A stretch of DNA of 64,000 nucleotides, from IMG/VR virus record IMGVR_UViG_3300032331_000486, positions 1-64,000 of that record; one strand, written 5' to 3'. Of the stretch, positions 1 to 64,000 are shown piece after piece. Numbering within the stretch: the first letter of the stretch is position 1; each line of letters begins with the position of its first letter. Source of the DNA: a virus. The notes beneath the pieces were generated by a model. The model had not been told where the DNA came from, did not search any database, and worked only from the letters and a program-made list of their open reading frames with translations. Made by a program: the position numbers and the translations under genes.

Positions 1-111
1 AAACCCAGCAGTAGCCGAACCAGTAAAAGAAATACCTCTTACACGATTACGCCCAAGAACCATAAAACCACTACCATTTAGGTGTGCTTGTTTTACATTA
101 GTCTGATTCAT
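1..111 (-). CDS. Small phage protein, 3' end cut by window edge
   Basis: Only the first 37 codons are in the window (start ATG at 111, running off the left edge). The start is supported by an AGGAG at 119-123. The visible part reads MNQTNVKQAHLNGSGFMVLG and continues with a Gly/Ser-rich stretch, as in small structural proteins that sit beside phage capsid genes. It is the last visible gene of the leftward head operon. No function can be assigned. Confidence 0.6.
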   Translation of the reverse strand, partial: MNQTNVKQAHLNGSGFMVLGRNRVRGISFTGSATAGF

Positions 112-130
112 AATTAATCTCCTGTTATGA

Positions 131-146
131 GGGGGCCGAAGCCCCC
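131..146 (-). promoter_or_regulatory. GC stem-loop with UUCG tetraloop
   Basis: Six G-C pairs (GGGGGC / GCCCCC) close a CGAA loop on plus, which is TTCG on the transcribed minus strand, an exceptionally stable tetraloop. It lies between two head genes, just before the ribosome binding site of the next gene, and has no following T-run. It is more likely an RNA-stability or attenuation element than a full terminator. Confidence 0.5.
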
Positions 147-154
147 GTGATTAA

Positions 155-688
155 TTAGACTTGGTTGTAAGCTGGTGTTTGAGCGCCAGAAGAATCAGCC
201 ACTGCGTAAACAATGGTGTACTGCACAGTTCCAGCAGTTACATCAGCAACGGTAGGAGTTAGAACTGCTTGAACAATTACATCAGTAGTACCAACACCAG
301 CTCCATTAGGAGATGCGGTAGTAGCAGCGCCACACCAGTTAGCCAATTTAGATGCGGCGTTGGTATTAGCCAAGCGACCTTGCGCGGTAATGTCAGAAGA
401 TGCCCAGAACAAGTTGGTTGTTGCTGAAGTTCCAATCACTACGTTAGCAGCTGTAGAGCCAGTAAACGCTACCAATGTATCAATAAAAATATTGACAATC
501 TGTGATCCAGCTGGAATGGTAAACAGTGTTGTAGTAACAGCGGCTGCAGCTACGGCGCCGGTATAAACCACTTTTTCTGTTTGAGAAACAAGGGTAGTTC
601 CCGTGTTTTGGATGGTGCCGGCAGTAGTGCCAGTAGTGTTTTTAACAGTACCCAATAACCAAGGGCCAAGGTGAGTTGCGAATCCCAT
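155..688 (-). CDS. Putative head-associated structural protein
   Basis: The gene encodes 177 residues beginning MGFATHLGPWLLG. This internal ATG is chosen over an upstream in-frame ATG because AAGGAG lies at the right distance before it. The sequence is rich in Thr, Ala, Val and Gly with alternating beta-strand patterns and no membrane segment or catalytic motif, which fits a virion surface or capsid-decoration protein. It follows the major capsid gene but is separated from it by a terminator, so it is either expressed by read-through or from its own promoter. I do not recognise a family. Confidence 0.6.
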   Translation of the reverse strand: MGFATHLGPWLLGTVKNTTGTTAGTIQNTGTTLVSQTEKVVYTGAVAAAAVTTTLFTIPAGSQIVNIFIDTLVAFTGSTAANVVIGTSATTNLFWASSDITAQGRLANTNAASKLANWCGAATTASPNGAGVGTTDVIVQAVLTPTVADVTAGTVQYTIVYAVADSSGAQTPAYNQV

Positions 689-817
689 GAGGATCTCCTT
701 TATGCACAAGTCCCTGTACCATCTGTGCATCGTCCACTAGGCTGGCTGGTACAGGTAAAAATTTCCTAGACTTTGGTGAATATACACGATTACATGAATA
801 TTCACAATGTTCTAAAC

Positions 818-842
818 AAAAAAAGGGGCCACTAGGACCCCT
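818..842 (-). terminator. Intrinsic terminator after the major capsid gene
   Basis: Read on minus, AGGGG-T-CC and GGCCCCT form a 7-bp stem with one bulged T around a TAGT loop, immediately followed by seven T residues. It lies directly downstream of the capsid stop codon. Form and position are classical for a Rho-independent terminator. Confidence 0.85.
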
Positions 843-856
843 TTCTTATTTGCCTA

Positions 857-1765
857 TTAGGCGCCGGCAGAGCCGTACATGCCGAGAGGGTCAGACCAGC
901 CGAAGCTGTAACGCTCGCGAGACTTGTAACGGACGTTACCAGTGTCAAAGTCACCGTCCATAGACTGTGACAGGGGGGTACGCACAAAGTGCTTCATGCC
1001 GTTAGGAACGTCTGTGGTCAAGAACCAAGCGTTTGTATCGGTCAAGAAGTGGTTTACAGCGTATCCATCAGGGATAGAACCGTTGTTCTTCAATGCGTTG
1101 ATATCGTTATCGGTAGTACCGACGCGCAACTCAGTCTCTAAGAGGCGAGTAGCAACGAACATCAATGATGGAGGAACGATCAGCTTCTTAGGCTTTGCTG
1201 CGATCAACAGTCCACGCTCATCAGTCCACAAGGAGATCTGGATAACGGCGGCTTCCAAAGAAGTCTCGTTCAAATCAGCTGCGGTAGATGGGATGTTGCT
1301 GTTAACGCCACCAGTGATCAAGGGATGTGAAGCGCTGAACAAAACTACGCCGTCACCACCGGTATAACCAGCGGTAAAGCCATTGTTCAAGACTGCAGCA
1401 GCCTTAACTTGCTTGGTGTAAGCCATAGCACGGGCCAATGCCTTGGTGTAGCGAGCAGACAAGCTGTCGTACAAGTTGTCTTCGATGGCCTCTTCGGTCA
1501 GCGAGAAACCCAAAGCGATGGTTTCGTGGTTGTAACGAGCTGTCCATGCTTCTTGAGCATTGTCATAAGCGATGGCAGAGCCTTCGTTCTTGACAGGAGC
1601 TGCTGAGAAACCAGACAGTTTTGTTTCTTCTTCAAAGCTACGCTCAGATGTCTCTGTGTCGTAGATCTCTTTGTGCTCTTCGCCGTATTTGGCGTACTCA
1701 AGGCCGAACAATGCATTTAGTCCGGGGAGCAACTCTTTAAGTAGTTGTGCGCGTGAAATTGCCAT
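857..1765 (-). CDS. Major capsid protein
   Basis: The product has 302 residues and starts behind AAGGAG. It shows the layout of HK97-fold capsid proteins related to the Mu gpT-like group: an N-terminal helical arm (MAISRAQLLKELLPGLNALF), a charged Glu-rich stretch, a long spine-helix region around residues 95-130 (LSARYTKALARAMAYTKQVK), the motif FSASHPLITGG near residue 145, and a C-terminal SDPLGMYG. It lies downstream of portal, scaffold and decoration-like genes, the usual place for the coat protein. It should form the icosahedral shell. The assignment rests on sequence pattern and gene order. Confidence 0.85.
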   Translation of the reverse strand: MAISRAQLLKELLPGLNALFGLEYAKYGEEHKEIYDTETSERSFEEETKLSGFSAAPVKNEGSAIAYDNAQEAWTARYNHETIALGFSLTEEAIEDNLYDSLSARYTKALARAMAYTKQVKAAAVLNNGFTAGYTGGDGVVLFSASHPLITGGVNSNIPSTAADLNETSLEAAVIQISLWTDERGLLIAAKPKKLIVPPSLMFVATRLLETELRVGTTDNDINALKNNGSIPDGYAVNHFLTDTNAWFLTTDVPNGMKHFVRTPLSQSMDGDFDTGNVRYKSRERYSFGWSDPLGMYGSAGA

Positions 1766-1778
1766 GATTAATTACTCC

Positions 1779-2393
1779 TTAAATACCGGTAGTACTGTTG
1801 TACTGTGCGGTGTTAAATTTAACAAGGAACTCGTAATAAGTCGTGGCAGTTGCGTTGGCAGGGCCAGTCGCAGTATCTGGAACAACATCAACTACGCGAA
1901 CAGGCAACGTATTAGTAGTGTTGGCGGAAGAACCGTCAATACCATAGTACGAGTCACCAGTAGTAGTAGAGCCCACGTTGAGAACCAAAGCCACGTTAGA
2001 ACCAACAATCGCACGGCTATAAGCTGTGGGAGTAGTTCCGGCGGCAACAGTAGCAACAACCTTGAATATGGCGCTTGGATCATCCACAACATAGCCGAAA
2101 GCCAATGCTGTAGAAGTTGAGGTAGCAGCTGGGTAATACTGACCCTGAACTGGTTGACCAGAAGAGTTTGTATAAGCACAACCAACCAACACACCAACGA
2201 CGTTTCCTGAGCTAGTAACAGTAGAAGCTACTAAGTAGCCGTTTGTGTCAACTTGAACAGTATCGCCGTTGAGGATTGCGGTAGCGTAAGCAGCCGCGAT
2301 GGGGATTTGACGGATCGCTCCGGCGTATGGAAGACCATCTAATCGATTTAGAGGTTTGAAGCCATACGTCTTGTTGACGGTGGGATAAGCCAT
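1779..2393 (-). CDS. Putative capsid decoration/stabilisation protein
   Basis: The gene encodes 204 residues, starting MAYPTVNKTYGFKPLNRLDG. The sequence is Thr/Ala/Val-rich and beta-strand-like, with no signal peptide, membrane segment or enzyme motif. It is immediately upstream of the capsid gene (13 nt gap), a slot often used for head-decoration proteins in short-tailed phages. Function is inferred from position and composition only; a minor head protein is the alternative. Confidence 0.6.
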   Translation of the reverse strand: MAYPTVNKTYGFKPLNRLDGLPYAGAIRQIPIAAAYATAILNGDTVQVDTNGYLVASTVTSSGNVVGVLVGCAYTNSSGQPVQGQYYPAATSTSTALAFGYVVDDPSAIFKVVATVAAGTTPTAYSRAIVGSNVALVLNVGSTTTGDSYYGIDGSSANTTNTLPVRVVDVVPDTATGPANATATTYYEFLVKFNTAQYNSTTGI

Positions 2394-2412
2394 TTAAGAC
2401 TCCTATAAAAAG

Positions 2413-2862
2413 TTAAGCACCTTTGCCAAAGCTTGTCGAGGACTTGTTCTCTCTAAAGAGAGGCATTCTCGGGTCACTTTGACGCATTAAGCTATTGTCA
2501 ACAGCTTCGGCTTGAGCGTTGGCTTGTTTGGCGTAATGTGCATTACGCTGTTCTACCAGCTCTTCCGGAGTCTTGCAGAGCAATAACCCGCCAATTTCGA
2601 TGTTGTCTTTGAATCGACTAGTCGGATCGGCTAGCAGTCTGAACTTCGGTTGTTCCTCTAGTGCTACTGGCTCCCAGTGCTCTCTCAGTTTTGCTGAAAG
2701 GTTGCGGGGGTCGGCTGCACCTAAGTTTGAAACACGAATCCAACGGTACCGGTACCCGGGTTCTTTGTCTGGTTCTGGAAGAAGTTCAGCTGGCATCCAC
2801 TGCTTAGGACGCTCCTCTATTACACGTTCTTCAAGTTCCCGAGGTTTTCTGTTTTCAGCCAT
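2413..2862 (-). CDS. Conserved-type phage protein in head operon, function unknown
   Basis: The product has 149 residues and is strongly charged: an acidic/basic N-terminus (MAENRKPRELEERVIEERPK), a central segment with YRYRWIRVSNLGAADPRN, and a C-terminus ending in KSSTSFGKGA. No membrane or catalytic motif is visible. It abuts the scaffold gene (1-nt spacing) and is likely co-translated with it. It may be an assembly or packaged protein, but no family is recognised. Confidence 0.6.
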   Translation of the reverse strand: MAENRKPRELEERVIEERPKQWMPAELLPEPDKEPGYRYRWIRVSNLGAADPRNLSAKLREHWEPVALEEQPKFRLLADPTSRFKDNIEIGGLLLCKTPEELVEQRNAHYAKQANAQAEAVDNSLMRQSDPRMPLFRENKSSTSFGKGA

Positions 2863-3777
2863 TTAGGCCTCCAATTTAAGCATCTCCCTAGCATATTGCT
2901 CAGGAGTTAGGTTTAGTTTTTTAGCGATGTTGAGTTGACTTGTGTTCAACCTGACACGCTTTGAGGATGTGCTGCGGTTGGCTGGAGCCACTACCGAGCT
3001 TGGTTTTGTGCCGCGACTTTCGCCGGGTTTGTTGTTCTCAAATTGCTCTGGGAACCGGTGACGCATCGTTTCATCAATACGTCTGTAATACTCTTGTGAA
3101 GAAAGGACTACTCCTTCTTCTTTTAGTTGTTCGTGCATGGCCAAGGCCATACCTGTCATCAACTTGTCGGCTCCAAACCAAGTATTCTGTTTCTGCCAAG
3201 CTACTGCTGAGTTATCAACAGGCACTCGCTCTGGTTGCCTTGTGGGCGTTTGTACCTCAAACTCTTCGGTTTGTAAAGGCGCTGGTCGGTAATTCTTAAC
3301 TTTGTCGCGTTTTATAGACGCTTCGGTTAATTTTTCCTGAGCTTCCATTACCTTTTCGGTGTCCCCAGAGTCATAAGCCTCTCGGTAAGCCCGCTTGGCT
3401 GCCTCAAGTTCCAAGTCAACTGCGCGCTGGATAGACGATAAGACGTTCTTTTCGCTGTCATTTAGCGTGGATTTAAGGCGTTTGTTCTCTTCAATTACCC
3501 TTTTAGCCAGCTCAACAGCCTCATCTTGCTCGCGTCTAGCTGCGTCTTTTTCCCGACGCTCGTCATGCGCCAGCTTTTTCATCTGGATAAGCTTCTTCTT
3601 GACCTTGGTCGAGTAGTCTTCTAGCTCATCGTTGTAGAGTTCTTCTCTAACTTCCTCTGGGAGCGGGTCTTTATTCCGGTCTTCAGTAGGGGTGTCGTCT
3701 TCGAATTCGAGTTCTATCTCGTCATCTACTTTGTCTTTGTCTTCTTTTTCATCGGGGAATTTGTATTCATCTAGCAT
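2863..3777 (-). CDS. Putative scaffolding protein
   Basis: The 304 residues are highly charged. The first 60 are dominated by Asp and Glu. Residues about 60-165 are a predicted long coiled coil (KKKLIQMKKLAHDERREKDA and following heptads), then comes a Pro/Gln-rich linker. The C-terminus is a basic helix (SKRVRLNTSQLNIAKKLNLT). This acidic, coiled-coil, basic-tail design and the position between portal and capsid genes are typical of internal scaffolding proteins, whose basic tail binds coat protein. No protease motif is seen. Confidence 0.75.
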   Translation of the reverse strand: MLDEYKFPDEKEDKDKVDDEIELEFEDDTPTEDRNKDPLPEEVREELYNDELEDYSTKVKKKLIQMKKLAHDERREKDAARREQDEAVELAKRVIEENKRLKSTLNDSEKNVLSSIQRAVDLELEAAKRAYREAYDSGDTEKVMEAQEKLTEASIKRDKVKNYRPAPLQTEEFEVQTPTRQPERVPVDNSAVAWQKQNTWFGADKLMTGMALAMHEQLKEEGVVLSSQEYYRRIDETMRHRFPEQFENNKPGESRGTKPSSVVAPANRSTSSKRVRLNTSQLNIAKKLNLTPEQYAREMLKLEA

Positions 3778-3786
3778 TTCTGCTCC

Positions 3787-4200
3787 TTATTTGCGCCGAA
3801 TTCCGCGTGGATCATCAACGGTACCTTCAACCGAATCATCATTGATCATTCGGAATTCTTTACCATGGATAACCAATCGGGTTCCAGCATTGGGTCTAAT
3901 CAAAACAAAGTCACCAACTTGGCAATAAGGGCCGGTCGGGAAGCGACTTGGGTCCTTGTAGCAGTCTGGCCCCATAGCAACCACGAATAACACGGTTGTC
4001 AGGGTTTCTTCAATCATGATAGTTTCGTCAGCTTTGATGATTCCGCTGTCAAACTCTTTGTCCTGCTCAGGGATGGCGCACAGAATGCGGTATCCAGAGG
4101 GGGTAGGGAGTTGTTTGGCTTTCTCGTCTGCTGTCTTGTGCAATAGTCCTGTTAGGTCAATTGCTTTCAGTAAATCTACTGATTCACTCGTCATCGTCAT
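3787..4200 (-). CDS. GroES-like co-chaperonin
   Basis: The product has 137 residues. Residues about 35-60 (SGYRILCAIPEQDKEFDSGI) align with the GroES start, including the residues before the mobile loop. Residues about 70-125 carry the family core VVAMGPDCYKD, then VGDFVLIRPNAGTRLVIHGK, then EFRMINDDSVEG. Phage co-chaperonins cap the host GroEL chamber to help fold capsid protein, as gp31 does in T4, although gp31 is not similar in sequence. The location inside the head module fits this role. The N-terminal 30 residues are an extension not seen in bacterial GroES. The gene overlaps its upstream neighbour by 17 nt. Confidence 0.75.
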   Translation of the reverse strand: MTMTSESVDLLKAIDLTGLLHKTADEKAKQLPTPSGYRILCAIPEQDKEFDSGIIKADETIMIEETLTTVLFVVAMGPDCYKDPSRFPTGPYCQVGDFVLIRPNAGTRLVIHGKEFRMINDDSVEGTVDDPRGIRRK

Positions 4201-4384
4201 CTTGTTTTAGTCTTTCGTGTAGGTCTTGGATGAAGGAACGCGCGGTGAGAAGACCTTTAATCTCTCCGCACATCTTTTTGTACTCCGAAAAGTCGTTGGC
4301 ATTTCCATCTGCCATGGCTTCTTGAAGTTGCAAAATCTTGTCATTAACCTTGCCGGTCAAGTGTTCTAGGTACTTGTCAATCAT
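4184..4384 (-). CDS. Small helical protein, unknown
   Basis: The product has 66 residues (MIDKYLEHLTGKVNDKILQL and onward), is predicted to be almost wholly alpha-helical, and ends in an acidic DDDDE tail. Its start overlaps the portal stop in an ATGA. Its end overlaps the co-chaperonin start. A translationally coupled head-assembly accessory protein is plausible; no homologous family is recognised. Confidence 0.6.
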   Translation of the reverse strand: MIDKYLEHLTGKVNDKILQLQEAMADGNANDFSEYKKMCGEIKGLLTARSFIQDLHERLKQDDDDE

Positions 4385-6840
4385 TGATTAACCTTTCGTT
4401 GCGCCTCTCTTTGCACAGCCAACTGGGCATTTGTCTTGGCAGCATCTACACCGAGGCGTAGGCGTTCCAGACCAGCGGCTTGGCTCTGAGAGCTGCCATG
4501 CTTTTGGGTATCGGCTTGGATACGCAAGAGATCGACTTCTTTCTGATTCGCAATACGAGTGGACTCGTTGGCGATTTGGGCTTGCTTGGCTTGAGCTTCG
4601 GCCATGACCTTTTGCTCTTTGATGCCAACGTCTTTTTCTTTGATGGCCAATTCCTTTTGTTGCATCTGAACAAGTGGATCTTGTGCCAACTGCTGGTTCT
4701 TCTGTTGTGCTGCCTCGGCTTTGTTTTCGTCGAGTAGCTGTTTGCTGGCCTGAGCGATAAGCTTGGACAGCTCGTTTTCCACTTCGGCGGGGAGATGTTT
4801 TCCGGGTTCTGGGAGGGTGACCCCCATCTGCTTTTCGATCTCGTTGCGGTAGTGGAAACCCAAATGCTCGGCAATATGGGCTTGTAATGACGCCATGATT
4901 TGGTTGGCCTGTGGGTTTTGACCAATCGTTTGCATGATGTTGGGATCCTGCAAGAACGCTTGATGTACGGCGATGTGCGCGTCTTGATCCTGAGTGATAA
5001 ACGCCTTCATAGGTTTACCCTTGAGTGCGTTCATGTTCTCTGAGACTGGATCAATTGGGCGCTCGTCATCCTCTAGGGGGACTAGCTTCTGTGCGTTCTT
5101 AATACCCAGCACATCCAACATCTGGCGATGCAGCTGGGGGAGGTCATAGATCTGTGGAGCTTGTTGCGCCAGCTGGATCACCGCTTGATACTGAACGATC
5201 TTCTGCGCCATGGTTGCGGCGTTTGGATCGCTCACTGGGATGACGTCAACTAGATCGTAATCAGATTGTTTAGCAGTCTTCTTGCCTTCGACTGGCTCAT
5301 AAGAGTAATCAGGCGGTGTATAGTCGCGGATGATGTCTCTTAATAGACCCAGCTCTTGTTTAAAGGAGTAGTGAATGCGCGCTTGTACGGCAGTCATCAC
5401 TTTTAAAGAGCGCTCTAAGATTGCAAGGGTTGTTCCAACTGGGGAGTTGGCAGACATATCGGCAACTTGAATGTCAGCGGCCGAGGCAAAGCGTCTTCCT
5501 TCTTCTACAATCTTGTCGAGTAGCGTAGCAAGAACTTGGCTTGGCTCTTTGTAAGGCAAAGCCATGATGTTGTCTTTAATAGCTCCGCTTGGAACGTCAA
5601 CATCCCTCCACTCGCCCGGCCCAATAGGAGTGTCATCTCCCTTAGTGCGTAGGCCACGGGTTTTGAAGCCGCCGGGTAGGTTGGATAAAGTTCCAGCATC
5701 GACTAACTGTCTCAGAATGGATGTTCCTGACTTGGCAAACGCTCCAACTAAGTGGATTAAGCCAAAACAGTAGAAACCAAAGCCCGGAACGTAGCCGTAG
5801 TGGACGTAATGCTGGCGCTTTTGGTGTTTTTTGTCCTCTGGACGCCAGTTTCTGCGGATAGCCAGACATTTTTGGCTTCCCTTTTCCACTGTAACAATAT
5901 ACGGCAGTGCAATCCCAGTAGGATTACCGTCTTCGTCCTTGTGCTCAAACCCTTCGAGGTCTAAGTTCACATTCATCTCGAGAATTTTGTATCTGTCGTC
6001 TGAAGTGGCCTTAAATCCCATCTTCTCGGCGATCTTTTTTTCTACTTCATCAAGCATATTCTCTGGTTCGCCCAGATCAATGTCCAAATAGAAGCCGTCT
6101 ACCTGTAGTTTTCGTAGATCGTTTTCTGTTTTACGCATAACGTGGGTTACGCGCTCAGAAGTTTCGATATCAGAAGCCCCATAAGGGACGACTATGTCTT
6201 CTGCCGGCACAAAAATAGACGTCTGACGGTCTTTTGTGGGGTCAAAGTAGACTTTCTTGAACGCATTTCCTGACAAGCCCAAGCCCCACAGCATTCTTTC
6301 ATGCTCAGGACGGAACTCTGTCATGCGATCTGTGAGCTCATAGTTCATATCGTCTTGAACTCGAGTCGCAGCGTCTTTTTTTTCCTGAGTTTCTTTGCCA
6401 ACAATCTGAGTTTTTACAGGCCCAGCGGCTGGGAAAGTGCTCATCATGATCTCGGCTTGGAACTTAACCAGAGCTTCGGAGAGTAGGGGGTGATAAACAC
6501 CACAAGCGCCAATCCATGGATCAGCTCTTTCCTCTATCTTCATGCCCAAAAGCTCTAGACCATCGACGTAGGTCTGCATCCAGTCTTTTCTGGAGGAGAC
6601 GTCGTCTTCAAAATCGGAGATTAAGTCTTGGACAATGTTGGCAACAACATCATCGGGAAGAGTCTCGGCAAGGTTTTCGTCAAAGTCCTCTATCTCGTCG
6701 CCTCCTCCTAGAGTAATCTCCATATCACCTAATGTGATACTGAGTTCTTCGGGGTCAACAACTTCAATCTCAATATCAGGCTCGCCTGTATCTAGAGATT
6801 CCAAACCTTCCGGCGCTTCGTATAGACTTTTTTCAATCAT
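4381..6840 (-). CDS. Portal protein
   Basis: At 819 residues it is in the size range of the large portals of short-tailed phages. The first 60 residues are acidic. From about residue 70 the portal body begins (SSRKDWMQTYVDGLELLGMK). Further recognisable portal segments are WGLGLSGNAFKKVYFDPTKD near 185, the PAEDIVVPYGA segment near 210, and LVDAGTLSNLPGGFK near 375. The C-terminal 150 residues are Gln-rich coiled coil (QQKNQQLAQDPLVQMQQKEL), fitting the barrel or crown of P22-type portals. It is encoded directly after the large terminase. It would form the dodecameric DNA channel and docking site for terminase and tail. Confidence 0.9.
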   Translation of the reverse strand: MIEKSLYEAPEGLESLDTGEPDIEIEVVDPEELSITLGDMEITLGGGDEIEDFDENLAETLPDDVVANIVQDLISDFEDDVSSRKDWMQTYVDGLELLGMKIEERADPWIGACGVYHPLLSEALVKFQAEIMMSTFPAAGPVKTQIVGKETQEKKDAATRVQDDMNYELTDRMTEFRPEHERMLWGLGLSGNAFKKVYFDPTKDRQTSIFVPAEDIVVPYGASDIETSERVTHVMRKTENDLRKLQVDGFYLDIDLGEPENMLDEVEKKIAEKMGFKATSDDRYKILEMNVNLDLEGFEHKDEDGNPTGIALPYIVTVEKGSQKCLAIRRNWRPEDKKHQKRQHYVHYGYVPGFGFYCFGLIHLVGAFAKSGTSILRQLVDAGTLSNLPGGFKTRGLRTKGDDTPIGPGEWRDVDVPSGAIKDNIMALPYKEPSQVLATLLDKIVEEGRRFASAADIQVADMSANSPVGTTLAILERSLKVMTAVQARIHYSFKQELGLLRDIIRDYTPPDYSYEPVEGKKTAKQSDYDLVDVIPVSDPNAATMAQKIVQYQAVIQLAQQAPQIYDLPQLHRQMLDVLGIKNAQKLVPLEDDERPIDPVSENMNALKGKPMKAFITQDQDAHIAVHQAFLQDPNIMQTIGQNPQANQIMASLQAHIAEHLGFHYRNEIEKQMGVTLPEPGKHLPAEVENELSKLIAQASKQLLDENKAEAAQQKNQQLAQDPLVQMQQKELAIKEKDVGIKEQKVMAEAQAKQAQIANESTRIANQKEVDLLRIQADTQKHGSSQSQAAGLERLRLGVDAAKTNAQLAVQREAQRKVNQ

Positions 6841-6848
6841 GATCGTCC

Positions 6849-8348
6849 TTAGTAATATGCCATCTTGCGCCTGAATCTTAGAGGCTCATCTTCCTCGTCA
6901 CTATTCAAACGTAAAAAACCACCCTTCCTGAATCTGATAAGAGCTTGGGTAGTAGAGTCAACTAAGTCGTCGTGGTCTGAATTTGGAAATGCTGCCATCT
7001 CTTCTATCAGCTCATCAGCCCATCTTGTAGACGGAGCCCACACTTTACCGCTCGCAAATAAGTCAGATACAGAATTGATCCTCACCATCTTATCATTCCC
7101 TCTGCTAGGAGTAAATTCAGATACTGGGATCCCCATCGCTCTCAACTCAAAAATAAGAGGCGCGCCAGAAGCTTTGGCTTCCACGATAAAGGCGTCTGGT
7201 TCCCACTCCTTATAGTGGTTAAACGCTTTCTCCTTTAGCTCAGGAAACTCCATCCTCTTCTTGAACGCATCCAACAGGATCACGTTAGGGTCATTGGGGT
7301 TTTCGTTTTTGTAGAACACCCCCCAAGTCGTACAGGCTGAGTAGTCGCTTCTCTCGGATTTGGTAAACGCTGTGTCCCAGCTCTGGATGATGAACTCACA
7401 TACGGGAGGTCGGTCTGGCTCCCATATCTTCCACCACTCTCGTTTAACAATCGCGCCCTCTTCTGATGTTGGGCTTTGTTGGTACTGGGCGTTCCACTTT
7501 CCCGCAGGGAGTTCTGACTGTAGAGCCAACAACTCTTCAAGTGACCAGAACTCTGGCCATAGAGGATTTCCGCTCGGAAGAATGGCGGGGAAGTCTATGA
7601 CCTCCCAGTCGTCGTTTCCGTCTTTATCGACAGAAGATTGGATGATGCGGCCGGTCAGGTCTTTCTTTGACCAGCGCGTCATAACTACGACGATGGATCC
7701 ACCCGGCTGGAGACGCTGCCTTGGCCCAGACGTATACCACTCATAGACCTTATCGAAAATCTCTGGACTTGTAGCTGCTAGCGCGGCTTCTTGTTCTGAG
7801 TGCGGGTCATCAATAATGAGGAGATCCGCTCCTTTACCAGTAACGGTACCCCCAACACCAATAGCAAAATACTCGCCACCAGCATTAGTAGCCCATCGGC
7901 CAGCAGCCTTACTATCAGACCTAAGATTGACGTTTGGAAAGATTTTTGCATATTGTTCCGAATCCACTAAGTTCCTGACCTTACGCCCAAAACCCACTGC
8001 AAGTTCCGCTGTATTAGAAGTCTGGATGATCTTTTTACCGGGGTACTTCCCCAAGAACCACGCGGGCAAAAGGAAAGACGCAAACTCTGACTTCGTATGC
8101 CGAGGAGGCATATTAATGATCAGGCGCTTTATTTTTCCTTCTGCGATCTCTTGGAACTTTTTTGCCATGACCTTGTGGTGGCGTCCGTCAATGAACCCCG
8201 GCCACATCTCTTTGACAAACTTATTGAAGTCAACCTGAGCTTTCTCCCTCTTCAGAGATGCCTCGTATTCCGCCAAAGACTCAAAGAAAGCCTCTTGCTC
8301 ATTGATTGGAAGCTTAGAGATCTTCTCTGTGATCGCGTCAATATTCAT
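6849..8348 (-). CDS. terL: Terminase large subunit
   Basis: The product is 499 residues from the ATG overlapping the upstream stop (ATGA); a GTG three codons earlier is an alternative. The ATPase half has a degenerate Walker A (PPRHTKSEF, residues 81-89) and Walker B (LLIIDDPHSE, about 177-186), followed by the coupling-type segment VVVMTRWSKKDLTGR. The nuclease half has SWDTAFTKSERSDYS (Asp near 325), DAFIVEAKASG and a late acidic site (NSDHDDLVDS). These are the metal-binding residues of the RNase H-like terminase nuclease. It packages DNA through the adjacent portal. Confidence 0.93.
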   Translation of the reverse strand: MNIDAITEKISKLPINEQEAFFESLAEYEASLKREKAQVDFNKFVKEMWPGFIDGRHHKVMAKKFQEIAEGKIKRLIINMPPRHTKSEFASFLLPAWFLGKYPGKKIIQTSNTAELAVGFGRKVRNLVDSEQYAKIFPNVNLRSDSKAAGRWATNAGGEYFAIGVGGTVTGKGADLLIIDDPHSEQEAALAATSPEIFDKVYEWYTSGPRQRLQPGGSIVVVMTRWSKKDLTGRIIQSSVDKDGNDDWEVIDFPAILPSGNPLWPEFWSLEELLALQSELPAGKWNAQYQQSPTSEEGAIVKREWWKIWEPDRPPVCEFIIQSWDTAFTKSERSDYSACTTWGVFYKNENPNDPNVILLDAFKKRMEFPELKEKAFNHYKEWEPDAFIVEAKASGAPLIFELRAMGIPVSEFTPSRGNDKMVRINSVSDLFASGKVWAPSTRWADELIEEMAAFPNSDHDDLVDSTTQALIRFRKGGFLRLNSDEEDEPLRFRRKMAYY

Positions 8349-8608
8349 TTGCCGCACGGCCCGAGAGCTTCTAAGTATTCTTCGTCTGTGGGCATGACAA
8401 CTACTTTGCTCTGAGTCTCAATCCAAACATGCGCTCCACAGGACAGTGGTTTATCGGGAGAGTAGACAATTTTGCTAGGGCCTAAGACGCTCACCTCATG
8501 GGCGTATCTGTTGTCCTTGTAAGTCTTTACAGTCAGGACTGGCTCATTCGCCCCACTCTTTCTGTTGGACTTTATAACGTGCTGGTTCACATGGATGATT
8601 GTCTTCAT
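8345..8608 (-). CDS. Small protein between regulator and terminase, unknown
   Basis: The 87-residue product begins MKTIIHVNQHVIKSNRKSGA and is basic at the N-terminus. It contains short beta-like segments (VLTVKTYKDNRYAHEVSVLG) and LSCGAHVWIETQSKVVV, suggestive of a small beta-barrel. It overlaps both neighbours by 4 nt. No family is recognised with certainty. Confidence 0.6.
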   Translation of the reverse strand: MKTIIHVNQHVIKSNRKSGANEPVLTVKTYKDNRYAHEVSVLGPSKIVYSPDKPLSCGAHVWIETQSKVVVMPTDEEYLEALGPCGK

Positions 8609-8838
8609 GAAAGACTTCTGAACTTTACATAGCTAGGACGAATAGACCGCGCGCTCTTAGCTAGTCTCTTACACGCACCCATCTCTACTAGCTTCTTCAT
8701 AGTCCTGTGGACATTACCCCTACCTTTATCCCCCGTCATAAACATAACGTCATCCACAGTCGGGCCGTAACCAAACTTTTTCCACCATTCGTCTATAACT
8801 AAATATATAGTTCTCTGTTTCTCAGTCATATCATTCAC
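8605..8838 (-). CDS. LexA-like winged-helix DNA-binding protein
   Basis: The 77 residues match the N-terminal DNA-binding domain of LexA in order and spacing: MTEKQRTIYLVIDEWWKKFG, then GYGPTVDDVMFMTG, a recognition helix (GRGNVHRTMKKLVEMGA) and a short wing (RSIRPSYVKF). The LexA cleavage/dimerisation domain is absent. The start is GTG (or an ATG at 8829), and neither has a clear Shine-Dalgarno. A 30-bp element containing the dispersed palindrome lies one base upstream of the GTG, suggesting autoregulation. It may be a transcription switch for packaging or early genes. Confidence 0.75.
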   Translation of the reverse strand: MNDMTEKQRTIYLVIDEWWKKFGYGPTVDDVMFMTGDKGRGNVHRTMKKLVEMGACKRLAKSARSIRPSYVKFRSLS

Positions 8839-8839
8839 T

Positions 8840-8869
8840 TGTAATACTTTTAGGGTGGAACAAGTTCCA
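8840..8869 (-). promoter_or_regulatory. 30-bp palindrome-containing element, copy 1
   Basis: Read on minus, the 14-bp palindrome TGGAACTTGTTCCA is followed by CCCTAAAAGTATTACA. The same 30-mer occurs on plus at 10274-10303 and differs only in the central dinucleotide. It sits immediately upstream of the winged-helix gene. It looks like an operator or phage-specific promoter element. Confidence 0.65.
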
Positions 8870-8871
8870 AT

Positions 8872-9123
8872 CTAATGTTTCCAAAAAATCACGGGCGTTC
8901 TCTCACCCATATAAGCACCTTCGATATTGAACTCAATGTACTCAATAGCCTCAAACTGCTCCATACCGTCGCGCTCCATAAGGATGTCAACTATCTCATC
9001 GCCGCTATAGACAAGCACATCTACTCGAGTGTTATCTCTCCATATACAGGCAGTACCAATAGCAGCTTCATCAAAGCCATCTATCTTCAGTAGATCGGAA
9101 TCCAACTCATCAAAATCAATCAT
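8872..9123 (-). CDS. Small acidic protein, unknown
   Basis: The start chosen is the ATG preceded by GGAGAA, giving 83 residues (MIDFDELDSDLLKIDGFDEA); an upstream in-frame start would add 16 residues but lacks a good ribosome site. The protein is very acidic, with an alternating strand/helix pattern and no Cys cluster. It lies between the small terminase and the winged-helix gene. Function is unknown. Confidence 0.6.
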   Translation of the reverse strand: MIDFDELDSDLLKIDGFDEAAIGTACIWRDNTRVDVLVYSGDEIVDILMERDGMEQFEAIEYIEFNIEGAYMGERTPVIFWKH

Positions 9124-9179
9124 GTGTTTCTCCAAAAATATACCCCCCACCCCTTTTGTATTAGAAAACATAAGGGGGC

Positions 9180-9953
9180 CTAATCCATATCCTCGAACTT
9201 CTCTGTAGTCTGGCCAATTTCAGAGGCATCCACCCGGAAGCTTTTTTCTGAAAATTTTTGTACTTTTGAAATTTCTTGTGATCGAATGTCTGAAACAGTA
9301 TGTGAACCAGACACCCACGCGGGCGCGTCGATTTGGGGCTCCGCCCCCTCGGTGGGGGCGCTGGGATCCGCAATCGTAGAGGCTGGGGCTGGCGCAAGTT
9401 CCGCTAGCAATGATTGCGCGCTGTCGTCTTCTACTAGCTTAGAGTCCACATCGATAGCTGTGCCTAGCGTTGCGAGTAGGCGCGCTCTGATATCTGTGCT
9501 CCGATTGATTGTCGTGATCTCTTTGCGTTCCACGAATGCTCCGACCTCGTACAGTTGGCCTAACAGGCGTAAGCACTGGACACGCGCGCTCGGTGGGAAG
9601 TCATCGTCCAAGCTATGTTGCACCAGCTGTTGGACAAGCAATGCCTTCAATTGAGTAGGAGTTCTATGTTTCTCTGCCTCTATTGCCAGCTTATACGCCT
9701 CGACTTCCGTTTGGATTCGGGTATCACGGCTCAGGCGACAAGCATTATCCCCTTGAGTCTTGACACTTCCCTTAGTGTTATAGCTCTCTCTGTAGCTTTG
9801 TGCCTTAGTCTTACCTAGTGCGAGATTGCGGGCGAATTCCCTTTGCTTACTGGTTAAGTTGGCTTTCTTATTGGCTCCGCTACTTAGCAAGCTCTCTATC
9901 GGGATCTGTTCTAACCCTTCTTTAATCTGCGCGCGCGTTAGTTTCTGTGGCAT
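9180..9953 (-). CDS. Putative terminase small subunit
   Basis: The 257-residue product is taken from the ATG preceded by GGAAA. Residues about 30-75 (NLTSKQREFARNLALGKTKA followed by QSYRESYNTKG) match the helix-turn-helix start of small terminases of the Terminase_2 type. Residues 75-150 are helical, and the C-terminal 100 residues are a Pro/Ala/Asp-rich tail of low complexity. It should recognise phage DNA and activate the large subunit. It heads the minus head operon, four genes before terL. Confidence 0.75.
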   Translation of the reverse strand: MPQKLTRAQIKEGLEQIPIESLLSSGANKKANLTSKQREFARNLALGKTKAQSYRESYNTKGSVKTQGDNACRLSRDTRIQTEVEAYKLAIEAEKHRTPTQLKALLVQQLVQHSLDDDFPPSARVQCLRLLGQLYEVGAFVERKEITTINRSTDIRARLLATLGTAIDVDSKLVEDDSAQSLLAELAPAPASTIADPSAPTEGAEPQIDAPAWVSGSHTVSDIRSQEISKVQKFSEKSFRVDASEIGQTTEKFEDMD

Positions 9954-9988
9954 TGTGTTTCCATAGGTATATCTGAGGAATAACCCCA

Positions 9989-10017
9989 AGCATAACCAAA
10001 CCCGCGCTCTAATGCAA
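9989..10017 (-). promoter_or_regulatory. Possible sigma70-like promoter for the packaging operon
   Basis: On minus, TTGCAT (10017-10012) and TATGCT (9994-9989) are 17 nt apart, upstream of the small-terminase start. Each box matches consensus at four of six positions, so this is only a candidate. Confidence 0.35.
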
Positions 10018-10076
10018 AGCACCCTTACATTTACCAGCTGTGCCAGTCTATGTATCTGTAACTACTGGACACACTC

Positions 10077-10244
10077 ATGATCTACCTAATCTTCACCCTT
10101 GGCTTTGTATCCTTCGCGCTCTGTGCTCTCGGAGCTGTACTCTCTAGTGACCACGACCGACGCCAAGCTGAGATCCGCGCGCGCGCTCAAGCTGAGTTGG
10201 ATGCACTCACACACGACAGGGATAAGCTCGCTAGCACTCTGTAA
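10077..10244 (+). CDS. Small membrane protein with helical tail
   Basis: A 55-codon ORF begins MIYLIFTLGFVSFALCALGA, a hydrophobic segment of about 22 residues. It ends in an Arg/Glu/Gln-rich amphipathic helix (DRRQAEIRARAQAELDAL). A GGA lies about 10 nt before the ATG. It is divergent from the small terminase and precedes the early promoter, so it would need its own transcription start. A small membrane-anchored host-takeover or superinfection protein is possible, but no family is recognised. Confidence 0.45.
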   Translation: MIYLIFTLGFVSFALCALGAVLSSDHDRRQAEIRARAQAELDALTHDRDKLASTL

Positions 10245-10273
10245 ACCCAAGCATTACAAAAAGCGCTGCAAAC

Positions 10274-10303
10274 TGGAACAAGTTCCACCCTAAAAGTATT
10301 ACA
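10274..10303 (+). promoter_or_regulatory. 30-bp palindrome-containing element, copy 2
   Basis: TGGAACAAGTTCCA followed by CCCTAAAAGTATTACA. It is the inverted partner of 8840-8869 and has the same orientation relative to the genes it precedes. It lies 26 bp upstream of the predicted early promoter at 10329. Confidence 0.65.
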
Positions 10304-10328
10304 GGGTAAGTCCCTATAAAAATAATGC

Positions 10329-10367
10329 TTGACAAACCATGTCAACGCCATACATGATAGAGGCGTT
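10329..10367 (+). promoter_or_regulatory. Early-operon promoter with overlapping operator-like inverted repeat
   Basis: A perfect TTGACA at 10329-10334 is followed by candidate -10 boxes TACATG (16-nt spacing) or CATGAT (18-nt spacing, 10353-10358). AACGCC (10344-10349) and GGCGTT (10362-10367) form an inverted repeat that straddles the -10 region, as an operator would. The first gene starts at 10410 behind AAGGAG. Confidence 0.55.
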
Positions 10368-10409
10368 AGTCATGTGTTGTGCCTAACAAACCTACCATAA
10401 AGGAGTCAG

Positions 10410-10601
10410 ATGTATACCGCTCAGTCCAATAGAAATGGCAATGTCATTGTCTGTAAAGATGAGACGCCACGCCAGTCTTACGAGATCATTCACACAGGCA
10501 CCTATCAGGAATGCCTAGAGATCAAAGTCCGCTACATGGCTCACATTGAGTCCGCCAAGGCCTTGATTTCAATGCACTTTGGGAGTTACAACAATGTCTG
10601 A
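10410..10601 (+). CDS. Early small protein, unknown
   Basis: The 63-residue product starts MYTAQSNRNGNVIVCKDETP behind AAAGGAG. It looks like a short beta-sheet followed by a helix (TYQECLEIKVRYMAHIESAK). It is the first gene of the rightward early-type operon and overlaps the next gene by 8 nt. No family is recognised. Confidence 0.6.
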   Translation: MYTAQSNRNGNVIVCKDETPRQSYEIIHTGTYQECLEIKVRYMAHIESAKALISMHFGSYNNV

Positions 10602-10917
10602 GACACGCAAGCTCACATTCCACGCTGATCCTTCACATGGCTGGCTAGAAGTCCCCGCGACTGATATCCACGCCTTGCACATCATCCCTAGCCATTATTC
10701 ACATATGCATGGCGATAAAGTTTACCTCGAAGAAGACTGCGACGCTACCGCCTACCTCGAGCGCGCTAAAGACGCTGGCTGGGTGATCAACATCACTGAG
10801 AAATATACCGACCGCGATTCAGTGATCCGCACATATGACCGCATCACAACCGAGATGTTTTGGGTACTCAACTGGAACACACACGCGCTGGAGGCATCGA
10901 ATGAAAGCTCTATCTGA
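10594..10917 (+). CDS. Conserved early phage/plasmid-type protein
   Basis: The start is the internal ATG behind GGGAG, giving 107 residues. The pattern SHGWLEVPATDIHAL, then SHYSHMHGDKVYLEEDCDAT, is one I associate with a small hypothetical family found in phages and plasmids; its role is unknown. There are no membrane segments or catalytic motifs beyond conserved His, Asp and Glu residues. It overlaps both neighbours, implying coupled translation. Confidence 0.65.
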   Translation: MSETRKLTFHADPSHGWLEVPATDIHALHIIPSHYSHMHGDKVYLEEDCDATAYLERAKDAGWVINITEKYTDRDSVIRTYDRITTEMFWVLNWNTHALEASNESSI

Positions 10918-11185
10918 TCGCTACATGGTTGTCACTAAATCGATAACCCTTCACCTGACACCAAGTGCATGGCACTTGTACACGAATATGAAGTTCGTCG
11001 AGCTGGTGGCTGACTACCTAAACAAGCACATCGCTGACGCCTTCAACCAGTGCGACACAATCGAAGAGGCACTCACACAGGCGGAACTAGTTCTCGAGAA
11101 TGTCTCCGACTTTGGGGCATTCGACACCGAACCACGCGAAGTTCTGCATTTATTGGCCAGCAAATTCTATGGGGACAAATCATGA
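10901..11185 (+). CDS. Early protein, unknown
   Basis: The 94-residue product is taken from the ATG preceded by GGAGG at 10890-10894; a longer in-frame reading from 10835 has no ribosome site. The sequence (MKALSDRYMVVTKSITLHLT) is mixed alpha/beta with a helical, acidic C-terminal half. It overlaps the preceding gene by 17 nt and the next by ATGA. No family is recognised. Confidence 0.55.
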   Translation: MKALSDRYMVVTKSITLHLTPSAWHLYTNMKFVELVADYLNKHIADAFNQCDTIEEALTQAELVLENVSDFGAFDTEPREVLHLLASKFYGDKS

Positions 11186-11394
11186 TCATCACAGGCAAGC
11201 AGAATATTGAGCTGTTCAGACTCATGACATTGCGCCAAGGGTTAAAGCTCGAGATGAGCGGGCTCAAAGTCTCTCGGGGCGTATCAATACTCAAGATATT
11301 GAAAAAGATGGGATACACAGGCACACGCCAACAAGTGCTCGCCCAGCTGGACGAGATCCACGCGCAAATCCACAGGACAACTGACGAGGCTTGA
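11182..11394 (+). CDS. Small basic conserved-type phage protein
   Basis: The start ATG overlaps the previous stop (ATGA), giving 70 residues. The motif LRQGLKLEMSGLKVSRGVSI followed by KKMGYTGTRQQVLAQL recalls a widespread short phage/bacterial family of unknown function with a helix-turn-helix-like feel. The protein is basic, so nucleic-acid binding is possible. Function is inferred only. Confidence 0.6.
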   Translation: MIITGKQNIELFRLMTLRQGLKLEMSGLKVSRGVSILKILKKMGYTGTRQQVLAQLDEIHAQIHRTTDEA

Positions 11395-11403
11395 TTAGCC
11401 GAA

Positions 11404-11419
11404 ACTGTCGCGAGACAGT
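11404..11419 (+). promoter_or_regulatory. Hairpin with GCGA (GNRA) tetraloop in the early operon
   Basis: ACTGTC and GACAGT pair around GCGA in the 51-nt gap between two early genes, followed by CTTGTTC. It may moderate transcription or protect mRNA ends; the T-run is too weak for a confident terminator. Confidence 0.45.
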
Positions 11420-11445
11420 CTTGTTCAACAACTGGAGTATTTGAA

Positions 11446-11658
11446 ATGGAATTAAAAATAGTTAGAGGCCTGATACAGGCAATGACATGGATGCTGGTGG
11501 GCATGGTGGTGATGGCACGAATCTACTGCAACGACCTAGCAATACCCGCGAGCAGTCCCCTCTATATTGGCTGGGACACTGTAGCAATCACAGCTGGCGC
11601 GCTGGTGATGTTCCAAGTTTTGTTGTGGCTTGATCCTTCATTTCAGGAGCAGTCATGA
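11446..11658 (+). CDS. Small membrane protein with two transmembrane segments
   Basis: The 70-residue product has hydrophobic segments at about residues 8-26 (GLIQAMTWMLVGMVVMARIY) and 43-62 (DTVAITAGALVMFQVLLWLD), with short polar ends. It begins behind GGAG and ends overlapping the next gene by ATGA. Location in the early operon suggests action at the host membrane, such as exclusion or inhibition of a host function, rather than lysis. No family is recognised. Confidence 0.6.
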   Translation: MELKIVRGLIQAMTWMLVGMVVMARIYCNDLAIPASSPLYIGWDTVAITAGALVMFQVLLWLDPSFQEQS

Positions 11659-11843
11659 TTTACACCGAGCACGACTACTTCAAAGCTGGCTACAAATATG
11701 AGCGCGGTCACTCGACTATCGCGTTCACCATTCGATCCATGCTGGATAAAGAAAAACCGCACGACCGCACAGAGGCACGACGCCTCATCACAGCTGGACG
11801 CGCAGAAGCCCTCCTTACACTCAAATTTAAGAAAGTAGCTTAA
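11655..11843 (+). CDS. Early small basic protein, unknown
   Basis: A 62-residue basic protein (MIYTEHDYFKAGYKYERGHS) with helices rich in Arg and Lys toward the C-terminus. It is ATGA-coupled to the membrane-protein gene. No motif allows assignment; nucleic-acid binding is possible from charge alone. Confidence 0.55.
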   Translation: MIYTEHDYFKAGYKYERGHSTIAFTIRSMLDKEKPHDRTEARRLITAGRAEALLTLKFKKVA

Positions 11844-11845
11844 CC

Positions 11846-12013
11846 ATGCCAACCAAACAAGAAATCCACGAATTTTTACTCGAGCTCCGCGACTCAGGAG
11901 AAATCAATATGTTCGGGGCTGGTTCATACCTCCAAGAGGAATTTGGTATGACACGCTACCAAGCAAAGGACGCGCTACTGGAATGGATGCAATCATTCAG
12001 GACGCCAGCCTAA
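11846..12013 (+). CDS. Early 55-residue protein, unknown
   Basis: The short ORF reads MPTKQEIHEFLLELRDSGEI then a Gly-rich turn and EEFGMTRYQAKDALLEWMQS. The two helical halves resemble a small winged-helix or UBA-like fold. It ends in a TAATG overlap with the GP88-like gene, which supports real translation. Function is unknown. Confidence 0.5.
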   Translation: MPTKQEIHEFLLELRDSGEINMFGAGSYLQEEFGMTRYQAKDALLEWMQSFRTPA

Positions 12014-12657
12014 TGCGAGTAATCTCGATCAAGACCGCTCAGGCGGTCTGTGGCACCCTCACTCAAACGAGCAAGATGCCATGCAAGTCTTACAGCCTTC
12101 CGACCGAGGCCTGTAAGACTGGCTACAAAATGGCTCAACAAGCTGGCTCAGTGTGCGCCAGCTGTTACGCTGACAAAGGCCTGTACGCGCTTTACGCTAA
12201 CCGCGTGAAACCCGCCCAGTTCGCTCGGCTCGACTCTCTCAGCAATCCGCTATGGGTTGAGGCAATCGTTAGCCTGATCGGCTCCGACAAGTTCTTTCGG
12301 TGGCATGACGCTGGTGATTTGGCTGGCCTTTGGCACTTGGAGAAGATCGCTCGCGTTGCCCAGCTGACGCCTAAGACCAAGCACTGGCTACCGACGCGCG
12401 AGTACGCTGTAGTTAAAAGCTACATCGCGAAGCACGGCTCATTGCCTAAAAACCTGATGGTTCGGCTTTCGGCTATGTTCCCCGACAAAGTGGCACTTGT
12501 TCCAGCATCGCTCAAGGGCATCAAAAATGTGACTGTCTCGAATGTCCATACTGATAAACCCTTGGGCAAAGAATGCATGGCACCAGCTCAAGGCGGTGAA
12601 TGCCGAGACTGTCGCGCTTGCTGGAGCTCGGCTGTCGTCTCTTACAAACTTCACTAG
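12013..12657 (+). CDS. GP88-like phage protein
   Basis: The 214-residue product starts at the ATG overlapping the upstream stop. A longer reading from 11983 would overlap the preceding gene. It carries Cys-rich motifs at both ends: SVCASCYADKG near residue 45, and CMAPAQGGECRDCRACW near the C-terminus. A central KFFRWHDAGDL segment and LPTREYAVV match the pattern of the phage Gene product 88 family, whose biochemistry is not established to my knowledge. The Cys clusters could hold a metal or iron-sulfur centre. It is the largest early-operon product. Confidence 0.7.
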   Translation: MRVISIKTAQAVCGTLTQTSKMPCKSYSLPTEACKTGYKMAQQAGSVCASCYADKGLYALYANRVKPAQFARLDSLSNPLWVEAIVSLIGSDKFFRWHDAGDLAGLWHLEKIARVAQLTPKTKHWLPTREYAVVKSYIAKHGSLPKNLMVRLSAMFPDKVALVPASLKGIKNVTVSNVHTDKPLGKECMAPAQGGECRDCRACWSSAVVSYKLH

Positions 12658-12665
12658 GAAACAGA

Positions 12666-12866
12666 ATGAGTATTTACGCACCTGAACCCAAAAATTACAT
12701 GGTGGTTTATTGGATAAAAGACTGGGGATATCTCCGCAGTGTGGTCAATGCCAAGGACGGCTACGAGGCCTCAACAAAAGTGCTCAAGGGAATCCACGCA
12801 AAGTATCCCGACGCTGATGTATTCATAACCGAAGTAAAACAAACCAGTCAAAAGGAGACGCCATGA
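12666..12866 (+). CDS. Early small protein, unknown
   Basis: The 66-residue protein starts at an ATG preceded by AGGAAA (MSIYAPEPKNYMVVYWIKDW). It has a beta-strand/helix pattern with an acidic C-terminal half and no Cys. It overlaps the next gene by ATGA. No family is recognised. Confidence 0.55.
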   Translation: MSIYAPEPKNYMVVYWIKDWGYLRSVVNAKDGYEASTKVLKGIHAKYPDADVFITEVKQTSQKETP

Positions 12867-13018
12867 AAAAATACATTGTTATCTGTGGCAATTTGCTCGA
12901 GGGGTTTAAATTCCACGGCACTTTTGACACAAACGAGGAGGCCTGTGAATGGGGTGAAAAGAACTTCATTTACTCAGGTTTTTTTACAGCTGAAATCAAT
13001 CAACCAATTGGAGATTAA
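12863..13018 (+). CDS. Early 51-residue protein, unknown
   Basis: The short ORF (MKKYIVICGNLLEGFKFHGT) starts behind AAAGGAG and overlaps the previous stop by ATGA. It contains the NEEACEWGEKNF helix after two short strands, a small beta-beta-alpha layout also seen in other proteins of this operon. Function is unknown. Confidence 0.55.
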   Translation: MKKYIVICGNLLEGFKFHGTFDTNEEACEWGEKNFIYSGFFTAEINQPIGD

Positions 13019-13020
13019 AC

Positions 13021-13194
13021 ATGAGATGCGATCACACAAAAGAAGAGAGCTGGTGGGAAAACGACGGACGAGGCATACCGCTAGCGCGCGTTTGCTTTAA
13101 GTGCAAAGACAAAGTGCTGTCCACATACGATCCAAGATTTTTAAGCTATTACACCCAAGCAGACACAGACGAGCGAATCGAGGAGGAGGAATGA
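13021..13194 (+). CDS. Small zinc-knuckle-like phage protein
   Basis: The 57-residue protein reads MRCDHTKEESWWENDGRGIP followed by LARVCFKCKDKVLSTYDPRF. An N-terminal Cys-x-His and a downstream CFKC provide four candidate zinc ligands. The layout (C-x-H, GIPLARVC, YDP) is one I recognise from many phage hypothetical proteins. It may bind nucleic acid or a host factor. It overlaps the next gene by ATGA. Confidence 0.65.
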   Translation: MRCDHTKEESWWENDGRGIPLARVCFKCKDKVLSTYDPRFLSYYTQADTDERIEEEE

Positions 13195-13517
13195 TGGGAA
13201 CACTTTTTATACACACCGCAGAGAGCGCGAAACAAGTCCTAAAAGACTATCGTGATGAAAATATGCACGACACCCTATCGGATGCACTTGACAGCATGGA
13301 GGAGTGTTATGACGATTTGGACAATGAAGAGCGTAGCGCACTTAATAAGATTCTGAAAAACCCCGCGCTATTGGACTGGGCGCGCAACACAAAGCCACTA
13401 GAAATAGAGGATTGGTGCGTTGTCGTGACATGGTCAGACGGCACAAAGGAATCTAAGACCGATGTTGATTTACCCAAGGGAACAATTGCTTCTTGGGAAA
13501 TGGAAAGGAATGAATAG
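13191..13517 (+). CDS. Early acidic protein, unknown
   Basis: The start is the ATG overlapping the previous stop and preceded by AGGAGGAGG, giving 108 residues. The first 70 residues are acidic helices (DALDSMEECYDDLDNEERSA), then come short beta strands (DWCVVVTWSDGTKESKTDVD). A Gly/Asp turn motif in the C-terminal part suggests a small beta-barrel. No family is recognised. Confidence 0.6.
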   Translation: MMGTLFIHTAESAKQVLKDYRDENMHDTLSDALDSMEECYDDLDNEERSALNKILKNPALLDWARNTKPLEIEDWCVVVTWSDGTKESKTDVDLPKGTIASWEMERNE

Positions 13518-13812
13518 CATGACACAACTATATGGAGGCTGGTCAAACCACGCCACGCAACACATTTTCTTTAAGCTTTTTGATGGATTTGATCCCTACG
13601 ACCATTTCCCCGACGATCAGGCCAATATGCGTGATTGGCTATGGGAAGAGCTAAGAATGTACGCTGAAATTCAAGTGCGTGAATCTACCAAATTCACGAA
13701 GAACTTAGCCAATGACCTCGCGTTGCTGTTTCTCTTGGATGTCAACTGGACAGAGATTGCCAGCCACTTGTACGAAACTTATTCTTTGCAAGAAGATGGG
13801 GGCGTTAAGTGA
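13510..13812 (+). CDS. Early protein, unknown
   Basis: The 100-residue protein is taken from the ATG behind GGAAAGG (MNSMTQLYGGWSNHATQHIF). It is rich in aromatic residues, with a DPYDHFPDDQANMRDWLWEE segment and helices to the end. It resembles uncharacterised phage proteins that begin YGGWxNxxTW. It overlaps its neighbours. Function is unknown. Confidence 0.55.
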   Translation: MNSMTQLYGGWSNHATQHIFFKLFDGFDPYDHFPDDQANMRDWLWEELRMYAEIQVRESTKFTKNLANDLALLFLLDVNWTEIASHLYETYSLQEDGGVK

Positions 13813-14219
13813 GAAAGCTTTTTCTAATTGCCTGTTCCGAGTCTAAGTTGAGCTATCCCGCGCGCGCTGTGGATCTGTATCAAGGCCAAGCTTTCAAGCT
13901 CGCGGTTAAATCCGCGTTCCGAGCTGATGCCGACATACTGATTCTCTCTGCCCAGCATGGGGTAGTTCAACCTGACCAAATGCTTGAACCCTACGATTGC
14001 TCCCTTTTGCGTCGCTCGACCAGCTGGCGCGCAGAGTGGGCAAAGACTACAGCCAAACAGCTCTCGAAGTACAAAGACCGCCCGACCACGATTCTTGCGG
14101 GCAAATTTTATGCATCGGCTGCGACTGGTTTTACAAACAAGAGCACACCGCTAGCTGGCTTGGGCATAGGCCAACAGCTTTCGGTGCTATCCAAAATGTC
14201 GAAAGGTACCAATGAATAA
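13809..14219 (+). CDS. DUF6884-like protein
   Basis: The 136-residue product starts with GTG overlapping the previous stop. It begins with LFLIACSESKLSYPARAVDL, has ILILSAQHGVVQPDQMLEPY in the middle and a Trp in the following helix. These are hallmarks of the DUF6884 family (an ACSxxK start, a central SAxHG, and a PYD). The biochemical role of the family is not known to me; the layout suggests a Rossmann-like enzyme. It is one of the few recognisable enzymes in the early operon. Confidence 0.65.
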   Translation: MRKLFLIACSESKLSYPARAVDLYQGQAFKLAVKSAFRADADILILSAQHGVVQPDQMLEPYDCSLLRRSTSWRAEWAKTTAKQLSKYKDRPTTILAGKFYASAATGFTNKSTPLAGLGIGQQLSVLSKMSKGTNE

Positions 14220-14379
14220 ATACAAAATCACGGCCTCCAGCTTGAGTTACTACACGCTCGAGGTTGAGGCTGAATCTGAAGATGAGGCCTTTGCTCTAGG
14301 CAAAGAAGCTGATGGCGGTAGCTTTAAGCCCGATGGTTTAGGCGACTGGGTGATCACTAATGTGGAGCAAACAGCATGA
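14212..14379 (+). CDS. DpnD/PcfM-like small protein
   Basis: The 55-residue protein reads MNKYKITASSLSYYTLEVEA followed by ESEDEAFALGKEADG and an ending GDWVITNVEQTA. The arrangement beta-strand, VEAESEDEA, helix, beta-strand resembles the small DpnD/PcfM family. Two other early genes (14699 and 15674) have the same pattern, suggesting local duplication. It is acidic and overlaps both neighbours. Confidence 0.5.
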   Translation: MNKYKITASSLSYYTLEVEAESEDEAFALGKEADGGSFKPDGLGDWVITNVEQTA

Positions 14380-14531
14380 TTAGCAACCTAGAAAAAAAAC
14401 CATACACAGAAGTAATAGCCATGTTGGAGCGTCTAGCTAAAGAACATGACCTATTGCTGAGTAGTAATTTAATTGACTTTGCAGATGATTTGTGGGCAAT
14501 TGCAACGGAAGGAGACAAAAAGCATGATTGA
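14376..14531 (+). CDS. Early 51-residue helical protein, unknown
   Basis: The ORF (MISNLEKKPYTEVIAMLERL) is predicted to be two amphipathic helices. It is joined to the previous gene by ATGA and overlaps the next by 8 nt. Nothing more can be inferred. Confidence 0.45.
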   Translation: MISNLEKKPYTEVIAMLERLAKEHDLLLSSNLIDFADDLWAIATEGDKKHD

Positions 14532-14697
14532 TATTGAAAAAATGACACACGACGAATGGATTGCCCACAGGCGAGCCAAAGTGGATGCGCTTTATGCGTC
14601 AGGCAAAAGTCTAGTGCCTGATCCTGATTGCAGTTTTTGTGACGCGCATAACGACTATGTGTGTTTTTATTGTGAACTAAATCAAACAGGGGAATGA
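14524..14697 (+). CDS. Small zinc-ribbon-like protein
   Basis: The start is taken at the ATG behind GGAGAC, giving 57 residues. After a helical N-terminus (MTHDEWIAHRRAKVDALYAS) come two Cys pairs: CSFC and CFYC separated by 10 residues. This is a minimal zinc-binding ribbon. It is likely a nucleic-acid- or protein-binding early protein. Confidence 0.6.
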   Translation: MIDIEKMTHDEWIAHRRAKVDALYASGKSLVPDPDCSFCDAHNDYVCFYCELNQTGE

Positions 14698-14698
14698 T

Positions 14699-14869
14699 AT
14701 GAAATTCACAGTAACAGAGCGGTACACAAAATCTTACGAGATCGAGGCTGATTCTTTTGAAGATGCAAGAGAAAAAGCAATCGAAGGCGATTTTGAGGGC
14801 GAATTTAGATATGAGGAATTGGCATTCATAACCTCACAAGACGGCAAAAACATTCAATTTTATTCTTGA
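14699..14869 (+). CDS. DpnD/PcfM-like small protein
   Basis: The 56-residue protein reads MKFTVTERYTKSYEIEADSF then EDAREKAIEGDFEGEF, with a final beta strand. It shares the strand, EADSFEDA, helix layout with 14212 and 15674. It is acidic. A GGGG lies just upstream. The role of the family is unknown. Confidence 0.5.
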   Translation: MKFTVTERYTKSYEIEADSFEDAREKAIEGDFEGEFRYEELAFITSQDGKNIQFYS

Positions 14870-14880
14870 AAGGAAACAGC

Positions 14881-15138
14881 ATGAAATATTACATTGGTGA
14901 GATACATGAGCGTAATGGCGATATGGAGTACGACACAAAGTATTTGTTTGCCACTGCGAGTGATCCCAGTGAGCACACCAAAAGGGTGGCTATGAAGTGG
15001 CGTGGTGGTGATGAGAGTGATTGGGACGAAGACCAAGAGGGTTATTGGTCTGACTGCTCCTTGATATTTAACTCAGGTAGCACAGAAATACCTAAAGAAG
15101 ATTTTGATGTGTTAAGCAAGTATTTATCAGTTCTTTAA
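14881..15138 (+). CDS. Early acidic protein, unknown
   Basis: The start is the ATG behind AAGGAAA, giving 85 residues. The sequence is acidic and Trp-rich (GGDESDWDEDQEGYWSDCSL) with beta-like ends. Charge and size are compatible with a DNA-mimic type inhibitor, but no motif proves this. Confidence 0.55.
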   Translation: MKYYIGEIHERNGDMEYDTKYLFATASDPSEHTKRVAMKWRGGDESDWDEDQEGYWSDCSLIFNSGSTEIPKEDFDVLSKYLSVL

Positions 15139-15147
15139 GGAGACGCA

Positions 15148-15408
15148 ATGAAAACCATCATTACCATGAGAGCTGACCTAGCCGAAGATGGGCTAGCCGT
15201 GCCAGCATCCGCTACTTTTAGCAATTACGACAGCTTGGACGATCCTGTATTTTTCATCACCGCAGAAGAGCTGGAAGGCGCAACCTATGGCGACGATCCA
15301 GCCGAGCCCGACGACCACGCCTTTTGCTATGTCGAGCTAAAAGATGGGCGCTCGCTGTACTTTATGAGTGTTGATTTGGATTTTGAATACGAAAAGGAGA
15401 AAGTATGA
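15148..15408 (+). CDS. Early very acidic protein, unknown
   Basis: The 86-residue product follows AAGGAGACGC. It has many Asp and Glu residues spread along beta strands (EELEGATYGDDPAEPDDHAF, then FMSVDLDFEYEKEKV) and few basic residues. That pattern is common in DNA-mimicking phage inhibitors; here it is only a suggestion. It overlaps the next gene by ATGA. Confidence 0.55.
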   Translation: MKTIITMRADLAEDGLAVPASATFSNYDSLDDPVFFITAEELEGATYGDDPAEPDDHAFCYVELKDGRSLYFMSVDLDFEYEKEKV

Positions 15409-15674
15409 AGCTATCAGTAGAGATGCTCGACAACGATGTCAACAGCGCGATTATCAATATCGGCAAAAACAACGGCTACATCGAGGCGTACATAGATAAC
15501 AAAGACTTAGTCTTGAATATCTATGACAAAGAGGGCGAGATTATCTATGGGCGGTTTGTAACGCTGGTAGACCTCAAGGGCAAAGGCTGGACGGCACCAA
15601 AATTTGAGTCAGGCGAAGAAGATGGTGAGCTCATTGCCCCCTCTATGTTCAACGCAGATGGAGGCAAAAAATAA
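15405..15674 (+). CDS. Early protein, beta-rich, unknown
   Basis: The 89-residue product (MKLSVEMLDNDVNSAIINIG) alternates strands and turns (YIDNKDLVLNIYDKEGEIIY), suggesting a small beta-sandwich. It starts at an ATGA overlap, and its last base is shared with the next start (TAATG). No family is recognised. Confidence 0.55.
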   Translation: MKLSVEMLDNDVNSAIINIGKNNGYIEAYIDNKDLVLNIYDKEGEIIYGRFVTLVDLKGKGWTAPKFESGEEDGELIAPSMFNADGGKK

Positions 15675-15874
15675 TGAACGAATACATTGTCTATTGGAGG
15701 CGCGAAGTGATGTATCGCACTAAAGTAATCGCAGAAACTGAAGATGAGGCACTCGCTCGCGTTAACAATGGCTTCTCTACCGACTCGCAATATGACGAAG
15801 ACATTGACGAATATGGCGACATGGAAATTGACAATGTTGATTTGATTGAAAAAAATGTGGAGGATCCAGAATGA
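15674..15874 (+). CDS. DpnD/PcfM-like acidic protein
   Basis: The 66-residue product reads MNEYIVYWRREVMYRTKVIA, then ETEDEALARVNNG, then a strongly acidic tail (DEDIDEYGDMEIDNVD). The strand, ETEDEA, helix pattern matches 14212 and 14699. It is the third member of this local set. Confidence 0.5.
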   Translation: MNEYIVYWRREVMYRTKVIAETEDEALARVNNGFSTDSQYDEDIDEYGDMEIDNVDLIEKNVEDPE

Positions 15875-16083
15875 ATCAAGAAGAACGCGAAGCATTTTTG
15901 GATGCTTACGAAAACAATGTAGGGCATTTGCCAAGAAACCTTGTCGAAGACTTTGTTACACGCTACGAGGCGGGCGAAGACATAGACTACAGTAGCGAAC
16001 ACACAGCCACCATGGACGCGCTGGGTGTGTGGCACGAAGGAGTCAAGTACGCAATCAAGAAGTACGCAATCAAAGCAATCTAG
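15871..16083 (+). CDS. Last gene of the early operon, unknown
   Basis: The 70-residue protein (MNQEEREAFLDAYENNVGHL) is acidic and helical at first and ends in a short repeat (KYAIKKYAIKAI). It starts at an ATGA overlap. Its stop overlaps the stop of the oppositely transcribed primase gene by 4 nt, leaving no room for an intergenic terminator. Confidence 0.55.
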   Translation: MNQEEREAFLDAYENNVGHLPRNLVEDFVTRYEAGEDIDYSSEHTATMDALGVWHEGVKYAIKKYAIKAI

Positions 16084-16865
16084 AGAAACTCACGCAGAGA
16101 CTCGGCAACCTCCACAGTTCCGAGTCTCTGTTCTGTATCGTTGAAATCCTCACCAGCCTCGCCTAGCCAATAGGTCGAGGCTATTTTTTTGGCACTTCTT
16201 ACGCCCGTCTCGTCGTTATCCGCGATAACCAGCGGATTTACCAAGCTCGAGGCTATATCTACCATGTTGTTTGCCGAGAAACACACATGGATTCGAGCTG
16301 GAGCGCGCAAATGTTTCATTGCACGACGCACTGACATCCCTGTCGCCAGCCCCTCGCACACGATATCGCGCCCTTCTTTCCCAATCAGGAGGCTAGCTCC
16401 CTTGGTTATCTGTCCTGTCAGGAATCTCTTAACACCATCTGGGGCTATTAATTGGCAACCTACTAGCAAAGAGCCAACGCGCATCGGCACTACGAGTAAC
16501 TCTTTCCACACCGATAAGTTCATATCGAAGCCCTTCCGAACCATGTAGGGGTGGCGAGACTGGGTGGTTTGGCTGATGATGTAGGCTGCTTTTCGCTTGG
16601 CTTTCTCCTGTCGCTCGAGGCGTTCCTTCTGCAACTGCTGGCGCATGGTTACAGCATGAGGGTCGTAAACATAGTTTGATGTGGACTTGTAGATTTGGTG
16701 CTTATCGTGGACTGCAAAGTTAATCACCGCCCCGCCATGCCCATCGAAGATGTACGCGCCATTCTTCTTTTGCGGGTGGTCTACTGTGCCAACCCTGATC
16801 CATTTGTTTAGCTCGAGGCCATTTATCAGTAGGCCATGCTCAATTGCGAAGCTCTCAAAGCTCAT
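16080..16865 (-). CDS. Toprim-domain primase fragment
   Basis: The ATG at 16865 is chosen because GGAG lies 7 nt upstream, giving 261 residues; an ATG two codons earlier is also open. The C-terminal half is a Toprim fold: DIVCEGLATGMSVRRAM (catalytic Glu), NPLVIADNDETGVRSAKKIA (DxD-type site), then GEDFND. Residues 95-150 (YMVRKGFDMNLSVWKELLVV, RVGSLLVGCQLI) resemble the DnaG-type core preceding Toprim. No complete N-terminal zinc ribbon or C-terminal helicase is present, so it probably works with the SF2 helicase encoded two genes upstream. It is expected to prime DNA synthesis at the fork. Confidence 0.8.
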   Translation of the reverse strand: MSFESFAIEHGLLINGLELNKWIRVGTVDHPQKKNGAYIFDGHGGAVINFAVHDKHQIYKSTSNYVYDPHAVTMRQQLQKERLERQEKAKRKAAYIISQTTQSRHPYMVRKGFDMNLSVWKELLVVPMRVGSLLVGCQLIAPDGVKRFLTGQITKGASLLIGKEGRDIVCEGLATGMSVRRAMKHLRAPARIHVCFSANNMVDIASSLVNPLVIADNDETGVRSAKKIASTYWLGEAGEDFNDTEQRLGTVEVAESLREFL

Positions 16866-17052
16866 CTTCATGCTCCAATCTCGCTACTTCCTGTGCAAAC
16901 TGTTTCAAAGCTATCAAATCACCCTCCAGTACATGCTCATCGAAGACAAACTTCTTCAGTCTCACATCGAAGACCATCTTTGTAAGCACCAAGATGCCAC
17001 AGTCGTAGGCTAAATCTGCCAGTTCTCTGTTACTCATCTCGGTGGCTTTCAT
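16855..17052 (-). CDS. Small protein between primase and helicase, unknown
   Basis: The start is the ATG overlapping the helicase stop (ATGA), giving 65 residues (MKATEMSNRELADLAYDCGI). It is acidic and helical with one beta segment (MVFDVRLKKFVFDEHVLEGD). It lies between two replication genes and may be an accessory factor. No family is recognised. Confidence 0.55.
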   Translation of the reverse strand: MKATEMSNRELADLAYDCGILVLTKMVFDVRLKKFVFDEHVLEGDLIALKQFAQEVARLEHEDEL

Positions 17053-18524
17053 ACACGCGCCTTTGCTTTTGACCACGCTATATTCCTTGATTTAATGAAG
17101 TTGGCGGTGGTAACTGAGGTGGGACGGGTGGTCTTTTGTAAGCCATTAGGCCAGTAGCCGTACTTCTCTTTGTACTTGAATGCAGCCCATCCATCTTTGT
17201 AGTCTCTAGACTTTGCGTAGTACAGGAGCTCAGAGTAGAAGTTCTGATTCTCAGCAAGAGCCTGTCTACTGGTCATGCCCAGCTCATGGAGCTCACCAGC
17301 TACAGCAATCACTTGCTTGAGGCGTTTTTCATGCCCACAGAAACCGCAGACATTGCTAAACCAAACCCACAGGGAGCTACAAGCTGGACACTTGGCCGAG
17401 GCTTTCTCCTTCTCGGTCAGCTCCTTCTTGGTCTTCTCCACGCTGTCGTCAAGATCAGTCACGCCTTCACTAAACAGCTTGTCCCAATCGTTGCGAAACC
17501 TCAGATAGTTGCCTGAATGGTCTAGCCAGACGCCAAACTTCTTGCCTTCAAACGGGCGCATGATACGTCCCATCTGTTGGACATGAGAACTAAAGGACTT
17601 AGAAAATGGTCTAGCAGAGACTCCAATCAGCACATCAGGGACGTCAAAACCTCTAGTTAGTATGTCCGTGGCTATCAGACCATGAATATCGGAATCAGGC
17701 TTGCTGAACTCCTCGATAGCGTCGGCTTTGAACTCGTCGTCCTCTTTATACGAGATAGCTACGAAGTTGAAACCCTGTTCTTTGAATTGACGCTCGAGGT
17801 CACGACCATGATCCACACCAGCACAAAACACCACAGTCTTTTTCGGGCCACCAAAAAGTTGGTTTGTGTTTTTGATCCACTCGCTGACGATATCACCCGT
17901 GATTTGCATACCACGCTTGGTTACCTCTTCTTCTTTCCACTCGCCAAATGCGTTCTTGTCGGCACCCGTCATGTCAATCTCTTTGGCGATAAAGATCTTG
18001 AGCGGTGTCAGCCAGCCACTATCAATCAGGTCGCCCGTGGACTTGGCTCCAACCACATTTGAGTAAGTGTTACCCAAGCCCTTGGTGAACGGCGTGGCAG
18101 TTAAACCGATTACCTTGAGGCTAGGATTGTTCTTGACATAGTCAATCACGCTTTTGCGCTGGACATGGCACTCATCAATGATCATGAGGTCGATGTCAGG
18201 AAAGGTATCGCGCTTCTCCAAGGTCTGGGCAGAGCAGATTTGGATGCGTTCCATCGGGCGGTAGCGCCAGTGGTCTGATTGCATGACGCCATGGTTGATT
18301 CCATAGCGCGCCAGTCGGGTGCTGGTTTGGTTCACCAGCACGATGCGGTCTAGCACCATGGCTGTCTTCTTGTACTTGGCTGACAGCTCTTTCATGATAG
18401 CCATGGCCACCTCGGTCTTGCCAAATCCTGTAGGCGCGTACAGGAGCTGGCATCTATGTCCGTCGGCAAATCCCTCGTCTATCTTCTGCACCACATCTGT
18501 TTGGTGAGGTCTGAGTTCTAACAT
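17049..18524 (-). CDS. SF2 DEAD/DEAH-type helicase
   Basis: The 491-residue protein has the SF2 motifs in order: a Q-like start (LRPHQTDVVQKI), Walker A APTGFGKTE (30-38), DECH (117-120), TATP (142-145), the RecA2 motifs (TDILTRGFDVP) and the arginine-finger motif QQMGRIMRPFEGK. A C-terminal zinc ribbon follows (CPACSSLWVWFSNVCGFCGH). The architecture is that of phage UvsW/RAD3-like replication helicases. It should unwind or remodel replication or recombination intermediates, in the same operon as the primase. Confidence 0.9.
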   Translation of the reverse strand: MLELRPHQTDVVQKIDEGFADGHRCQLLYAPTGFGKTEVAMAIMKELSAKYKKTAMVLDRIVLVNQTSTRLARYGINHGVMQSDHWRYRPMERIQICSAQTLEKRDTFPDIDLMIIDECHVQRKSVIDYVKNNPSLKVIGLTATPFTKGLGNTYSNVVGAKSTGDLIDSGWLTPLKIFIAKEIDMTGADKNAFGEWKEEEVTKRGMQITGDIVSEWIKNTNQLFGGPKKTVVFCAGVDHGRDLERQFKEQGFNFVAISYKEDDEFKADAIEEFSKPDSDIHGLIATDILTRGFDVPDVLIGVSARPFSKSFSSHVQQMGRIMRPFEGKKFGVWLDHSGNYLRFRNDWDKLFSEGVTDLDDSVEKTKKELTEKEKASAKCPACSSLWVWFSNVCGFCGHEKRLKQVIAVAGELHELGMTSRQALAENQNFYSELLYYAKSRDYKDGWAAFKYKEKYGYWPNGLQKTTRPTSVTTANFIKSRNIAWSKAKARV

Positions 18525-18527
18525 CGA

Positions 18528-19349
18528 TTAAGCCTTTTCTGCCTTCTCTGCACGGCGTTTCCAATATGTAACTTGTTTCAGGAGGTCAGCATTCTTTTGC
18601 TGGTAGTCGTTCCTCGATGCGGTAACCGAGCGCAACTGTGCCTCGAGGTTTGAGACTTCTTTACGCAAAGAGCCAAGCGTTGATTCAATCTCTGCCTTGG
18701 CCTCTTGGGTAGCTGGAAGCTGTTTGATCGCCAGCTGGTCTTTGAGCTTAGTGTTCTCTTGCGCCAGCTCTTGATGCTCTGCAGCCATTTCTTTCAGCAT
18801 ATCTTCATTGTGGTCATATGCTTGAGGCTTTGCTGGCGGAGCTGGTGGAGCTGGAGGAGGCTTAGGAGTCTGGGGCTTACCGCCTTTAGGTGGCTTGGGT
18901 GGCTTGGGAGCTTTCTGTAAATCAAACTCCTTGCGAAGGCGACCGATGGTCATGTGACTCACATTACAAATCTTGGCTATCTTCCTGTCGTCCATCTCGC
19001 ATATCTCAGGATCAGTCAAGGCCGTGATGACTGTATCGCGCTTCTCTTCATTAGTACGAGGCATACCATGGGTGGCATTCGCACCAAGTGAGAAGATGAA
19101 AGCGGCGCGTTTTGTGCCATTTATTTGTTCGCACTCGATCTCTTTGAAGCCAGCCGCCTTGTGTGCGTGATAGCGGTGGAATCCGTCGGCTAGCCAGTAG
19201 TGCTTGCCGTCAAAGAAAACAGTAACAGGAGGCATTTTTACGCCGTCTAACAGAACTTCCGTGTAGTTCCTTACCGCCTCTTCACTAATGCTCTTGCGGG
19301 GCTGGGTACCGCCATCCAACCTGATCTTGCTCAGTTCCAGTTTGATCAT
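18528..19349 (-). CDS. ParB-like nuclease-domain protein with HTH and coiled coil
   Basis: In the 273 residues, 1-85 form a ParB/Srx-like domain: GGTQPRKSISEEAVRNYTEV, then the ParB box-like WLADGFHRYHAHKAAGFKEI. Residues about 115-145 are a helix-turn-helix (DDRKIAKICNVSHMTIGRLR). A Pro-rich linker (PKPPKPPKGGKPQTPKPPPA) leads to a long coiled coil. No ParA gene is seen, so this is more likely a DNA-binding or CTPase-type regulator or replication protein than a partition pair. It is a candidate binder of the dispersed palindrome. ATGA overlap with the upstream gene. Confidence 0.8.
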   Translation of the reverse strand: MIKLELSKIRLDGGTQPRKSISEEAVRNYTEVLLDGVKMPPVTVFFDGKHYWLADGFHRYHAHKAAGFKEIECEQINGTKRAAFIFSLGANATHGMPRTNEEKRDTVITALTDPEICEMDDRKIAKICNVSHMTIGRLRKEFDLQKAPKPPKPPKGGKPQTPKPPPAPPAPPAKPQAYDHNEDMLKEMAAEHQELAQENTKLKDQLAIKQLPATQEAKAEIESTLGSLRKEVSNLEAQLRSVTASRNDYQQKNADLLKQVTYWKRRAEKAEKA

Positions 19350-19570
19350 TTTCTTTCCTTTAACTTGTTATAAAAGTCTCTTGCCTTGATCCATTTCTGA
19401 ATCACTTCTGCGCGCTGTGGTCGGCTCTTTTTGTGCTGTTCCCATGATAGAAATGCGTTAGGAGCTGCATCCCAAGCTGCTTGCCACTTAGCCTCATGAA
19501 TTCGCAGATTCGCTACTGAGGCCATGTAGGCGTTGTAGGCTTCATCGATTGCCTGTTTCTTTGTTCTCAA
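19346..19570 (-). CDS. Small helical protein with TTG start
   Basis: The TTG start is strongly supported by GGAGG at ideal spacing, giving 74 residues (first residues read as MRTKKQAIDEAYNAYMASVA). It is basic and helical with Trp residues. It lies upstream of, and is coupled to, the ParB-like gene and overlaps the preceding gene's 3' end by 29 nt. Function is unknown. Confidence 0.55.
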   Translation of the reverse strand: MRTKKQAIDEAYNAYMASVANLRIHEAKWQAAWDAAPNAFLSWEQHKKSRPQRAEVIQKWIKARDFYNKLKERK

Positions 19571-19721
19571 TCTTGTCCTCCGCTTTAATGATTGGTGATT
19601 GTTTTATTGCTTCGTACTTTGCTTCTTCAAAGCCTATCTCGTAGCCATGCACGGCCAAAGTAATAGCATTTTGATCAATGCCTGTTATTCGCAAGAGAGA
19701 TATCCAGTCTTCTTTTTTCAT
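19542..19721 (-). CDS. Small acidic protein, unknown
   Basis: A 59-codon ORF (MKKEDWISLLRITGIDQNAI) begins at a TAATG overlap with the stop of the small membrane protein upstream. It is helical and contains YEIGFEEAKYEAIKQS. Its 3' end overlaps the TTG-start gene. Coupling supports expression; function is unknown. Confidence 0.5.
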   Translation of the reverse strand: MKKEDWISLLRITGIDQNAITLAVHGYEIGFEEAKYEAIKQSPIIKAEDKIENKETGNR

Positions 19722-19822
19722 TAGTCTTTACTCAACATAAATATCGCTACAGCGACGATTACTACAACGACACCCCCTAAGCACATCAGCATTACTGCCC
19801 ATGCAATTGTTTCAAGCATCAT
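19721..19822 (-). CDS. 33-residue single-span membrane peptide
   Basis: The ORF MMLETIAWAVMLMCLGGVVV continues with VIVAVAIFMLSKD. It is almost entirely hydrophobic and preceded by GGAG. Its stop overlaps the next start (TAATG). Such tiny membrane proteins are common in phage operons and may modulate host membrane functions. Confidence 0.5.
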   Translation of the reverse strand: MMLETIAWAVMLMCLGGVVVVIVAVAIFMLSKD

Positions 19823-20027
19823 GTTCTCCTAAAGCTTCAAGTCTTTCGTCAATGCGACGCATACGCTGGCGGTTGTACTCGACCACGCTGGTGGCATACT
19901 CAAGGGCTTTCTCTGCGTCCATCTTGGACAAGTAAGCCTCACGCTTTTCCTTGTTTAAGATCTCTTGCAAGGTTCTCGGTCGCAACATATCTTTGATGAA
20001 AGCAATAATCATTTCTCGTTTAGTCAT
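19812..20027 (-). CDS. Small charged helical protein, unknown
   Basis: A 71-residue protein (MTKREMIIAFIKDMLRPRTL) with a continuous coiled-coil-like segment (KREAYLSKMDAEKALEYATS, then NRQRMRRIDERLEALGEHDA). It is coupled by overlaps to both neighbours. Function is unknown; it resembles small accessory proteins of replication operons only in size and charge. Confidence 0.55.
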   Translation of the reverse strand: MTKREMIIAFIKDMLRPRTLQEILNKEKREAYLSKMDAEKALEYATSVVEYNRQRMRRIDERLEALGEHDA

Positions 20028-20197
20028 GCGTTCTTCTCCTTGAGTTTGGCTTCTATGGCATTTGCAAAGTCAACCCAAAACGAATCTATTCTTGAGGTTG
20101 CGTTATGCAGTCTTTGGTAAACAAAACTTTGCTCATCCCTTGTCAGCCCCACCCAAGGCTTTACATAGGCTTGAATATCGTCGTCATCTTCAATCAT
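20024..20197 (-). CDS. Small protein, unknown
   Basis: The start chosen is the ATG overlapping the upstream stop and preceded by AGGGGA, giving 57 residues (MIEDDDDIQAYVKPWVGLTR). It is acidic at the N-terminus and helical after. An upstream in-frame extension would run through the preceding gene. No family is recognised. Confidence 0.5.
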   Translation of the reverse strand: MIEDDDDIQAYVKPWVGLTRDEQSFVYQRLHNATSRIDSFWVDFANAIEAKLKEKNA

Positions 20198-20487
20198 GCT
20201 TGTCCCCTTGCTCTGATTGCATCGCCGTATGTACCACCACCTTCTTTCAGTATGTGGTCTACAAACTTTGCACACGCCTCACGCTCGGCTTCTATCGCTG
20301 GCTTAAGCATATCTATCGCTGTCTCATGCAACTTTTGTTGTATCTCTAACATCTCTGTCAACTTGACGATCAATTTGTCTTGTGGTGGTTCAAAATAAAA
20401 CCTAACATGATGACCTTCTTTGTGCGGGTCATTTACTTCAACAAAGTGTTCTGTCCACCTAGCGTCTGTGTATAAAAAGTCAGTCAT
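20194..20487 (-). CDS. Protein of unknown function with coiled coil
   Basis: The 97-residue protein has an aromatic and His-rich N-terminal half (DARWTEHFVEVNDPHKEGHH) and a helical C-terminal half (KLTEMLEIQQKLHETAIDML, then EAEREACAKFVDHILKEG). The C-terminal motif AEREACAKxxD is seen in many phage small proteins. The role is unknown. Confidence 0.6.
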   Translation of the reverse strand: MTDFLYTDARWTEHFVEVNDPHKEGHHVRFYFEPPQDKLIVKLTEMLEIQQKLHETAIDMLKPAIEAEREACAKFVDHILKEGGGTYGDAIRARGQA

Positions 20488-20738
20488 GTGTTCTTCTCCA
20501 ACTTAGCCAGTCGGTCACCCAACTCGCGTATACATACCCTAGCGATTGCTAGTTCTTCCATCAGCCTACGCACATGGTCTTGATGCGATGCAATCATTCG
20601 GTTGTTTGCTGGCACTTCATACACGGCGGGTCGGCTTATCTTTTCCTCCCGCGTAGTCTTACGCATAGCCCTGATGTACTCTTGCTTTATGCGAGACTCC
20701 ATCTCTATGCGGTTGAACTCTTCGTCTTCTGCTGTCAT
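20484..20738 (-). CDS. Small charged helical protein, unknown
   Basis: The 84-residue product (MTAEDEEFNRIEMESRIKQE) is rich in Arg and Glu, ending in a heptad-like helix (LAIARVCIRELGDRLAKLEK). It is coupled by 4-nt overlaps on both sides. No family is recognised. Confidence 0.55.
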   Translation of the reverse strand: MTAEDEEFNRIEMESRIKQEYIRAMRKTTREEKISRPAVYEVPANNRMIASHQDHVRRLMEELAIARVCIRELGDRLAKLEKNT

Positions 20739-20920
20739 TCTTGCTCCTTCACAAACATAAGTAATGTGTTGCAGTCCCTAATGATTTCTGTTGCCAATAG
20801 CTTGGCATCATTGTGTATACGCCGATCTTCCTTTACGTTACGGCATCCTTCAATCATCTTTTCCATTGTTTGCTGGACAAGAATCCGTGTGTGATACAGC
20901 ATTTCTTTGTCTGCTGTCAT
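20735..20920 (-). CDS. Small helical protein, unknown
   Basis: The 61-residue product (MTADKEMLYHTRILVQQTME) is predicted to be helical throughout with mixed charge. It overlaps both neighbours by 4 nt. Nothing further can be inferred. Confidence 0.5.
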   Translation of the reverse strand: MTADKEMLYHTRILVQQTMEKMIEGCRNVKEDRRIHNDAKLLATEIIRDCNTLLMFVKEQE

Positions 20921-21120
20921 GCCTCCCTCACTCTCATCATTGAGTCTGCATATTGATAAGCAACAGTAGCTGCATCATCAATCTCAAACGACTCCGCGTC
21001 GTTCATCTCTTTTATAGCCGCCGGCAAAGCCTGTGCTGCGAAGTAGTCACGCAATGACATACCCGCTTGGATGATCATTCCTGTCTTGTCTTTTGCTACA
21101 AATGGAAATGCTGAATTCAT
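20917..21120 (-). CDS. Small protein, unknown
   Basis: The 67-residue product begins MNSAFPFVAKDKTGMIIQAG and contains the motif GMSLRDYFAAQALPAAIKEM. The segment GMSLRDYFAAxALP is recurrent in small phage and prophage proteins of unknown role. It is coupled to both neighbours by 4-nt overlaps. Confidence 0.6.
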   Translation of the reverse strand: MNSAFPFVAKDKTGMIIQAGMSLRDYFAAQALPAAIKEMNDAESFEIDDAATVAYQYADSMMRVREA

Positions 21121-21263
21121 GGTTCGTCCCTTTCAAGTACTTGTTTATGGCCGCATGTGTCGCAGAACCAATAGCTCCAATGCGGTTGTGTTGCTAACTC
21201 TCCGTTGCAGACGGGACAAGTAGGATACTCATCGTCGTCCAGCTCGTTATCAGAATATACCAT
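21117..21263 (-). CDS. Small zinc-ribbon protein
   Basis: The 48-residue form starts at the ATG preceded by GAGG and reads MVYSDNELDDDEYPTCPVCN, then a second Cys pair (FCDTCGHKQV), a classical four-Cys zinc ribbon. The frame stays open to an ATG at 21443, but that start has no ribosome site and would translate a stretch with strong RNA-like pairing, so the short form is preferred. It is the first gene of the leftward replication operon. Confidence 0.6.
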   Translation of the reverse strand: MVYSDNELDDDEYPTCPVCNGELATQPHWSYWFCDTCGHKQVLERDEP

Positions 21264-21595
21264 ATGCACCTCATGTAAATGTTGTAAGTCATCTGTGATA
21301 TCACCAAGTCTGAAACTCCTTACCCGTTGACCCTCCCTCCCCAAGGAGGCGGGCCAAGGCTCTTTATCAGCGAGCATTGCCGAGTTTTTAAGTCGACTAT
21401 CGGACTGCCAATCCGCCTCCCTTGCATTTTTGGATGCATCCATGGGGTATGTGTAACAAGTTACATCGCTGTTTATTCTTTTCGATTTCTCTACTCAGAG
21501 GCGCGGGTCACGCCGAGGTTCCGTGTTCTCTTCCGCGCAGCCCATACAGGCTCTTACTAACGTGCGGAGTACGGTTGGCGTAGAAAGTACAGACG
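21264..21595. other. Gene-poor leader region of the leftward operon
   Basis: About 330 bp with no convincing gene apart from a possible N-terminal extension of the zinc-ribbon protein. On minus it contains pairing between positions 21420-21413 and 21352-21345 (GGAGGCGG/CCGCCTCC, 76 nt apart) and GCGCGG/CCGCGC around 21501-21538. It also holds the palindromes TGGATGCATCCA near 21430 and TGTAACAAGTTACA at 21452-21465. Confidence 0.5.
21452..21465. repeat. Variant of the dispersed palindrome (TGTAACAAGTTACA)
   Basis: A perfect 14-bp two-fold symmetric site that differs from TGGAACAAGTTCCA by a compensating change in each arm, so the symmetry is kept. It lies in the non-coding leader of the replication operon. 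Confidence 0.55.
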
Positions 21596-21722
21596 AAAAA
21601 AAGCCGTTTACAACTGCAATTCCGGTAGCAACCTTAGCAAATATCCCTCCGACCGAGGTTATTTGGTAAGGCGGAATCGCATGTGTAAACGGCCTTCATC
21701 TCCTGTCGCTTGCTACGGCAAC
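21596..21722 (-). ncRNA. Predicted pseudoknotted small RNA with its own terminator
   Basis: On minus a predicted transcript of about 127 nt folds into one long interrupted hairpin. The base stem is GCCGTTTACA/TGTAAACGGC (21693-21684 with 21612-21603). The middle stem is GCGATTCCG/CGGAATTGC (21680-21672 with 21624-21616, one mismatch). The upper stem is 12 bp with one mismatch (21671-21660 with 21643-21632), topped by CCTC/GAGG. A 7-nt bulge TTGCTAC (21631-21625) is perfectly complementary to GTAGCAA in the 5' leader (21716-21710), forming a possible pseudoknot. Seven T residues follow the base stem at once. A consensus promoter lies just upstream. No known RNA family is recognised. Confidence 0.7.
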
Positions 21723-21729
21723 GGATCGG

Positions 21730-21757
21730 ATTATACATAAATATTTGAAGTTGGCAA
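21730..21757 (-). promoter_or_regulatory. Strong sigma70-like promoter for the small RNA
   Basis: On minus, TTGCCA (21757-21752, five of six consensus bases) and a perfect TATAAT (21735-21730) are 16 nt apart. The predicted start is near 21722, about 6 nt before the pseudoknot strand of the downstream RNA. Confidence 0.7.
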
Positions 21758-21847
21758 TGCGCTCACATAAAGCAGTGTTGTTCAACTTTTGTATTTGCAC
21801 AACAAAAAGATACGGCGCTAACCCGTATTACGCATTACCAACAAGGC

Positions 21848-21900
21848 TGGAGATTGCAAGGCTGGGCGACAAGAGCCAGCATTAAGACGCTCAATCTCCA
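21848..21900. other. Stem-loop TGGAGATTG/CAATCTCCA with inner stem
   Basis: A 9-bp perfect outer stem (21848-21856 with 21892-21900) encloses a second stem GCTGG/CCAGC (21861-21865 with 21876-21880). Adjacent are ATACGG/CCGTAT near 21811-21827 and a direct repeat AAGGCTGG (21843 and 21859). It may be structured RNA upstream of the small-RNA promoter or part of a replication origin. Confidence 0.45.
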
Positions 21901-21911
21901 TGCGTGTTGAT

Positions 21912-21940
21912 ATGTATAGAAAACTCAAAAAACTATACAT
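21912..21940. repeat. 8-bp inverted repeat ATGTATAG/CTATACAT
   Basis: Arms at 21912-21919 and 21933-21940 are separated by an A-rich 13-nt spacer. Its place between a terminator and a promoter suggests a protein-binding site or an AT-rich unwinding element. Confidence 0.45.
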
Positions 21941-21941
21941 G

Positions 21942-21969
21942 AAAAAAGTGGGGATCCGTAGACCCCCAC
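21942..21969 (-). terminator. Intrinsic terminator after the leftward recombination genes
   Basis: On minus, GTGGGG and CCCCAC form a 6-bp stem around a 10-nt loop, followed directly by six T residues. It lies 54 nt after the stop of the gene at 22023, separating that transcript from the small RNA and the replication operon. Confidence 0.8.
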
Positions 21970-22022
21970 AAGCCATTAAAGGAAAGCATGAAACCGGCAA
22001 CTGCGATCACCGGAAATTTATT

Positions 22023-22457
22023 CTACCCTGTAATTTTTTTAAATTTATCTACATTTAACATGACACAAGGCTCTATGTCTTGCCAGTCATTCCTGTCTGT
22101 TCTCCCGCGTACAGATACGCTATCGGGGGAAAACTTTGTCTCTTTCATTTGATACAGCCCCTCGGGCGCCTTCACAATCAAAATAAAAGGGATCAGGCTG
22201 GCCTCACAAAGTTGTTTGGCTGCAGCCCATTTGCCGACGCTCATCATGTAGCCGCCCATACTGCCAATACGCTCCATTGAGTATTTTCTGATTTTGAGCT
22301 CTGCATATGCTAAAGCCACATCATTTCTGGAAATTACAAAATCTAGGTGGTATCTGATAGGAAGCTTTACAAACTTGCAGTTCCACTTATCTTCTAGCAT
22401 TTTGGCAACATCTGCCTCTCCATTTAGATCGGCGCTTGTTTCGTAGAGTGGCCTCAA
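22023..22457 (-). CDS. Putative PD-(D/E)XK-type nuclease-like protein
   Basis: The 144-residue product has the order expected for a small PD-(D/E)XK fold: an N-terminal helix, LPIRYHLDFVISRNDVALAY with an Asp, AELKIRKYS (E-x-K), and a following helix with SVGKWAAAKQL. This matches phage proteins that resemble restriction-endonuclease-like or VRR-type nucleases. It overlaps the RuvC-like gene by 4 nt, so a role in DNA-junction or end processing is likely. Catalysis is inferred from motif order only. Confidence 0.6.
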   Translation of the reverse strand: MRPLYETSADLNGEADVAKMLEDKWNCKFVKLPIRYHLDFVISRNDVALAYAELKIRKYSMERIGSMGGYMMSVGKWAAAKQLCEASLIPFILIVKAPEGLYQMKETKFSPDSVSVRGRTDRNDWQDIEPCVMLNVDKFKKITG

Positions 22458-22930
22458 GGTTTGTCTCCTTCTACCCCGTAATAAGCGATCAGAGCTGCAT
22501 CAGCAAATGCCTGACCAGCGCCCTTTTTGTCTAACTCCCTCCAGTCAGGCCACATCTGTATAGCCCGCGATCTGGCTGCATCTTTGTCTGTACCGATAAG
22601 CCCAGCGCGCTTCTTCCATGCTTGAGGTGGAACAAGTTCCACTGGCATCTTGAACGCCCCCAATATGCCGGCGATTACTCCACAGGAATGCCCAAAACTA
22701 AACATCGATGAAACCCCTTGCCCCGGCATTGCCCCTACTTGTTCTACATAGACCTGTACAGGGACATAACTGGCTGAGTAAGGCCTGAGCATAGCCGCCA
22801 ACGCGCTTGCGTTCACTCTGGAACTCTTACCAATCTTCATGATGGGCATACGAAATGCGTCCGATGGTTGGCCGTTGTAGAGCACCACGATAGCCCCTGA
22901 AACGCCGGGGTCGATACCTATTTTTCGCAT
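22454..22930 (-). CDS. RuvC-like Holliday junction resolvase
   Basis: The start is the ATG behind AAGGAAAA, giving 158 residues. The N-terminus MRKIGIDPGVSGAIVVL holds the first catalytic Asp (residue 7). VYVEQVGAMPGQGVSSMFSF gives Glu63. AGQAFADAALIAYYG gives Asp144. These are the RNase H-fold RuvC acidic residues in correct order. It should resolve branched DNA before packaging. It diverges from the nuclease/ERF operon on plus. Confidence 0.85.
   Translation of the reverse strand: MRKIGIDPGVSGAIVVLYNGQPSDAFRMPIMKIGKSSRVNASALAAMLRPYSASYVPVQVYVEQVGAMPGQGVSSMFSFGHSCGVIAGILGAFKMPVELVPPQAWKKRAGLIGTDKDAARSRAIQMWPDWRELDKKGAGQAFADAALIAYYGVEGDKP
22628..22641. repeat. Dispersed palindrome TGGAACAAGTTCCA inside the RuvC-like gene
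   Basis: An exact 14-bp copy. In the RuvC-like gene it encodes VELVP. Member of the set at 8856, 10274, 35162, 38975 and 46227. Confidence 0.6.
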
Positions 22931-22956
22931 ACTTTTCCTTGGTAAATAAAAAAAAC

Positions 22957-22986
22957 TTGCAAGACATGAAAGAACATGGGTACAAT
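22957..22986 (+). promoter_or_regulatory. Promoter for the rightward recombination operon
   Basis: TTGCAA (22957-22962) and TACAAT (22981-22986) are separated by 18 nt, in the 87-bp divergent gap between the RuvC-like gene and the nuclease gene. Box matches are four of six and five of six. Confidence 0.5.
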
Positions 22987-23017
22987 GTGTTGCCATTCTA
23001 CATTAAAGGAGCAAATC

Positions 23018-23902
23018 GTGATCATCACGAACAAGTTCAACCTACCGCAGACCTTTGTGAACATCATGAAGCGTCCTACCTACTCTAAGGGCAGAGCACA
23101 CCTCTCAGCCACAGAGATCATCAACAGCCCGCGTATTGTGCTCTTGCGTAAGAAGCATGAGGACAAGATCGAGAGCGACGTAACAGAGATGGTTTGGTCT
23201 ATCTTTGGCACAGCGATCCACGGCGTCCTCGAGCACGGCAAGGACGAGAACCACCTAGTCGAAGAGCGTATCAGCACAACGCTCGACGGCTGGAATATCT
23301 CGGGCGCGATTGACTTACAGATCGTCAACGAAGACGGCTCTATCACCATCAATGACTACAAGACATGCGCCGCTTGGTCAGTTATGAATGAGAAGATTGA
23401 CTGGGAGTACCAGCTCAACATCTACGCATGGCTGGTTGAGAAGGTGAAACAAGTTCCAGTGACCAAGCTGGAGATCGTGGCCGTAATACGCGATTGGAGC
23501 CGTCGTGATGCGGCTACCAAGCAGAACTACCCAGACGCCCCGATCAAGGTCATACCGATCAATCTGTGGCCATTTGAGCAACGCGAGCAGTTCATCCAAG
23601 AAAGGATAACCCTCCACTCAAACGCCCTGTTTGAATCGGAGACGGGGGAGGAGCTGCCACCCTGTACACCAGAAGAGATGTGGGAAAAGCAAACCACCTA
23701 CGCCGTCAAGAAGAAGGGCGGAGTCAAGGCTAGGAACGTATGCCCCACAGAAGAAGAGGCCAACGCCAAGCTGGCTGAGTACGGCAAAGACTACGAGATA
23801 GAAGTGCGCCTTGGCGAGAGAACCCGCTGTGCCAACTTTTGTTCAGTCAAAACATTTTGTTCACAGTGGGAGGAATATGTTCTTCAACAACAGCAAGGCT
23901 AA
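23018..23902 (+). CDS. PD-(D/E)XK exonuclease, Cas4/RecB-like
   Basis: The GTG start behind AAAGGAG gives 294 residues; a longer reading from 22976 lacks a ribosome site and overlaps the promoter. Motifs of the RecB/Cas4 family are in order: HLSATEIINSPRIVLL, FGTAIHGVLEHGK (motif-I His), ISGAIDLQIVNEDGSITIND (Asp), YKTCAAW (D-Y-K), YQLNIYAWLVE (Gln/Tyr). C-terminal Cys residues (RCANFCSVKTFC, with C at about 245) could bind an iron-sulfur cluster as in Cas4. It probably resects DNA ends for the downstream ERF annealase. Confidence 0.8.
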   Translation: MIITNKFNLPQTFVNIMKRPTYSKGRAHLSATEIINSPRIVLLRKKHEDKIESDVTEMVWSIFGTAIHGVLEHGKDENHLVEERISTTLDGWNISGAIDLQIVNEDGSITINDYKTCAAWSVMNEKIDWEYQLNIYAWLVEKVKQVPVTKLEIVAVIRDWSRRDAATKQNYPDAPIKVIPINLWPFEQREQFIQERITLHSNALFESETGEELPPCTPEEMWEKQTTYAVKKKGGVKARNVCPTEEEANAKLAEYGKDYEIEVRLGERTRCANFCSVKTFCSQWEEYVLQQQQG

Positions 23903-24041
23903 CTGCCAAAAGATATGGAGGCTCCATGGATGGGTGCCTCCGACAGAGTACAGAACAGACTATCTGTTCTTACACAGGTGGGGTACCAAACTAGATGGCA
24001 CCCCGAAACGTAAAACTGGCCCTAAAGGAAAGAGATCATGA
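23877..24041 (+). CDS. Small basic protein, unknown
   Basis: The start is the ATG behind GGAGGAAT, giving 54 residues (MFFNNSKANCQKIWRLHGWV). The first half resembles the short phage motif WRLxGWVPPTE; the tail is Lys/Arg-rich (KRKTGPKGKRS). It overlaps the nuclease gene by 26 nt. It may bind DNA and assist recombination. Confidence 0.55.
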   Translation: MFFNNSKANCQKIWRLHGWVPPTEYRTDYLFLHRWGTKLDGTPKRKTGPKGKRS

Positions 24042-24337
24042 ACTTTAACCTAACCATACAGTCGGAAGACTTACCCTTCATCATCGAGGCAATCAAGCTA
24101 CGCACCATGTCTTTGATTAGCAACTTGGAAATGCAAGTTCGCGATATCAAACAAGCGCGTCAAGCTATTGAAAAAGCTCAGGCAACCCCGACAGAGGTTG
24201 TAAAAGAAGCTATCAAGGAAAAAGTTATTCCGGAATTCACTCCGGTTAGAAAAGCCCCATTTGGCTACAAGAAAGACGGCACACCTAGAAAGCGCGCTGG
24301 ACGCCCGCCAAACAACATGTTTAACTTACCCTTCTGA
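24038..24337 (+). CDS. Small protein with AT-hook-like tail
   Basis: The 99-residue product has an N-terminal helical half (MNFNLTIQSEDLPFIIEAIK) and a basic C-terminal segment (FGYKKDGTPRKRAGRPPNNM) containing an AGRPP core like an AT-hook. That suggests DNA binding. It is ATGA-linked to the gene before it and sits upstream of the annealase gene. Confidence 0.55.
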   Translation: MNFNLTIQSEDLPFIIEAIKLRTMSLISNLEMQVRDIKQARQAIEKAQATPTEVVKEAIKEKVIPEFTPVRKAPFGYKKDGTPRKRAGRPPNNMFNLPF

Positions 24338-24558
24338 TGGAAGTTAGACAGATGCGACCAGACTACACCATGAAGTTTACTAACCCAGAGGGACAGATCA
24401 TTGGGACATTGGACTTCAATGGCTGGGTCATGACGTTTGATGGCGCTGCAGAAGAGAGCGCTATCAATTTCTTCCACCTAGTCTCGCAGATGTTCTCGAA
24501 GCGTCTGGACGAGGAATATCAACGCGGTCTAACAGAAAGAAAACATGACAGTATTTAG
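24337..24558 (+). CDS. Small protein, unknown
   Basis: The 73-residue product begins at a TGATG overlap; an ATG five codons later is an alternative start. It has a short beta-sheet (GQIIGTLDFNGWVMTFDGAA) then a helix (NFFHLVSQMFSKRLDEEYQR). The FNGWVMTFDG pattern is common in uncharacterised phage proteins near recombinases. It overlaps the ERF gene by 14 nt. Confidence 0.55.
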   Translation: MEVRQMRPDYTMKFTNPEGQIIGTLDFNGWVMTFDGAAEESAINFFHLVSQMFSKRLDEEYQRGLTERKHDSI

Positions 24559-25225
24559 AAAACTCCAAGCCGTGAGACATGAGCTGGTCAACTCGGGAAT
24601 CAAGAAGACTGGCCACAACGCATTTGGCGGTTGGAACTATTACGAGCTGGGCGACTTCATCCCTACAGCCCACAAGCTGTTCGATGCAGTAGGCCTGTGC
24701 GGTGTTGTTCGGTTTAGCGATATCGCAAGCCTGACAATCTACGATACAGATGACGGCTCATCCGTTGTCTTTACAAGCCCCATCGTCTATGCAGAAGCGG
24801 CAAAAGGCCAGCCCATCCAGCTCCTCGGTAGCACACACACCTACATTCGGAGGTACCTCTGGTTGCTGGCGCTCGAGCTCGTCGAAGCCGATTCAGTGGA
24901 CGCTGAGAAGCAAGTAGAGAAAAAGGAAACGATCAAGATCGATCCACCTAAGCCAAAGCAAAAGCCTTTGCCTATCCCACCACCATTCAAGAACGACATG
25001 GTTCAGTGGGAGATCAAAGTAACTGAAAGCACCGAAGCCAACTGGGGCGACATCGTTATGGATGCAGCCAAGGTTTGCTTGGAGCTAACCAAATCGGCTG
25101 AAGATGTGCAGAACATTTTCAAGACGAACCGAACTCTCTTTGACAAACTCAAAGTTGAGCACCCCGAGCAGTACGACGAATTGCTCGACCTGTTTAAAAA
25201 AGAAAAACTGTCCTTTAAGGAGTAA
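24545..25225 (+). CDS. ERF-family single-strand annealing protein
   Basis: The 226-residue product shows the ERF core: KLQAVRHELVNSGIKKTGHN, then FGGWNYYELGDFIPTAHKLF and GSTHTYIRRYLWLLALELVE. The Y-x-L-x-D and R-R-Y-L positions are the family's signature residues. A Pro-rich linker (PPKPKQKPLPIPPPF) joins a C-terminal helical domain that likely contacts SSB or other partners. It should anneal complementary strands during replication-linked recombination, with the upstream nuclease. Confidence 0.85.
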   Translation: MTVFRKLQAVRHELVNSGIKKTGHNAFGGWNYYELGDFIPTAHKLFDAVGLCGVVRFSDIASLTIYDTDDGSSVVFTSPIVYAEAAKGQPIQLLGSTHTYIRRYLWLLALELVEADSVDAEKQVEKKETIKIDPPKPKQKPLPIPPPFKNDMVQWEIKVTESTEANWGDIVMDAAKVCLELTKSAEDVQNIFKTNRTLFDKLKVEHPEQYDELLDLFKKEKLSFKE

Positions 25226-25228
25226 ACC

Positions 25229-25489
25229 ATGGACTATCCAAATCGCGGCACCTTGTGGATGAACAAGTACAAGAAGAAAGATATTCAGCCTGACATGACG
25301 GGCGATATCAAGATCGAGCTTGAGCTGATGAAGCAACTCATAGCTAGCGCTGAGTCTGATCACGTTGTCATTAAGCTTGATGCTTGGGTCAGCCGTGACA
25401 AAGACGGCAACCGCAAGGTTGGCTTGAAGATCAACACCTACAAGAAAGAAGAAGGATCAACTGCAGGAAAGGATCCTTGGGATGACTGA
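25229..25489 (+). CDS. Small protein after the annealase, possible OB/beta-barrel fold
   Basis: The 86-residue product begins MDYPNRGTLWMNKYKKKDIQ and contains KLDAWVSRDKDGNRKVGLKI followed by a Lys-rich tail ending DPWDD. The pattern GTLW-N-KKK, DxTGxI resembles DUF736-like or SSB-like small phage proteins, and the acidic DPWDD end recalls SSB C-termini. A single-strand-DNA binding role is plausible but unproven. Confidence 0.55.
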   Translation: MDYPNRGTLWMNKYKKKDIQPDMTGDIKIELELMKQLIASAESDHVVIKLDAWVSRDKDGNRKVGLKINTYKKEEGSTAGKDPWDD

Positions 25490-25907
25490 TAACACCATTC
25501 AGTTTGAAGGTGTCAAGATGGGTTTGAAACAATCCAAGGACGGCTATGTGCTGACCTTGGCTGTTCACCCAGATGAGCTACCAGACGCGATGATGCGAGA
25601 CTTTGTTGGCTCGCGTTACGTTGTCGTGATGGTTCGTCTGGGTGACGATGAGCAACCCATGACCCGAGAGAACGAGTTCCCCGGAGATCACGCCGTTAAG
25701 ATGGCCGGTATCCTTTGCCGAGATCCTGAGTTCTGGGACTGGCTACACGCCAAGGAGTGGCTCATGGAGAAGAACGAGAAGGCTTGTTCTGAGTGGATTT
25801 ACTCCTACATTGGTATTGAGTCCCGCAAGGAGCTCAAGACCAATCAAGAGGCGCGCGAGTTATTTAACAGACTAAAAGCCAGTTTCGAGGCTTGGAGAAA
25901 CCAATGA
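25482..25907 (+). CDS. Conserved-type phage protein, unknown
   Basis: The 141-residue product begins with a beta-rich half (GVKMGLKQSKDGYVLTLAVH, PDELPDAMMRDFVGSRYVVV) and ends in helices with a WDWLHAKEWLM segment. This layout is common next to recombinases in phages. No catalytic motif is seen. It overlaps both neighbours. Confidence 0.6.
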   Translation: MTDNTIQFEGVKMGLKQSKDGYVLTLAVHPDELPDAMMRDFVGSRYVVVMVRLGDDEQPMTRENEFPGDHAVKMAGILCRDPEFWDWLHAKEWLMEKNEKACSEWIYSYIGIESRKELKTNQEARELFNRLKASFEAWRNQ

Positions 25908-26176
25908 AAAACCTAGTACCCTATAGCGTGTACTTGCCAGTTGAGTACTACGACAAAATTAAAGAGCTGGCTAAAGAACGAAAGGCTTCTAGCACTGTTA
26001 GAGACGCCATTTGTATGATCTTGGACGGCGATGACAAATTCCAAGCTGGCTATAACAAAGCCATCAAGGACGCCATAAAAGAGATTGACGCCATTAAGGA
26101 GATCGAGCATATTGCCATACGCGGGAAGTACTTAAACGACCTGTTGGCAACTCAGCTCAAACAATTGGGGGCATAG
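25904..26176 (+). CDS. Ribbon-helix-helix-like DNA-binding protein
   Basis: The start is the ATG overlapping the previous stop, giving 90 residues. The opening VPYSVYLPVEYYDKIKELAK then ERKASSTVRDAI fits the CopG/Arc strand-helix-helix pattern. The rest is a long charged helix likely for oligomerisation. It may repress or activate genes in this operon. Confidence 0.6.
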   Translation: MKNLVPYSVYLPVEYYDKIKELAKERKASSTVRDAICMILDGDDKFQAGYNKAIKDAIKEIDAIKEIEHIAIRGKYLNDLLATQLKQLGA

Positions 26177-26368
26177 ATGCCAGACCACGACCAAAACCTA
26201 CGGGATTTGGCCGCCATGTTCGCCATGGTTGGCCTTATTCAAAAGAACTCAGATCCTTTTGAGGTTACGAAAGATGCTTTTATTTACGCCGATCACTACA
26301 TGGACGCACGAAAACAAGATGAGGAGGGAATCGTTGCCATCCCAAAACGAAGAAAAGCCGACGTTTAG
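26177..26368 (+). CDS. Small protein, unknown
   Basis: The 63-residue product (MPDHDQNLRDLAAMFAMVGL) follows GGGGG directly. It is helical and ends in a basic tail (IPKRRKADV). The next gene starts inside it. No family is recognised. Confidence 0.55.
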   Translation: MPDHDQNLRDLAAMFAMVGLIQKNSDPFEVTKDAFIYADHYMDARKQDEEGIVAIPKRRKADV

Positions 26369-26519
26369 GGTGTATGGAAAAAGGTTCTGCGCCACCTGCG
26401 GGTACTCCAAGAACTTGGATACTGGCAGGGTCGTAGATTACAGAACAGACCGATGGGTTTGTTTCCCATGTTTAGAGAATCCACCACCCAAAGATGTATC
26501 GGAACAAGAAACTGACTGA
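26334..26519 (+). CDS. Small zinc-ribbon protein with TTG start
   Basis: A TTG preceded by GAGGAGGGAA is the best-supported start, giving 61 residues. Cys pairs CATCG and CFPC with a spacing of about 22 residues form a zinc ribbon (RFCATCGYSKNLDTG, RWVCFPCLENPP). It overlaps both neighbours. It is likely a nucleic-acid-binding accessory factor. Confidence 0.5.
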   Translation: MPSQNEEKPTFRVYGKRFCATCGYSKNLDTGRVVDYRTDRWVCFPCLENPPPKDVSEQETD

Positions 26520-26781
26520 CGCTGCCCGCTTGCTACCTTGCCAACACTGTGGAACAAGTGACGGCACTGTAGTAGCGGCGCACTCCAACCAGCTGCGCGA
26601 CGGCAAAGGACGAGGGCTCAAGGCTCACGACTACCGAATCGCATCTTTATGCTACAAGTGCCACGCTGATCTAGACCAAGGCGCTAGACTGAATAAAGTC
26701 CAGAGAGTTGAAATGTGGGAAGACGCCCATCGCAAAACGATAGGCCTCTTCTTTGAGATGGGGATTATTGGGCCGCTTTAA
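26494..26781 (+). CDS. YbcO/DUF1364-like HNH-type nuclease
   Basis: The 95-residue product has a CQHCG pair, VVAAHSNQLRDGKGRGLKAH and DYRIASLCYKCHADLDQGAR. The H-x-N...G-x-G-x-K-A-x-D...C-x-x-CH pattern matches the small YbcO/DUF1364 phage nucleases, related to HNH enzymes acting in recombination. It is the last gene of the rightward operon. Its 3' end overlaps the 3' end of the giant gene on minus by 17 nt. Confidence 0.75.
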   Translation: MYRNKKLTDAARLLPCQHCGTSDGTVVAAHSNQLRDGKGRGLKAHDYRIASLCYKCHADLDQGARLNKVQRVEMWEDAHRKTIGLFFEMGIIGPL

Positions 26782-29700
26782 CTTGCTCGTTGAATTTCTT
26801 CATCATTGCAACCTTACGATCCTTCATCTTCTGTATTGTTTCATCAGGCCGATCTCTCTCTTGAGCAACCTTTATTTGCTTGTTTATTTGAGAGATCTGG
26901 TTCTCTAAGTAGTTAGCCCTGTTGTAGTATCTCCACTCTGGATGCTCAGACTTGTAGTCAGCAGTAGGCTCCTTGTTCTTGATCAGGCTTTTGATCTCAT
27001 TCTCATGCTTTGCCAAACGGGTTACGTTGTCATAGAAGTTAGCTGAGATTGCAGCAGGAGAACCAGTCTCTCCCAAGAACTTACCGACGATTGGCACTCT
27101 GTACGTTGGCACCTCCTCTGTAGTACCTTCAGCAATTGCGCCAATATACTGAGCCCCTTTCATGATTTCACGACCAACACCGCCCGTTGCTTGTCCAATC
27201 AGATAATCAATCTCATCAGCGGTATAGTCTATAGATCCCTTGGTGTATTTAGTTCCAGCTGGAGACGATACATAGTTTAAGAACTCAGATATGAACTGAC
27301 TTATTGCGCTTGCACTTTCGCGTGAACGCATGTAGCCCGGAGTTGGATTGGTAGCGCGATCCTCTTTGTAGATCGGACGTCCAAACGCATCCTTGTTTGC
27401 AGCAATTGCGGCAAAAGGATCTGCAACAGTAGGCATAGCCATCTGCCACAAGCTTCCAGAACCAAACGGGTTGAACGCTTCTACAGTCATCGACATGATA
27501 TCGACCACTACGTCAGAAGCACCCTTCTTACTGCTGATGACGCCGTTTTGAGCCAGTATGTACTCAGTGATCAGGCGGCCAAGTCCGGGGAATATGCTGT
27601 AGCCCAAAGGCATTGGGAACACTTTGTATGTGCCGTCGCCAGTTAAGCTAGGAAAGATGAAGTTCTTTGCTTTGATGAACTCAGGAGGATCATCGTCATC
27701 AAACCCAGCCATGGCCATAGCCAACGCTTGAGCAATACCGACCACTACACCACCGACCATGATCTTGCGACCAGCTGGGCCAGCGAGAGTGCGGCCAACT
27801 TTCAATCCACCCTGTACAGAAGCATTAAAAAATGCATACAGAACTTGAATCCACTTGCTGGCTGCACCCTTGCGGTTAAAGTTAACAGTCAGGTCTTTGG
27901 CAATAGCCGCGCCTTCTTGCTCACTTAAACCTAAACCACCATCTGCAACAGACTTAGTTGCAATATCAAAAGCAGCCAGACGGACGGCGTTTTCCATGGT
28001 GTCGTTGTAGTCTGACAACCAACCAAATATGCTATCAGCAATCTGTCTGGCGTTACCACGATCAAGCTTGGCAAGCTCTCTCTCAACAATGGTTAACTTG
28101 TTTTGGCCTTTACTGAACTGTTCTTTAAAGCCAGTCTTACCACCAGCTAGTCTGTATCTGTTGTAGGCATCAACCCAGTATGAGCTGACAGCCTTGCCCT
28201 TACGGGTAGCGCGCAACTCCCTGTATATGGCGGCCATGGCAGGCATAGTGTTTAAAAGCACCTGCGCTTGTTTTCCAGCAAGGGGCGTGTTTGTCAGGTT
28301 AATCGTGGCAGAACCAACGTCGCGTAAGAAGTTCCACGCGCCGAACACTGGGTTGTACTGAGTGTTAACCGCCGCCATCCAACGAGTTGCGCTGCCAACT
28401 ATTCCCAGAACCATGGCAAGCTTTTCAGATTCTAAGTTCTTCAATGTCTCAGCCATACGCAAAGCGCGTGGATCATTACCATTAAAGAAGACATACCAAT
28501 CTTTTCCGTTGACGCGAACAGCCACTACATTTTTACTGTCGCGCAGTGTTGGGTTGACCTTGTATCGGACTAACCCAGTTTTAGGATCAATGCTCGGACT
28601 CTTAGGCTCTTGGAATAAGTTCTGTGCATCCGTGGGGTTTAGACCAAGCCTGATCAGCTCATCTTCAAGCTTCTTCTTGTTCTTGATAGCGTCAGGGTTG
28701 ACGGCCATCCAAAATCCGGGGTTTGGATTTTTAATAACCAGACCAATTAAAGCTTTACCAACCCGCGCAGCTTCTGAATTAATAATGGCTTTCTCGCGTT
28801 GGACGGCAATGTTGGAAACAATATCAACAACATCTTTCAACGAGCCCATGGCTCTTTTACTAAACGGGCCTTTGGTCTGAATGCCTTTGGCTACTCCGCT
28901 ACCAGTGTTGACATAGTCCAAGTCTGCGCGCTTTAAAGGAACATAGTTGGGGTATGTTTGATTCCAAATGTCAATAGTTTCTTGAGTCTCTAGACCGCCC
29001 TCTACTGCAACTTCCTGAGTCCTTCTTACGATAGCGTCAACTTCTTTAGCCAGTGCCTCGAACTTATCCTTCTGGTCTTGGGTTAAGTTGTTCAGGTATG
29101 CGTTTGCATCATCGGTAAAAATGCCAGATCCAGCATCCGGCATGGTTAGATTGATTTTGGCAATCTGAATGTTGTACTCTTCAGCGTGGCGGTTATGGAG
29201 GTACTCCTCCAGCTCGGCCAGCGTGACTTTCTTCTCGCGCATATCTTTCAAGATAGGCAGAAGTTCTTTGTTCAGGAAATCCTGTATGGCCTCTGACGCC
29301 CTACCATGCATCAACGTCTCTTTTGTATAGGCGTCGAAGTTCTCCTGAATTGTTCCAGCGCCTTTCTCAATCTCACGAATAACGTGCTTGAGGTCAACAA
29401 ACTTGTCAGCCAACTGATACTCAATGTTTGTCATGGTTGTTGAGTCTGGCGATGACCACTGAGCTACTGGAGCTGGGCCGCCTTGGTAGTTCCTAGAGAA
29501 GAATGGCTCTGGAGTTCCAAACAACTTAGGTGCAGAGTCTGCTGCAGCTGCAAACTTCTCTGCGTTCTTGAGCAAAGCCAAGATGTCGCTGTCAGAGAAC
29601 TTGATTGTGAAGCCAGCATCTCTGAGCCATCTACGCACAGCTTGGATCACACGTTGTACCAAACCACCATAGAGCCCGCGCTCTGCCATGATGGCCACGA

Positions 29701-32700
29701 TTTCTTTAGCACGACGCTCGTCAGACAGGCCGGGTTGTGTGCGGTCTACTTGAGCTGCAATGTCTTTAACAAGCTTAGAAGTCTCTTCTAGCGTCAAGAC
29801 GTTTTTAACCAAAGCGCCCATCAACTGCTTGCCAAGCATTGCTTCCAACGCGGCGTGACCGATAGCCTCATGCGCCAACACTTCCTGAACACGCTGGGCG
29901 TTAGGTAGGTTGTCAGCTACGAGGTAGACAGTATTGCCTGAGTACCACACACCCTCAACATCAGAAGGCGCGCACTGGTCTGGCAGATCATCAGAAGATT
30001 GAACGACGTTAACCCTGATACCTTTGATCGGTACGATTTGAGACTGAACATCTTTAACGCTCTGGCCGCCCTCGGCAACCTTACGAGAGAACATGCCCTT
30101 CTTAGATTCGCTGTCGTCAAACTCAACTTTCATCACCTCGCGGGCAAGTTGACCGGCGTCAGCTTCCACAGTCGCTGGGTAACTCTTATGCAACTGCTTG
30201 ATGAGTGAAATGATTTTTTCAAAGTTTGCTATATACGATCCGCGAGACATCTCATAGCGCCCACCCTGCTTAGCCATGGAAATGTCTTTGATAGACGTAA
30301 CAAACTTCTTAGGCGCGTCACCAGATATAGATAACCTAAAGCCAAGAGGCCTGTAGCTATCCAGACTCAACGTCCACAGGTTTTGTGTGCCACGAATAAT
30401 GACGTTGGTGTAAGTACTCTTTTGAAGATCGGTAAACGTCTGGAAGTCAGGCAGGTTTGGCAACAAAAGTGGTTGCAGCATATCTGCCAAGTTTTTGTAC
30501 TCTTCAACTTGAGTACCTTCGTACTTGTTTTGCAAAATCTTTTGCCAAGCAGCCAATGTATATTGCACGGCAGCATTAGGATTACGCAGGCGTACAGGCT
30601 GTGCGCTGATAGCCACAGGCTCATACTTGGCAGGCATGATCACACCAGAGACTGGCTCTGTCTGATTCATGATGGTGAACTTAGCAATCTCACCGCCGTC
30701 TTTGTCAAACAGCTGCGCCGCTCTTAGGATATTTCCAAGAGCAACATAACGTGTAGTACGTCCACCAGTTACTGACTTCAAAGCAAACCACTGATCCAAT
30801 GGAGGATTGCGCCATGAGGAGCTCTGGTCAATGCTTGGGCCTTCCAAGGTAGCCAAGGTAGGAGCAACCCTTCCCTCTGGAATGTTGCGCTTAAAGATGA
30901 CTTGGAAGTTAGATGGTGAGTATGGGTTACCAGTCTTGGACTTTCCAATCCTAGCTTTGTCAACTTTGATACCAATTACAACCGCGCTTGCTGGAACATT
31001 ATTTAGCATGAAAGACTCAAAGCCAGTGCCAATTGCGTACTGATTTCTCAAGGCGTTTAGAGTTTTTTCTCTGCGATTACCAAGAGTAGCAAAATCCGCA
31101 TCCAATGCTTCTTTTCGCTTGGTTGCTACTTGAATATCTTTTTCGGTAGCGTTAGGTGCAGCAATTTCTGCGGCCAAAGCTTGCTGTTTTAAGATAATTT
31201 GGTTTCTTGCTTCAACAAAGATTGTATTGAGATCGGTGTCAATCTCTTCTACAACCTGCTGGGCAGTACGGCCGTTCAAGGCTTGGGCAATGTCGTCCAG
31301 AATGTTTTGCTGGGTGGGTATTGAGCCAATAACGTCCACATTAAACTGAGCCATTACCACATCAGTCAGGAATGGGTTGTTGCTGTCCAAGCCTTCCTCG
31401 ATAAGGTTTTCTTTAATCATCTCGGCATTGAGCGGGAGAACGCGGCGCTCTAGGGCATTGGTGCCTGTAGAGTTACGCAGCTCAATATTGGCCAAGTAAC
31501 TAGCCTCGATAGAGTCAAAGAACTCCTGTTGATCTGCGGAAGATAAAAGTCCAGCTGTTCCAGATGCTTTGTGTGCCAAGTCTGTGCCGGCAGCCTCTTC
31601 AGGATCATTAAATGATTGCTGTCCTAAGAACGCACGAATATCAGCGTGTTCGTTCAGGTACTCAGCAGTAGCGACGTCACCATATCTATTGATAAAGTCA
31701 ACGCCACCAACTTGAGTACTATTAGATCCACCAGATGTGTTGGACTTCAAACTAGCCAGCTTCTTTTTAAGCATGGCTGAAATGCGTCTTTCAGCTGGGA
31801 TGCTAGTAGCCAGCATGGTGAACGATGGCCACTCGACCTGACCAGTGCGGTGGATACGACCCAGCAGCTGGATGAAGACGCTGATGTCTCCATGAGGCTG
31901 AAGCACAATCATATGGCGTGGGCGCTGATCAAAAGCCTCAGTAGATGCATGTAACGAGATACCAGTTGCACCAGCAGAGTTAATGATCAATACATCGATT
32001 GGCCCGTTTTCAGATTCTTCCCCGTTTTGGAATGAAGAAATCATTTCAGTACGCTCTGGATTGTTTAGAGACATGTACTTTGGTTTATCACCGTTGTAAT
32101 TTACAGCCGTGCTACGACCAGTAATTTCTCTCACTACCAAGCGTCTTGCTTTAACTCCGGGTGGAGGCTCGTTGCCAACATGTGTTTTTTCGCCAATTGT
32201 CCAAACGTACTTGTTCTCAAGCTCGGTACGCATGTAGTCAATTGGAGCTACAGGCAGATCAGATTGGAAGTCTTTGATCATGTCTGCCAAGTTGTCGTAG
32301 CCAGCCCTGATTGATGGAGGCATCATGGAGTATGGAATCTCAACTTTGATGTTGTCCTTTTCATTTCCAGTGGCGGACTTCAGTGTGATTTTTCTAGTCG
32401 AGTCAATGGCGCGCTGCAAAAGAGTCTGCCAACCAAAGTTAGGAATCTCATCGCCAATCTTGATGCCGTTCTTTTCAACAAAGTCATCTAACGCACTGCC
32501 GTTTGTGTTTTGCAAGCCAACAACAACCTTTTCGCCGTTGTTCATCTTGTCCACGACCATGTCTACGGCAGTTTGAGTTTTGGTAGAAAGCAGCAAAGTT
32601 CCAATGTAGTTGTGGACTACAGAAGTAAATGGATTGCCTTTGGCTTCATTGAAGGCAGTTGGGCCTTCTTTACCAAACATAGAGCCGGGAGGGCCAAGTG

Positions 32701-35700
32701 TGTTAATAATTTCAACTTGAGTTCCGGGATCTTTTGTCCACTCTTTAAGAGCGCGATCAGCATTTACCAACGCTCTGAGAATGACTGTAACTTTATCCAC
32801 TTCCCTGATGTCACGCGGTGCATTTGGATCACCCGTAGCTTCATCAGGATAGAAATACATCTTCACGCCTTCATACGATCTTTCGCGGCGCAACATGGAG
32901 CCAGACTCCACCAGCATCTCAGATGAAACTTGTTGCAGTACGTCCGTCTTCACACCCTTACCAAATAAGGCCGTCAACTCTTCAGGAGTGTTAGCCGCAT
33001 AACGTAAGTTAGTGTGGATGTACAAAGGCATGTTGTCTGGGCGCTTTGCAAACGTCGCAGACAAGTACACAGCAGGAGGTGGCTGCCAATCTTCAGGAGC
33101 ATCCTTGTCTTTGCCCAACAAGTTAAGTCCTGTGAGCAAGGACATGAAGAATGCGTTTTGACCCCTAGAGTTTGGATTAATTGCCACGCCAGCTGCGTTA
33201 TGGGCTTCGTCCATAACCAATACGGCTTTACCAGCGGCTACTAAAGAAGCTATGGCATTCTGTCTTGCTGGGGATCCAACACCACCGTTAAGCTGAGAGT
33301 AAGACGTAAACAGTACATCCATACCTTTTGGCAGCTCACCGTTTTTGGTGATGTACGACATTAAATTAGGACCAGCTTTATCCGCGTTTTCAAATACAGT
33401 TTTGATCCTGCCATTACCCATGTTTCTTTGGATGATGGCTTTGTTGTTGGTCATTCCAATTTTGATATCTTCATGGCCAATGTTGATCAAGTCTTCGTAC
33501 ATCGCTGTGTACATTGATTTGCTAACGGTTACAAAGATTGGGATCTTCCCGTTTTTCTTAGCCCAGACAATCATGGCAGCTGCAGCACGGCCTTTACCCA
33601 CGCCGGTGTCGTCACCGATGATGAAACCCTTACCAAGCTTGTTAGCCTGAATAGCCAGAGCCAATCCGTCTATCTGGTAACCAGCTAGTCCTTTAGCCAT
33701 CTTCTCAACCGATGGATATCCAAGTTCGTTAGCTACAAACTCATCTATGTTTCCAACTTGAGCTTCAAGATTTTCTAATGCTGTGTAAGCGTGTTGAGAC
33801 TGAGCGCGTGGTAGGTAGATGCCATCGCTAGAGAAGCGTGACTTGCCAAGGTAAACAACGCGGGATTCAGTATCAATAGGTTCGGCTTGGACAGGAGTCT
33901 GGTTCTTGGGGCGGCGTTGTACCACTGTGCGTAAGCTGTCCACAAACGTGCGTAGATGCGCCTTGATGGATTCACCAAATCTTTTTACCAGCAACTCATA
34001 AACTTGATTGATACGTTGGGCTAAGTCACTAACTCTTTCTCCAACGGCATTCCATACCTTCTGAATAATTGGTTGGACGTTAGCGTATTCTTGATCGCCT
34101 TTTCTAGAGTACAGCCCGCTGTTGGGATCATCACTAGTGTTCTTAGTGTTCTGGGCAATACGACCCATAGCCTCGTTGGCTTGCTTATCTAAACGAGCTT
34201 CGCTATTTTCTTCTGTAACTTCTTTCGCCACCTCGGGAGCTTTGCCGTTCAAGGCAACATCTAGCTCATCGAGTAAAGCCTCAAGACCTAAGCCTTCCAA
34301 CTCTTTTGGAATGACTGTCGGGCCTTTGGCTGTCGGTGTTCTTGGCGCTTTTGGAGCGCCGGGTTCTTTAGGAGCTCCGCGAGGTGCGCGTGGGCCACCT
34401 TTTGGTTTTTCTGGTTTACCTAGCTTATCAAAGATGGCGTCTAGGTCTAAGTCAGAAAGTCCTCCCAGTTCAGCTCCTGATCCTCTACCGCTGTCAAGGC
34501 CTCCTTCTGGCTTGCCGGTTTCGCCACCGCCGGATCCCCTGCGTTTACCATTTCCATAATCCGGCTGTTGTTCTCCAGTACCAGCTGCACCAGTTGTTCC
34601 TCGTCCTCCACCGGCGGTAGTTCCAGCGCCCCGTCCTGTTTCAGGTAGCTGTTCGCCGACTCCACTGCCTCCTTGAGTCCCCACTCCCGCACCAGTTTCT
34701 CCATTTTCCAGCGTACCGCCTGCTGGTACTCCCCCGGCAGGTCGATTTGCACCGCCAGTAACTGGCTTTCGTTTTCCGGTACCCACCACGACTTGTTGGC
34801 TACGATCACTGGTTTGAACATATCTACTCCAAAGTTCATCAAATGTAGTTATCCGATTGACATTAAAGTCATTTGGATAAAAGTTTTCCGTTTGGTTTCT
34901 GCCGGCAATAACTAAGACGCGCAACGGCCAAGACGCACCTTGTTTACGATATAAGTTGCCAGCGATTTCATAGTGGTCTACTACGTTGTAGTTGGCATAT
35001 AACCAGTTTAAGAATGCCCGATCAGGCGTGGTTATTGTTCCAGCTTTAAGGTGTGCTCCAAGTATCAATACAGCACGGCCGTTGTTAGCCATGGCGCGTA
35101 AAGATTTGGCCGCAATCAATTGCTCTAATTTACTAATCTTGTAGTTTTGACCATCCCAAGATGGAACAAGTTCCGGAGTTGGCAAGTTGTCAAACGGAGG
35201 ATTAGCCAAGACTACGTCAACTTCTTGATCTCTCAAGTCATCAATCTTCTCAAGAGCATCACCTTGAATAACTTTGCCGATCTGCATCAGCTCCATGTTC
35301 TTAGCGCGGTGTGGGTCTAACTCTATCGTTGTGACGTTTTGTGGGTTGGCAGCTACCACCAGCATTCCGTTACCGCCCGTGGGGTCTAGGACTGTAGTGG
35401 TGGACTTAACTTGTGCCAGCATACCGGCTAGAAAGCCGATAGGCAGAGGTGTGGAATAAGCGTTGTTTGTCTTGCTCAGGACAGACTGAACGTCCAATGT
35501 AGGCTGGGTTTGATACAGGCCAACGATGTGATCGTAAATAGCCTTTGTATCTGAGCCTGCTGCTCTCATATCGGTAATGACTTGGCTAACAAAGCGTACA
35601 GCTGCAGCTTCAAAGTCTTCTTGAGTCTGCTTGAGCTTGACGCGGTCACCCTCAAAGTCGGAAATCTTGTAATTTTCTATTTCGCGTTGATCTTTGGCTG

Positions 35701-38700
35701 GGTTAAAGCCAAGCAAATCTGGCTTTTGTAAGTACGCTTTGATACCGTACTCTGCCAACTCACGGTTGTTCTTTGGCCACCAGCCTTGGCGCATGTGATA
35801 GAACATGGACTCAGCCATTGAGCCGTTTTTAATCTCAGGCCACTTGAATAGACCCATTTCTTCCATGATGGAGTCAACGCGCTTTGCCATGTCAATGATG
35901 CGCTGGTTGACTTTGCTTATTTGCATGGCTTCAGGAGTCAAGACTCTTTCTTGACCATTGCGAAGTTCTTTGGTTTCTTCAGCTTCTTTTTGGTCTTTAA
36001 ACCACTGCAAGCCACCATAAGTGCCTGAATCTAAGTTGTACTGATCCAAGACGGCGTAACCCAAGTCTTCAATAAAGACGATCTTGGTTTCCATCTTGTA
36101 GGTCTTGACCGCCAGAGTCTCTGGATCAATCTGTTCAAGCATCTGCTTGTAGACTTCATTGAGTGTGGGTCGCTCTTTGCCTGCTGGATAAGATGTTCCA
36201 CCGTAACCATTCTTCTTTGATATATATCCATCAGCAACCGTTGGGCCTACGAGGTATGGCGATCCACCTTTAGATTCATCAAACAACATAGACTCAAAGG
36301 CGCGAGACAATAGTTCTTCGTTGGAACTCCAATAGGCAGGACTTCTGTTTTCTGCTTCATCTAAAGCGCGGGCATCTCTAAAGAACTGAGTTTGTTTGTA
36401 TGAATTCCTAAAGATTGGCGCTTGCTCATAATACGAGCGGTTTGTAATCGCAGCAAAAAACGCTTTCTTAGGAGGTAAATTACGGTTGTCTGTGCTGTTA
36501 GATGTATCCCGCAGAATGGCTTTTAGATTGTTTTCTACTGTCTCAGGGTCTATGGTGTTTCTAAGAACACTGACTGTGCCTTCCATCAGCTTTTTGCCGT
36601 TGGCTCCTTGCTTAAGGTTCCAATCTAAGCCATGTTGCCACTCATGACCAAGCGATCCATCGCCTTTGGTTTTGGTGAGGTTTATTTCATTAAGATTTGG
36701 ATAGTAATGAGCTGCAGTTCTACCGCCTCTTCCTTGCGCTCCAATAGCCATCTTGAGCTTTTGACCCAAGCCAAGCATCTTTGGAGAAATACCAGAGACA
36801 TCCGCCAAGTCATACATGGCGTCATAGATGGCATTCAAATGAGCCGCGCGCTCGCTCTGGTTAACCCAGTTACCAAAGTCAATACCGCCCGGGAACATGC
36901 CAAACGTATCTACAAAGTCTTTTGTATCAACGTCACGACCTTGGCGGTGATCACGCATACCACGGCGGATGATGTTGCCTAGCTCTGGTGGTACTTCAGT
37001 TTCTTTTTTGACGATGCGGTTAGTTTGATCGGTTGAGTCTTCATTAGCTCCAAACAACTGGAACATCTTGTCAAAGATTCCAGTTAAGTTATTAACTTTT
37101 AATTTGGTACGAAGAGCAAGACCATCTGGCGTGTACTTTAATGTTGACGAATTTGCATTTTCGTCTTGAACGTATTTTTCCTTTAATGCAAGATCCAAAT
37201 CGCCTGCACGGGCGTGAGAATCAAAGACTGCTTGAAGTTTTTGAAGCGCATCAACATAACCTTGCACAAGCATTTGAACTTCATCTTGCTTACCCGCTTC
37301 CAAAGCCATTTTGATAGCTTGTCGGCTACCCGTTCTTTCAGATATACGAACAGTTCTGGCATTTTTAAGAGCTGCAAGAATATAGTCAGATGCAGGCAAT
37401 ACATAGCTTACAACGCCCTCTTTGTACATCATCGTGCCAAACGAATTGTCTGGGTTTGAATTGATATCGAGAAGAGTATCTTTAGCCAAGCCTGCCAACA
37501 TCTTGGTGATCTGGCTGTCTGTAGCATCTTTAGGTATTGGAGGAGCAGTAATTAAACTTTTTCGGTTTTTAACAAACTCAGCGCCACCACCTTGGATGCT
37601 TACCTTTTCAGGTTTGTACAGAGCGGAAATAGTTACACGCTCAGGGCCTTTGTAATCAGGGTTGTCCGTGGTCGCTGGGACTGAGCGATCTGTAATACGA
37701 AATCCAAACTTAGACAGAGCAGTCTCAATAGTTGAAACATTGGGGATATCCACAGGGATGCGTAGCAACATTTCGTCAGGAAAGATCGCGGGCATCAGGT
37801 CTTCAGCTACGGCATTTCCGTACAAGAGAGACGCAACAGAATCTGCATTGCCAGACTCCATGGCAACCTTCATAGGATTCTTATTGAATTCCTCTGCTTT
37901 TTTCTTTTGCTCTTCAGCCTTAGCTTTTTCCTCTGCGGCTTTAGCTTTTTCTTCTTCAGAGACTTCTACCTTTGGAGGCTTGGGCGCTTTAGGTGGAGCA
38001 GCGGGGCCGCCTGTAGGTTTCTCTGGTTCTTTTACAGGTGCGGCTGGGCCAGCTACAGGAGCGGGTTCTGCAGGCTTTTCTTCTGCTGGCTTCTCTGTAA
38101 CCTCTGCTGGTTTTTCAACAACTTCTGCAGGTTTTTCTTCTTTTGTAACTTCTTGTGGTGGAAGCTCAAGCGCCTGAATGTCATCAAGAGATAGGCCATA
38201 CTTTTCTTGGCCTTCTTTAATGGAGTCTAGATAAGTTTCAAACTCAGCAATCTCGTCTTCTGTATAGCCTCTTAATCTAGAGAACTGTTTCCAGTCACCG
38301 CTGTCGTAGGCGGCTCTTTCCTCTGGCGTCCAATCTTCTGGATTGCTTTCCTTTTCTTTGGCAGCCACGCTGTTTGAAAGCTCTATGTGTTTGTTTTCCC
38401 ACTCTTCAAGGGATTGAGTAGGAACTTCTTCAACTTTAGCGGGCTCAGTTGGTCCAGCTGTAACTTCTGCCGGAGCTTCTGGTGCGGCAGGCTCTTCTAC
38501 TTTGACGGGCGCAGCTGGCCCAGCAGTTGGAGCCGCTGGCTTGATGTTGAATAGCTCTGGATATTTTTGAGCGTACTTCCTAGCTTCTTGTTGGCTTATT
38601 GCAGATGGCAGGCCTTCCATTACTGAAACGGCTTCATTGATGCCCATGCCGCCTCTCAGGATTACAGTCTCAAGACTCTGCCCACGAAATACTGGGATTG

Positions 38701-40483
38701 GCGCTTTAGGATCAAGTCCTTTGAAGTAACTCATAGGAACAGCAAACCCGCCATAACCAAACTCACCATGAATTGGGACTAGTCCATTTTTTGGATCCTT
38801 AGCCTTTTCATGCAACGCTTGATCGGCTTTGACTTCTTCTGGTGTTCTTGCTGGCGCTACAGGAGCGGCAGGTTGAGCCACCTTAACAGGCGCAGATGGG
38901 CCGCCTGTAGGAGTGATCGGAGCGGCTGGCGCTTCTGGCTGGGTAACCTGAACGGGTGCAGCAGGGCCTGCAGTTGGAACTTGTTCCACTTGAGAAGGTT
39001 GTTCTTGTACAGCTTCTGCGGGTTTACCCTCAATCTGCTGTTCAAGTTCAGCCAGCATGGCCTCGTAGTCTTGGCTTCCTTCTGCTTCTGGAATGGTCTG
39101 TTGGACTAAGTCTGTGCTTGGAGCCTGAGTCTTTGCCTCAATCTCTGCGGCAGCCGCAACTTCTTCTTGAGTCGCAGCTGAACCTTTTGCCTTGACAACA
39201 TCGACGTAGTTAGGATCGGTTGGGAGAACAGTTTCACCATTGAATGGATTGATAACTGCTGGGCCTGCAGGTGGAACGGCAGGTGAAACGGCAGGTGAAA
39301 CGGCAGGTGAAACGGCAGGTGGAGCGCCTGCCGGAGGAGTACCTGCCGGAGGAACACCAAGTATTTGTTGATTCTGTTGAACCAGTTGCTGAATGCCTTG
39401 TGGCTGTTGGCCAGTCGCGCCAGCACCGCCACCCAACGCACCCATTGCAAAACCAGTTACAAGCCCCATTCCTGCGGCTTCTGGAACGCCTTCAAATATA
39501 GGTCTATTTGTGGCGTAGTTCATCCACATCTTTTCTTGGGCTGACTGAGGCATCTCTTGGAGTGCGCCTTCAGATAGTCCGGAACCAACAACACGCTTGG
39601 TAAAGTCAACAACTGACTTGGCTGGGCCTAATGAAGAACCGGCTGCAAGCATGGTTTGTACGTCATCAAACCCCATTCTGTTGGCCAGACGACCGCCAGC
39701 AACGCCAAACAACGCAGTGCCAGCACCACTTCCTAATGCGGCTAACGATTGTTCTGTTGTGAGTAACTTGTTTGCGTTTTGAGCGCGTATGTCTTCGGCT
39801 GCAGAGCCTGCGCCCAAAATGCCTTCGCCCAGACCACCAGCAACTACGGCTCCAACTTTAGGAGCGGCTTTTAATATACCCCTAGCTATGCCCGCACCAC
39901 CAATCATTTGAGGCAGCGACTCGCCAATAGAAGTAGCAATCGTGCTTGGGTTTTGTAAAGCAGCTTGAATTTTTCCACCAAAGCCTTCAGCTTCGTTTAC
40001 TTTGCGATTGGCCGCTTGCTGGGCTTCTGAATAGTAGGTGTCTAGGATTGCATTAGCTTCTTTTGGCTTGTAACCATTTTGCTCAAGGAACTTACCTAGC
40101 GCGCCTCGGGCTGGGATATCAGCCAAGCCAACAAATGATTCAGGCAGGCCAATAGCCCCTTTGAGGAAAATAATGCCAGCGTCTACCAGAGTACCTGAGA
40201 CTGTACGATCTGGAGACTCTTGGTTGCGCTTCTCTAATGCAGCCTTGTACGCTTGGGCATCCATCACATTAGGAGCCATTGGAACGGCTGGTTCAGCTGG
40301 CGCGGCCTGAGTTACTGGTGCAGCTGCTGGAACTATAGATGGAAGGCCGGCCTCTGGAGCGCTTGGTTGAGCTTGCGTAGGAGCGCCAGCTGTATATTTG
40401 CCATAACGCGCCAGTAATTCTGTTTGCGTAATATTGTCAGGAACGCCTGTTACCGTTCTGCCATCTGGCATTAAGACATCCAT
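26765..40483 (-). CDS. Giant polyvalent protein: LPD1 zincin, adenine methylase, Strawberry-notch helicase, LPD38-like C-terminus
   Basis: This 4,572-residue protein starts behind AAGGGGCGGGC. In order: an N-terminal MPDGRTVTGVPDNITQTELL segment; a Gly/Ala-rich hydrophobic region (about 95-360); Pro/Ala-rich linkers to about 870; an LPD1-type domain with GRGGRTAAHYYP and HEWQH (1280-1284); an N6-adenine methylase with LDPTGGNG (about 1700) and NPPF (1761-1764); a Gly-rich linker; a Strawberry-notch SF2 helicase with GDDTGVGKGR (2290-2299), DEAH (2425-2428) and GRIHRTGQ (2875-2882); a HEAIGH motif (3538-3543); and an LPD38-like end. Such polyvalent proteins, like P1 DarB, are packaged and injected and are thought to protect phage DNA from restriction. 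A second gene appears overprinted at 34447-34821. Confidence 0.85.
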   Translation of the reverse strand: MDVLMPDGRTVTGVPDNITQTELLARYGKYTAGAPTQAQPSAPEAGLPSIVPAAAPVTQAAPAEPAVPMAPNVMDAQAYKAALEKRNQESPDRTVSGTLVDAGIIFLKGAIGLPESFVGLADIPARGALGKFLEQNGYKPKEANAILDTYYSEAQQAANRKVNEAEGFGGKIQAALQNPSTIATSIGESLPQMIGGAGIARGILKAAPKVGAVVAGGLGEGILGAGSAAEDIRAQNANKLLTTEQSLAALGSGAGTALFGVAGGRLANRMGFDDVQTMLAAGSSLGPAKSVVDFTKRVVGSGLSEGALQEMPQSAQEKMWMNYATNRPIFEGVPEAAGMGLVTGFAMGALGGGAGATGQQPQGIQQLVQQNQQILGVPPAGTPPAGAPPAVSPAVSPAVSPAVPPAGPAVINPFNGETVLPTDPNYVDVVKAKGSAATQEEVAAAAEIEAKTQAPSTDLVQQTIPEAEGSQDYEAMLAELEQQIEGKPAEAVQEQPSQVEQVPTAGPAAPVQVTQPEAPAAPITPTGGPSAPVKVAQPAAPVAPARTPEEVKADQALHEKAKDPKNGLVPIHGEFGYGGFAVPMSYFKGLDPKAPIPVFRGQSLETVILRGGMGINEAVSVMEGLPSAISQQEARKYAQKYPELFNIKPAAPTAGPAAPVKVEEPAAPEAPAEVTAGPTEPAKVEEVPTQSLEEWENKHIELSNSVAAKEKESNPEDWTPEERAAYDSGDWKQFSRLRGYTEDEIAEFETYLDSIKEGQEKYGLSLDDIQALELPPQEVTKEEKPAEVVEKPAEVTEKPAEEKPAEPAPVAGPAAPVKEPEKPTGGPAAPPKAPKPPKVEVSEEEKAKAAEEKAKAEEQKKKAEEFNKNPMKVAMESGNADSVASLLYGNAVAEDLMPAIFPDEMLLRIPVDIPNVSTIETALSKFGFRITDRSVPATTDNPDYKGPERVTISALYKPEKVSIQGGGAEFVKNRKSLITAPPIPKDATDSQITKMLAGLAKDTLLDINSNPDNSFGTMMYKEGVVSYVLPASDYILAALKNARTVRISERTGSRQAIKMALEAGKQDEVQMLVQGYVDALQKLQAVFDSHARAGDLDLALKEKYVQDENANSSTLKYTPDGLALRTKLKVNNLTGIFDKMFQLFGANEDSTDQTNRIVKKETEVPPELGNIIRRGMRDHRQGRDVDTKDFVDTFGMFPGGIDFGNWVNQSERAAHLNAIYDAMYDLADVSGISPKMLGLGQKLKMAIGAQGRGGRTAAHYYPNLNEINLTKTKGDGSLGHEWQHGLDWNLKQGANGKKLMEGTVSVLRNTIDPETVENNLKAILRDTSNSTDNRNLPPKKAFFAAITNRSYYEQAPIFRNSYKQTQFFRDARALDEAENRSPAYWSSNEELLSRAFESMLFDESKGGSPYLVGPTVADGYISKKNGYGGTSYPAGKERPTLNEVYKQMLEQIDPETLAVKTYKMETKIVFIEDLGYAVLDQYNLDSGTYGGLQWFKDQKEAEETKELRNGQERVLTPEAMQISKVNQRIIDMAKRVDSIMEEMGLFKWPEIKNGSMAESMFYHMRQGWWPKNNRELAEYGIKAYLQKPDLLGFNPAKDQREIENYKISDFEGDRVKLKQTQEDFEAAAVRFVSQVITDMRAAGSDTKAIYDHIVGLYQTQPTLDVQSVLSKTNNAYSTPLPIGFLAGMLAQVKSTTTVLDPTGGNGMLVVAANPQNVTTIELDPHRAKNMELMQIGKVIQGDALEKIDDLRDQEVDVVLANPPFDNLPTPELVPSWDGQNYKISKLEQLIAAKSLRAMANNGRAVLILGAHLKAGTITTPDRAFLNWLYANYNVVDHYEIAGNLYRKQGASWPLRVLVIAGRNQTENFYPNDFNVNRITTFDELWSRYVQTSDRSQQVVVGTGKRKPVTGGANRPAGGVPAGGTLENGETGAGVGTQGGSGVGEQLPETGRGAGTTAGGGRGTTGAAGTGEQQPDYGNGKRRGSGGGETGKPEGGLDSGRGSGAELGGLSDLDLDAIFDKLGKPEKPKGGPRAPRGAPKEPGAPKAPRTPTAKGPTVIPKELEGLGLEALLDELDVALNGKAPEVAKEVTEENSEARLDKQANEAMGRIAQNTKNTSDDPNSGLYSRKGDQEYANVQPIIQKVWNAVGERVSDLAQRINQVYELLVKRFGESIKAHLRTFVDSLRTVVQRRPKNQTPVQAEPIDTESRVVYLGKSRFSSDGIYLPRAQSQHAYTALENLEAQVGNIDEFVANELGYPSVEKMAKGLAGYQIDGLALAIQANKLGKGFIIGDDTGVGKGRAAAAMIVWAKKNGKIPIFVTVSKSMYTAMYEDLINIGHEDIKIGMTNNKAIIQRNMGNGRIKTVFENADKAGPNLMSYITKNGELPKGMDVLFTSYSQLNGGVGSPARQNAIASLVAAGKAVLVMDEAHNAAGVAINPNSRGQNAFFMSLLTGLNLLGKDKDAPEDWQPPPAVYLSATFAKRPDNMPLYIHTNLRYAANTPEELTALFGKGVKTDVLQQVSSEMLVESGSMLRRERSYEGVKMYFYPDEATGDPNAPRDIREVDKVTVILRALVNADRALKEWTKDPGTQVEIINTLGPPGSMFGKEGPTAFNEAKGNPFTSVVHNYIGTLLLSTKTQTAVDMVVDKMNNGEKVVVGLQNTNGSALDDFVEKNGIKIGDEIPNFGWQTLLQRAIDSTRKITLKSATGNEKDNIKVEIPYSMMPPSIRAGYDNLADMIKDFQSDLPVAPIDYMRTELENKYVWTIGEKTHVGNEPPPGVKARRLVVREITGRSTAVNYNGDKPKYMSLNNPERTEMISSFQNGEESENGPIDVLIINSAGATGISLHASTEAFDQRPRHMIVLQPHGDISVFIQLLGRIHRTGQVEWPSFTMLATSIPAERRISAMLKKKLASLKSNTSGGSNSTQVGGVDFINRYGDVATAEYLNEHADIRAFLGQQSFNDPEEAAGTDLAHKASGTAGLLSSADQQEFFDSIEASYLANIELRNSTGTNALERRVLPLNAEMIKENLIEEGLDSNNPFLTDVVMAQFNVDVIGSIPTQQNILDDIAQALNGRTAQQVVEEIDTDLNTIFVEARNQIILKQQALAAEIAAPNATEKDIQVATKRKEALDADFATLGNRREKTLNALRNQYAIGTGFESFMLNNVPASAVVIGIKVDKARIGKSKTGNPYSPSNFQVIFKRNIPEGRVAPTLATLEGPSIDQSSSWRNPPLDQWFALKSVTGGRTTRYVALGNILRAAQLFDKDGGEIAKFTIMNQTEPVSGVIMPAKYEPVAISAQPVRLRNPNAAVQYTLAAWQKILQNKYEGTQVEEYKNLADMLQPLLLPNLPDFQTFTDLQKSTYTNVIIRGTQNLWTLSLDSYRPLGFRLSISGDAPKKFVTSIKDISMAKQGGRYEMSRGSYIANFEKIISLIKQLHKSYPATVEADAGQLAREVMKVEFDDSESKKGMFSRKVAEGGQSVKDVQSQIVPIKGIRVNVVQSSDDLPDQCAPSDVEGVWYSGNTVYLVADNLPNAQRVQEVLAHEAIGHAALEAMLGKQLMGALVKNVLTLEETSKLVKDIAAQVDRTQPGLSDERRAKEIVAIMAERGLYGGLVQRVIQAVRRWLRDAGFTIKFSDSDILALLKNAEKFAAAADSAPKLFGTPEPFFSRNYQGGPAPVAQWSSPDSTTMTNIEYQLADKFVDLKHVIREIEKGAGTIQENFDAYTKETLMHGRASEAIQDFLNKELLPILKDMREKKVTLAELEEYLHNRHAEEYNIQIAKINLTMPDAGSGIFTDDANAYLNNLTQDQKDKFEALAKEVDAIVRRTQEVAVEGGLETQETIDIWNQTYPNYVPLKRADLDYVNTGSGVAKGIQTKGPFSKRAMGSLKDVVDIVSNIAVQREKAIINSEAARVGKALIGLVIKNPNPGFWMAVNPDAIKNKKKLEDELIRLGLNPTDAQNLFQEPKSPSIDPKTGLVRYKVNPTLRDSKNVVAVRVNGKDWYVFFNGNDPRALRMAETLKNLESEKLAMVLGIVGSATRWMAAVNTQYNPVFGAWNFLRDVGSATINLTNTPLAGKQAQVLLNTMPAMAAIYRELRATRKGKAVSSYWVDAYNRYRLAGGKTGFKEQFSKGQNKLTIVERELAKLDRGNARQIADSIFGWLSDYNDTMENAVRLAAFDIATKSVADGGLGLSEQEGAAIAKDLTVNFNRKGAASKWIQVLYAFFNASVQGGLKVGRTLAGPAGRKIMVGGVVVGIAQALAMAMAGFDDDDPPEFIKAKNFIFPSLTGDGTYKVFPMPLGYSIFPGLGRLITEYILAQNGVISSKKGASDVVVDIMSMTVEAFNPFGSGSLWQMAMPTVADPFAAIAANKDAFGRPIYKEDRATNPTPGYMRSRESASAISQFISEFLNYVSSPAGTKYTKGSIDYTADEIDYLIGQATGGVGREIMKGAQYIGAIAEGTTEEVPTYRVPIVGKFLGETGSPAAISANFYDNVTRLAKHENEIKSLIKNKEPTADYKSEHPEWRYYNRANYLENQISQINKQIKVAQERDRPDETIQKMKDRKVAMMKKFNEQVKAAQ
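34447..34821 (-). CDS. Overprinted 124-residue gene inside the giant gene
   Basis: In the +1 frame of the giant gene, an ORF begins at ATG 34821 with GGAG at ideal spacing (34830-34827) and runs to TAG at 34449-34447. Its sequence (MFKPVIVANKSWWVPENESQ, then LLAVQIDLPGEYQQAVRWKM, and an acidic end LNWEDFLT) looks like an ordinary folded, helical, acidic protein with Trp and well-mixed residues. The giant protein's own frame here is low-complexity Gly/Thr-rich linker. That contrast and the ribosome site suggest true dual coding. Function is unknown. Confidence 0.6.
   Translation of the reverse strand: MFKPVIVANKSWWVPENESQLLAVQIDLPGEYQQAVRWKMEKLVREWGLKEAVESANSYLKQDGALELPPVEDEEQLVQLVLENNSRIMEMVNAGDPAVAKPASQKEALTAVEDQELNWEDFLT
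35162..35174. repeat. Dispersed palindrome copy (GGAACAAGTTCC) in methylase domain
   Basis: An exact 12-bp core with one flanking T; the other flank is changed (G for A). In the giant gene it encodes PELVP, just after the NPPF motif. Confidence 0.5.
38975..38988. repeat. Dispersed palindrome copy TGGAACTTGTTCCA
   Basis: An exact 14-bp copy in the Pro/Ala-rich linker of the giant gene, encoding VEQVP on minus. Confidence 0.55.
39267..39326 (-). repeat. 12-bp tandem microrepeat in the giant gene
   Basis: Five head-to-tail units of GCAGGTGAAACG (plus strand), with small changes in the first and last unit. They encode repeats of PAVS in the Pro/Ala linker. Slippage would alter linker length in steps of four residues without a frameshift. 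Confidence 0.75.
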
Positions 40484-40492
40484 GCCCGCCCC

Positions 40493-42220
40493 TTATTTTG
40501 GTAGATCTTCAAATTTTACAGGTTTAGGGCCAGAAGGTGCGCCACCTAAAATTTCAGGGGCATTCCTTGCCCACCATCCGGGTTTCTTTGACATTTCAAC
40601 AACTTGAGGTAAAGGCATCATTGGTGGTAATTCTGCGCCAATTGCGTTAAAGTGAAATTTTCTAATTTCATACATGCGTTGTAATGCTGCATTAAATTCA
40701 GGAGAGCCGGGTTCTAAACCGCCATTAGGGCCAATACGTTCAGCCTCTCGTTTGTACTGAGCGTCATTGTTTGTAGCAGCTTCTGCTTTAGCAATATTTT
40801 TATCCGCTTTAGTGGGCTTAGTTTCTTCGGCGGCTTTATCAAGATTTTCGTAATGCTTCCCAAGAATGCCGTAATACATTTTAGTATTTGCATTGGATTC
40901 TGCGGCATTTTTAGAAGTTTCTCCAGTACTGTATATATGAGAAGCCAAAGTTCCAAGGTCAGTTTTAACCTTAAAGGCATCAACAGTAAGTTTGTCAAAC
41001 TCTCTTTTAGCTTTTTCTCTTTCGGCAACAGCGGCCTCAATGCCAGCTGCATCACCACGGCGCTTGGCGTCTTCTTCTTTGGCTAGGCTTCTATGAAACT
41101 CAATAGCCGCAGTTTCTTGTTTGTCGCGGATAGTGTCTTGTTCTTTTTGCAACACTTGTGATGCTTCGGCAGCAACCGCGCCTTGGTAACCAATACCACG
41201 GGATGGATCGGCTTTAGCAAATGCGCTAGCCTGAGCAATTAGGCGGTCAATACCACCGCGCTCATACACTTCTTGCTCGCGCTTTTCTTTTGCAGCTTGG
41301 CGTTTTGTTGCCTCCGCATAAGGATCTTCTTTTACACCAGCTAACTTTTGGCTTTCTTTGATGCCTTCAAAAGCTTGGGCTCGGCTAAGAGTCTGTGGTG
41401 CAGTAGAAGTTATCTCTGGCGCTTTAGGAAGACTTGCAAGGATTGCTTCGTAAGAACCGGGTTTAGGAGGAGCTACTGGAGCTGCTCTTGGAACTGGTGT
41501 TTCATCGGTTGGTAAATTAACCAAAGTAGTGCCAGCACTTTCTAATTTAGGGTTGCCAGCCATAACTCGAGCAATTTGTTCTTTTGACATTAGGCGTTGA
41601 CGTTCTGCATCGGATTGGTCATTAGCCGCTGCAATAAGACCGTAATCGGCGGCTTCTTTTTGAGACAGCCTTCCATTTAAATGAGTGTATTGATCCTCAT
41701 CTGGATTTCCACGAATAACATCACCACGAGCAAACGCAACAATGCCACCGCCCGCGTAACTACTCTCATTGAAGTGATTGACGGGCAAAGACATTAGCCC
41801 GCCACCAGCAGCCATGACTGGTTGTCTTGCAGGAGAAGGTTGCTGTACAGGGGGAGCCTGAGTTGGGTTAACGCCTTGGGGTAGCTGGGTAATGCCTTGG
41901 TCAGGCTGGGCGGCCGCAGGGTTAACCATGTTTGGTGCAGCAGCTGGGTTAACCGTATATGGATTAGCCGTTGGGTTAATACCCGTAGGAGGCGCAGTTA
42001 AAGATCCAGCGACTTGGTCTTTAATAGTGCCTTTGGTTGTATCAAGCGCCGTGCTACCTTCTTCGATTTGCTTGCGACGATTCATCTCAATCAAAGCGAG
42101 GAATGCTGGCACTTCTGGGTTTGAGCCATTGGCGTACTTGATCAGGTCTTCGTTCTTAACCGTGAATGGGTCTTGAAGACTGCTTTGAACTTGAATTAAG
42201 TTTGCTGGTTCGATTGCCAT
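40493..42220 (-). CDS. Putative internal virion/ejection protein
   Basis: The 575-residue product has an N-terminal helical part (MAIEPANLIQVQSSLQDPFT), a Pro/Asn/Gln-rich linker (about 75-135), a Gly-rich motif (AAGGGLMSLPVNHFNESSYA then GGGIVAFARGD), and long charged helices (about 300-480). The Gly-rich AGGGLMSL motif also occurs near the end of the 43493 gene product. Placement between other ejection-type genes and the giant gene suggests a protein carried in the capsid and injected. No enzyme motif is seen. Confidence 0.6.
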   Translation of the reverse strand: MAIEPANLIQVQSSLQDPFTVKNEDLIKYANGSNPEVPAFLALIEMNRRKQIEEGSTALDTTKGTIKDQVAGSLTAPPTGINPTANPYTVNPAAAPNMVNPAAAQPDQGITQLPQGVNPTQAPPVQQPSPARQPVMAAGGGLMSLPVNHFNESSYAGGGIVAFARGDVIRGNPDEDQYTHLNGRLSQKEAADYGLIAAANDQSDAERQRLMSKEQIARVMAGNPKLESAGTTLVNLPTDETPVPRAAPVAPPKPGSYEAILASLPKAPEITSTAPQTLSRAQAFEGIKESQKLAGVKEDPYAEATKRQAAKEKREQEVYERGGIDRLIAQASAFAKADPSRGIGYQGAVAAEASQVLQKEQDTIRDKQETAAIEFHRSLAKEEDAKRRGDAAGIEAAVAEREKAKREFDKLTVDAFKVKTDLGTLASHIYSTGETSKNAAESNANTKMYYGILGKHYENLDKAAEETKPTKADKNIAKAEAATNNDAQYKREAERIGPNGGLEPGSPEFNAALQRMYEIRKFHFNAIGAELPPMMPLPQVVEMSKKPGWWARNAPEILGGAPSGPKPVKFEDLPK

Positions 42221-42232
42221 GTTATTTCCTTA

Positions 42233-43483
42233 TTAAGGCTCATTGGGGTCAAAGTTGACATCAGGCACCGTTTGATTTGGGTTGTAACCGGGATATGGAT
42301 TTTCTGGGACGGTCATAGCGTTTGGATCATAGATAGGCGACTCGGTTGAACCTGTTGGAATGAGCTCCCCATTAGCTCCCGGTGTGTATCTTCCGCCTTG
42401 TGAATCACTTATATAAGTTCCATCTGGGGATAGCGTGTATCCAAATGGAACTTGATCTGGGCTAATTGAATTTCTATTTAGCAAAGTGCTTGGATTAATA
42501 CCGGCAGCTTTTAGTACGTTAGTAATGGTGTCACCAGTCATACCGGAAGCTTTAAGGTTTTTAATAAGCTCTGCAGTACTAGCCGCAGTACCAACAGCAC
42601 TTTGTAAGAAGCTTGGCTTGGCGTTGAACGTACTTGCAGTAGATCCGCCAATACCTTTGATGAGGTTGGCTTGATTGGCAAGTAAGGTGCCGGGGTAGTT
42701 TCTTTGCTCAAGGTACTGGTTGTACAGAGCATTGAGGCCGGCTTGGTTTTGAGCTTGCTGAGTATTTCCAGCAGCACCCAAGGCTGTAAGATTTTGCAAT
42801 CCATACTGAGCTTGTTGGGTTCCTACGTTTCCTGCGGCTTGATTTGCCGTTGCGGCTTGAGATAGACCTTTGAGGCCTACGTCTGTACCGTACTGAGCTT
42901 CTTGAATCCTGCGAGCTTGGTCAGCATTAAATTGAGTTGCCGCCTTATCGTAAGCGGTGTTGTATCCCTGACCAGTAATAGTGGCTAAGTTAGTTCCTAG
43001 ATTACGTTGAGTCTCAGTATCCATCAAAGCTTGACGGGATCCGCCGTATGCTCCTGCTTGGGTGGACTTAGCCGCATTACCTAACTGAGTAATTTGAGCT
43101 TGGCGACGAGCCTCCTCCAATTGTGGATTAAGCGCGTTCTGCAGATATGGGTTCATGTACTGCTGGGCGGCATTTGCATCAAATGCACTACCAACAGGGT
43201 TGTAACTTGTTCCAGCTGATTTATTGCCAATATCTAAAAGATTGGTACCGGCCGTAGTCATGGTAGACGGCAAGGTTAAGTTTGATAATCCTTGAAATGC
43301 TTTATTTTGAAGCTCAGAAGTACCAGCGGTTAACTGACCCGTGTACTGAGGAGCAGGATTATTAAGAAGCGCCTGACCCTTACCCAGTACGTCTTGAACG
43401 TAAGGTTGCGTAAAGGTGCTTGGTCCCGTTACCGTTGCCGAGCTGGGCGTATCGGTAAGTCCTGAAGATGATAGTAGTGCCAT
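42233..43483 (-). CDS. Putative internal virion/ejection protein, Ala/Gln-rich
   Basis: The 416 residues are dominated by Ala, Gln, Asn and Thr helices (LNPQLEEARRQAQITQLGNA, then KSTQAGAYGGSRQALMDTET), with a hydrophobic stretch near 290 and a Pro/Asn-rich C-terminus. Such helical Gln/Ala-rich proteins downstream of tail genes in short-tailed phages are typically ejected with the DNA to form a channel across the envelope. The role is inferred from composition and neighbourhood. Confidence 0.6.
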   Translation of the reverse strand: MALLSSSGLTDTPSSATVTGPSTFTQPYVQDVLGKGQALLNNPAPQYTGQLTAGTSELQNKAFQGLSNLTLPSTMTTAGTNLLDIGNKSAGTSYNPVGSAFDANAAQQYMNPYLQNALNPQLEEARRQAQITQLGNAAKSTQAGAYGGSRQALMDTETQRNLGTNLATITGQGYNTAYDKAATQFNADQARRIQEAQYGTDVGLKGLSQAATANQAAGNVGTQQAQYGLQNLTALGAAGNTQQAQNQAGLNALYNQYLEQRNYPGTLLANQANLIKGIGGSTASTFNAKPSFLQSAVGTAASTAELIKNLKASGMTGDTITNVLKAAGINPSTLLNRNSISPDQVPFGYTLSPDGTYISDSQGGRYTPGANGELIPTGSTESPIYDPNAMTVPENPYPGYNPNQTVPDVNFDPNEP

Positions 43484-43492
43484 GGTATTTCC

Positions 43493-45514
43493 TTACTTAG
43501 GAATGAATTTTTGGGGTTTAATTTGTTTGCCCTGCTTGGGGTTTCCCGTGCGGGCTCTGCGAACTTGATCCATCATCTTGTATAAAACCTTAGCTCCAGC
43601 ATCTGTTGAGCCGTTTCCAAGATGAGATACCACATCAGCAGGGATTACAAACTCACCATCAGCCAATCTAGCTGGTTGCTTGTTGCTGATTGAAGCTGGT
43701 ATATGGTCTGACATTCCATCTCCGGGGCCTTTGAGTAAGCGGCCTCCATCAGAGTAACCGCCAAGAGCTCCACCCCCAGCCAAAGACATTAGACCGCCTT
43801 GTGCTGCAAACCGTGGATCAAGCATTGCTTGCCCTTGAGCCGCCCCATCGATAGGAGCCTCCCATGGGCGTGGATTCCAATTAAGAAGTTGTTGTTTGTA
43901 AGCGGCCGTTTGTGCAGCTGGGCTTGAGCTGTCACTAGCCAATGCACCTAAACCTAAAGCCGCTCCGCCAATCAAAGCCGCATTTCCAAAGTTAAATCCA
44001 CTGCCTGTAGAACCCGTAGAAACTTGTTTTACAGGAGTTGAAGTTGGTGTGCTTGTCAATGATTTTGAAAGCTCTGACAACGTGGGTTGTTGGGTTACAG
44101 GAATGATGTCAGCTAATGGATCTGTTTCCATGGCGGGCATATTTGATACAGAGTTTGGATCAATACCAATTGCATCCCAATAAGCTTGATCGCTTGCTGT
44201 TGTTTGAACAGGCGGAGCAGGAGGTGTTACCTCTGCTAGCGGATCAGTCTGTTGAGCTGGCATTCCAGATACAGAGCTTGGACTAATACCGATAGACGCT
44301 AAGAAGTCTTCTTGGCTTGTCTTGAGATCAGGCGTAAATTCTGTATCAACTACAGGAACTTCATTTGGTTTAACTGGAATTGCAGCTTCGGGCGTAATTT
44401 CTGGTTTAGTATCTGGCTCATTCATTAACGATTTTTGAAGTCCTGCTACAGACTCCATATCAGGCGCTAACCATGCATTGGTTGTTGGATCGTAGAAAGA
44501 ACCAGCTGGTTTGTTGTCTGCCTCAGCTGAAGACAATAAACGATAGCCAAACGGAGGTTTATATTCTTTAGCAGCAGGACTTTCGGCATAGATTGGTTTG
44601 CCAGATACATCCACTTTGTTAAAAGAGGCGGAATCTAATGGGCCTGCAACTTGTACGCCTTTGGGTAAAACTTGATCCGCAAGATCAGCCGTAGTTGTAG
44701 GCGCTGTAGTTGGCATAGTCCCAGCAAAAGTAGGATCAAACACACTTTCTGCTTTACCTGTATCGCCAGCCTTTAAGCCAGAAGCATTAGCTTGTTGGTA
44801 TTGACTCTTGGCCTCGGATATGCCTGAATTGATTGCGGCGTTTACTAAAGCTTGAGAAGGATCGCCGCCCATCAAAGTAGACGCAACAACCGAATTAACT
44901 GCCGCTTTTTGACCGGGCGACAAGTTCTCAAAGCCGGGAATCTGATCCGTAACAGCAGCTGTTCCAGCGGATATACCGGAGTTAGTCAGGGCAACCAAAG
45001 GATCTTGGCCACGAACAATGCCTGCAGCTGTGCCACCAGCAATCTTGCCCGCGATGTTTCCAGCTACATCTCCAGCCGTACCCATACCAGCTTCTTGTGC
45101 GGCCAGCATACTACTCTGTTGAGAACCTATATCTGTGCCATAAGTATTTGCAGCACCTACGCTGTCTACGCCCGTATTAACGTAATTGCTAACGCCTTGG
45201 GCAACGCCTTGGGCTACATAAGTAGTGGCCGCAGACTTCAAGCCATCTTCTAGACTTCCGCCGTGGGCTATTGTGTCTGCCGCAGAAACAAGAGGGAGAA
45301 ACTCAGGGGCAACAATTGCAACGGTTATTTTTGCAAGAGCGCCAACTGGGTCGGCTTCAACTGCTTTGATAGTGTTATCAACAGCTTTTACAACAGGTTC
45401 AACAACTTGCGTAACAACAGCATTGCCAACGTCGGAAACAGCATCTCCCACAGAGGAGACTACGTCACCTACTGCGTCACCTACATCCGATACTGCATCT
45501 GCTACTGCACCCAT
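43493..45514 (-). CDS. Putative internal virion/ejection protein, Gly/Ala-rich
   Basis: The 673-residue product starts with an amphipathic repeat (ADAVSDVGDAVGDVVSSVGD), then hydrophobic Ala/Gly segments, then Pro/Thr linkers with duplicated motifs (SSVSGMPAQQTDPLAEVTPP and SVSNMPAMETDPLADIIPVT). Near its end come a Gly-rich QGGLMSLAGGGALGGYSDGG and a basic domain (DGEFVIPADVVSHLG, RRARTGNPKQGKQIKPQKF). The DGEFVxPADVVSxLGNG motif is common in the C-termini of ejection or pilot proteins of related short-tailed phages. It probably enters the host envelope with the genome. Confidence 0.65.
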   Translation of the reverse strand: MGAVADAVSDVGDAVGDVVSSVGDAVSDVGNAVVTQVVEPVVKAVDNTIKAVEADPVGALAKITVAIVAPEFLPLVSAADTIAHGGSLEDGLKSAATTYVAQGVAQGVSNYVNTGVDSVGAANTYGTDIGSQQSSMLAAQEAGMGTAGDVAGNIAGKIAGGTAAGIVRGQDPLVALTNSGISAGTAAVTDQIPGFENLSPGQKAAVNSVVASTLMGGDPSQALVNAAINSGISEAKSQYQQANASGLKAGDTGKAESVFDPTFAGTMPTTAPTTTADLADQVLPKGVQVAGPLDSASFNKVDVSGKPIYAESPAAKEYKPPFGYRLLSSAEADNKPAGSFYDPTTNAWLAPDMESVAGLQKSLMNEPDTKPEITPEAAIPVKPNEVPVVDTEFTPDLKTSQEDFLASIGISPSSVSGMPAQQTDPLAEVTPPAPPVQTTASDQAYWDAIGIDPNSVSNMPAMETDPLADIIPVTQQPTLSELSKSLTSTPTSTPVKQVSTGSTGSGFNFGNAALIGGAALGLGALASDSSSPAAQTAAYKQQLLNWNPRPWEAPIDGAAQGQAMLDPRFAAQGGLMSLAGGGALGGYSDGGRLLKGPGDGMSDHIPASISNKQPARLADGEFVIPADVVSHLGNGSTDAGAKVLYKMMDQVRRARTGNPKQGKQIKPQKFIPK

Positions 45515-45515
45515 A

Positions 45516-45947
45516 TCATTGTCCTAAGTTCAAAACAATCCGCCTGCCGCCGGACTTGAGCTTGTACTCTTTGAACCCCATGCCGGGCATCGGGGGCTTC
45601 TTAGAGATGGCGTGGAATAAAGTACTTATTGCCGGATCCTCAAACTCTGTGACCAGCATGTTCATACCCATTTTCTTGGCATAGACCACATACTGTTTAC
45701 TGTTTTCTACAAAGTTACGGGCTTTGTCGGCGTTCAAAGCTTTAAAGAATCCTTGGCCTTTATCCCCTTTATGAAGGATAAAGATCGTATTACCAATTTG
45801 TTTTACATCTGTATTGGGCTGGGTCATCTCGGTCAGCATGGCTGGGAATGCCACTTTAGGCGAATGTTGGGAGCGAGTGTTCTCCAACGCGATATGAGCT
45901 ATCTCAGCGTTGTTGAGCTTTTTCTCCTTGCTGTCCACCATTGCCAT
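45516..45947 (-). CDS. GNAT-like acyltransferase candidate (T7 gp13-like position)
   Basis: The 143-residue product contains IGNTIFILHKGDKGQGFFKA, DKARNFVENSKQYVVYAKKM, GMNMLVTEFEDPAISTLFHA and a final strand (GFKEYKLKSGGRRIVLNLG). The succession of central strands, a helix, then strand-helix-strand resembles a GNAT N-acyltransferase fold. T7 gp13, an internal-core assembly protein, has a comparable fold and size. It lies 1 nt after the ketoacyl synthase gene, so an acyl-transfer role using ACP-bound chains is attractive but unproven; no unambiguous acyl-CoA P-loop (Q/RxxGxG/A) is visible. Confidence 0.45.
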   Translation of the reverse strand: MAMVDSKEKKLNNAEIAHIALENTRSQHSPKVAFPAMLTEMTQPNTDVKQIGNTIFILHKGDKGQGFFKALNADKARNFVENSKQYVVYAKKMGMNMLVTEFEDPAISTLFHAISKKPPMPGMGFKEYKLKSGGRRIVLNLGQ

Positions 45948-45948
45948 A

Positions 45949-47037
45949 CTAGATCTCCAGAATTGCTGCAGAATACACGTTACCCATGCCAGCGGCCAAG
46001 CTGAGAATCAACCCACCGGGGTTAGACTCATCATAGGAAAGAAATTGGTTGTCATGTGTTGTGCGGTTTTCTATCTTTGGCACAACGCCACGTTTTAAAT
46101 CATCAATTAGCAAACATGTCTCGAGCAAGCCACTGGCGCCCATAGTGTGGCCGATTTTAGCCTTGTATGACGTTGCAATGTAACCCCCTAAACAGTAATT
46201 TAAAGCGGCTTTTTCAGCTACGTTATTGGAACTTGTTCCAGTGCCATGGGTTTTGACCACTTTAATCTGTTCGGCGGTAGCGCCAGAAACATGCAAAGCA
46301 CCCTCAATAGAACGCACAAACCCCTGCCCGTCCTCTCGCTGGCCGATAGCATTTGAATGATCCTCGCTAGCCGTATACGCCCCTTTGAGGGTGGCCAACG
46401 GGTTGTCTGAGTCAGCCTCAAACACCGCCAGTACAGCGCCTTGGCCAACTCTGAAGCCATAGTTAGTGTCATCAAACGCTGATGGTAATACGCCACGCTC
46501 CTCTTCTTTTTGAGACAAGGACGCTCTAGCCTCACCAAAGAACTCCAGCACCGCGTTTGATACGGCATCCTCAACCGACAGAACTACTACTCTTTTAAAC
46601 CCGTAGTGGTTGATGAGGGTTTGGACGTCCATGAGGGCTTTGAGGCTTGACGCACAGGCCGTGGCATCGGTAACAACATGATCCGTAGCACCCAGAGCTT
46701 GGGCCGTTCTTCCAGCGTAGACCTGAGTAAGGGAAAAGGGGAGGAACTTGTATTCATAGGACAACCTTGTAGGCTTCTTAGAGCGTGGGTTAATTCCGGC
46801 AAAGTGGGCGTTACCCGAAGCAAGAATAAATGCAGTCTTGCCAACGCGGTTCTCTCGTAGGTATTTGACCAGCTCAGGATCTAAGACTTTCTCGGCCAAG
46901 CGGTGAGGAGCGTAAAACATCCCAGTACTCACGCGGGCGTATGTTTCTGGAAACCAGTGAACTCTCTGAGGAAACGGTCCCTCCATGAGTTCAACCGTAG
47001 TTGAGTAAGCCGTCCGGTAGTGGGTTAGGTGGATCAT
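45949..47037 (-). CDS. Beta-ketoacyl-ACP synthase-like enzyme
   Basis: The start is the ATG overlapping the ACP-like stop (ATGA), giving 362 residues. The thiolase-fold condensing-enzyme motifs are complete: the active-site Cys128 in DATACASSLKAL, His264 in VKTHGTGTSSNN, Lys292 and His297 in YKAKIGHTMGASGLLE, and a Gly-rich C-terminus (SLAAGMGNVYSAAILE). This is the Cys-His-His-Lys set of FabF/FabB-type enzymes, which join malonyl-ACP to an acyl chain. The N-terminus is shorter than in FabF (about 410 residues). It stands between tail and ejection genes, with an ACP-like gene directly before it. Confidence 0.85.
   Translation of the reverse strand: MIHLTHYRTAYSTTVELMEGPFPQRVHWFPETYARVSTGMFYAPHRLAEKVLDPELVKYLRENRVGKTAFILASGNAHFAGINPRSKKPTRLSYEYKFLPFSLTQVYAGRTAQALGATDHVVTDATACASSLKALMDVQTLINHYGFKRVVVLSVEDAVSNAVLEFFGEARASLSQKEEERGVLPSAFDDTNYGFRVGQGAVLAVFEADSDNPLATLKGAYTASEDHSNAIGQREDGQGFVRSIEGALHVSGATAEQIKVVKTHGTGTSSNNVAEKAALNYCLGGYIATSYKAKIGHTMGASGLLETCLLIDDLKRGVVPKIENRTTHDNQFLSYDESNPGGLILSLAAGMGNVYSAAILEI
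46227..46240. repeat. Dispersed palindrome copy TGGAACTTGTTCCA
   Basis: An exact 14-bp copy in the ketoacyl synthase gene, encoding GTSSN at the catalytic HGTGTSSNN motif on minus. Confidence 0.55.
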
Positions 47038-47315
47038 TTGATCTGCTCCAAAGCCCATTCCATAGACTCAGGATCGCGCGTCTTGTGCAGCTGGATAAAG
47101 TCATACAGCTCATCTACAGTCTCAGGCTGGAACTCTTTGGATATCTCGTCTGGGATGTCATAGATCATGCCCATAAACATACCGATCATCAGCATGTCTA
47201 GGGAGTCAAAGCAAGTCTCCTCGAACCTCTCATCCATCCGCTCAATAGGGACGAACTCATGGTGAGCCGGGCGGGCGACTCTGGCTACTTTGTTAAGCAG
47301 TTCTATAAAGTTCAT
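47034..47315 (-). CDS. Acyl carrier protein-like
   Basis: The 93-residue acidic helical protein holds FEETCFDSLDMLMIGMFMGM, where Asp-Ser-Leu (Ser38) is the usual 4'-phosphopantetheine attachment motif of ACPs. The C-terminus (DEISKEFQPETVDELYDFIQ) matches ACP helices III-IV with the typical T-V-x-E/D-L-x-x-F pattern. The N-terminal 20 residues are less typical. It overlaps the ketoacyl synthase gene by ATGA. A host phosphopantetheinyl transferase would have to charge it. Confidence 0.75.
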   Translation of the reverse strand: MNFIELLNKVARVARPAHHEFVPIERMDERFEETCFDSLDMLMIGMFMGMIYDIPDEISKEFQPETVDELYDFIQLHKTRDPESMEWALEQIK

Positions 47316-47662
47316 CCGACCTTCCAGTTTGTTCCATCTGAATATACAGGCGTTTTGACCGCCCCGCCTGTGGCTACGGTTGAACCAAATACCGGAGCTA
47401 AAGCATCAGACACAAACGCCCTAGCCCCAATTCCAGATGTAGCGGCGCTTGGAAGGGTTGTCACCGTATAAACGGTAAGGGCGGGGATTATCCCGCTGTC
47501 CGTACTTAGTTGATCCAATATGCCTTGTATTCGGTTGAAGTACAGGCGCAAGACATTATTAAACTGATTTTGGTATAGAGGGGAATACTCCTCCCCACCA
47601 AGAGGCAATGCTGGTGCCGCAATTTTATTTATTTCAGATTCAGAGGTAACGATGTATGTCAT
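47312..47662 (-). CDS. Small virion/tail-type protein
   Basis: The 116-residue product (MTYIVTSESEINKIAAPALP) has a helical middle (YQNQFNNVLRLYFNRIQGIL) and a C-terminal Gly/Thr beta region ending VYSDGTNWKVG. That ending is typical of tail-fibre or receptor-binding modules with a DGTNW turn. It sits between the tail protein and the ACP-like gene and overlaps both. A fibre-attachment role is possible. Confidence 0.55.
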   Translation of the reverse strand: MTYIVTSESEINKIAAPALPLGGEEYSPLYQNQFNNVLRLYFNRIQGILDQLSTDSGIIPALTVYTVTTLPSAATSGIGARAFVSDALAPVFGSTVATGGAVKTPVYSDGTNWKVG

Positions 47663-49794
47663 CGTCTGCCGTCCTGTCTAATGTCTAGACGGGGCGATCC
47701 TAGTTGCCAAGTTACTCCTGCGGCAGTAGACCTGACTTCCATAGCCATTTGACGGCCTCTAACCCTTGTATAGATCTGCCCCGTGAATTCTTCAATTGGA
47801 AGAATTGCCGTGCGGGTAATAGTGGCCGAGGCATCGCCACCTACAGACGCTGGGCTGTTATACCCAGAGCCTGAGTTCTGCATGGGCTTTAAGTACATAG
47901 TGACTTGCGGGCTAGTTGCCGTAGATCCTCTAAAGGTAATGTCTGGTACTACACGCCATATAAACCCAAACCTATCGCCGTCATCAATATCAAACTCAGC
48001 AGATGTGATGTAAGCCTCAATAGGTAGAGTCGTACCCGTAGTCTTATCGTCAACACCAATTTCATGGTTGACTAAGTTGTAGTCATAAGTGGCTCCAATT
48101 GGGTAATCGCTTAGACCAGAATCCAGCCATGCTGTTCTGCCCATAGAGCCGTAATACCAAACGCCAGTACCGCCTTTGCCGTCTGGTTCAAGGTAGTTAT
48201 AGACAACATAAGAGTCAACCACGGTAGAGTCTAAAGAACAGTAGAACCACCAGATTTCATTAAAGCCCTCGTTAGTTCCAGACACAACTTGGTCAAACTG
48301 GTCTTTGTTTATGTTTTCAAAAACGTGCTGGCGCAGATCACAAGACAAGGTTTGAGTGCGTCCATCGTATTTATAGAACTTATCTACGCCCATCCAGTAC
48401 GCCACGCCACCAGCGTAGCCCACGGCATTTTCTCCAGCGATAGATACGTTATCACCAACCAGTTGAGAACCCCACACCACGGGAGCGCCTACATACTGGA
48501 GAGAATAAAGGGATGAATCAGTCCATACCAATATCTCTTGTCGGGCTTGCATGGCCGTAACAATCTCAGAACCGTGAGACAGACGAAGATCACCAGCTGT
48601 ATTAGTGGCGGCGGGAGTCCATTCCACTACGGATTCTTGGTTAGACCAACGGATCTGCATGGGGTCTTGAGTAGTCGATCCAAGTGCGTTACATCCAAAA
48701 GCAAACACATATCTGCTTGTATCAGAGACAAGAATAAAGTTTTGCACCGTAGGACAGGCGGATGCGCTGGCTAGGCTGGCAATGTTTATACCTCTTGAAG
48801 ATACAGAATGAGTGCCAGATTGAACGCCTGTTGTGATTATGTTTGCTCCACCAAAAGTAGCTGTCAGGTTGCAAGTAGCCCCAGAAGAGTTAGCAACATA
48901 ATAAACAGTACCTACAGACAATCCTGTGGGTAAAGCGCCTGTAGTGGTTAGCTGGATAACCGTGCCATTGGGAATAGCAGTCAAACTTCCAAACGTAACC
49001 ACAGCCGGACTAGCAATCGTTACTGTAAATGTAGATCCTGTTACGCCTAGATTGGCGTTCCATAAATAAATAGCACCACCCCTTGGGCCAAAGATTAGGT
49101 CTTGGCCAAAGTTACTTTGACTCCACAAGCGCATAGCGTCCGTAGATGCGGCACCAAAGCCCCATGTTCCATATCCCCATAGGCCAGTTCCCCAGCCGCT
49201 CAAAGGGACTGCATAGGCTGGGCCGGTGTTAATTTGATATTGAGCAATCACAGTTCCGCCGCCGGGTGATCCTGATGCGTCTGTGGCATTAGCCGTGGCT
49301 GAGACAGTAATGGTGTATGTGTTTACTGTAATGACAGTAACTTTGAACTCGCCGGTCAGCACAGCGGCAGTAATGTTTCCACCCAAACTAGTAATGCCTG
49401 CACCACTGAAAGTTACATAGTCGTTGGTTATGCATCCGTGCGCTGTGGCTGCAACGCTGATTACGCTAGAACTAGCCGTAGCCGTGAAAGGATTGGTTAA
49501 GGTGGCTGTAGCCCTGATCGGGGTTACATCGTTATAAACACCCCCACGCTCGATGTAGAACTTGAGGTTAGTGCCTACGCCAATCAGATTAAGAGCAGAA
49601 AGGGTTACCCAGTTCCACAGGGATCGACAAATCCCTAGAAACGTGTCAGTGGAGATGCGTTGCCAGCCGCCTATTTTCTCAGGTGTGCCTTGGCGGAAAC
49701 GGATTTTGTCGCAGTCGTACCAGCCGTTCTCATTGGTATAGCGAGTGTTCTCCTTATTGACCCCCGGCCTTAGAGCTAGTTTTTTTAGTGGCAT
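47659..49794 (-). CDS. Large tail protein (nozzle/stabilisation-type)
   Basis: The 711-residue product begins KKLALRPGVNKENTRYTNEN and GGWQRISTDTFLGICRSLWN, a start shared by large tail proteins of short-tailed phages such as the gp10-like packaged-DNA stabilisation family. The body is a repeated beta-strand pattern with an insertion rich in Thr/Ala/Ser (about 90-175 and 250-330), then Trp/Gly blades (LVGDNVSIAGENAVGYAGGV, then AYWMGVDKFYKYDGRTQTLS). A beta-propeller or nozzle that plugs the portal is likely. Confidence 0.65.
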   Translation of the reverse strand: MPLKKLALRPGVNKENTRYTNENGWYDCDKIRFRQGTPEKIGGWQRISTDTFLGICRSLWNWVTLSALNLIGVGTNLKFYIERGGVYNDVTPIRATATLTNPFTATASSSVISVAATAHGCITNDYVTFSGAGITSLGGNITAAVLTGEFKVTVITVNTYTITVSATANATDASGSPGGGTVIAQYQINTGPAYAVPLSGWGTGLWGYGTWGFGAASTDAMRLWSQSNFGQDLIFGPRGGAIYLWNANLGVTGSTFTVTIASPAVVTFGSLTAIPNGTVIQLTTTGALPTGLSVGTVYYVANSSGATCNLTATFGGANIITTGVQSGTHSVSSRGINIASLASASACPTVQNFILVSDTSRYVFAFGCNALGSTTQDPMQIRWSNQESVVEWTPAATNTAGDLRLSHGSEIVTAMQARQEILVWTDSSLYSLQYVGAPVVWGSQLVGDNVSIAGENAVGYAGGVAYWMGVDKFYKYDGRTQTLSCDLRQHVFENINKDQFDQVVSGTNEGFNEIWWFYCSLDSTVVDSYVVYNYLEPDGKGGTGVWYYGSMGRTAWLDSGLSDYPIGATYDYNLVNHEIGVDDKTTGTTLPIEAYITSAEFDIDDGDRFGFIWRVVPDITFRGSTATSPQVTMYLKPMQNSGSGYNSPASVGGDASATITRTAILPIEEFTGQIYTRVRGRQMAMEVRSTAAGVTWQLGSPRLDIRQDGRR

Positions 49795-49795
49795 A

Positions 49796-50248
49796 TTACT
49801 TTGTATGGTATTCGGCTTCTGTCCAAATGCCGGGTTTGTACTTGCCTTCTGGTTTGAAGATAGTCAGCGCTTGCTGACGCATCTCAGGCGCAAAACTGAT
49901 GTGCATCCAACGTCCGTACTCATGGATCATCTGGTCAAACTTAATTCCAGCCTTCAAAACAATCTGACATAGTTCGTGAGGAGTATGAGCAGAAGAAGAG
50001 CAATCAATAGCCCACCCGTCCATGTGACTGGATACTTTAGAGCCACCAACAGCCACATTAACATCGGGCAAGCGTAGCCAAGAATTAACACGAAGAGCGC
50101 CTGTGACATTGCGAACCTCCTCCATCTTTTGAGCAGCCGTCGTCATGTTCGCCAGTTGGCGCTCATCTGGCTGATTATTGATGTTTAAACGTATAGCAGT
50201 CTCGCTATAGGTTGCTTCATCAAGGGTAAAGTGTTCGGAGAGGTTCAT
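49796..50248 (-). CDS. Endolysin: M15-type D-Ala-D-Ala peptidase
   Basis: The 150-residue protein has the peptidase M15 metal-binding set: SSHMDGWAIDC (His75, Asp82), IHEYGRWMHISFAP (Glu110 and His116), after a helical N-terminus (LSEHFTLDEATYSETAIRLN). This is the same form as phage M15_3 enzymes, which cut stem-peptide cross-links. No signal peptide is seen; export would depend on the holin encoded directly upstream (4-nt overlap). Confidence 0.85.
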   Translation of the reverse strand: MNLSEHFTLDEATYSETAIRLNINNQPDERQLANMTTAAQKMEEVRNVTGALRVNSWLRLPDVNVAVGGSKVSSHMDGWAIDCSSSAHTPHELCQIVLKAGIKFDQMIHEYGRWMHISFAPEMRQQALTIFKPEGKYKPGIWTEAEYHTK

Positions 50249-50718
50249 TTCTTTTTCATCTCGGCAAGTTTCTCAACTGTTCGTCCACCAAAATATGCCC
50301 CCATTATCAGCATTCCCCACTGTCCTAGCAAGGTGACATACGCCTCATTAGCGTTTAAACCAAAGGCTGACATCATGGCAAACAGAAAGTAACCTATAAA
50401 GATGGCTACAAGGCTCATGGGACGAATATTTTTGGACAGCCAAGAGTCGCTAGTCATGTCCACATCCCAGCGCTTGGAGATGTTGTTGTCTTCGTTCTTC
50501 ATGGCATCTGCCGCCACTTTAGCCATCTCTAACTCTAACTCTGCGATTTTCTGAGCAGCAGCAGGGTCACCAGCAATAGCCTTGGCTACCGCTTCAACAG
50601 AATCACCAACGCCCAGCCGAGAAGCAATAGCACTAACAGCGGCACCACCCAGAGGGCCAGCAACGGCAGTAGCAAGAGTAGGCGCAATATTTTTAAGAAG
50701 ACCGAGTAGTTCATTCAT
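50245..50718 (-). CDS. Holin of the 3-TM/GTA-holin type
   Basis: The 157-residue product has an Ala/Gly-rich N-terminus (IAPTLATAVAGPLGGAAVSA) that may be amphipathic, a charged central part, then two hydrophobic segments (SLVAIFIGYFLFAMMSAFGL, near 105-125, and QWGMLIMGAYFGGRTVEKLA at 135-155). The IRPMSL start and the YFGGRTVEK end match the Holin_3TM family of phages and gene-transfer agents. It would permeabilise the inner membrane so the downstream endolysin can reach the wall. Confidence 0.8.
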   Translation of the reverse strand: MNELLGLLKNIAPTLATAVAGPLGGAAVSAIASRLGVGDSVEAVAKAIAGDPAAAQKIAELELEMAKVAADAMKNEDNNISKRWDVDMTSDSWLSKNIRPMSLVAIFIGYFLFAMMSAFGLNANEAYVTLLGQWGMLIMGAYFGGRTVEKLAEMKKK

Positions 50719-50882
50719 TTTGATTCTTTCAGTTCCCGTTTAAGTTTGCGTAACTCTTTCATCTCTTGCCGGAGCTGGGCTTTCATATACAAGGTTTCCA
50801 CATACGCCATCGAAGTAACTCCAACAATGATGCATATGGCTACTCCTATCAATATCCAGTAGACCAGCTTCGTAGTTGCCAC
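50715..50882 (-). CDS. Possible inner-membrane spanin (Rz-like)
   Basis: A 55-codon ORF starting at GTG (or within a few codons) has one transmembrane segment (LVYWILIGVAICIIVGVTSM) and a charged coil (RQEMKELRKLKRELKESK). The topology is that of short inner-membrane spanins. It overlaps the holin start by ATGA and the preceding gene's end. No lipoprotein partner (Rz1) is recognised. The start site is uncertain. Confidence 0.5.
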   Translation of the reverse strand: MATTKLVYWILIGVAICIIVGVTSMAYVETLYMKAQLRQEMKELRKLKRELKESK

Positions 50883-51535
50883 ATGAACCACCCAAAAAAC
50901 ATAGATATAAACACAACTGCGACCCCACTACTTACCAGCCCAATCAACTCAATCTCCTCTTGCTCTTGTTTCCACCTTGCCAGCCTAGTCCTGCGTATTG
51001 TTTCTGCTCTAGCCCATTCCTGTTCCCGCTCAATCTTTTGGTGCATTTTGAGGAATCTACTGTACAAGTCCTTCAACTCAGGCGGGGCGTAGACCATTGC
51101 CTCTCTAGTCTGCTCCATCAACTTCTCCAGTTGCAACTCAATCAATGCCCGCTCTATGGCTTTTTGACTGGTGTTTTGCGCTGGGTCATAGTTGGTTTTG
51201 CTTGTCTCCTCTAGTTCAAGGTAATGGTTGTTAATCTGTTGTTGCGTGTCAAAGAGGACTCCGAGGTTTGCACCAATCTCGCTGATGAGTTTGAGTTCGA
51301 GGTCTTCGTAAGACTGTTTGGCTTTGGCTGTTTTCTTTTGCGCCACAGGCTTGGACGGGGTGTCTGGCTCTGCTCGTTTAAACAGACCAATGAACCAGTC
51401 AAAGATACCTTTGATTGCCTTGACATCGCCAATGACTCCCTCAACGGTTTTCTTTGCGCCCTCAAGTTCCATACGCCCCTCATGGAGCATAGAACATCCC
51501 TGCTTAATAAAGCCAACAGCGGCTTGAGCCGCCAT
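50849..51535 (-). CDS. Coiled-coil protein with C-terminal membrane anchor, lysis locus
   Basis: The 228-residue product has a helical N-terminal half with charged segments (KRAEPDTPSKPVAQKKTAKA), a long coiled coil (QEWARAETIRRTRLARWKQE) and a C-terminal hydrophobic anchor (GLVSSGVAVVFISMFFGWFM). It lies at the start of the lysis genes. It could be a spanin-like or lysis-regulating protein. No family is recognised. Confidence 0.55.
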   Translation of the reverse strand: MAAQAAVGFIKQGCSMLHEGRMELEGAKKTVEGVIGDVKAIKGIFDWFIGLFKRAEPDTPSKPVAQKKTAKAKQSYEDLELKLISEIGANLGVLFDTQQQINNHYLELEETSKTNYDPAQNTSQKAIERALIELQLEKLMEQTREAMVYAPPELKDLYSRFLKMHQKIEREQEWARAETIRRTRLARWKQEQEEIELIGLVSSGVAVVFISMFFGWFMWQLRSWSTGY

Positions 51536-51559
51536 AAGTAGGGAGAATGGGTCAATGGC

Positions 51560-51715
51560 TTACTCCGCTGGCTCAGGCTTGGGCAACTGAGGTTCTACCT
51601 GACTACGCAACTTTGTGTACAACGGATGAGCGTTGGACTGGGTTGGTAATTGACCGATGATGTTGATAACGTCAACGGCTTCTTGTGCGGTCAGGGTGAT
51701 TGCAATGTCGCTCAT
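51560..51715 (-). CDS. Small protein near lysis locus, unknown
   Basis: The start is the ATG overlapping the upstream stop, giving 51 residues (MSDIAITLTAQEAVDVINII). It is acidic, with an amphipathic helix and a C-terminal Pro-rich tail. It resembles short phage proteins with an LTxQEAxxVxNxL pattern found near tail-fibre genes. Function is unknown. Confidence 0.5.
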   Translation of the reverse strand: MSDIAITLTAQEAVDVINIIGQLPTQSNAHPLYTKLRSQVEPQLPKPEPAE

Positions 51716-51927
51716 GCTGATGCATCCTCTAGCGGTGTCATGTTCTCGGTTGTCCAAAAATCTTTGGCAAGCATAATCTTTAGATGCTCTTTGTTACGAG
51801 CCAAGCAGTCTGCCCAATCTTCTGCTGTCATGCCTTCGGGCTTTCCAGCGTTGATAAGATTTACTGAGTCCATTGCGGCAGAGTAATGCTGTGCAATTTG
51901 TTCTGCGGTGATAGTAATTTCTGACAT
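51712..51927 (-). CDS. Small acidic phage protein, unknown
   Basis: The 71-residue product (MSEITITAEQIAQHYSAAMD) is acidic and helical, with KPEGMTAEDWADCLARNKEH in the middle. I associate this M-T-x-x-D-W pattern with small conserved phage proteins near fibre genes. It is ATGA-coupled to the next gene. Function is unknown. Confidence 0.55.
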   Translation of the reverse strand: MSEITITAEQIAQHYSAAMDSVNLINAGKPEGMTAEDWADCLARNKEHLKIMLAKDFWTTENMTPLEDASA

Positions 51928-51937
51928 GGTTTATTCC

Positions 51938-52099
51938 TTATGCAAGTTGTTCGTCTGTAGGTCTAGCCAATGTTGGATGTTCCCACTTGGCTATGTAATC
52001 GCCTTTGCCGTCAGAATCATTCTGAAGAGTGATGGTCGTCGAAAAGTCACGGTCTGTGACTTCGGGGTAGATTGCTCTAATTTTTGAAGCAAGAGACAT
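51938..52099 (-). CDS. XkdW-like small protein
   Basis: A 53-residue ORF (MSLASKIRAIYPEVTDRDFS, then TTITLQNDSDGKGDYIAKWE, ending PTDEQLA) matches the pattern of the small XkdW phage family: IRAIYPE, ITLQDDxDG, YIxxWxHP, PTDEQL. These genes often follow tail-fibre genes; the function is not clear. Confidence 0.65.
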   Translation of the reverse strand: MSLASKIRAIYPEVTDRDFSTTITLQNDSDGKGDYIAKWEHPTLARPTDEQLA

Positions 52100-52109
52100 T
52101 TTTTATTCC

Positions 52110-52790
52110 TTATGACAATTGTTGAATGTTGAGTGTGCAACTTTGCCCAACAAAATAACATTGGTTGCTTCCATTACCCCCAGAGTGATACCCATAAACA
52201 GATATAACATCATTTACAGCAAGCGTTCCACTCCAAGATGATGTTAATGTGTTTGAATAAGCATATGAGCCAGTAAAATCATTTTCTGCCCCGTTACTAA
52301 AAGAAGAGCCGTTTTTATAAATCCTAACAATCCACTGATTAGGTTGACCACCACTTGATTGCCTTTGATAAATGGTAGTTGTAATTGTGTACTGACCAGC
52401 AACTTGAATGGTGTACTGATTGCTTGCAAAACCAGACTTGTTGTCAAAAGTTGCGGAATTGAAAGGCACTTTTTGGTAAGTGCTATCACCAAAAGTTGAA
52501 GAGTCTGATGTAAGAATAATAGAGGCTTGAGCCAATGTTGTTGTTCTACCTGTACCGCCATTTGCAACAGGCAAAGTTCCTGTTACGCCAGTTGTAAGTG
52601 GTAACCCAGTAGCATTAGTCAACACCAAAGCAGATGGCGTACCTAATGCTGGAGTTGTTAGTGTTGGACTAGTCAGAGTCTTATTAGTAAGCGTCTGAGT
52701 ATCAGTTGTACCCACCACTGCACCAGCAGGATTACCTACTCCACCCGCAGGGAAGGTTACGCCATTTGTTCCGTCAATAATTGCTGTCAT
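52110..52790 (-). CDS. Tail fibre/appendage protein with C1q/TNF-like C-terminus
   Basis: The 226-residue product begins [17 protein letters not shown], has a low-complexity linker ([20 protein letters not shown]) and [14 protein letters not shown], the common fibre linker, then a beta-jelly-roll C-terminus ([34 protein letters not shown]) like the C1q/TNF folds used as receptor-binding tips. It lies among other fibre genes. A trimeric appendage is expected. Confidence 0.65.
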
Positions 52791-54175
52791 TTAGCCTCCA
52801 AAGCCACGATTCGGGCGGTTAGTGCGTTGATTGTTTCGGCTTGTGTGTCGTTTATTGCTTTTAGTTCTTGTATAGCCGCTGTTAGTGTTGCTACTAGGAA
52901 TGATGTATCAACGCCTTGGTATTTAGGATTTCCATCATCATCTAATCCGTCTTTATCTCCTGTTACGCAATCAGGTACAACCGCTTGCAATTCGTGCGCT
53001 ATAAAACCTTGTCCATCAGTACCATCAGTTTTCCATTTGTATGTAACTGGTTTAAGTTGAGAAATTGTTGCCAGTGCATTTTGCATCGGCTGGATATTTT
53101 CTTTTAAGCGATAGTCGGATGATGTGTTGTATGCAATATTAGTTGTGCCGTTTTGAGTAATAGAACCAATAGCAGAGCCGTTATAACTAAACGCTTGATA
53201 ATAATTACCGCTAGGAGTTCCACTAGCATGACCAATGTAAACACCTGCTGACGAACTACCTGAAATGCCTACACCTTGAGCGGGAGTTGCTGTTGCAGAT
53301 GTAAACCCCACCAGCAAGTTACCGCTTGAGTCAAAACGACCACGCTCTGCGGATGTTGCGCTTGAAGTCGTATTAAATTTTAAATAACCTGCCTGTGAAC
53401 CACCGCCCACATTCTCAATAACAAATTCAATACCGCAGTAGTTGCTAAAACTACCAGCAGTTGCGTAAATATTACCAGCAGTCCCCGTGCTTCCATTTCT
53501 TATAAATTGCAACTGTTTAGATGTTGCGGTACTACTTGACCCAATGTCAACACCAGTAGTGGTAGTAAAGTTTGATGCAGTACCAGAATACGGTGTTGTA
53601 GCCCCCACCAGTAAGTTACCGCTAGTGTCAATAGTGGCTTGACGATTATTTCCATTTGTAGCAAAAACCAATGCGCCTTGGCTACGCATAACAAAATCAG
53701 AAGATGATGCACCGCTCAAAATAGATGAGCCATTACCCAAATAACCATAAACAGTTGAAGTGTTGTATTTCAGCGTAAGACCAACAGAAGCGGTTGAATC
53801 GTTAGATGCAATTTGTGCTGGCGCATTACCGCCAAGTACATCTAATTTGTAACTAGGCGTAACACCAATCCCCACATTCTGTGAAGAATCTATATAAACA
53901 GCATTAGTGCCATTAGTAGACAGGCCCAAAGAGTTAGCCGCTGGTAGATACATTCCATTACCAGTAACAGATGAGCCAGTAGGGTTAAACCTTGTGGCAG
54001 TTGCTACACCTGAGTTGGTAATGCCTGTCGTTGTTAGCGTTCCTGCTAATGTGGTGTTTTGTGAAGCGTCTATCGTGACTGCCGCTGTAGATGCAGTTTG
54101 TAGTTGCAAAATTCCCGAAGTATCGGCAGTTTGAACCAGCCCTGCGCTGGTGCTGGCATTTATGGTAGTCGTCAT
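52787..54175 (-). CDS. Tail fibre protein with S74 intramolecular chaperone
   Basis: The 462-residue product is a repetitive Gly/Ser/Asn-rich fibre shaft followed by the S74 domain: [20 protein letters not shown] (the typical S-D-x-R-L-K-x-N start), then [20 protein letters not shown] with QAVVP, and a C-terminal coiled coil ([20 protein letters not shown]). The S74 chaperone trimerises and cleaves itself off in known fibres. The shaft contains repeated S-S-G-N-L-L-V-G and D-S-S-Q-N-V-G-I-G motifs. Confidence 0.85.
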
Positions 54176-54178
54176 GTC

Positions 54179-55504
54179 TTATCCTTTCAGAGCCGCAAGT
54201 TCGGCTTTTACTGTATCTAGTTCGGCTTTAAGTTCTTGGATTGCTTTAATGCAAAGAGAAACCATATTGCCGTAAGCCAAAGCATCAGGTGAGCCATCAT
54301 CTGCGTACTGTACAAACTCTGTTAAACCTGCATCATGCACTTCTTCTGCAATTAAGCCACCAAAGGTTTTACCAGCATCGGCTTCTGCTTTTCCTTGGTA
54401 TGTAACAGAACGAAGTTTTAGTAAGTCTGTAAGACCATGCGTAGTATCTACAACATTCTTTTTGTATTTTAATGATGAAGTTGACCTTTTAAAATAACCA
54501 TCTGAACCAACAAAAACATTTGCGGCACTTCCTGTCGTTTCTGTATATACACCTATACTTACTAAACCACTTGCGGCAGTTCTTGTAATAATAAAAGTGC
54601 CACTACTGTCAAAATAACCCCTTGGATTCCCATCCCCATCAGACAGCACAACTATGTTTGATAATGTGCGAATGTCTAGGCTATTTTGGTTGCCGTTGTA
54701 GTTACCGATAATTGTGTTTTTAGACCCAGTTGTCATGGCTGATGCACAACCATTTGATACACCAATAACAGGGCCACCAATAAATGTGTTCTGCGAGCCT
54801 GTGCTTAATGAACCCGCCAAAGCACCAACAATCGTATTTCCAGCGCCTGATGTTATAGCCTCGCCAGTACGCCATCCAACAATAGTGTTGTAGTTTCCCG
54901 TACTTGCAAGTGCCGCACCTTTGCCTATTGCCGTTAAGCCTGTGCCTGTCACATTGTTATAAAGAGCCTGATAACCTACGGCTGTGTTGTCAGATGCTCC
55001 GTTTTGAGTATTTAAGGCGTTAAATCCAATAGCAGTATTGTTACTTCCAGTAGTCTCAGTCTGTAAAGCAAATGAACCTAATACAGTATTTTTACCGCCT
55101 GATGTAACTGCTACACCAGCGCTATCTCCAACGGCAGTATTGTTATTTCCGCCAGCATTTGCATACAGGGCTTGATAACCAAAAGCGGTATTATGAGGAG
55201 ATGTAGTATTTGTATAAAGTGCTTGATAACCTACAGCAGTACCAGAATATCCTGTCGTATTTGCCTGTAAAGCACTAGCACCCACAGCCGTGTTAGTAGA
55301 TATAGCACCACCGCCTTTACCTACTGTTAGACCTGAGATAGATGCGTCAGATGTTGTGGTAATCGTAGTAAACGATGGAGAACCACCACTCACTGCCATA
55401 GTTCCTGATGCGGAAGGTAGTGTGACTGTGACTGTTCCCGCTACCGCAGGTGCAGATAGGGTTACTGAACCGCTGGTATCGCCATTGACAATAAGACTCG
55501 CCAT
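54179..55504 (-). CDS. Tail fibre with head-repeat shaft and S74 chaperone
   Basis: The 441-residue product has a shaft of repeats like NTAVGYQALYTNTTSPHNTA and FGYQALYANAGGNNNTAVGD, the YadA/Hep-Hag-like head repeat also used in trimeric adhesins. Then comes an S74 domain (TSSLKYKKNVVDTTHGLTDL, FGGLIAEEVHDAGL) and a coiled-coil C-terminus. It is a second S74 fibre next to 52787; the two could be alternative or concentric receptor-binding proteins. Confidence 0.8.
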   Translation of the reverse strand: MASLIVNGDTSGSVTLSAPAVAGTVTVTLPSASGTMAVSGGSPSFTTITTTSDASISGLTVGKGGGAISTNTAVGASALQANTTGYSGTAVGYQALYTNTTSPHNTAFGYQALYANAGGNNNTAVGDSAGVAVTSGGKNTVLGSFALQTETTGSNNTAIGFNALNTQNGASDNTAVGYQALYNNVTGTGLTAIGKGAALASTGNYNTIVGWRTGEAITSGAGNTIVGALAGSLSTGSQNTFIGGPVIGVSNGCASAMTTGSKNTIIGNYNGNQNSLDIRTLSNIVVLSDGDGNPRGYFDSSGTFIITRTAASGLVSIGVYTETTGSAANVFVGSDGYFKRSTSSLKYKKNVVDTTHGLTDLLKLRSVTYQGKAEADAGKTFGGLIAEEVHDAGLTEFVQYADDGSPDALAYGNMVSLCIKAIQELKAELDTVKAELAALKG

Positions 55505-55506
55505 AT

Positions 55507-56238
55507 TTATTCCTTAAATTTACAGTTGTCCATATGCCATCTTGGCATAGCAGTTAATCCACCCACTTTTTTGCAGTGCGGACATTCAATCTTTGGAAAG
55601 TGTTTTCCTGTCATGGCATTTGGTCTACCAATGTTTGCCAATTTTAATTGGGATTTTGTATGCTCGGTCATTTTTCTTCCAAGCGATGCGCGGCCAATCT
55701 TTGCCTTGTGTTCATCAGTAAATTTTCTACCAGTATTGGCTTTAATAATTGCTTCCAAAACATGGGAAGGAATTTTCTCGCCTTTGTTGTGAGGAATAAA
55801 ACCTTTTTTAAATCTAGTGTTAGCACCGTGAATAATCAAATTTTGCATAACAAGGGCTTCTACTTCTGGCGTATGTCTATGCCCTTTTTTTGATGCGCTT
55901 ACTTTTGCTTTTGTCTCTTCTGACATTGGGCCAAAAACTTTACCTAAAGCGCTTGGCGGCATACCACCACCAACAGCAACATTCCAACCAATTTGGTCAG
56001 TCGCTCTTAGTTTTGCTTCAATCATCAAGCAATATGCTTCATCCGCAATAAGCAACACTTTTTTAACCAGCGTGTCCCAGCCATACTTTTTTATGGCTCT
56101 TTTTAAATGCTCATTTGACGGGCTATTTTTATGGCTAGAAAAACGAGTCTTGACATTTTTAGACACACCTATGTATCCCTGAGTCAGCATATCGCTGTGG
56201 TCAGGGTGGTGTACCCAATAAACGCTACAGGCCGTCAT
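55507..56238 (-). CDS. GIY-YIG homing endonuclease
   Basis: The start is the ATG overlapping the upstream fibre stop (ATGA), giving 243 residues. The N-terminus has GIY-YIG motifs (SVYWVHHPDHSDML then QGYIGVSKNVKTRFSSHKNS). Then come Arg and Glu in the usual order (YCLMIEAKL). The middle has NUMOD3-like DNA-binding repeats (FTDEHKAKIGRASLGRKMTE, and MSEETKAKVSASKKG). The C-terminus has a Cys/His pair cluster (IECPHCKKVGGLTAMPRWHM and CKF). It lies between tail-fibre genes, a common site for such selfish genes. Confidence 0.85.
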   Translation of the reverse strand: MTACSVYWVHHPDHSDMLTQGYIGVSKNVKTRFSSHKNSPSNEHLKRAIKKYGWDTLVKKVLLIADEAYCLMIEAKLRATDQIGWNVAVGGGMPPSALGKVFGPMSEETKAKVSASKKGHRHTPEVEALVMQNLIIHGANTRFKKGFIPHNKGEKIPSHVLEAIIKANTGRKFTDEHKAKIGRASLGRKMTEHTKSQLKLANIGRPNAMTGKHFPKIECPHCKKVGGLTAMPRWHMDNCKFKE

Positions 56239-57137
56239 ACCACCACCCACCTACTTCCTGAGCTTACAGTTACAGACTGGCCACTTGCAATTGAAATTGG
56301 GCCTGATGACATACCAGAAGTGCCAGCCGCAATCGTATAGCTTACGCTGACTGTTTGGTTATTGATTACGATGCCGTTACCAGCATTTAGCACAGATGCT
56401 TGAAACTCTCCCGTGCTTGGCTTATACAAGAGCTTGGCATTACTTGTGTAAATGTTTAATGCTGTGCCGCTTGTAGCCGCCGCAAAGAGAGGATATACGT
56501 TAGTAGCCGTTGAGGTGTCGTTGCTAATCGCCGATCCGCCCACTGACTTCCATGCCGGAGATGCGCCGCTATAGCCTTCAAACTCATTTGTCGTGCTGTT
56601 GTAACGCAACATACCCGTAGTGGGTGAGCCGGGTTGTTGGGCTGTCGTTCCCTTGCTGATTGTCAAAGCACCAGTAGACGAAAAAATGGAATCTGCCGAA
56701 GCGTTGAGGGCTGTGACGTTAGAGATGCCGTATTGATTGGCAACCTTTACAAAGTCAACCCCGTTCCAAGCGCATATTGCCAACTCATTGGCTAAGATAG
56801 TTACGCCAGTTGTCGGGCCTACTCCTACCAACTTGATCGACTGGGTGCTTCCGGTCTTGTTAATGACAACATAGACTTTAGACTGGGCTGGCGCTGTAAT
56901 AGTCCTAGTGACTGTTCCGCTTGCCGTCCATAACAGAATGGCTTCTCTCGATGTATTAGCCGCACCAGTTGTGGTGGATAAAGTTACATCTGCATCGGAA
57001 GTGATGGTGGTAGTCCCAGCGATTGCTGAGTCTAGGAGGTTCGTAATGGAGTTATTGACAACATCGCCCCATGTACCCGACAGTTCACCAGTGACGGGTA
57101 GTGCAAGTCCTAGCAGTGAGGTATATGCTGTGGTCAC
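56235..57137 (-). CDS. Tail fibre/appendage protein
   Basis: The 300-residue product starts with MTTAYTSLLGLALPVTGELSGTWGDVVN in parts; the segment LPVTGELSGTWGDVVNNSI is a well-known phage fibre N-terminal motif. The body is beta-rich with low-complexity strands. The C-terminus (SYTIAAGTSGMSSGPISIAS, then GSRWVVV) is closely similar to that of the 57177 gene product, so the ends are duplicated modules. It is followed by the homing endonuclease gene. Confidence 0.65.
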   Translation of the reverse strand: MTTAYTSLLGLALPVTGELSGTWGDVVNNSITNLLDSAIAGTTTITSDADVTLSTTTGAANTSREAILLWTASGTVTRTITAPAQSKVYVVINKTGSTQSIKLVGVGPTTGVTILANELAICAWNGVDFVKVANQYGISNVTALNASADSIFSSTGALTISKGTTAQQPGSPTTGMLRYNSTTNEFEGYSGASPAWKSVGGSAISNDTSTATNVYPLFAAATSGTALNIYTSNAKLLYKPSTGEFQASVLNAGNGIVINNQTVSVSYTIAAGTSGMSSGPISIASGQSVTVSSGSRWVVV

Positions 57138-57176
57138 GTTCTGCTCCTATATTCTTTCATTTTATAGCCCTTTTAG

Positions 57177-57692
57177 TTAAACCACAACCCAACGAGCGCC
57201 AGAACCTAAAGTAACTGACTGCCCGCTTGCCACAGTGATTGGCCCCGCTGATACGGCTGAGTATCCTGCGGCTATGGTGTAACTTGCACTTACTGTTTGG
57301 CTGTTTACATGAAGGCCATTACTAGCGATCATGTTGGTGCCTGTGATACTTCCTGCGTTGGTAACATTACCACTAGCATCTTGATTTACAGACTTACCAG
57401 ATGGATAGGTGACAAATACGTCTTTTGTTCCTGCCGAAAAGTTAACCAGTGAGCCTGAGTTGCTGGACGATAGGACGGTCGTGCGGGCTAGGGTTGTGCC
57501 TGATGAGGTGTAAGTTCCTATTCCTACTTCCCATTCAGAGCCTGTTTGCCCCGCTATGGTGTAGTAGGTGGTGTTTGTATTACCTATTACGGCAAAAGAT
57601 TGAAATCCAGTAGAGGCACCAAGCAGAGTCACCGTTCCCGTGCCAGTCGTTGTGGTGGTTTCCTTTACTCTGTCTGCTAGTACAAGCGCCAT
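57177..57692 (-). CDS. Tail fibre/appendage protein
   Basis: The 171-residue product (MALVLADRVKETTTTTGTGT, VTLLGASTGFQSFAVIG) has the typical start of a short phage fibre or adhesin tip, with LARTTVLSSSNSGSLVNFSA in the middle. Its last 45 residues (SYTIAAGYSAVSAGPITVAS then GSGARWVVV) parallel the end of the neighbouring 56235 product. It may act with it in the same appendage. Confidence 0.65.
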   Translation of the reverse strand: MALVLADRVKETTTTTGTGTVTLLGASTGFQSFAVIGNTNTTYYTIAGQTGSEWEVGIGTYTSSGTTLARTTVLSSSNSGSLVNFSAGTKDVFVTYPSGKSVNQDASGNVTNAGSITGTNMIASNGLHVNSQTVSASYTIAAGYSAVSAGPITVASGQSVTLGSGARWVVV

Positions 57693-57701
57693 TTTTATTC
57701 C

Positions 57702-58727
57702 TTAATTCACGGTATCAATGACTTGCCAGTCGGCATTTTCAACGTTGTTTATGTCCGTCCAGCCTGCCGATTGTGAATCATTTATATTTTGCCAGTTTGC
57801 TGTTTGACTGTCATCTATTAATGACCAGTAGAAAGCCGCAAGAGTTCCAACATATCCTTGTGCAGACTTGCCAGTCAATGCCTGTGAAATACTAAACCCA
57901 ACGGTTCCAACATCACCATTTGCGTTTAAACCTGTTAGTGCCGCCGCCTTGCCGGGCAACACAGTCCCAACAAAACCAGAAGCGGTATTTCCACTAAGCG
58001 CAACAGAAACACTCTGTCCTACAGTTCCTACGCTACCGCTGGCCGTCACTCCAGACAACTGAATGTCCATCGATGGAGTTACATCACCAACAAATCCGGA
58101 CGCACTATCACCAGTTTCATCTGGGGCAAACTCTGGTGTTACCGTTCCTACAGAACCAGAGGCACTATTTCCAACTAAAGCCACGGACATCGTAGCCGTA
58201 GCAGTCCCAACGAATCCAGAGGCTGAATCGCCTGTCTGCGCTGGGGATATGCTTGGAGTTACCGTACCTACGGCACCCGACGCAGTTATCCCAGTTAGAG
58301 CAAGAGACTGCGTTGGTGTCAACGTGCCTACTGATCCAGAAGCCAGATTGCCCGTTAAAGCAATAGACATGCTGGCTGTCGGTGTTCCTACCAAGCCAGA
58401 TGCGTTTAAACCCGTAAGGGCTACAGACTGCGTTCCAGTAACAGATCCAACCGCTCCAGATGCCGTTATGCCTGTCAACGCTACAGAGAAAGATGGGGTA
58501 ACAGTGCCAACAAACCCTGATGCCGAATCCCCAGTCTCTCCTTGTGAGCTACTAGGGGTTACTGTGCCTACGGCACCAGACGCATTTAAGCCCGTCAGGG
58601 CTACAGAACTGCTTACGCCTACTGTACCTACTGCTCCTGATGCTGCATTGCCCGTTAAGGCGACAGCAACCGTTACCCCAGAAAGCGAGGCAAACGGCGT
58701 TTCAGCAAAAGCGGAGATACCAAACAT
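57702..58727 (-). CDS. Repeat protein: 14 x 20-residue repeats, tail appendage
   Basis: The 341-residue product starts MFGISAFAETPFASLSGVTV. From residue 25 to about 304 it contains 14 units of 20 residues with a core TG-x-x-ASG-x-VGT-V. The last 37 residues hold three W-bearing repeats (TANWQNI, SAGWTDI, NADWQVI). Such short Gly/Val beta repeats form fibre shafts or adhesive domains. It is coded among tail-fibre genes. A stem-loop (CGGCTTTAAGCCG) lies just upstream, and no clear Shine-Dalgarno is seen. Confidence 0.7.
   Translation of the reverse strand: MFGISAFAETPFASLSGVTVAVALTGNAASGAVGTVGVSSSVALTGLNASGAVGTVTPSSSQGETGDSASGFVGTVTPSFSVALTGITASGAVGSVTGTQSVALTGLNASGLVGTPTASMSIALTGNLASGSVGTLTPTQSLALTGITASGAVGTVTPSISPAQTGDSASGFVGTATATMSVALVGNSASGSVGTVTPEFAPDETGDSASGFVGDVTPSMDIQLSGVTASGSVGTVGQSVSVALSGNTASGFVGTVLPGKAAALTGLNANGDVGTVGFSISQALTGKSAQGYVGTLAAFYWSLIDDSQTANWQNINDSQSAGWTDINNVENADWQVIDTVN
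57816..58655 (-). repeat. Tandem 60-bp repeat array, 14 units
   Basis: The array encodes the 20-residue repeat of the 57702 product. Units are diverged but keep the A-S-G and V-G-T positions. A period of 60 bp keeps the antisense frames open as well, which explains the long open frame on plus over the same region. Confidence 0.8.
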
Positions 58728-58755
58728 GGTCTAAACGGCTTTAAGCCGCCTCCGC

Positions 58756-59232
58756 TTATGTTGTAGAGATACGCAGTAAAGCGGTAGTCGTTGTGTTGGA
58801 AGGCATCGTCAACGCAAAAGTACCAGCGGTAATCGTTTGATTACCAAAGGTGTATACGCCAACAGCCTTGTTTGACTGGGTTGAGTTATACATAAGCATC
58901 GCATTGAAAGAAGTACTCAATGTGACGTTTGTGTAGCTGATACTCGCTGAAGGTGTCCAGTAAGCTACGCCAGCTGTTGCGGAGCTGTTAGTCGAAGCAG
59001 GGGCAGTAGCGTTTGTGATTGTCACACCACCAGCCGTGTAGTTAGTTCCAGTCACTTCACCTGTAGATGAATAGACTGTAGTGGAGGCATCAATCGTGGC
59101 GCTAGTTAAATACAAAGCGGCCTTAAAGGTGTCTGCTGTAGTTGCTGCACGGATAGGTGCAACACCAAAGTTGTGAGTTGCGGTCAGCGCTTCGGCTAAA
59201 AACGAAGTGCAGAGTGATGCTGAATTTGCCAT
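58756..59232 (-). CDS. Virion structural-type protein, paralogue of 59430
   Basis: The 158-residue product contains TVYSSTGEVTGTNYTAGGVT, ending FALTMPSNTTTTALLRISTT. The 59430 product has the same order: TVYSSTNEITGTGYTAGGKL, then LPANTSTSALIRSSN. The two are diverged tandem paralogues (with the small 59245 gene between them). The beta-rich, Thr/Ser/Asn-rich sequence suggests a tail or head-fibre component. Function is unknown. Confidence 0.6.
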   Translation of the reverse strand: MANSASLCTSFLAEALTATHNFGVAPIRAATTADTFKAALYLTSATIDASTTVYSSTGEVTGTNYTAGGVTITNATAPASTNSSATAGVAYWTPSASISYTNVTLSTSFNAMLMYNSTQSNKAVGVYTFGNQTITAGTFALTMPSNTTTTALLRISTT

Positions 59233-59244
59233 GATGTTTCCTTG

Positions 59245-59433
59245 TTAGAAAGTGCCTACTTCGCCACCGATGGGTAACGAGCGTTTCAGTGTTACATGGG
59301 CAGAGCGATGAACCATTTCACCTTCCAACCAGTATTCAACCCAAGTGGTTAATTCGTTATCGTCTTCAAATGTTCCCTCTCGCTTTTCCAGCAAAGAGTC
59401 ATCCATCTCGCCTTTGGTAGTTGTGACTATCAA
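59245..59433 (-). CDS. Small acidic phage protein, unknown
   Basis: The 62-residue product (MIVTTTKGEMDDSLLEKREG) is acidic, with W-V-E-Y-W-L-E-G-E-M and a GGEVGTF end. It overlaps the upstream gene by ATGA. It lies between the two paralogous genes. No motif gives a function. Confidence 0.55.
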   Translation of the reverse strand: MIVTTTKGEMDDSLLEKREGTFEDDNELTTWVEYWLEGEMVHRSAHVTLKRSLPIGGEVGTF

Positions 59434-59846
59434 TTTGAACTCCTAATAAGTGCAGATGTTGATGTATTGGCCGGCAAAGTGATGAGAAACGTAGTTGTAC
59501 ATGTCTTATCTGAGCCAAAATCTAAGATGCAAATAGACTTGTTTCCCTTGGTCGCATTGTAGATTAACGCGCATCTTGTTGTGAATGCAGCTGGGCTCCA
59601 CAATGGATTATTAAAGCTCACATAAGCCGTGTAATCACTACTCTGAACAGTAACGCCTGTAATTAACTTGCCACCAGCTGTGTAACCAGTTCCAGTTATC
59701 TCATTTGTAGAGCTGTAAACCGTGGTAGCTTCATTAAGATTGGCATTTCCGGTGTACAGGGCAATGTACAAACTATCAGACAACAAGTTGTGAACGCCGC
59801 TGTACAGCTGCTCTTTGAAGCTGGTTGTCTGGGTTTGAACGATCAT
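59430..59846 (-). CDS. Virion structural-type protein, paralogue of 58756
   Basis: The 138-residue product begins MIVQTQTTSFKEQLYSGVHN and shares its middle and C-terminal beta-rich part with 58756 (TVYSST-x-E-x-TG-x-x-YTAGG, then SALIR/TALLR). It is likely a tail or fibre-attachment protein. Overlaps the adaptor gene by 4 nt. Confidence 0.6.
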   Translation of the reverse strand: MIVQTQTTSFKEQLYSGVHNLLSDSLYIALYTGNANLNEATTVYSSTNEITGTGYTAGGKLITGVTVQSSDYTAYVSFNNPLWSPAAFTTRCALIYNATKGNKSICILDFGSDKTCTTTFLITLPANTSTSALIRSSN

Positions 59847-60496
59847 ACGACGGGGTTCCTGACTTGGCCATCCCTGTAAGCATCCATACGCTGCTTGCCA
59901 TCGCCCAAGTTCTTGAGTAAGAACATTGCCGACTCATAACGCTCTTTATACAGGGTAACAAGATCAGGCTCACCCTTCATGTAGGTTATTGCTTCCAACA
60001 TTGTTCCGTTAAGGAGGGCGGAATCAAAGTTATCTCCCAGCCAAGTCTGTCCAGCAGTTACGATTGACTCAGGGTAATAGTAATAGTGCAACTCGGCTTT
60101 ATAGGCCGCGTCTGGTGTTGGGCCAAGAATAAACGTCAATTCTTTTACATCAGCAGACTGTGGGCCAAAGATAGCGTAGTGCTTAGGCTTTCCTGTATCC
60201 GTTGGATTGGGATACGCATCTCTGATAAAGTTAACGTCTTTGTTTAACAAATACAGATAATCGCCGCCAGCAGCTGGGTATACAGCCAAAGAGTATGTAG
60301 ACAAAAAATCATCAGGCGCAGACAAGTACTTGTTACCAGAAGTTAAAGTTCCAGTAACGTTCTTTCTCAGGTTAGAAACTTGCACCGAGTTATAGATGCG
60401 TTGCTCCGCCTGCTTAATCATAATGTTCATATCTACCGTGGGAAACGTGTTCTCACAGTAGTCTGAAACAGCAATGACTAATTCGTTGTACGTCAT
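59843..60496 (-). CDS. Head-tail adaptor protein
   Basis: The 217-residue product starts MTYNELVIAVSDYCENTFPT and MIKQAEQRIYNSVQVSNLRK, then ends with LLNGTMLEAITYMKGEPDLV and TLYKERYESAMFLLKNLGDG. The helical start, the beta middle and C-terminal helix bundle match the adaptor proteins of SU10/P22-like podoviruses. It would connect the portal to the tail nozzle. No tape measure gene is near. Confidence 0.7.
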   Translation of the reverse strand: MTYNELVIAVSDYCENTFPTVDMNIMIKQAEQRIYNSVQVSNLRKNVTGTLTSGNKYLSAPDDFLSTYSLAVYPAAGGDYLYLLNKDVNFIRDAYPNPTDTGKPKHYAIFGPQSADVKELTFILGPTPDAAYKAELHYYYYPESIVTAGQTWLGDNFDSALLNGTMLEAITYMKGEPDLVTLYKERYESAMFLLKNLGDGKQRMDAYRDGQVRNPVV

Positions 60497-60759
60497 GCCA
60501 TTGGGCCTCTGGCCATCACGCCTTTAGTAGCAGCACCAGTTCCGCGAATCTTGATACCAGATGTTTTAGTCTGTTCGTCACCAGCAGATTTACTAATGTT
60601 GGCAACGGTTAGATCGTACTGATCAAGCTTGCTGCGGTTTGGCTCTTTGCCGGGATTGTTGGAAATCTTCATAGATTTACCAGTCATTGTGTGTGGCTTG
60701 GCATAAGTGCTGGCAGAGCCAACCTCTTTACCCATAACCTTTTTGCTAAATGTAGCCAT
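60493..60759 (-). CDS. Small basic virion-type protein
   Basis: The 88-residue product (MATFSKKVMGKEVGSASTYA) is basic and Gly/Ser/Lys-rich with no secondary structure beyond short helices. The C-terminus GIKIRGTGAATKGVMARGPMA is a motif seen in phage small proteins. It is one of six small basic proteins in this block. DNA or capsid-inner-surface binding is plausible. Confidence 0.6.
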   Translation of the reverse strand: MATFSKKVMGKEVGSASTYAKPHTMTGKSMKISNNPGKEPNRSKLDQYDLTVANISKSAGDEQTKTSGIKIRGTGAATKGVMARGPMA

Positions 60760-60944
60760 TATTTGCTCCCAGATTTTTGGTTCATAGCGCGAGCCATGTT
60801 GCGTCCAACTTTCTTCATTGATAAAGAAGTTACGCCACCTTTTCTAAGTTTAGTCATTGGCTTACCGGGATGCATCTTTTTTTCATGCTTATGCACTGCA
60901 CCAGCAATCATTTTCTTATCCTGTTTTAAATCTGATTTATCCAT
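60759..60944 (-). CDS. Small basic virion-type protein
   Basis: The 61-residue product (MDKSDLKQDKKMIAGAVHKH then EKKMHPGKPMTKLRKGG) is highly basic. It ends SMKKVGRNMARAMNQKSGSK. It could be packaged with DNA. No family is recognised. Last base of stop shared with next start. Confidence 0.55.
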   Translation of the reverse strand: MDKSDLKQDKKMIAGAVHKHEKKMHPGKPMTKLRKGGVTSLSMKKVGRNMARAMNQKSGSK

Positions 60945-60953
60945 CTTTCTCTC

Positions 60954-61343
60954 CTAAGTTACGCTTACCGTTACTGTACCAACACTTGTTGTTGCCACCA
61001 AGTTATTTGGCGTTAATCCATCATCAAACAATCTAGAGCCACCCACTGGATACCAGCCCCACTGAATGTCCCTTGAGCCGCCTGTTGGGAAGCCGTCAGG
61101 GCCAATGCCAGCAGAAACATATGTTGTGTCTGGTCTAGGTTGATATACAGCCTGTGGATCGTAGACTGGATACATGCCCAGCTGCAACTGCGGCTGATCA
61201 GGATCCCAACATGACTCGCAAACTTTTAGCTGATACAACTTGGTTTTGATTATCTCAACCTTTAGCTGTTTAAGCTTGTACCGCTGCCCGCAACGGTCAC
61301 ACTCGGCAATCGAGTATTTACCTGATGCATATGGGCTGGCCAT
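60954..61343 (-). CDS. Zinc-ribbon virion-type protein
   Basis: The 129-residue product holds a zinc ribbon at its start (CDRCGQRYKLKQLKVEIIKT then VCESCWDPDQP). Then comes a Pro/Tyr/Gln-rich stretch (YDPQAVYQPRPDTTYVSAGI) and a Gly-rich end (GGSRDIQWGWYPVGGSRLFD). This arrangement recurs beside tail-adaptor genes in related phages. The role is probably structural. Confidence 0.65.
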   Translation of the reverse strand: MASPYASGKYSIAECDRCGQRYKLKQLKVEIIKTKLYQLKVCESCWDPDQPQLQLGMYPVYDPQAVYQPRPDTTYVSAGIGPDGFPTGGSRDIQWGWYPVGGSRLFDDGLTPNNLVATTSVGTVTVSVT

Positions 61344-62275
61344 TAGATAGCGCCTCCTCCAATAAAGGCCTGACGAGGCACAAGCCTCATTGTTGCCTTC
61401 TCATGGTCTTCACCAGCTGCTAAGTTAAATTGTTCGTCGTAGACCGACTTGAGCATCTGCAAGCGGTTTACAAGTTCAGGTTGTTTCATGGCAATGTAGT
61501 AAGCCAAGCCGGCCGCCACACATGGCAAGAAACGGAAGTTCATGTCTTGAGTCTGCACACCAGCGCCAGCGTCTTGGATACGGCGCATACGGTAGTAAAC
61601 AAACTGATAGGTCTGGCTAGAGTCTGGTGTTGGCCAAACAGTAAATGCTGGCAGCTGGGGGACGTAGACTGCCGCTCCAATCGTGTGTGCTGCAGCTGTA
61701 GTGCTGTTCTGACCTCTGAATACTCCGCCTAATGAGTTTCCATCGATATAAGCGTAGTAGATGTCTTCTGTATCAAGGCGGATGTATCCCGCGCCCGCGA
61801 GGCCAACAACTGAGCTCAACGTGATTGTTGTACTAGAAGAAGTAATGGTTGCGGATAAAGTTAAGCTTGTAGGGCTTGTTTCACCAGACATACGTTGAAT
61901 CCACACTTGGATTGGGCGGCCTTGAGCTAGCTTATTGGGGATGGTGGCGTAGGTTGAAACGCTAATACGGGTAATACTCAAATCAGCCTGAGTGTTTACA
62001 GCGTTGGCACCAGTACGGATTACATGATCTAGCAGATCAATGGTGTCTGTAGGCAAGGCATAAGTACTTAATCCGGGCGTCAGGGTTAAGGTTCCCTGCT
62101 CAATCGTCCACATGTTTAAACCACGGTTAGACCATTCAATAGTCATCAGGTTCATAGAACGACGAGCTGTACGCAAGTCGTATCCAGTACGCATTTCACG
62201 GCCCGCGCGCTCCCACGCCTCCTCGGCAAGCTCCGTGAAGTCCATGTTAAATACGGAAGAACCTGTGGTACTCAT
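61343..62275 (-). CDS. Tail/adaptor protein
   Basis: The 310-residue product has a helical start (FTELAEEAWERAGREMRTGY), a beta middle with LTLTPGLSTYALPTDTIDLL, Thr/Ser-rich strand insertions (about 135-155), and a C-terminal YQFVYYRMRRIQDAGAGVQT then a helix pair. Helix-beta-helix proteins of this length flank portal adaptors in podovirus-like phages and form the upper tail or nozzle. Function is inferred from layout and place. Confidence 0.6.
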   Translation of the reverse strand: MSTTGSSVFNMDFTELAEEAWERAGREMRTGYDLRTARRSMNLMTIEWSNRGLNMWTIEQGTLTLTPGLSTYALPTDTIDLLDHVIRTGANAVNTQADLSITRISVSTYATIPNKLAQGRPIQVWIQRMSGETSPTSLTLSATITSSSTTITLSSVVGLAGAGYIRLDTEDIYYAYIDGNSLGGVFRGQNSTTAAAHTIGAAVYVPQLPAFTVWPTPDSSQTYQFVYYRMRRIQDAGAGVQTQDMNFRFLPCVAAGLAYYIAMKQPELVNRLQMLKSVYDEQFNLAAGEDHEKATMRLVPRQAFIGGGAI

Positions 62276-62278
62276 CTT

Positions 62279-62527
62279 TTATTTCTTCGCGGTTTTAGCA
62301 GAGTTAATGAATGCTTGCGCTGTAGGAGCACCCTTGCTGCCAACTTTACGCATCTTTTCACCAGAACCTTTTGCGATACGTTTTTTCTTGGCGTTGATGT
62401 TGGCATACAAACCAACCGGCCCGCCTTCAGCGTATTGCGTGAAGTCAGTGTTATCCCTACGGGCTTTTTTAACTCCCGTAGGCATCTTGCTGGCGTTAAT
62501 AGCGCCCATGCCACGGCTAGGTCGCAT
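62279..62527 (-). CDS. Small basic virion-type protein
   Basis: The 82-residue product has MPTGVKKARRDNTDFTQYAE, then GPVGLYANINAKKKRIAKGS and GSKGAPTAQAFINSAKTAKK. The GPVGLYANIxAKxKRI motif with SGEKMR is one I associate with small phage proteins of unknown function. It is strongly basic. It overlaps no neighbour; the longer frame in the same area is a shadow. Confidence 0.6.
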   Translation of the reverse strand: MRPSRGMGAINASKMPTGVKKARRDNTDFTQYAEGGPVGLYANINAKKKRIAKGSGEKMRKVGSKGAPTAQAFINSAKTAKK

Positions 62528-62869
62528 TTAGCACATCTTTCCACGGGTTTTGCCCCGTTGAGCAATACCATCGGCGCGTTTAGATGCAGAACCAACTTTG
62601 CCGCCTTTGCTAAATGTAGACATTCCCTCTAAGTCAGTATTCTCTAGACTGTTTAATCGGCCCGAGCGATCCATTGACTTAGCAGACTCTTCTTTAGTCA
62701 TGGGTTGACCAGCAATTTCTGGATCAACGGAAGACATTGGAGAAGATTTGGGCATGGCTTTTGTTTCATTTGCCATGCGAGTATTGTATTTTTTACCATT
62801 AAAAGTAAATTCTTTATCGCCAGACTCGCGAGCTGCACGAAATGCTTTGCCAAAATTACTTATTGCCAT
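62528..62869 (-). CDS. Small basic virion-type protein with RADGIA tail
   Basis: The 113-residue product starts MAISNFGKAFRAARESGDKE and FTFNGKKYNTRM, a short alpha-beta unit seen in virion small proteins. The C-terminus KGGKVGSASKRADGIAQRGK then TRGKMC is a basic motif that is shared (ADGIA-x-x-GKT) with the 62880 product. It may be a capsid-inner or DNA-binding tail. Confidence 0.6.
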   Translation of the reverse strand: MAISNFGKAFRAARESGDKEFTFNGKKYNTRMANETKAMPKSSPMSSVDPEIAGQPMTKEESAKSMDRSGRLNSLENTDLEGMSTFSKGGKVGSASKRADGIAQRGKTRGKMC

Positions 62870-62879
62870 GATGGGCTCC

Positions 62880-63269
62880 TTAACAATATCCGCCAGATTT
62901 CATTTTGACTTGTTTAGCTTTAGTCTTGCCTTTTTTAGCAATACCGTCAGCTGAACGAACAAAGCCACCGCCAGCCATTTTTTTGACTTTCCCGCCTTTG
63001 TTCATCATGCCCATGCCGCCACCCATAGATGTATCAGCCATAGGAGTAGGCCTTTTCATGCCATCCTTAGCAGTACTCATGCCGGGTTTCATAACGGGTT
63101 TACCCATCTTAGTTGTAGCCATCTCACCACCTCTTTTAAAAGTTTTGCCTTTATCGGCCTTACTGAACTCTTTCCCCACGGATTGGGGAACCCCTGCTTT
63201 CTTGGCAAACTCTGGATTGTGTGCCACAGCTTCCATGAAATTATGTTGCTTCTTGCTCTTACTTGGCAT
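62880..63269 (-). CDS. DUF3008-like small basic protein
   Basis: The 129-residue product begins MPSKSKKQHNFMEAVAHNPE and FAKKAGVPQSVGKEFSKADK, matching the DUF3008 type of small protein. A Met/Gly-rich linker leads to the KGGKVKKMAGGGFVRSADGI segment and a basic end. The tail motif ADGIA-KKGKT is shared with 62528. DNA-binding or capsid-internal function is possible. Confidence 0.65.
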   Translation of the reverse strand: MPSKSKKQHNFMEAVAHNPEFAKKAGVPQSVGKEFSKADKGKTFKRGGEMATTKMGKPVMKPGMSTAKDGMKRPTPMADTSMGGGMGMMNKGGKVKKMAGGGFVRSADGIAKKGKTKAKQVKMKSGGYC

Positions 63270-63541
63270 TATCTTCCCGCTTGAATAAGCTGGTCAATCT
63301 TTGCTTCAAGGCGATTGAAGCGCTGGTCAATATGGTCAGTAATGCGCTGAATTTCTGTTTGAGTAACGTAATCACGGGCTACCTCCTCACGGGTTATGTT
63401 TAAAAGGCGCTCGACACGTTTAATGTCTTCGCCCATGTCTCTAATTTGGCCAAGTTTTTCCCGCATGAGGAAGCCAAATACTCCCATCACAATGGACAAA
63501 ACTGCTGACCAAATAAGGTGTGCATCCATTAGCATTTCCAA
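63269..63541 (-). CDS. Membrane-anchored coiled-coil protein
   Basis: The 90-residue product has one hydrophobic N-terminal segment (LIWSAVLSIVMGVFGFLMRE), then a coiled coil (LGQIRDMGEDIKRVERLLNI and RFNRLEAKIDQLIQAG). This form is frequent in phage operons (DUF2730-like). It could be an inner-membrane-anchored accessory, spanin-like or assembly protein. It overlaps the DUF6321-like gene by 13 nt. Confidence 0.55.
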   Translation of the reverse strand: MEMLMDAHLIWSAVLSIVMGVFGFLMREKLGQIRDMGEDIKRVERLLNITREEVARDYVTQTEIQRITDHIDQRFNRLEAKIDQLIQAGR

Positions 63542-63774
63542 GCCCGCAGGCTTTTGTTAATCCTAGAGTTCGGGTCTTTCGCTGTTTTTGCGGATGTCAA
63601 CTTCTTTTTCATTCCTTCCATTCTGGCGCAGAAAGAGTCTTTCCTTGAGCCGCCTTCTGGTTGCGGCGGTTTCAAGTTCATCCCTTGCTTTTTCGCGGAG
63701 GCTCGGCCCTTGGCATTCAAGCCACCGTTGGGGTTCTTGCCTTCTTTGCGTTGCCATGCTGGTGATTTAGCCAT
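63529..63774 (-). CDS. DUF6321-like small basic protein
   Basis: The 81-residue product holds MAKSPAWQRKEGKNPNGGLN then AKGRASAKKQGMNLKPPQPE and GGSRKDSFCARMEGMKKKLT. These KxGKNPxGGLNAKGRxS and PExGGSRKDSFCARMxGMKKKLT motifs are those of a small conserved phage family (DUF6321). The role is not known. It is basic, like its neighbours. Confidence 0.75.
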   Translation of the reverse strand: MAKSPAWQRKEGKNPNGGLNAKGRASAKKQGMNLKPPQPEGGSRKDSFCARMEGMKKKLTSAKTAKDPNSRINKSLRAWKC

Positions 63775-64000
63775 TTACGACTTTCAAGCGTAAATCTCGA
63801 ATGTTTCCAAGCAACGGGATAACAACATTCTCACGGAAGTTGTTAGTGAACATTTCGCTACCGATATGAGGTAGGCTGATATCTACATCAATATGGACTG
63901 TGAAACCCATGTCTGTCGCTCTATCGCAGAACAAGTAGTCTTCGCCAACATACTGGTCATCCCTGATGTCAAAGTCAAACAACGAATACATTCTTTCGTC
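63767..64000 (-). CDS. Glycosyltransferase C-terminal part (5' end cut by window edge)
   Basis: The reading frame enters from the right edge (last codons DER MYSLF...) and ends at 63767. The segment YSLFDFDIRDDQYVGEDYLF then CDRATDMGFTVHIDVDISLP and HIGSEMF is the typical end of a GT2-like or related sugar transferase: a GED-Y-x-F-C acidic motif with a D-D-H set of residues near the end. It may modify a capsid or host surface. The complete gene is outside the window. Confidence 0.6.
   Translation of the reverse strand, partial: DERMYSLFDFDIRDDQYVGEDYLFCDRATDMGFTVHIDVDISLPHIGSEMFTNNFRENVVIPLLGNIRDLRLKVVNG

Follow-up and report, generated by a model that had tools for sequence, protein, structure and literature searches.

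Two 30-bp elements in inverted orientation flank the small-terminase gene (9180-10022) of an uncultured phage, and the question is what they do. The DNA analysed here, hereafter the window, is a stretch of 64,000 nucleotides from an IMG/VR virus record of 65,021 bases. The first-pass annotation had offered two explanations: a shared operator/promoter for a regulator of its own gene and the early operon, or the ends of an invertible or mobile 1.46-kb segment. The pair itself is as described, 30 nt long and 93% complementary with only the central AA/TT differing, and a repeat search returned it as the strongest inverted pair in the window. Each copy consists of a 14-bp palindrome, TGGAACWWGTTCCA, and a 17-nt tail, ACCCTAAAAGTATTACA, within which lies a -10-like AGTATTAC. 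Copy 1 (8840-8869, minus strand; palindrome at 8856-8869) faces the LexA-like/terminase/structural operon, and copy 2 (10274-10303, plus strand; palindrome at 10274-10287) faces the early plus-strand operon, the first ORF of which is at 10410. Between the small terminase and the next gene there is also a hairpin-like stretch of C and G runs (9138-9185, ccccccacccc...aaggggg), and similar stretches occupy the same place in many relatives.

The palindrome is far more widespread than the pair. At ≤2 mismatches, TGGAACWWGTTCCA occurs at 15 places in the window, five of them exact, compared to an expectation of 0.94 ± 0.91, and none of 100 shuffles reached 15. The tail is confined to the two 30-mers (window search, ≤3 mismatches). 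Hence, the 30-mer pair is real but represents the visible part of a dispersed set. The majority of copies lie within genes. Exact palindromes are found inside a RuvC-like resolvase gene (22628-22641, 348 nt upstream of the exonuclease/recombination operon), a giant gene of 4572 codons (38975-38988, in a variable linker after a DxEAMLxE-type peptide) and a ketosynthase-like gene (46227-46240). Copies with one mismatch lie inside the exonuclease gene (23445-23458), the giant gene (35162-35175) and the ORFs 42233-43483 (43201-43214) and 11983-12657 (12491-12504), and a copy with two mismatches lies inside the 3' part of a ParB-like gene (18567-18580). An intergenic copy, TGTAACAAGTTACA (21452-21465), sits 8 nt ahead of ATG 21443, the first start codon of the operon (21443-16080, minus strand) that contains the ParB-like gene; this site is unchanged in three relatives (G001, L120 and L123), and autoregulation of the ParB-like gene is possible. 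Besides the resolvase and exonuclease, the window encodes an Erf-like annealing protein and a helicase. No structured RNA or tRNA was found at the palindrome sites within the window.

Two other features of the window may be recorded here. The ~550 nt between the start of the ParB operon and the next gene (21466-22022) apparently lack a long ORF, match no Rfam family and could be an origin or control region. The ketosynthase-like ORF (45949-47315, minus strand, 369 aa) lies in the structural region and adjoins a possible ORF of acyl-carrier-protein size; the GenBank siphophage ctpbd312 (MW202545) has an annotated 3-oxoacyl-ACP synthase at a comparable place.

Comparison with the nearest relative, G001, shows that the palindromes are conserved beyond their surroundings. 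Fourteen of the 15 places align (the exception is 59681), 13 keep a site-like sequence and at least 11 sites are unchanged although the flanks differ by 2-17%, in coding and non-coding DNA alike. Both 30-mers, tails included, are retained in G001 and L121. The AGTATTA of the tail is also present in L007, which has TGTAACTTGTTACA as its palindrome. The earlier suggestion of a shared operator/promoter has good support. By consensus the tail is not a strong sigma-70 promoter, and a consensus promoter scan of 8500-10600 gave matches not above those in shuffles, so the promoter reading leans on tail conservation.

We then compared 80 terminase relatives, from metagenomic and often partial records. 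The LexA-like gene is present in nearly all of them, and its immediate upstream region often contains a palindrome whose sequence changes. Palindromes recur at the same places in the relatives, with sequence and spacer specific to each phage. In most of 13 long records, de novo scans returned a repeated palindrome distinct from those of the others, the spacer being 2, 3 or 4; the dominant palindromes include CTGTAAC-N4, CTTTAAC-N4, CTCTAAC-N3, AATTAAC-N3, GTGTAAC-N2 and TATTTTC-N3, and the own-palindrome signal of G003, G005 and G011 is weak taken alone. In 12 of the 13 records, a site lies upstream of the exonuclease start, 0-1.5 kb away. The motif of each phage was assigned by mixing the scan with a positional rule (a palindrome upstream of the LexA-like gene). 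The reversed-sequence control of two helix/half-site scans in effect counts palindromes with half-sites ending in G; in the scan without end-base restriction (ctpbd312 and H26) it is uninformative, because a reversed palindrome is still a palindrome.

In ctpbd312, whose ParB-like protein is distantly related to that of the window (43% identical), a palindrome of its own, ACTAGTCWGACTAGT, occurs in eight perfect copies, and two of these lie in the parB gene. In H26, from human gut, the palindrome scan gave GC-rich repeats only. The annotations of 023Pt_psg01 and DSL-LC04, the nearest GenBank phages by terminase, name no ParB-like gene, and neither phage was among the ParB search matches. Of all motifs in the set, the strongest taken singly belongs to a distant relative (L250:7706-12586, helix SDM), with five sites of GCGCAAC-N2-GTTGCGG type. 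The palindrome scan also caught several AGACCCC-N4-GGGGTTT hairpins in L254 and L256, which are probably terminators.

Conservation of a site within protein-coding DNA can be followed in the giant gene (26765-40483, minus strand). Its product, 4572 aa here and 3368 to 4572 aa among relatives, is probably a multi-domain 'polyvalent' protein. In the 110 nt after the conserved DxEAMLxE-type peptide, each phage's own motif was found at ≤2 mismatches in seven of eight genomes, or in all eight with a free spacer, compared to 1.75% of random windows. At this place the own motif has on average 1.0 mismatches and the motifs of other phages 4.6, which is random-like. The effective number is ~6, since G000/G001 and G004/G006 are close pairs. 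The linker peptide encoded at the site differs each time (QVEQVPT, LINSVNY, TNTVSV, SDIFTENM, ATLPPVNV), which argues for selection on the DNA word.

What protein might recognize these sites? The best candidate is encoded by 18528-19349 (minus strand; phrog_1033), for which domain content indicates an orphan ParB: a ParB/sulfiredoxin-like N domain, a helix-turn-helix (HTH) and a coiled coil, with no ParA. The order of ParB-type N domain and then HTH is that of the ParB family. A profile search against the PDB gave ParB at E 1e-5, and the Pfam ParB_N score was 18.5 bits, below the cut-off of 26.3. The AF2 model (pLDDT 79.7) has a ParB/Noc/KorB fold with a long C-terminal coiled coil, and its top Foldseek matches are ParB (ParB-CDP), Noc, KorB (8qa8, 8qa9) and Spo0J. 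The canonical GERR reads GFHR, with the second R kept. Box III, ENxQR, is replaced by an invariant A-N-x-x-H-G-x-x-R in which N is kept and E and QR are not in place, making an NTP clamp step uncertain; nucleotide choice of the ParB-CTPase fold is not reliably predictable from sequence (PMC12704722). ParA (PF13614) was absent in 13 of 13 genomes, some from incomplete records, with a control detected in 14 of 14. In a chromosome labelled 'Planctomycetes bacterium syqfu', a ParB-like domain related to that of the window is present in 12 or more separate copies (L260, L265, L266, L268, L278, L282, L284-L286, L293, L320 and L326).

The recognition helix of the window protein is C-N-V-S-H-M-T-I-G-R, and across the family the segment S-x1-x2-T-V-G-R varies mainly at x1 and x2. 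By eye, x1 lines up with R173 in Caulobacter ParB, which belongs to the four specificity residues of that protein (PMC7383237). Particular helices go with particular half-sites: SHM with GGAAC, SSM with (A)TTAAC (14 contigs), SIS with ATTATC, SLA with ATTTTC, SVQ with TATTCC, SKA with GTATC, SNM with TTTAAC, SRM with (G/T)CAC and SDM with GCAAC. The predicted own site of the window protein is TGGAACAAGTTCCA, with CATTAACAGCTGTTAATG as contrast sequence and AATTAACAGTGTTAATT and CTTTAACAGCTGTTAAAG as heterologous sites. Among 48 phages, the difference in helix predicted the difference in half-site once overall ParB distance was removed (partial r 0.37, 0 of 2000 permutations), and the association held when phages were merged into 25 lineages (r 0.31, none of 5000 permutations). 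Helix class and core class, named after inspection of the data, each change five times on the tree with no mismatch. Four of four supported independent pairs agree (sign test p 0.125, with too few pairs to reach 0.05), and a count of x2=M versus AAC alone has one exception, L083. Statistically, then, the palindromic cognate sites appear to be set by the recognition helix. The main counter-observations are L224/L225 (SHM) and L134/L147 (SKM), in which the helix is readable and no cognate palindrome was found in the available DNA. Residues x1 and x2 do not set the outer bases, as SSM goes with ATTAAC and also with GTAAC/CTAAC, and the spacer tracks ParB clade rather than helix.

On this evidence, the palindromes are very probably operators of the ParB-like protein 18528-19349. 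Whether the predicted system acts mainly on transcription is a closer call, and we lean slightly toward it. The combination, in which the ParB-like protein has both operator-promoters and dispersed sites that serve mainly transcription, is in our judgement a likely account. The 30-mers would be two promoter-operators, each joining the palindromic site TGGAACWWGTTCCA to a promoter-like stretch with the -10-like AGTATTAC. Since 17 nt separate the TGGAAC half-site from TATTAC, an operator at 8856 or 10274 would cover the would-be -35 region, with TATTAC as -10. The phage's own ParB/KorB-type protein would recognize a dispersed set of ~8-14 sites, presumably binding as a dimer through its HTH; from sites away from promoters, NTP-dependent clamp loading and sliding may follow. 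The outcome would be control, most likely repression, of the LexA-like/terminase, early and ParB operons, by analogy with KorB-OB.

Another possibility is that the sites are centromere-like (parS-type) or organize the genome, with the ParB-like protein segregating, condensing or marking phage DNA and the promoter positions being secondary. The ParB fold is consistent with this, as is the fact that most sites lie within genes and are spread over the genome, with the giant-gene site being retained despite lying outside any promoter. Dispersed ParB-type sites are known for KorB of RK2 and for prophage N15. Against it, two sites share a promoter-like tail in close relatives and a third lies just upstream of the ParB operon. 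Moreover, neither ParA nor integrase was found in the 13 genomes, and thus there is no sign of a plasmid state needing partition. We consider this reading unlikely. A ParABS partition system as such can be rejected, because no ParA ATPase was found with ParB in the 13 genomes, some of them from incomplete records.

Could the sites serve some other DNA-binding protein of the phage, such as the RHH-like product of 25892-26176, with the ParB covariation arising from shared ancestry? The common phylogeny and the small number of independent changes allow for this. However, the ParB helix association persists after overall ParB distance is removed, and L229 has the helix (SHM) and motif (GGAAC-N2) of the window despite a ParB that is only about 54% identical (divergence about 44%). 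Phages with different motifs share an almost unchanged version of the proposed RHH strand, IPYSVYLP; as this is the likely DNA-contacting strand, the RHH-like protein was rejected as the specificity determinant. The shared-ancestry reading in general seems to us very improbable.

The first-pass annotation favoured the LexA-like product of 8605-8838 (minus strand; phrog_3502; PF01726 at E 1e-4, below the gathering cut-off) as the regulator. This gene is the first behind copy 1 and directly follows one copy in nearly all relatives, and the GAAC/GTTC half-sites resemble Gram-positive LexA boxes, in keeping with autoregulation through the palindrome. A GTG start at 8838 does lie 1 nt from the element, as had been noted; the start common to all relatives is ATG 8829 (MTEKQ), so the start is uncertain by three codons. 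The choice of regulator was probably wrong. L038 and L044 have LexA-like proteins identical over 73 residues and different palindromes, TATTATCAGCTGATAATA versus TATTTTCAGGTGAAAATA, L006 and L007 are a similar case, and the palindrome changes against a nearly constant recognition region, GRGNVHR. The half-site seems to track the recognition helix residues of the ParB-like protein, not the LexA-like protein. We give binding by the latter scant credence, and a LexA/SOS regulon is rejected because the operator does not track the LexA-type repressor.

Finally, inverted 30-mers bracketing the small-terminase gene could delimit a 1.46-kb segment that is invertible or mobile, but a dozen further palindrome places, the single relative orientation that TerS, TerL and the LexA-like gene show in all 13 genomes (the ParB, helicase and exonuclease genes, and gene order, are likewise constant) and the absence of any PF00589 or PF00239 recombinase (integrase/resolvase) among these genomes make this extremely unlikely. 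That no recombinase gene is seen had been noted before, and we too found none of tyrosine or serine type; with neither a recombinase nor both orientations seen, the class of invertible DNA segments is rejected.

How does the ParB-operator reading compare with known systems? The window matches the parts list of KorB-OB of RK2 except for ParA: a ParB/KorB fold, and palindromic operators that are spread across a genome of ~60 kb and in part lie at promoters. At OB, KorB is loaded and closes as a CTP clamp; it then slides and represses promoters, with help from KorA (PMC11790492). By analogy, the 18528-19349 product probably controls operons as KorB does. Unlike RK2, the window is from a phage, has no ParA/IncC partner and has an altered Box III; its protein ends in a coiled coil instead of KorB's C-terminal domain, and the operator sequence changes from phage to phage. 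In ParB-parS/Noc-NBS (PMC7383237), too, a few residues set specificity, including the one that aligns with x1. There, however, two fixed 16-bp sites are involved, whereas in the phage family natural specificities are numerous and spacers come in two to three lengths. Cluster A mycobacteriophages have phage-specific dispersed stoperators, partly in genes, that co-diverge with their repressor (PMC6550527). Those 13-mers are asymmetric, follow the direction of transcription and are recognized by a different type of repressor, while the window has palindromes and a predicted ParB-fold binder; its sites are not asymmetric 13-bp sequences in fixed orientation, which sets them apart from stoperators. 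As to the temperate life style with repressor-mediated immunity that goes with stoperators, the searches for an integrase or a recombinase of resolvase type gave none.

Orphan ParB-fold proteins without parA are known from phages and mobile elements (survey PMC12704722), and the ParB-like protein of the window resembles them. The survey has no text on cognate DNA sites of the phage orphans (a search for 'palindrom' was empty), in contrast to the window family, for which such sites are proposed here. In the literature searched, with incomplete coverage, there was no account of dispersed phage-specific sites for orphan phage ParB-fold proteins.

A broader proposal, which we put forward as speculation and think rather doubtful as a whole, is that in ParA-less phages an orphan ParB-fold clamp became a genome-wide transcription regulator with loading sites private to each phage. 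Helix-operator pairs would then diversify like immunity specificities, such that co-infecting phages avoid cross-regulation or deliberately exclude each other; one loading site would be maintained in a protein-coding linker, and at promoters the LexA-like neighbour may assist the clamp in the manner of KorA.

The phage studied here and dozens of related phages appear to use a DNA 'address' of their own as docking sites for a ParB/KorB-like protein. With each relative having its own version of the site, a protein-to-DNA recognition code would exist naturally in this uncultured family. Mobile elements commonly carry orphan ParB-fold proteins, few of which have known DNA targets; in this family, the predicted targets can be read from the sequence. 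The many natural helix-operator pairs within one family yield testable predictions about the evolution of ParB specificity and the role of an orphan ParB in a phage, and they supply candidate orthogonal ParB-site pairs.

Follow-up and report, generated by a model that had tools for sequence, protein, structure and literature searches.

The DNA between the methyltransferase and helicase parts of a giant phage protein is open in two frames of the same strand, which raises the question of whether the shorter frame is a gene of its own and, if so, what its product may do beside that of its host. The window, meaning the whole stretch of 64,000 nucleotides analysed, contains the following features around this point:

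26765–40483, minus strand: host gene, encoding a 4572-aa polyvalent protein (LPD1, methyltransferase, helicase, LPD38)
34823–35575, minus strand: adenine-N6-methyltransferase region with an NPPF motif
34827–34830, minus strand: Shine-Dalgarno-like GGAG, 5 nt before the nested ATG
34447–34821, minus strand: nested gene of 124 codons plus TAG; product acidic, predicted to be folded, net charge -12
34448–34822, minus strand: giant-frame Gly/Thr/Ala low-complexity linker from methyltransferase to helicase
32858–33640, minus strand: first domain of a Strawberry-notch-type helicase (PF13872)
31643–32134, minus strand: C-terminal domain of the Strawberry-notch-type helicase (PF13871)
42233–43483, minus strand: neighbour gene matching the DNA ejection protein family phrog_4287

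The host protein matched LPD1, the Strawberry-notch helicase domains and LPD38 in Pfam, and its methyltransferase region matched DNA methyltransferase families of PHROGs. Judged by its sequence, it is a DarB-type polyvalent protein with a methylase-helicase dyad, the type example of which is DarB of phage P1 (PMC5512222): an adenine methyltransferase with NPPF is followed by a SWI2/SNF2-type helicase, together with LPD domains, in one giant protein. Such a protein is thought to shield injected DNA. It is probably carried in the virion and injected, although the only context for this is the adjoining gene for a DNA ejection protein.

The nested frame runs from the ATG at 34821 to a TAG ending at 34447, in +1 relative to the 4572-aa ORF, and is thus a complete ORF of the same strand with its own start site inside the host gene. 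The first-pass annotation had described it as a 124-residue minus-strand frame preceded by GGAG at a spacing of 5 nt, and both the coordinates and the GGAG (34830–34827) were confirmed. This GGAG is composed of a Trp (TGG) and a Ser (AGY) codon of the giant frame. In every listed relative with Trp-Ser at this site the Ser codon is AGY, a type that otherwise makes up only 25–48% of their Ser codons, and several relatives have only a GGA-type match. In most lineages the nested ATG shares nucleotides with the Tyr codon of a Trp..Tyr motif conserved in the giant frame, and the Shine-Dalgarno sequence is built from the Trp codon of this motif and the codon after it. The RNA around the start site was computed to fold weakly. 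Just 5' of the ATG, the codons at 34860–34830 of the minus strand (TTTGATGAA) are invariant in 18 genomes, third positions included, and may belong to the translation initiation region.

When codons were permuted in a single genome, the test proved weak alone (p about 0.003–0.7) because the Gly/Thr linker fairly often leaves the nested frame open. It was therefore replaced by comparative tests on 18 close relatives, and these are decisive. None of the 18 had a stop in the nested frame and all of them (18/18) kept the ATG. Recoding of the giant protein with the codon usage of the genome gave a mean of 41 nested-frame stops (minimum 24), permutation of synonymous codons within the giant gene gave a mean of 49 (minimum 35), and even an ancestry-linked recoding, shared by position and residue, never gave fewer than 4 in 300 runs. 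In the reverse direction, recoding of the nested protein with genome usage led to an expectation of about 172 stops in the giant frame, and none was observed.

Residue identity over the overlap was higher in the nested frame (76.9%) than in the giant frame (67.8%), and the indels found there preserve both frames. At giant wobble positions, the difference fell from 0.447 in the methyltransferase to 0.123 in the overlap and rose again to 0.495 in the helicase; inside the overlap, the most variable position was the first one of the giant codons, where the nested wobble lies. This switch in constraint goes on at the nested ATG and off at the TAG. When approximately 3900 codons of the giant gene were scanned in 18 genomes, the third position was less variable than the first in only six consecutive bins of 25 codons, and these (codons 1875–2024) correspond to the nested gene. 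Omega values derived from four-class substitution rates were 0.26–0.38 for the nested frame inside the overlap versus 0.73–1.06 for the giant frame; in control regions, they were 0.12–0.15 for the giant frame and 0.57–0.71 for the same +1 frame.

That the nested ORF is a real gene is thus almost beyond doubt. Its protein is subject to purifying selection, and more strongly so than the linker frame, whose residues are nearly neutral although the frame is kept stop-free and hydrophilic. The first-pass annotation had inferred true dual coding, had proposed a codon-level test of each frame, and would have given up the inference if the alternate frame were broken in homologues or free of purifying selection. 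The stop counts, wobble positions, omega values and bin scan uphold it, and the case is better than was claimed: the frame is intact in homologues of the same clade and purifying selection on it is present.

The way in which the two frames share the DNA follows from their phase, as the first codon position of the giant frame is the third position of the nested one. In the window genome, T accounts for 4% and G for 56% of nested third positions, compared with 29% T and 19% G in upstream giant codons. The avoidance of T leaves the giant frame without stops and with few bulky hydrophobic residues, and G at these positions gives giant-frame codons for Gly, Ala, Glu, Asp and Val. The preference for any base but T at the nested third positions thus keeps the giant frame open and hydrophilic; no linker stop was found in any relative. 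The low-complexity linker is thus a consequence of the folded protein encoded in the other frame. The earlier impressions that the nested protein looks folded and that the giant frame over it is a low-complexity linker both agree with the AlphaFold2 models: the nested protein reached pLDDT 89.5 and pTM 0.81, whereas the linker from the same DNA (87% GASTPNQDERK) reached only 50.9 and 0.10 and lacked secondary structure. The nested protein lacks Cys and any evident signal peptide, and the net charge was negative in 53/53 members of its family (-2 to -16).

A scan with the nested protein detected 13 viral contigs with 64–80% identity over the full length, and loci retrieved by the methyltransferase alone also retain the nested ORF. 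A broader scan by methyltransferase yielded 43 viral loci. Those that were read have a +1 frame that stays open over some 130–160 codons at this position, whereas the other frame is rarely open; locus L053 is truncated at the end of its contig. A homologous ORF also lies at 100513–101013 on plasmid NC_010480 of the laboratory cyanobacterium Picosynechococcus sp. PCC 7002. With held-out profiles, the nested frame ranked first among six-frame segments at every tested locus except that of a Bacteroides phage, with E values of about 1e-3 to 1e-19, cyanobacterial plasmids included (0.003 for L075). Profile-profile comparisons spoke for homology: they connected the clade of the window with a second sub-family (E 2e-6) and the latter with the cyanobacterial set (E 1.3e-6), and a third one gave E 8e-4. 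When the nested profile alone was used in a six-frame search of 369 genomes, a single new case appeared, and this one, too, is nested within the gene of a methyltransferase-helicase.

Of the 47 rows in a methyltransferase tree, 42 fell into one group with 100/99 support. The nested ORF lies at the same place in 40 of these 42, that of the Bacteroides phage being a candidate only, and in none of the 5 outgroup rows. The two members of this group without the nested ORF, Pleionea (L091) and Leptolyngbya boryana (L101), retain the methyltransferase-helicase; therefore, the nested gene is not essential everywhere. The simplest reading of the tree, with the root placed between the two groups, would be one gain and two losses. 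On this sequence evidence, the nested gene and its host are inherited together within one methyltransferase clade that includes phages, bacterial genome contigs and cyanobacterial plasmids, and the protein is retained even in distant relatives of very different base composition.

Searches for known families were negative. The first-pass annotation had suggested comparing the protein with phage proteins, and this identified no family: Pfam and PHROGs returned only sub-threshold, inconsistent matches, and tblastn against INPHARED phages and PLSDB plasmids returned nothing, as relatives there are too divergent or absent. Sequence searches against solved structures gave only chance-level matches, and Foldseek against PDB and BFVD followed by VIA-align gave no meaningful match, which is not proof of a new fold. 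No stand-alone copy of the family was detected by profile in 573 genomes or in four scans of viral contigs with the nested protein. A description of the nested gene was not found in the open-access full-text literature, subscription papers and preprints not being covered.

Two other explanations of the open frame itself were weighed. The nested frame could be read only as a programmed frameshift extension, producing a truncated methyltransferase fused to the nested sequence, as it lies directly 3' of the methyltransferase and the open frame reaches upstream of the ATG in some relatives; in the clade of the window, however, it opens just 9 codons before the ATG and so is not open well upstream, the pattern of constraint changes at the ATG and not earlier, GGAG-ATG is found at the homologous Tyr codon in almost every phage and bacterial-contig lineage, and inspection by eye showed no obvious slippery heptamer, all of which make such a product very improbable. 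That the ORF is merely the by-product of a nucleotide or RNA element, such as a packaging signal or RNA structure, is largely refuted: an element of this kind can produce wobble conservation, and there is a short invariant stretch just upstream of the ATG, but for 124 codons the substitutions keep to the period of the nested frame, indels respect both frames, the protein is predicted with high confidence to fold and survives large shifts in base composition, and Rfam had no match for the region.

With regard to function and origin, the alternatives are less sharply separated. The product could be a DNA mimic like Ocr or ArdA, inhibiting host restriction or the methyltransferase of the phage itself, and it shares with these proteins a small size, the acidity seen in every member and an antirestriction context (PMC5512222); nevertheless, this acidity varies, some members being only mildly acidic (-2), and neither a sequence nor a fold match to them or to any solved structure was found (no significant match with Foldseek/VIA-align). 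We regard this role as unlikely. As for which frame is older, the capture of a small pre-existing gene between methyltransferase and helicase, with the linker frame overprinted onto it, has an even chance. The nested frame is predicted to be folded and the linker disordered; forms without the nested ORF, namely the outgroups and the Pleionea loss, mostly have short linkers, and the fact that a long linker and the nested gene occur together speaks for a linker that owes its existence to this gene. Against this, no stand-alone relative is known from the genomes and contigs scanned, and the Trp..Tyr motif that contains the start signals belongs, in most phage and bacterial-contig lineages, to the methyltransferase itself. 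Codon usage was rejected as an age criterion, as it had no consistent polarity and contradicted itself between GC-rich and AT-rich genomes. De novo birth of the nested gene inside an expanding linker is not excluded, and the order of origin of the two frames remains unresolved.

The explanation that we prefer is dual coding together with a partner made from the same mRNA, to which we give a probability of roughly 0.8 overall. Ribosomes would initiate at the internal GGAG-ATG of the giant mRNA and produce, in many copies, a stable and acidic protein with a mostly helical structure beside the nascent methyltransferase-helicase. Independent initiation is very probable, albeit without protein or ribosome-profiling data. 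All matches found for the nested family sit in a methyltransferase-helicase linker, thus making a dedicated partner encoded on the same mRNA the most likely role; it might act as an assembly, holding or packaging factor or as a regulatory subunit, in a manner analogous to the service of Ulx to DarB in phage P1. As this partnership is inferred only from position, co-inheritance and charge, we place it slightly short of an even chance, and any specific activity lower than that. The presence of the gene on plasmids also makes a role limited to capsid packaging unlikely. A wider proposal, according to which the protein belongs to an ancient undescribed family, possibly with a new fold, that exists only out of frame inside methyltransferase-helicase genes and works as an obligate trans-acting subunit or packaging factor for the injected antirestriction machine, with the linker serving mainly to carry its gene, remains tentative and on the doubtful side of even.

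Among known systems, Rz1 within Rz of phage lambda is likewise a complete +1-frame gene inside a phage gene; both spanin products are required in one process, and gene callers often miss Rz1 (PMC6139136). Rz1 is, however, an outer-membrane lipoprotein for lysis, whereas the protein described here looks soluble and folded, lacks Cys and lipobox and lies in an antirestriction-type gene. An Rz1-type o-spanin was ruled out by the absence of the lipoprotein Cys signal. DarB of P1 and the host protein have in common the arrangement of methyltransferase and helicase in a giant, probably injected protein, but P1 darB, unlike the host gene, has no match to the nested family (six frames of the darB-ulx region against the family profile, no match at E below 1). 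Ulx, listed as a virion component that aids DarB localization (PMC9024508), is also small and encoded beside a methyltransferase-helicase, although by a separate downstream gene and without detectable sequence similarity to the nested family.

The text of the survey of polyvalent proteins by Iyer et al. (2017) does not mention overlapping ORFs (PMC5512222). As the nested protein is almost never annotated, this family of giant proteins probably has a partner that went unnoticed. Long dual coding is seldom as clear-cut as at this locus, in which one frame keeps a folded protein and the other only a composition, conserved from proteobacterial phages to cyanobacterial plasmids, and it adds an unrecognised and testable component to a widespread antirestriction-type machine. 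Standard annotation can overlook such genes or, as in Gloeobacter, retain the nested gene and truncate its host.

On plasmid pGMOR1 of Gloeobacter morelensis (L098, 1618–4419), RefSeq gives the nested ORF as the hypothetical protein WP_230844304.1, starts the helicase gene after it and leaves the methyltransferase unannotated; the host frame there is continuous through methyltransferase, nested region and helicase. The Bacteroides phage BS-TP4 (L083, 5833–6180) has a +1-frame ORF of 115 codons at the same place, with a charge of -16, which was not recovered by the held-out profile (E 0.56) and is either very diverged or independent. On the L. boryana plasmid, a close relative, another, structured-looking sequence lies between methyltransferase and helicase, and an in-frame domain may have taken over the nested function there. 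Directly 3' of the nested stop, two phages of different sub-clades (L019 and L026) have in common a segment following the linker (DINxSLxEKETKxKREK...) that is unrelated, suggesting recombination at this boundary. Finally, the N-terminal part of the giant protein contains AVSPAVSPAVSP-type repeats (window positions 39450–39106) and differs strongly among relatives in this part, where third positions are still the most variable.

Follow-up and report, generated by a model that had tools for sequence, protein, structure and literature searches.

The window that we analyzed is a stretch of 64,000 nucleotides, which is most of the 65,021-base record of an uncultured virus (IMGVR_UViG_3300032331_000486). 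On its minus strand, from 47315 to 45516, three genes form one cassette. The first (47034..47315) encodes an acyl carrier protein (ACP)-like protein of 93 amino acids, with Ser38 in an FDSLD motif (codon 47204-47202). The second (45949..47037) encodes a FabF-type ketoacyl synthase (KS) of 362 amino acids and starts in an ATGA overlap with the ACP gene; the codons for its putative catalytic residues are at 46656-46654 (Cys128), 46248-46246 (His264), 46164-46162 (Lys292), and 46149-46147 (His297). The third, G3 (45516..45947), follows the KS stop at 45949 with a gap of 1 nt and encodes a protein of 143 amino acids with a predicted GNAT fold. Because several relatives lack an open upstream start, we place the start of KS at the ATG of the overlap; the mechanically called reading frame, from 47058, is 7 amino acids too long.

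The rest of the module lies on the same strand. Immediately after G3 comes D1 (43493..45514), an ejection-type protein of 673 amino acids whose amphipathic N-terminus begins with MGAV. It is followed by a DNA ejection protein-like gene (42233..43483, 416 amino acids; phrog_4287, 1.1e-8) and by a gene for a protein of 575 amino acids (40493..42220), the third gene after G3, for which a family search gave no match. The module's last gene encodes a large polyvalent protein of 4572 amino acids (26765..40483) with LPD38, LPD1, and Strawberry-notch helicase matches; this protein also has methyltransferase-like matches and is probably injected. Upstream of the ACP are a protein of 116 amino acids with no assigned function (47312..47662), which is replaced or absent in many relatives, and a virion structural protein of the stabilization type (47659..49794; phrog_3287, 5.7e-56). 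Farther away, a homing-endonuclease-like gene sits amid the tail fibre genes (55507-56250).

KS matches PF00109 (3.2e-10) and PF02801 (2.4e-17) above the Pfam cut-offs, and its best match in the PDB is FabF (4ddo, 1.7e-18). The assignment to the FabF-type ketoacyl synthases is sound at the level of the family and suggests that the protein is a condensing enzyme. The full Cys-His-His-Lys set of the original prediction was numbered correctly, and all four residues are invariant across the 88 unique homologues that we aligned. KS shares this set with the FabF/FabB-type ketoacyl-ACP synthases, and both thiolase-like halves can be detected. On the other hand, it is about 50 residues shorter than FabF, its N-terminal 70 residues are divergent, and AAGMGN replaces the GFGGTN loop. 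The phage KSs form a phage-specific group, and the cellular KSs are so distant that the tree has no reliable root. We found no transacylase, reductase, or dehydratase among the window's reading frames that we tested, so the remaining steps of chain building must fall to the host's enzymes; nor did any further family of fatty acid synthesis appear among the reading frames searched.

The ACP family falls below Pfam's thresholds, and a Pfam search with the window's ACP alone gave no match. When a profile of the family was compared to the PDB, 15 of the 16 matches were ACPs (plant ACP 2ava, at 1.3e-3). The AlphaFold2 model (pLDDT 92) places Ser38 where helix II begins, and essentially all of the Foldseek matches listed for it are ACPs, with individually weak E-values. 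The protein is thus recognized as an ACP by its profile and its predicted fold, and its sequence suggests that it is phosphopantetheinylated. The serine first noticed in a DSL motif is invariant in 83 unique ACPs, as are Asp37 and Asp40, and lies within D-S-[LM]-D. Although the DSLD serine opening helix II and the order of the helices are those of known PP-binding carrier proteins, the phage ACP has an additional C-terminal helix, and the usually acidic face of helix II is mostly Met, Gly, and Ile. Relative to close relatives, the approximate dN/dS is 0.005-0.04 for ACP and 0.03-0.06 for KS, so both are under strong purifying selection. We found no AcpS in this phage's genome. Among 38 viral records that we tested, one encodes it: a 22 kb viral contig that also carries ACP-KS (locus L400) has a holo-ACP synthase on its minus strand (L407:19017-19391, E 1.5e-17).

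Sequence-family searches with G3 gave no convincing match. Its predicted structure (pLDDT 91) has the order a1-a2-b2-b3-b4-a3-b5-a4-b6-b7, and the PDB matches listed, the top ones included, are GNATs (best E 1.4e-4, TM 0.45-0.59). The GNAT-like layout that had been read from the sequence is therefore borne out at the level of a predicted fold. Across 84 unique G3s, Ser6, Leu11, Glu40, Gly52-Asn53-Thr54, Phe68, Asn72, and Asp74 are invariant, and the approximate dN/dS against close relatives is 0.08-0.16, higher than for ACP and KS. By our reading of the alignment, the CoA pyrophosphate motif [QR]xxGx[GA] after strand 4 is missing; at that position is ALNAD-x-A-x-N, a ALNADTARNFVENS-like sequence. 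The toxin acyltransferases that use acyl-ACP also have a GNAT fold without the CoA elements (PMC8339906), and they work by a His/Asp dyad (PMC8510554). But membership in the HlyC family, with which the original prediction drew a comparison, is not supported: none of 42 G3 sequences matched PF02794 at E<=1, and while Asp74 is invariant, no His is invariant in the 84 unique G3s. Without a conserved His, G3 lies outside that family. We also tried the autoinducer synthases and acetyltransferases of Pfam and rejected them, as the 42 sequences did not match these either. Still, G3 resembles the RTX toxin-activating acyltransferases (HlyC/CdiC type) in its predicted fold without CoA elements, in the adjoining source of acyl-ACP, and in that it may acylate the product of a neighboring gene; it differs from them in having its own KS alongside. 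By analogy, it may work as they do.

Among 50,697 GenBank phage records, just one, MW202545 (Manatee Spring), has a close KS (66%); its G3 (55%) lies in the same gene order. The KS of that record (L001:20160-21104) is annotated with a start about 52 codons too late, and the neighboring ejection-type gene is labelled as a coronavirus S2 glycoprotein, evidently a misannotation. Searches of viral contigs gave 54 KS loci and then G3 relatives, of which we took the best 80 from each of three sets of candidates (195, 400, and 305). We counted 147 distinct G3 sequences whose contigs extend at least 2 kb upstream, and 144 of these have ACP-KS as the immediate upstream neighbor; KS identities across the syntenic loci range down to about 50-57%. 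The recurrence of this order in over 140 distinct viral loci is far beyond chance, so the coupled three-gene cassette of the original prediction is real and widespread. The cassette's component families are known, its combination and context are new, and it is conserved and unexplained. Two side observations concern its surroundings: at one locus an oxygenase-like gene (by reading) for 218 amino acids lies between KS and G3 (L385:5100-5756), the sole such insertion that we saw, and one cassette is on a 37.6 kb contig that was binned in a Balneolaceae genome (L120), which is a weak hint as to the host.

Of the three exceptional G3 sequences, two (L188 and L201) have neither ACP nor KS upstream. 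The third has an intact G3 and a decayed relic of the C-terminus of KS, with His297 changed to Phe; because the same relic is present in two independent contigs (L058 and L059), chance or an assembly error is unlikely to explain the loss of ACP-KS. When we began instead from D1, with a narrower D1 clade as the query, G3 was present in all 80 loci and ACP-KS in 58. Another 4 were cut at the end of the contig, and 18 have G3 without ACP-KS, although several of these are near-duplicates and some have weak G3 scores. At two loci without ACP-KS, the gene directly upstream of G3 encodes a predicted metal-dependent hydrolase (PF10118; L365:2791-3534 and L362:2740-3483). Since G3-D1 persists at loci without ACP-KS, G3 does not need a phage ACP.

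The module consists of two co-evolving units, ACP-KS and G3-D1. Across 91 loci, distance correlations were 0.88 for ACP with KS and for G3 with D1, 0.78 for KS with G3 and for ACP with G3, and 0.48-0.61 for the upstream structural gene with the others; these values depend in part on how closely the genes are linked and on their common ancestry, and they do not prove function. At every locus that we saw, D1 lies directly downstream of G3, and the pairing of the GNAT gene with an ejection-type gene is a tight one. D1 itself evolves with an approximate dN/dS of 0.09-0.22 relative to close relatives. ACP-KS moves as a pair: L072 and L024 are alike in the upstream gene (90% identity), G3 (78%), and D1 (75%) and unlike in ACP (45%) and KS (56%).

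ACP-KS also occurs away from G3. With the KS of L072 as the query, we found seven loci (L396-L402, on at least four distinct contigs) with an intact ACP-KS between a helicase and small genes of the replication region, and with no G3. In the unrooted KS tree, these form one clade that adjoins the G3-linked loci. The longest of the contigs (22 kb) has no match to G3. By reading, it seems to begin within ejection-like genes, for which BLAST gave no match to the window's genes, so G3-D1 could lie beyond its end. Nevertheless, this lineage implies that the pair can function, or at any rate be maintained, with no G3 next to it, and we gave up the strict view that ACP-KS always comes with G3. The original link of ACP and KS to virion genes is in part contradicted by this one lineage.

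If G3 modifies a protein, then the obligate pairing makes D1 the most plausible acceptor. Of 144 D1 sequences, 133 have Ser or Gly as the second residue, and the protein starts with M-[S/G]-A-V and then an amphipathic stretch. In distant lineages that lack ACP-KS, D1 mostly starts with M-G-W, or with another M-G or M-S, and the later sequence differs. We had taken this N-terminus as proof of N-acylation and downgraded it after a control: the gene after D1 has a small second residue in 85% of cases (mostly Ala), as do 53% of the window's genes in general. As an acylation site, the N-terminus is suggestive only.

We tentatively favor a reading, which we would place a little below an even chance, in which G3 acylates D1 with a chain supplied by the phage's ACP and KS. 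A 4'-phosphopantetheinyl transferase, here the host's AcpS, would activate the phage ACP. ACP and KS would be a two-gene unit for building acyl chains, fed by the host's malonyl- and acyl-ACP, and the residues of KS are the full set expected for decarboxylating condensation. G3 would then move the acyl (or ketoacyl) chain from the phage ACP to a virion protein, most likely D1, and acylated D1 would be helped to partition into or span the host's envelope. Four elements of this reading are inferred: that KS condenses, that ACP hands the chain to G3, that the chain is transferred, and that D1 receives it, possibly on an N-terminal Gly or Ser. We count in favor of acylation the 144 of 147 linkage, the invariant catalytic residues, the low dN/dS, the missing CoA loop, the pairing of G3 with D1, the second residue of D1, and a relative's own holo-ACP synthase. 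Against it are the ACP-KS of the replication region, G3-D1 without ACP-KS, the independent exchange of ACP-KS, and the correlation of ACP-KS with G3 (0.78), which is below those within the pairs. Also, the catalytic residues of G3 are putative at best, and a small second residue is not unique to D1. The original interpretation is partly supported: the GNAT fold, KS site, ACP serine, synteny, and pairing with an ejection gene are borne out, and membership in the HlyC family is not.

The main alternative is that ACP and KS serve as a separate auxiliary metabolic pair and divert the host's fatty acid synthesis, so that chain length, saturation, or membrane supply is altered late in infection; the position ahead of G3-D1 would then be no more than a favored place for insertion. 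Phage ACP and fabF genes have been reported as auxiliary metabolic genes in roseobacter prophages, R22Y, and pelagimyophages, and the available portions of these reports describe no GNAT of an ejection module alongside (PMC8224337, PMC11705849, PMC7029224). The replication-region lineage, one contig of which also encodes AcpS, fits as well, as does the independent swapping or loss of ACP-KS, and the slot before G3 is filled by the unrelated PF10118 enzyme at two loci and by small proteins elsewhere. However, so steady an adjacency (144 of 147 loci) would be unusual for a metabolic gene that is optional, and the window's reading frames that we searched gave no other family of fatty acid synthesis. 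Nor would a phage need a private ACP with few acidic residues in helix II merely to add FabF activity. We consider this alternative quite possible, if somewhat less likely than acylation.

G3 might instead be a non-catalytic chaperone for the assembly of D1, with acyl-ACP (with or without KS) as a structural cofactor rather than a donor. It would then resemble T7 gp13, for which a role in morphogenesis has been proposed. G3 and T7 gene 13 occupy the same position, with tail genes on one side and genes for internal virion proteins on the other, and one report equates a GNAT in such a neighborhood with T7 gp13 (PMC6775973). The missing CoA loop and the obligate pairing of G3 and D1 would also suit a chaperone. 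But a structural role would not demand the invariant catalytic set of KS, the polar residues Glu40, Asn53, Thr54, Asn72, and Asp74 of G3 are invariant, and G3 has no profile similarity to T7 gp13 (PF11090), which led us to reject homology between the two. We consider a chaperone improbable. That ACP-KS and G3 make a small N-acyl compound or signal and modify no protein is less likely still: the LuxI, FeeM, and OlsB families are GNAT-fold enzymes that turn acyl-ACP into such products, but the 42 G3 sequences have no Pfam match to autoinducer synthases or other acyltransferases, and the partner with which G3 tightly co-evolves, D1, is a large protein of the virion type.

The acylation reading can be taken further. 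The module might be dedicated to protein lipidation, with its own ACP and KS and with a GNAT in the gp13 position that acylates an ejection protein, perhaps on its N-terminal Gly or Ser, for insertion into the envelope; we think that this is unlikely, if not strongly so. By analogy, other podoviruses have GNATs at the corresponding position, T7 gp13 among them, that might perform a similar N-terminal modification with acyl donors from the host; T7 lacks ACP-KS. Like them, G3 lies directly before an internal virion or ejection gene, and both D1 and T7 gp14 (MCW) start with a conserved small residue. In T7-like phages the MCW start of gp14 is nearly invariant, which echoes the arrangement of G3 and D1. 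By reading, T7 gp13 resembles the C-terminal half of a GNAT (L125:1308-2319, T7 genes 13 and 14); searches of the PDB and Pfam with T7 gp13 gave no GNAT match.

Our literature search, to which most subscription journals were closed, found no described system that joins ACP-KS to a GNAT of the ejection module. If the acylation reading is correct, then phage-encoded acylation of ejected virion proteins would be a new route through the envelope, and the GNAT-like proteins that have long been seen near internal virion genes would have a testable function. Even if ACP-KS is metabolic, a conserved and mobile pair, once accompanied by a holo-ACP synthase, is a distinct fatty-acyl unit of uncultured phages.
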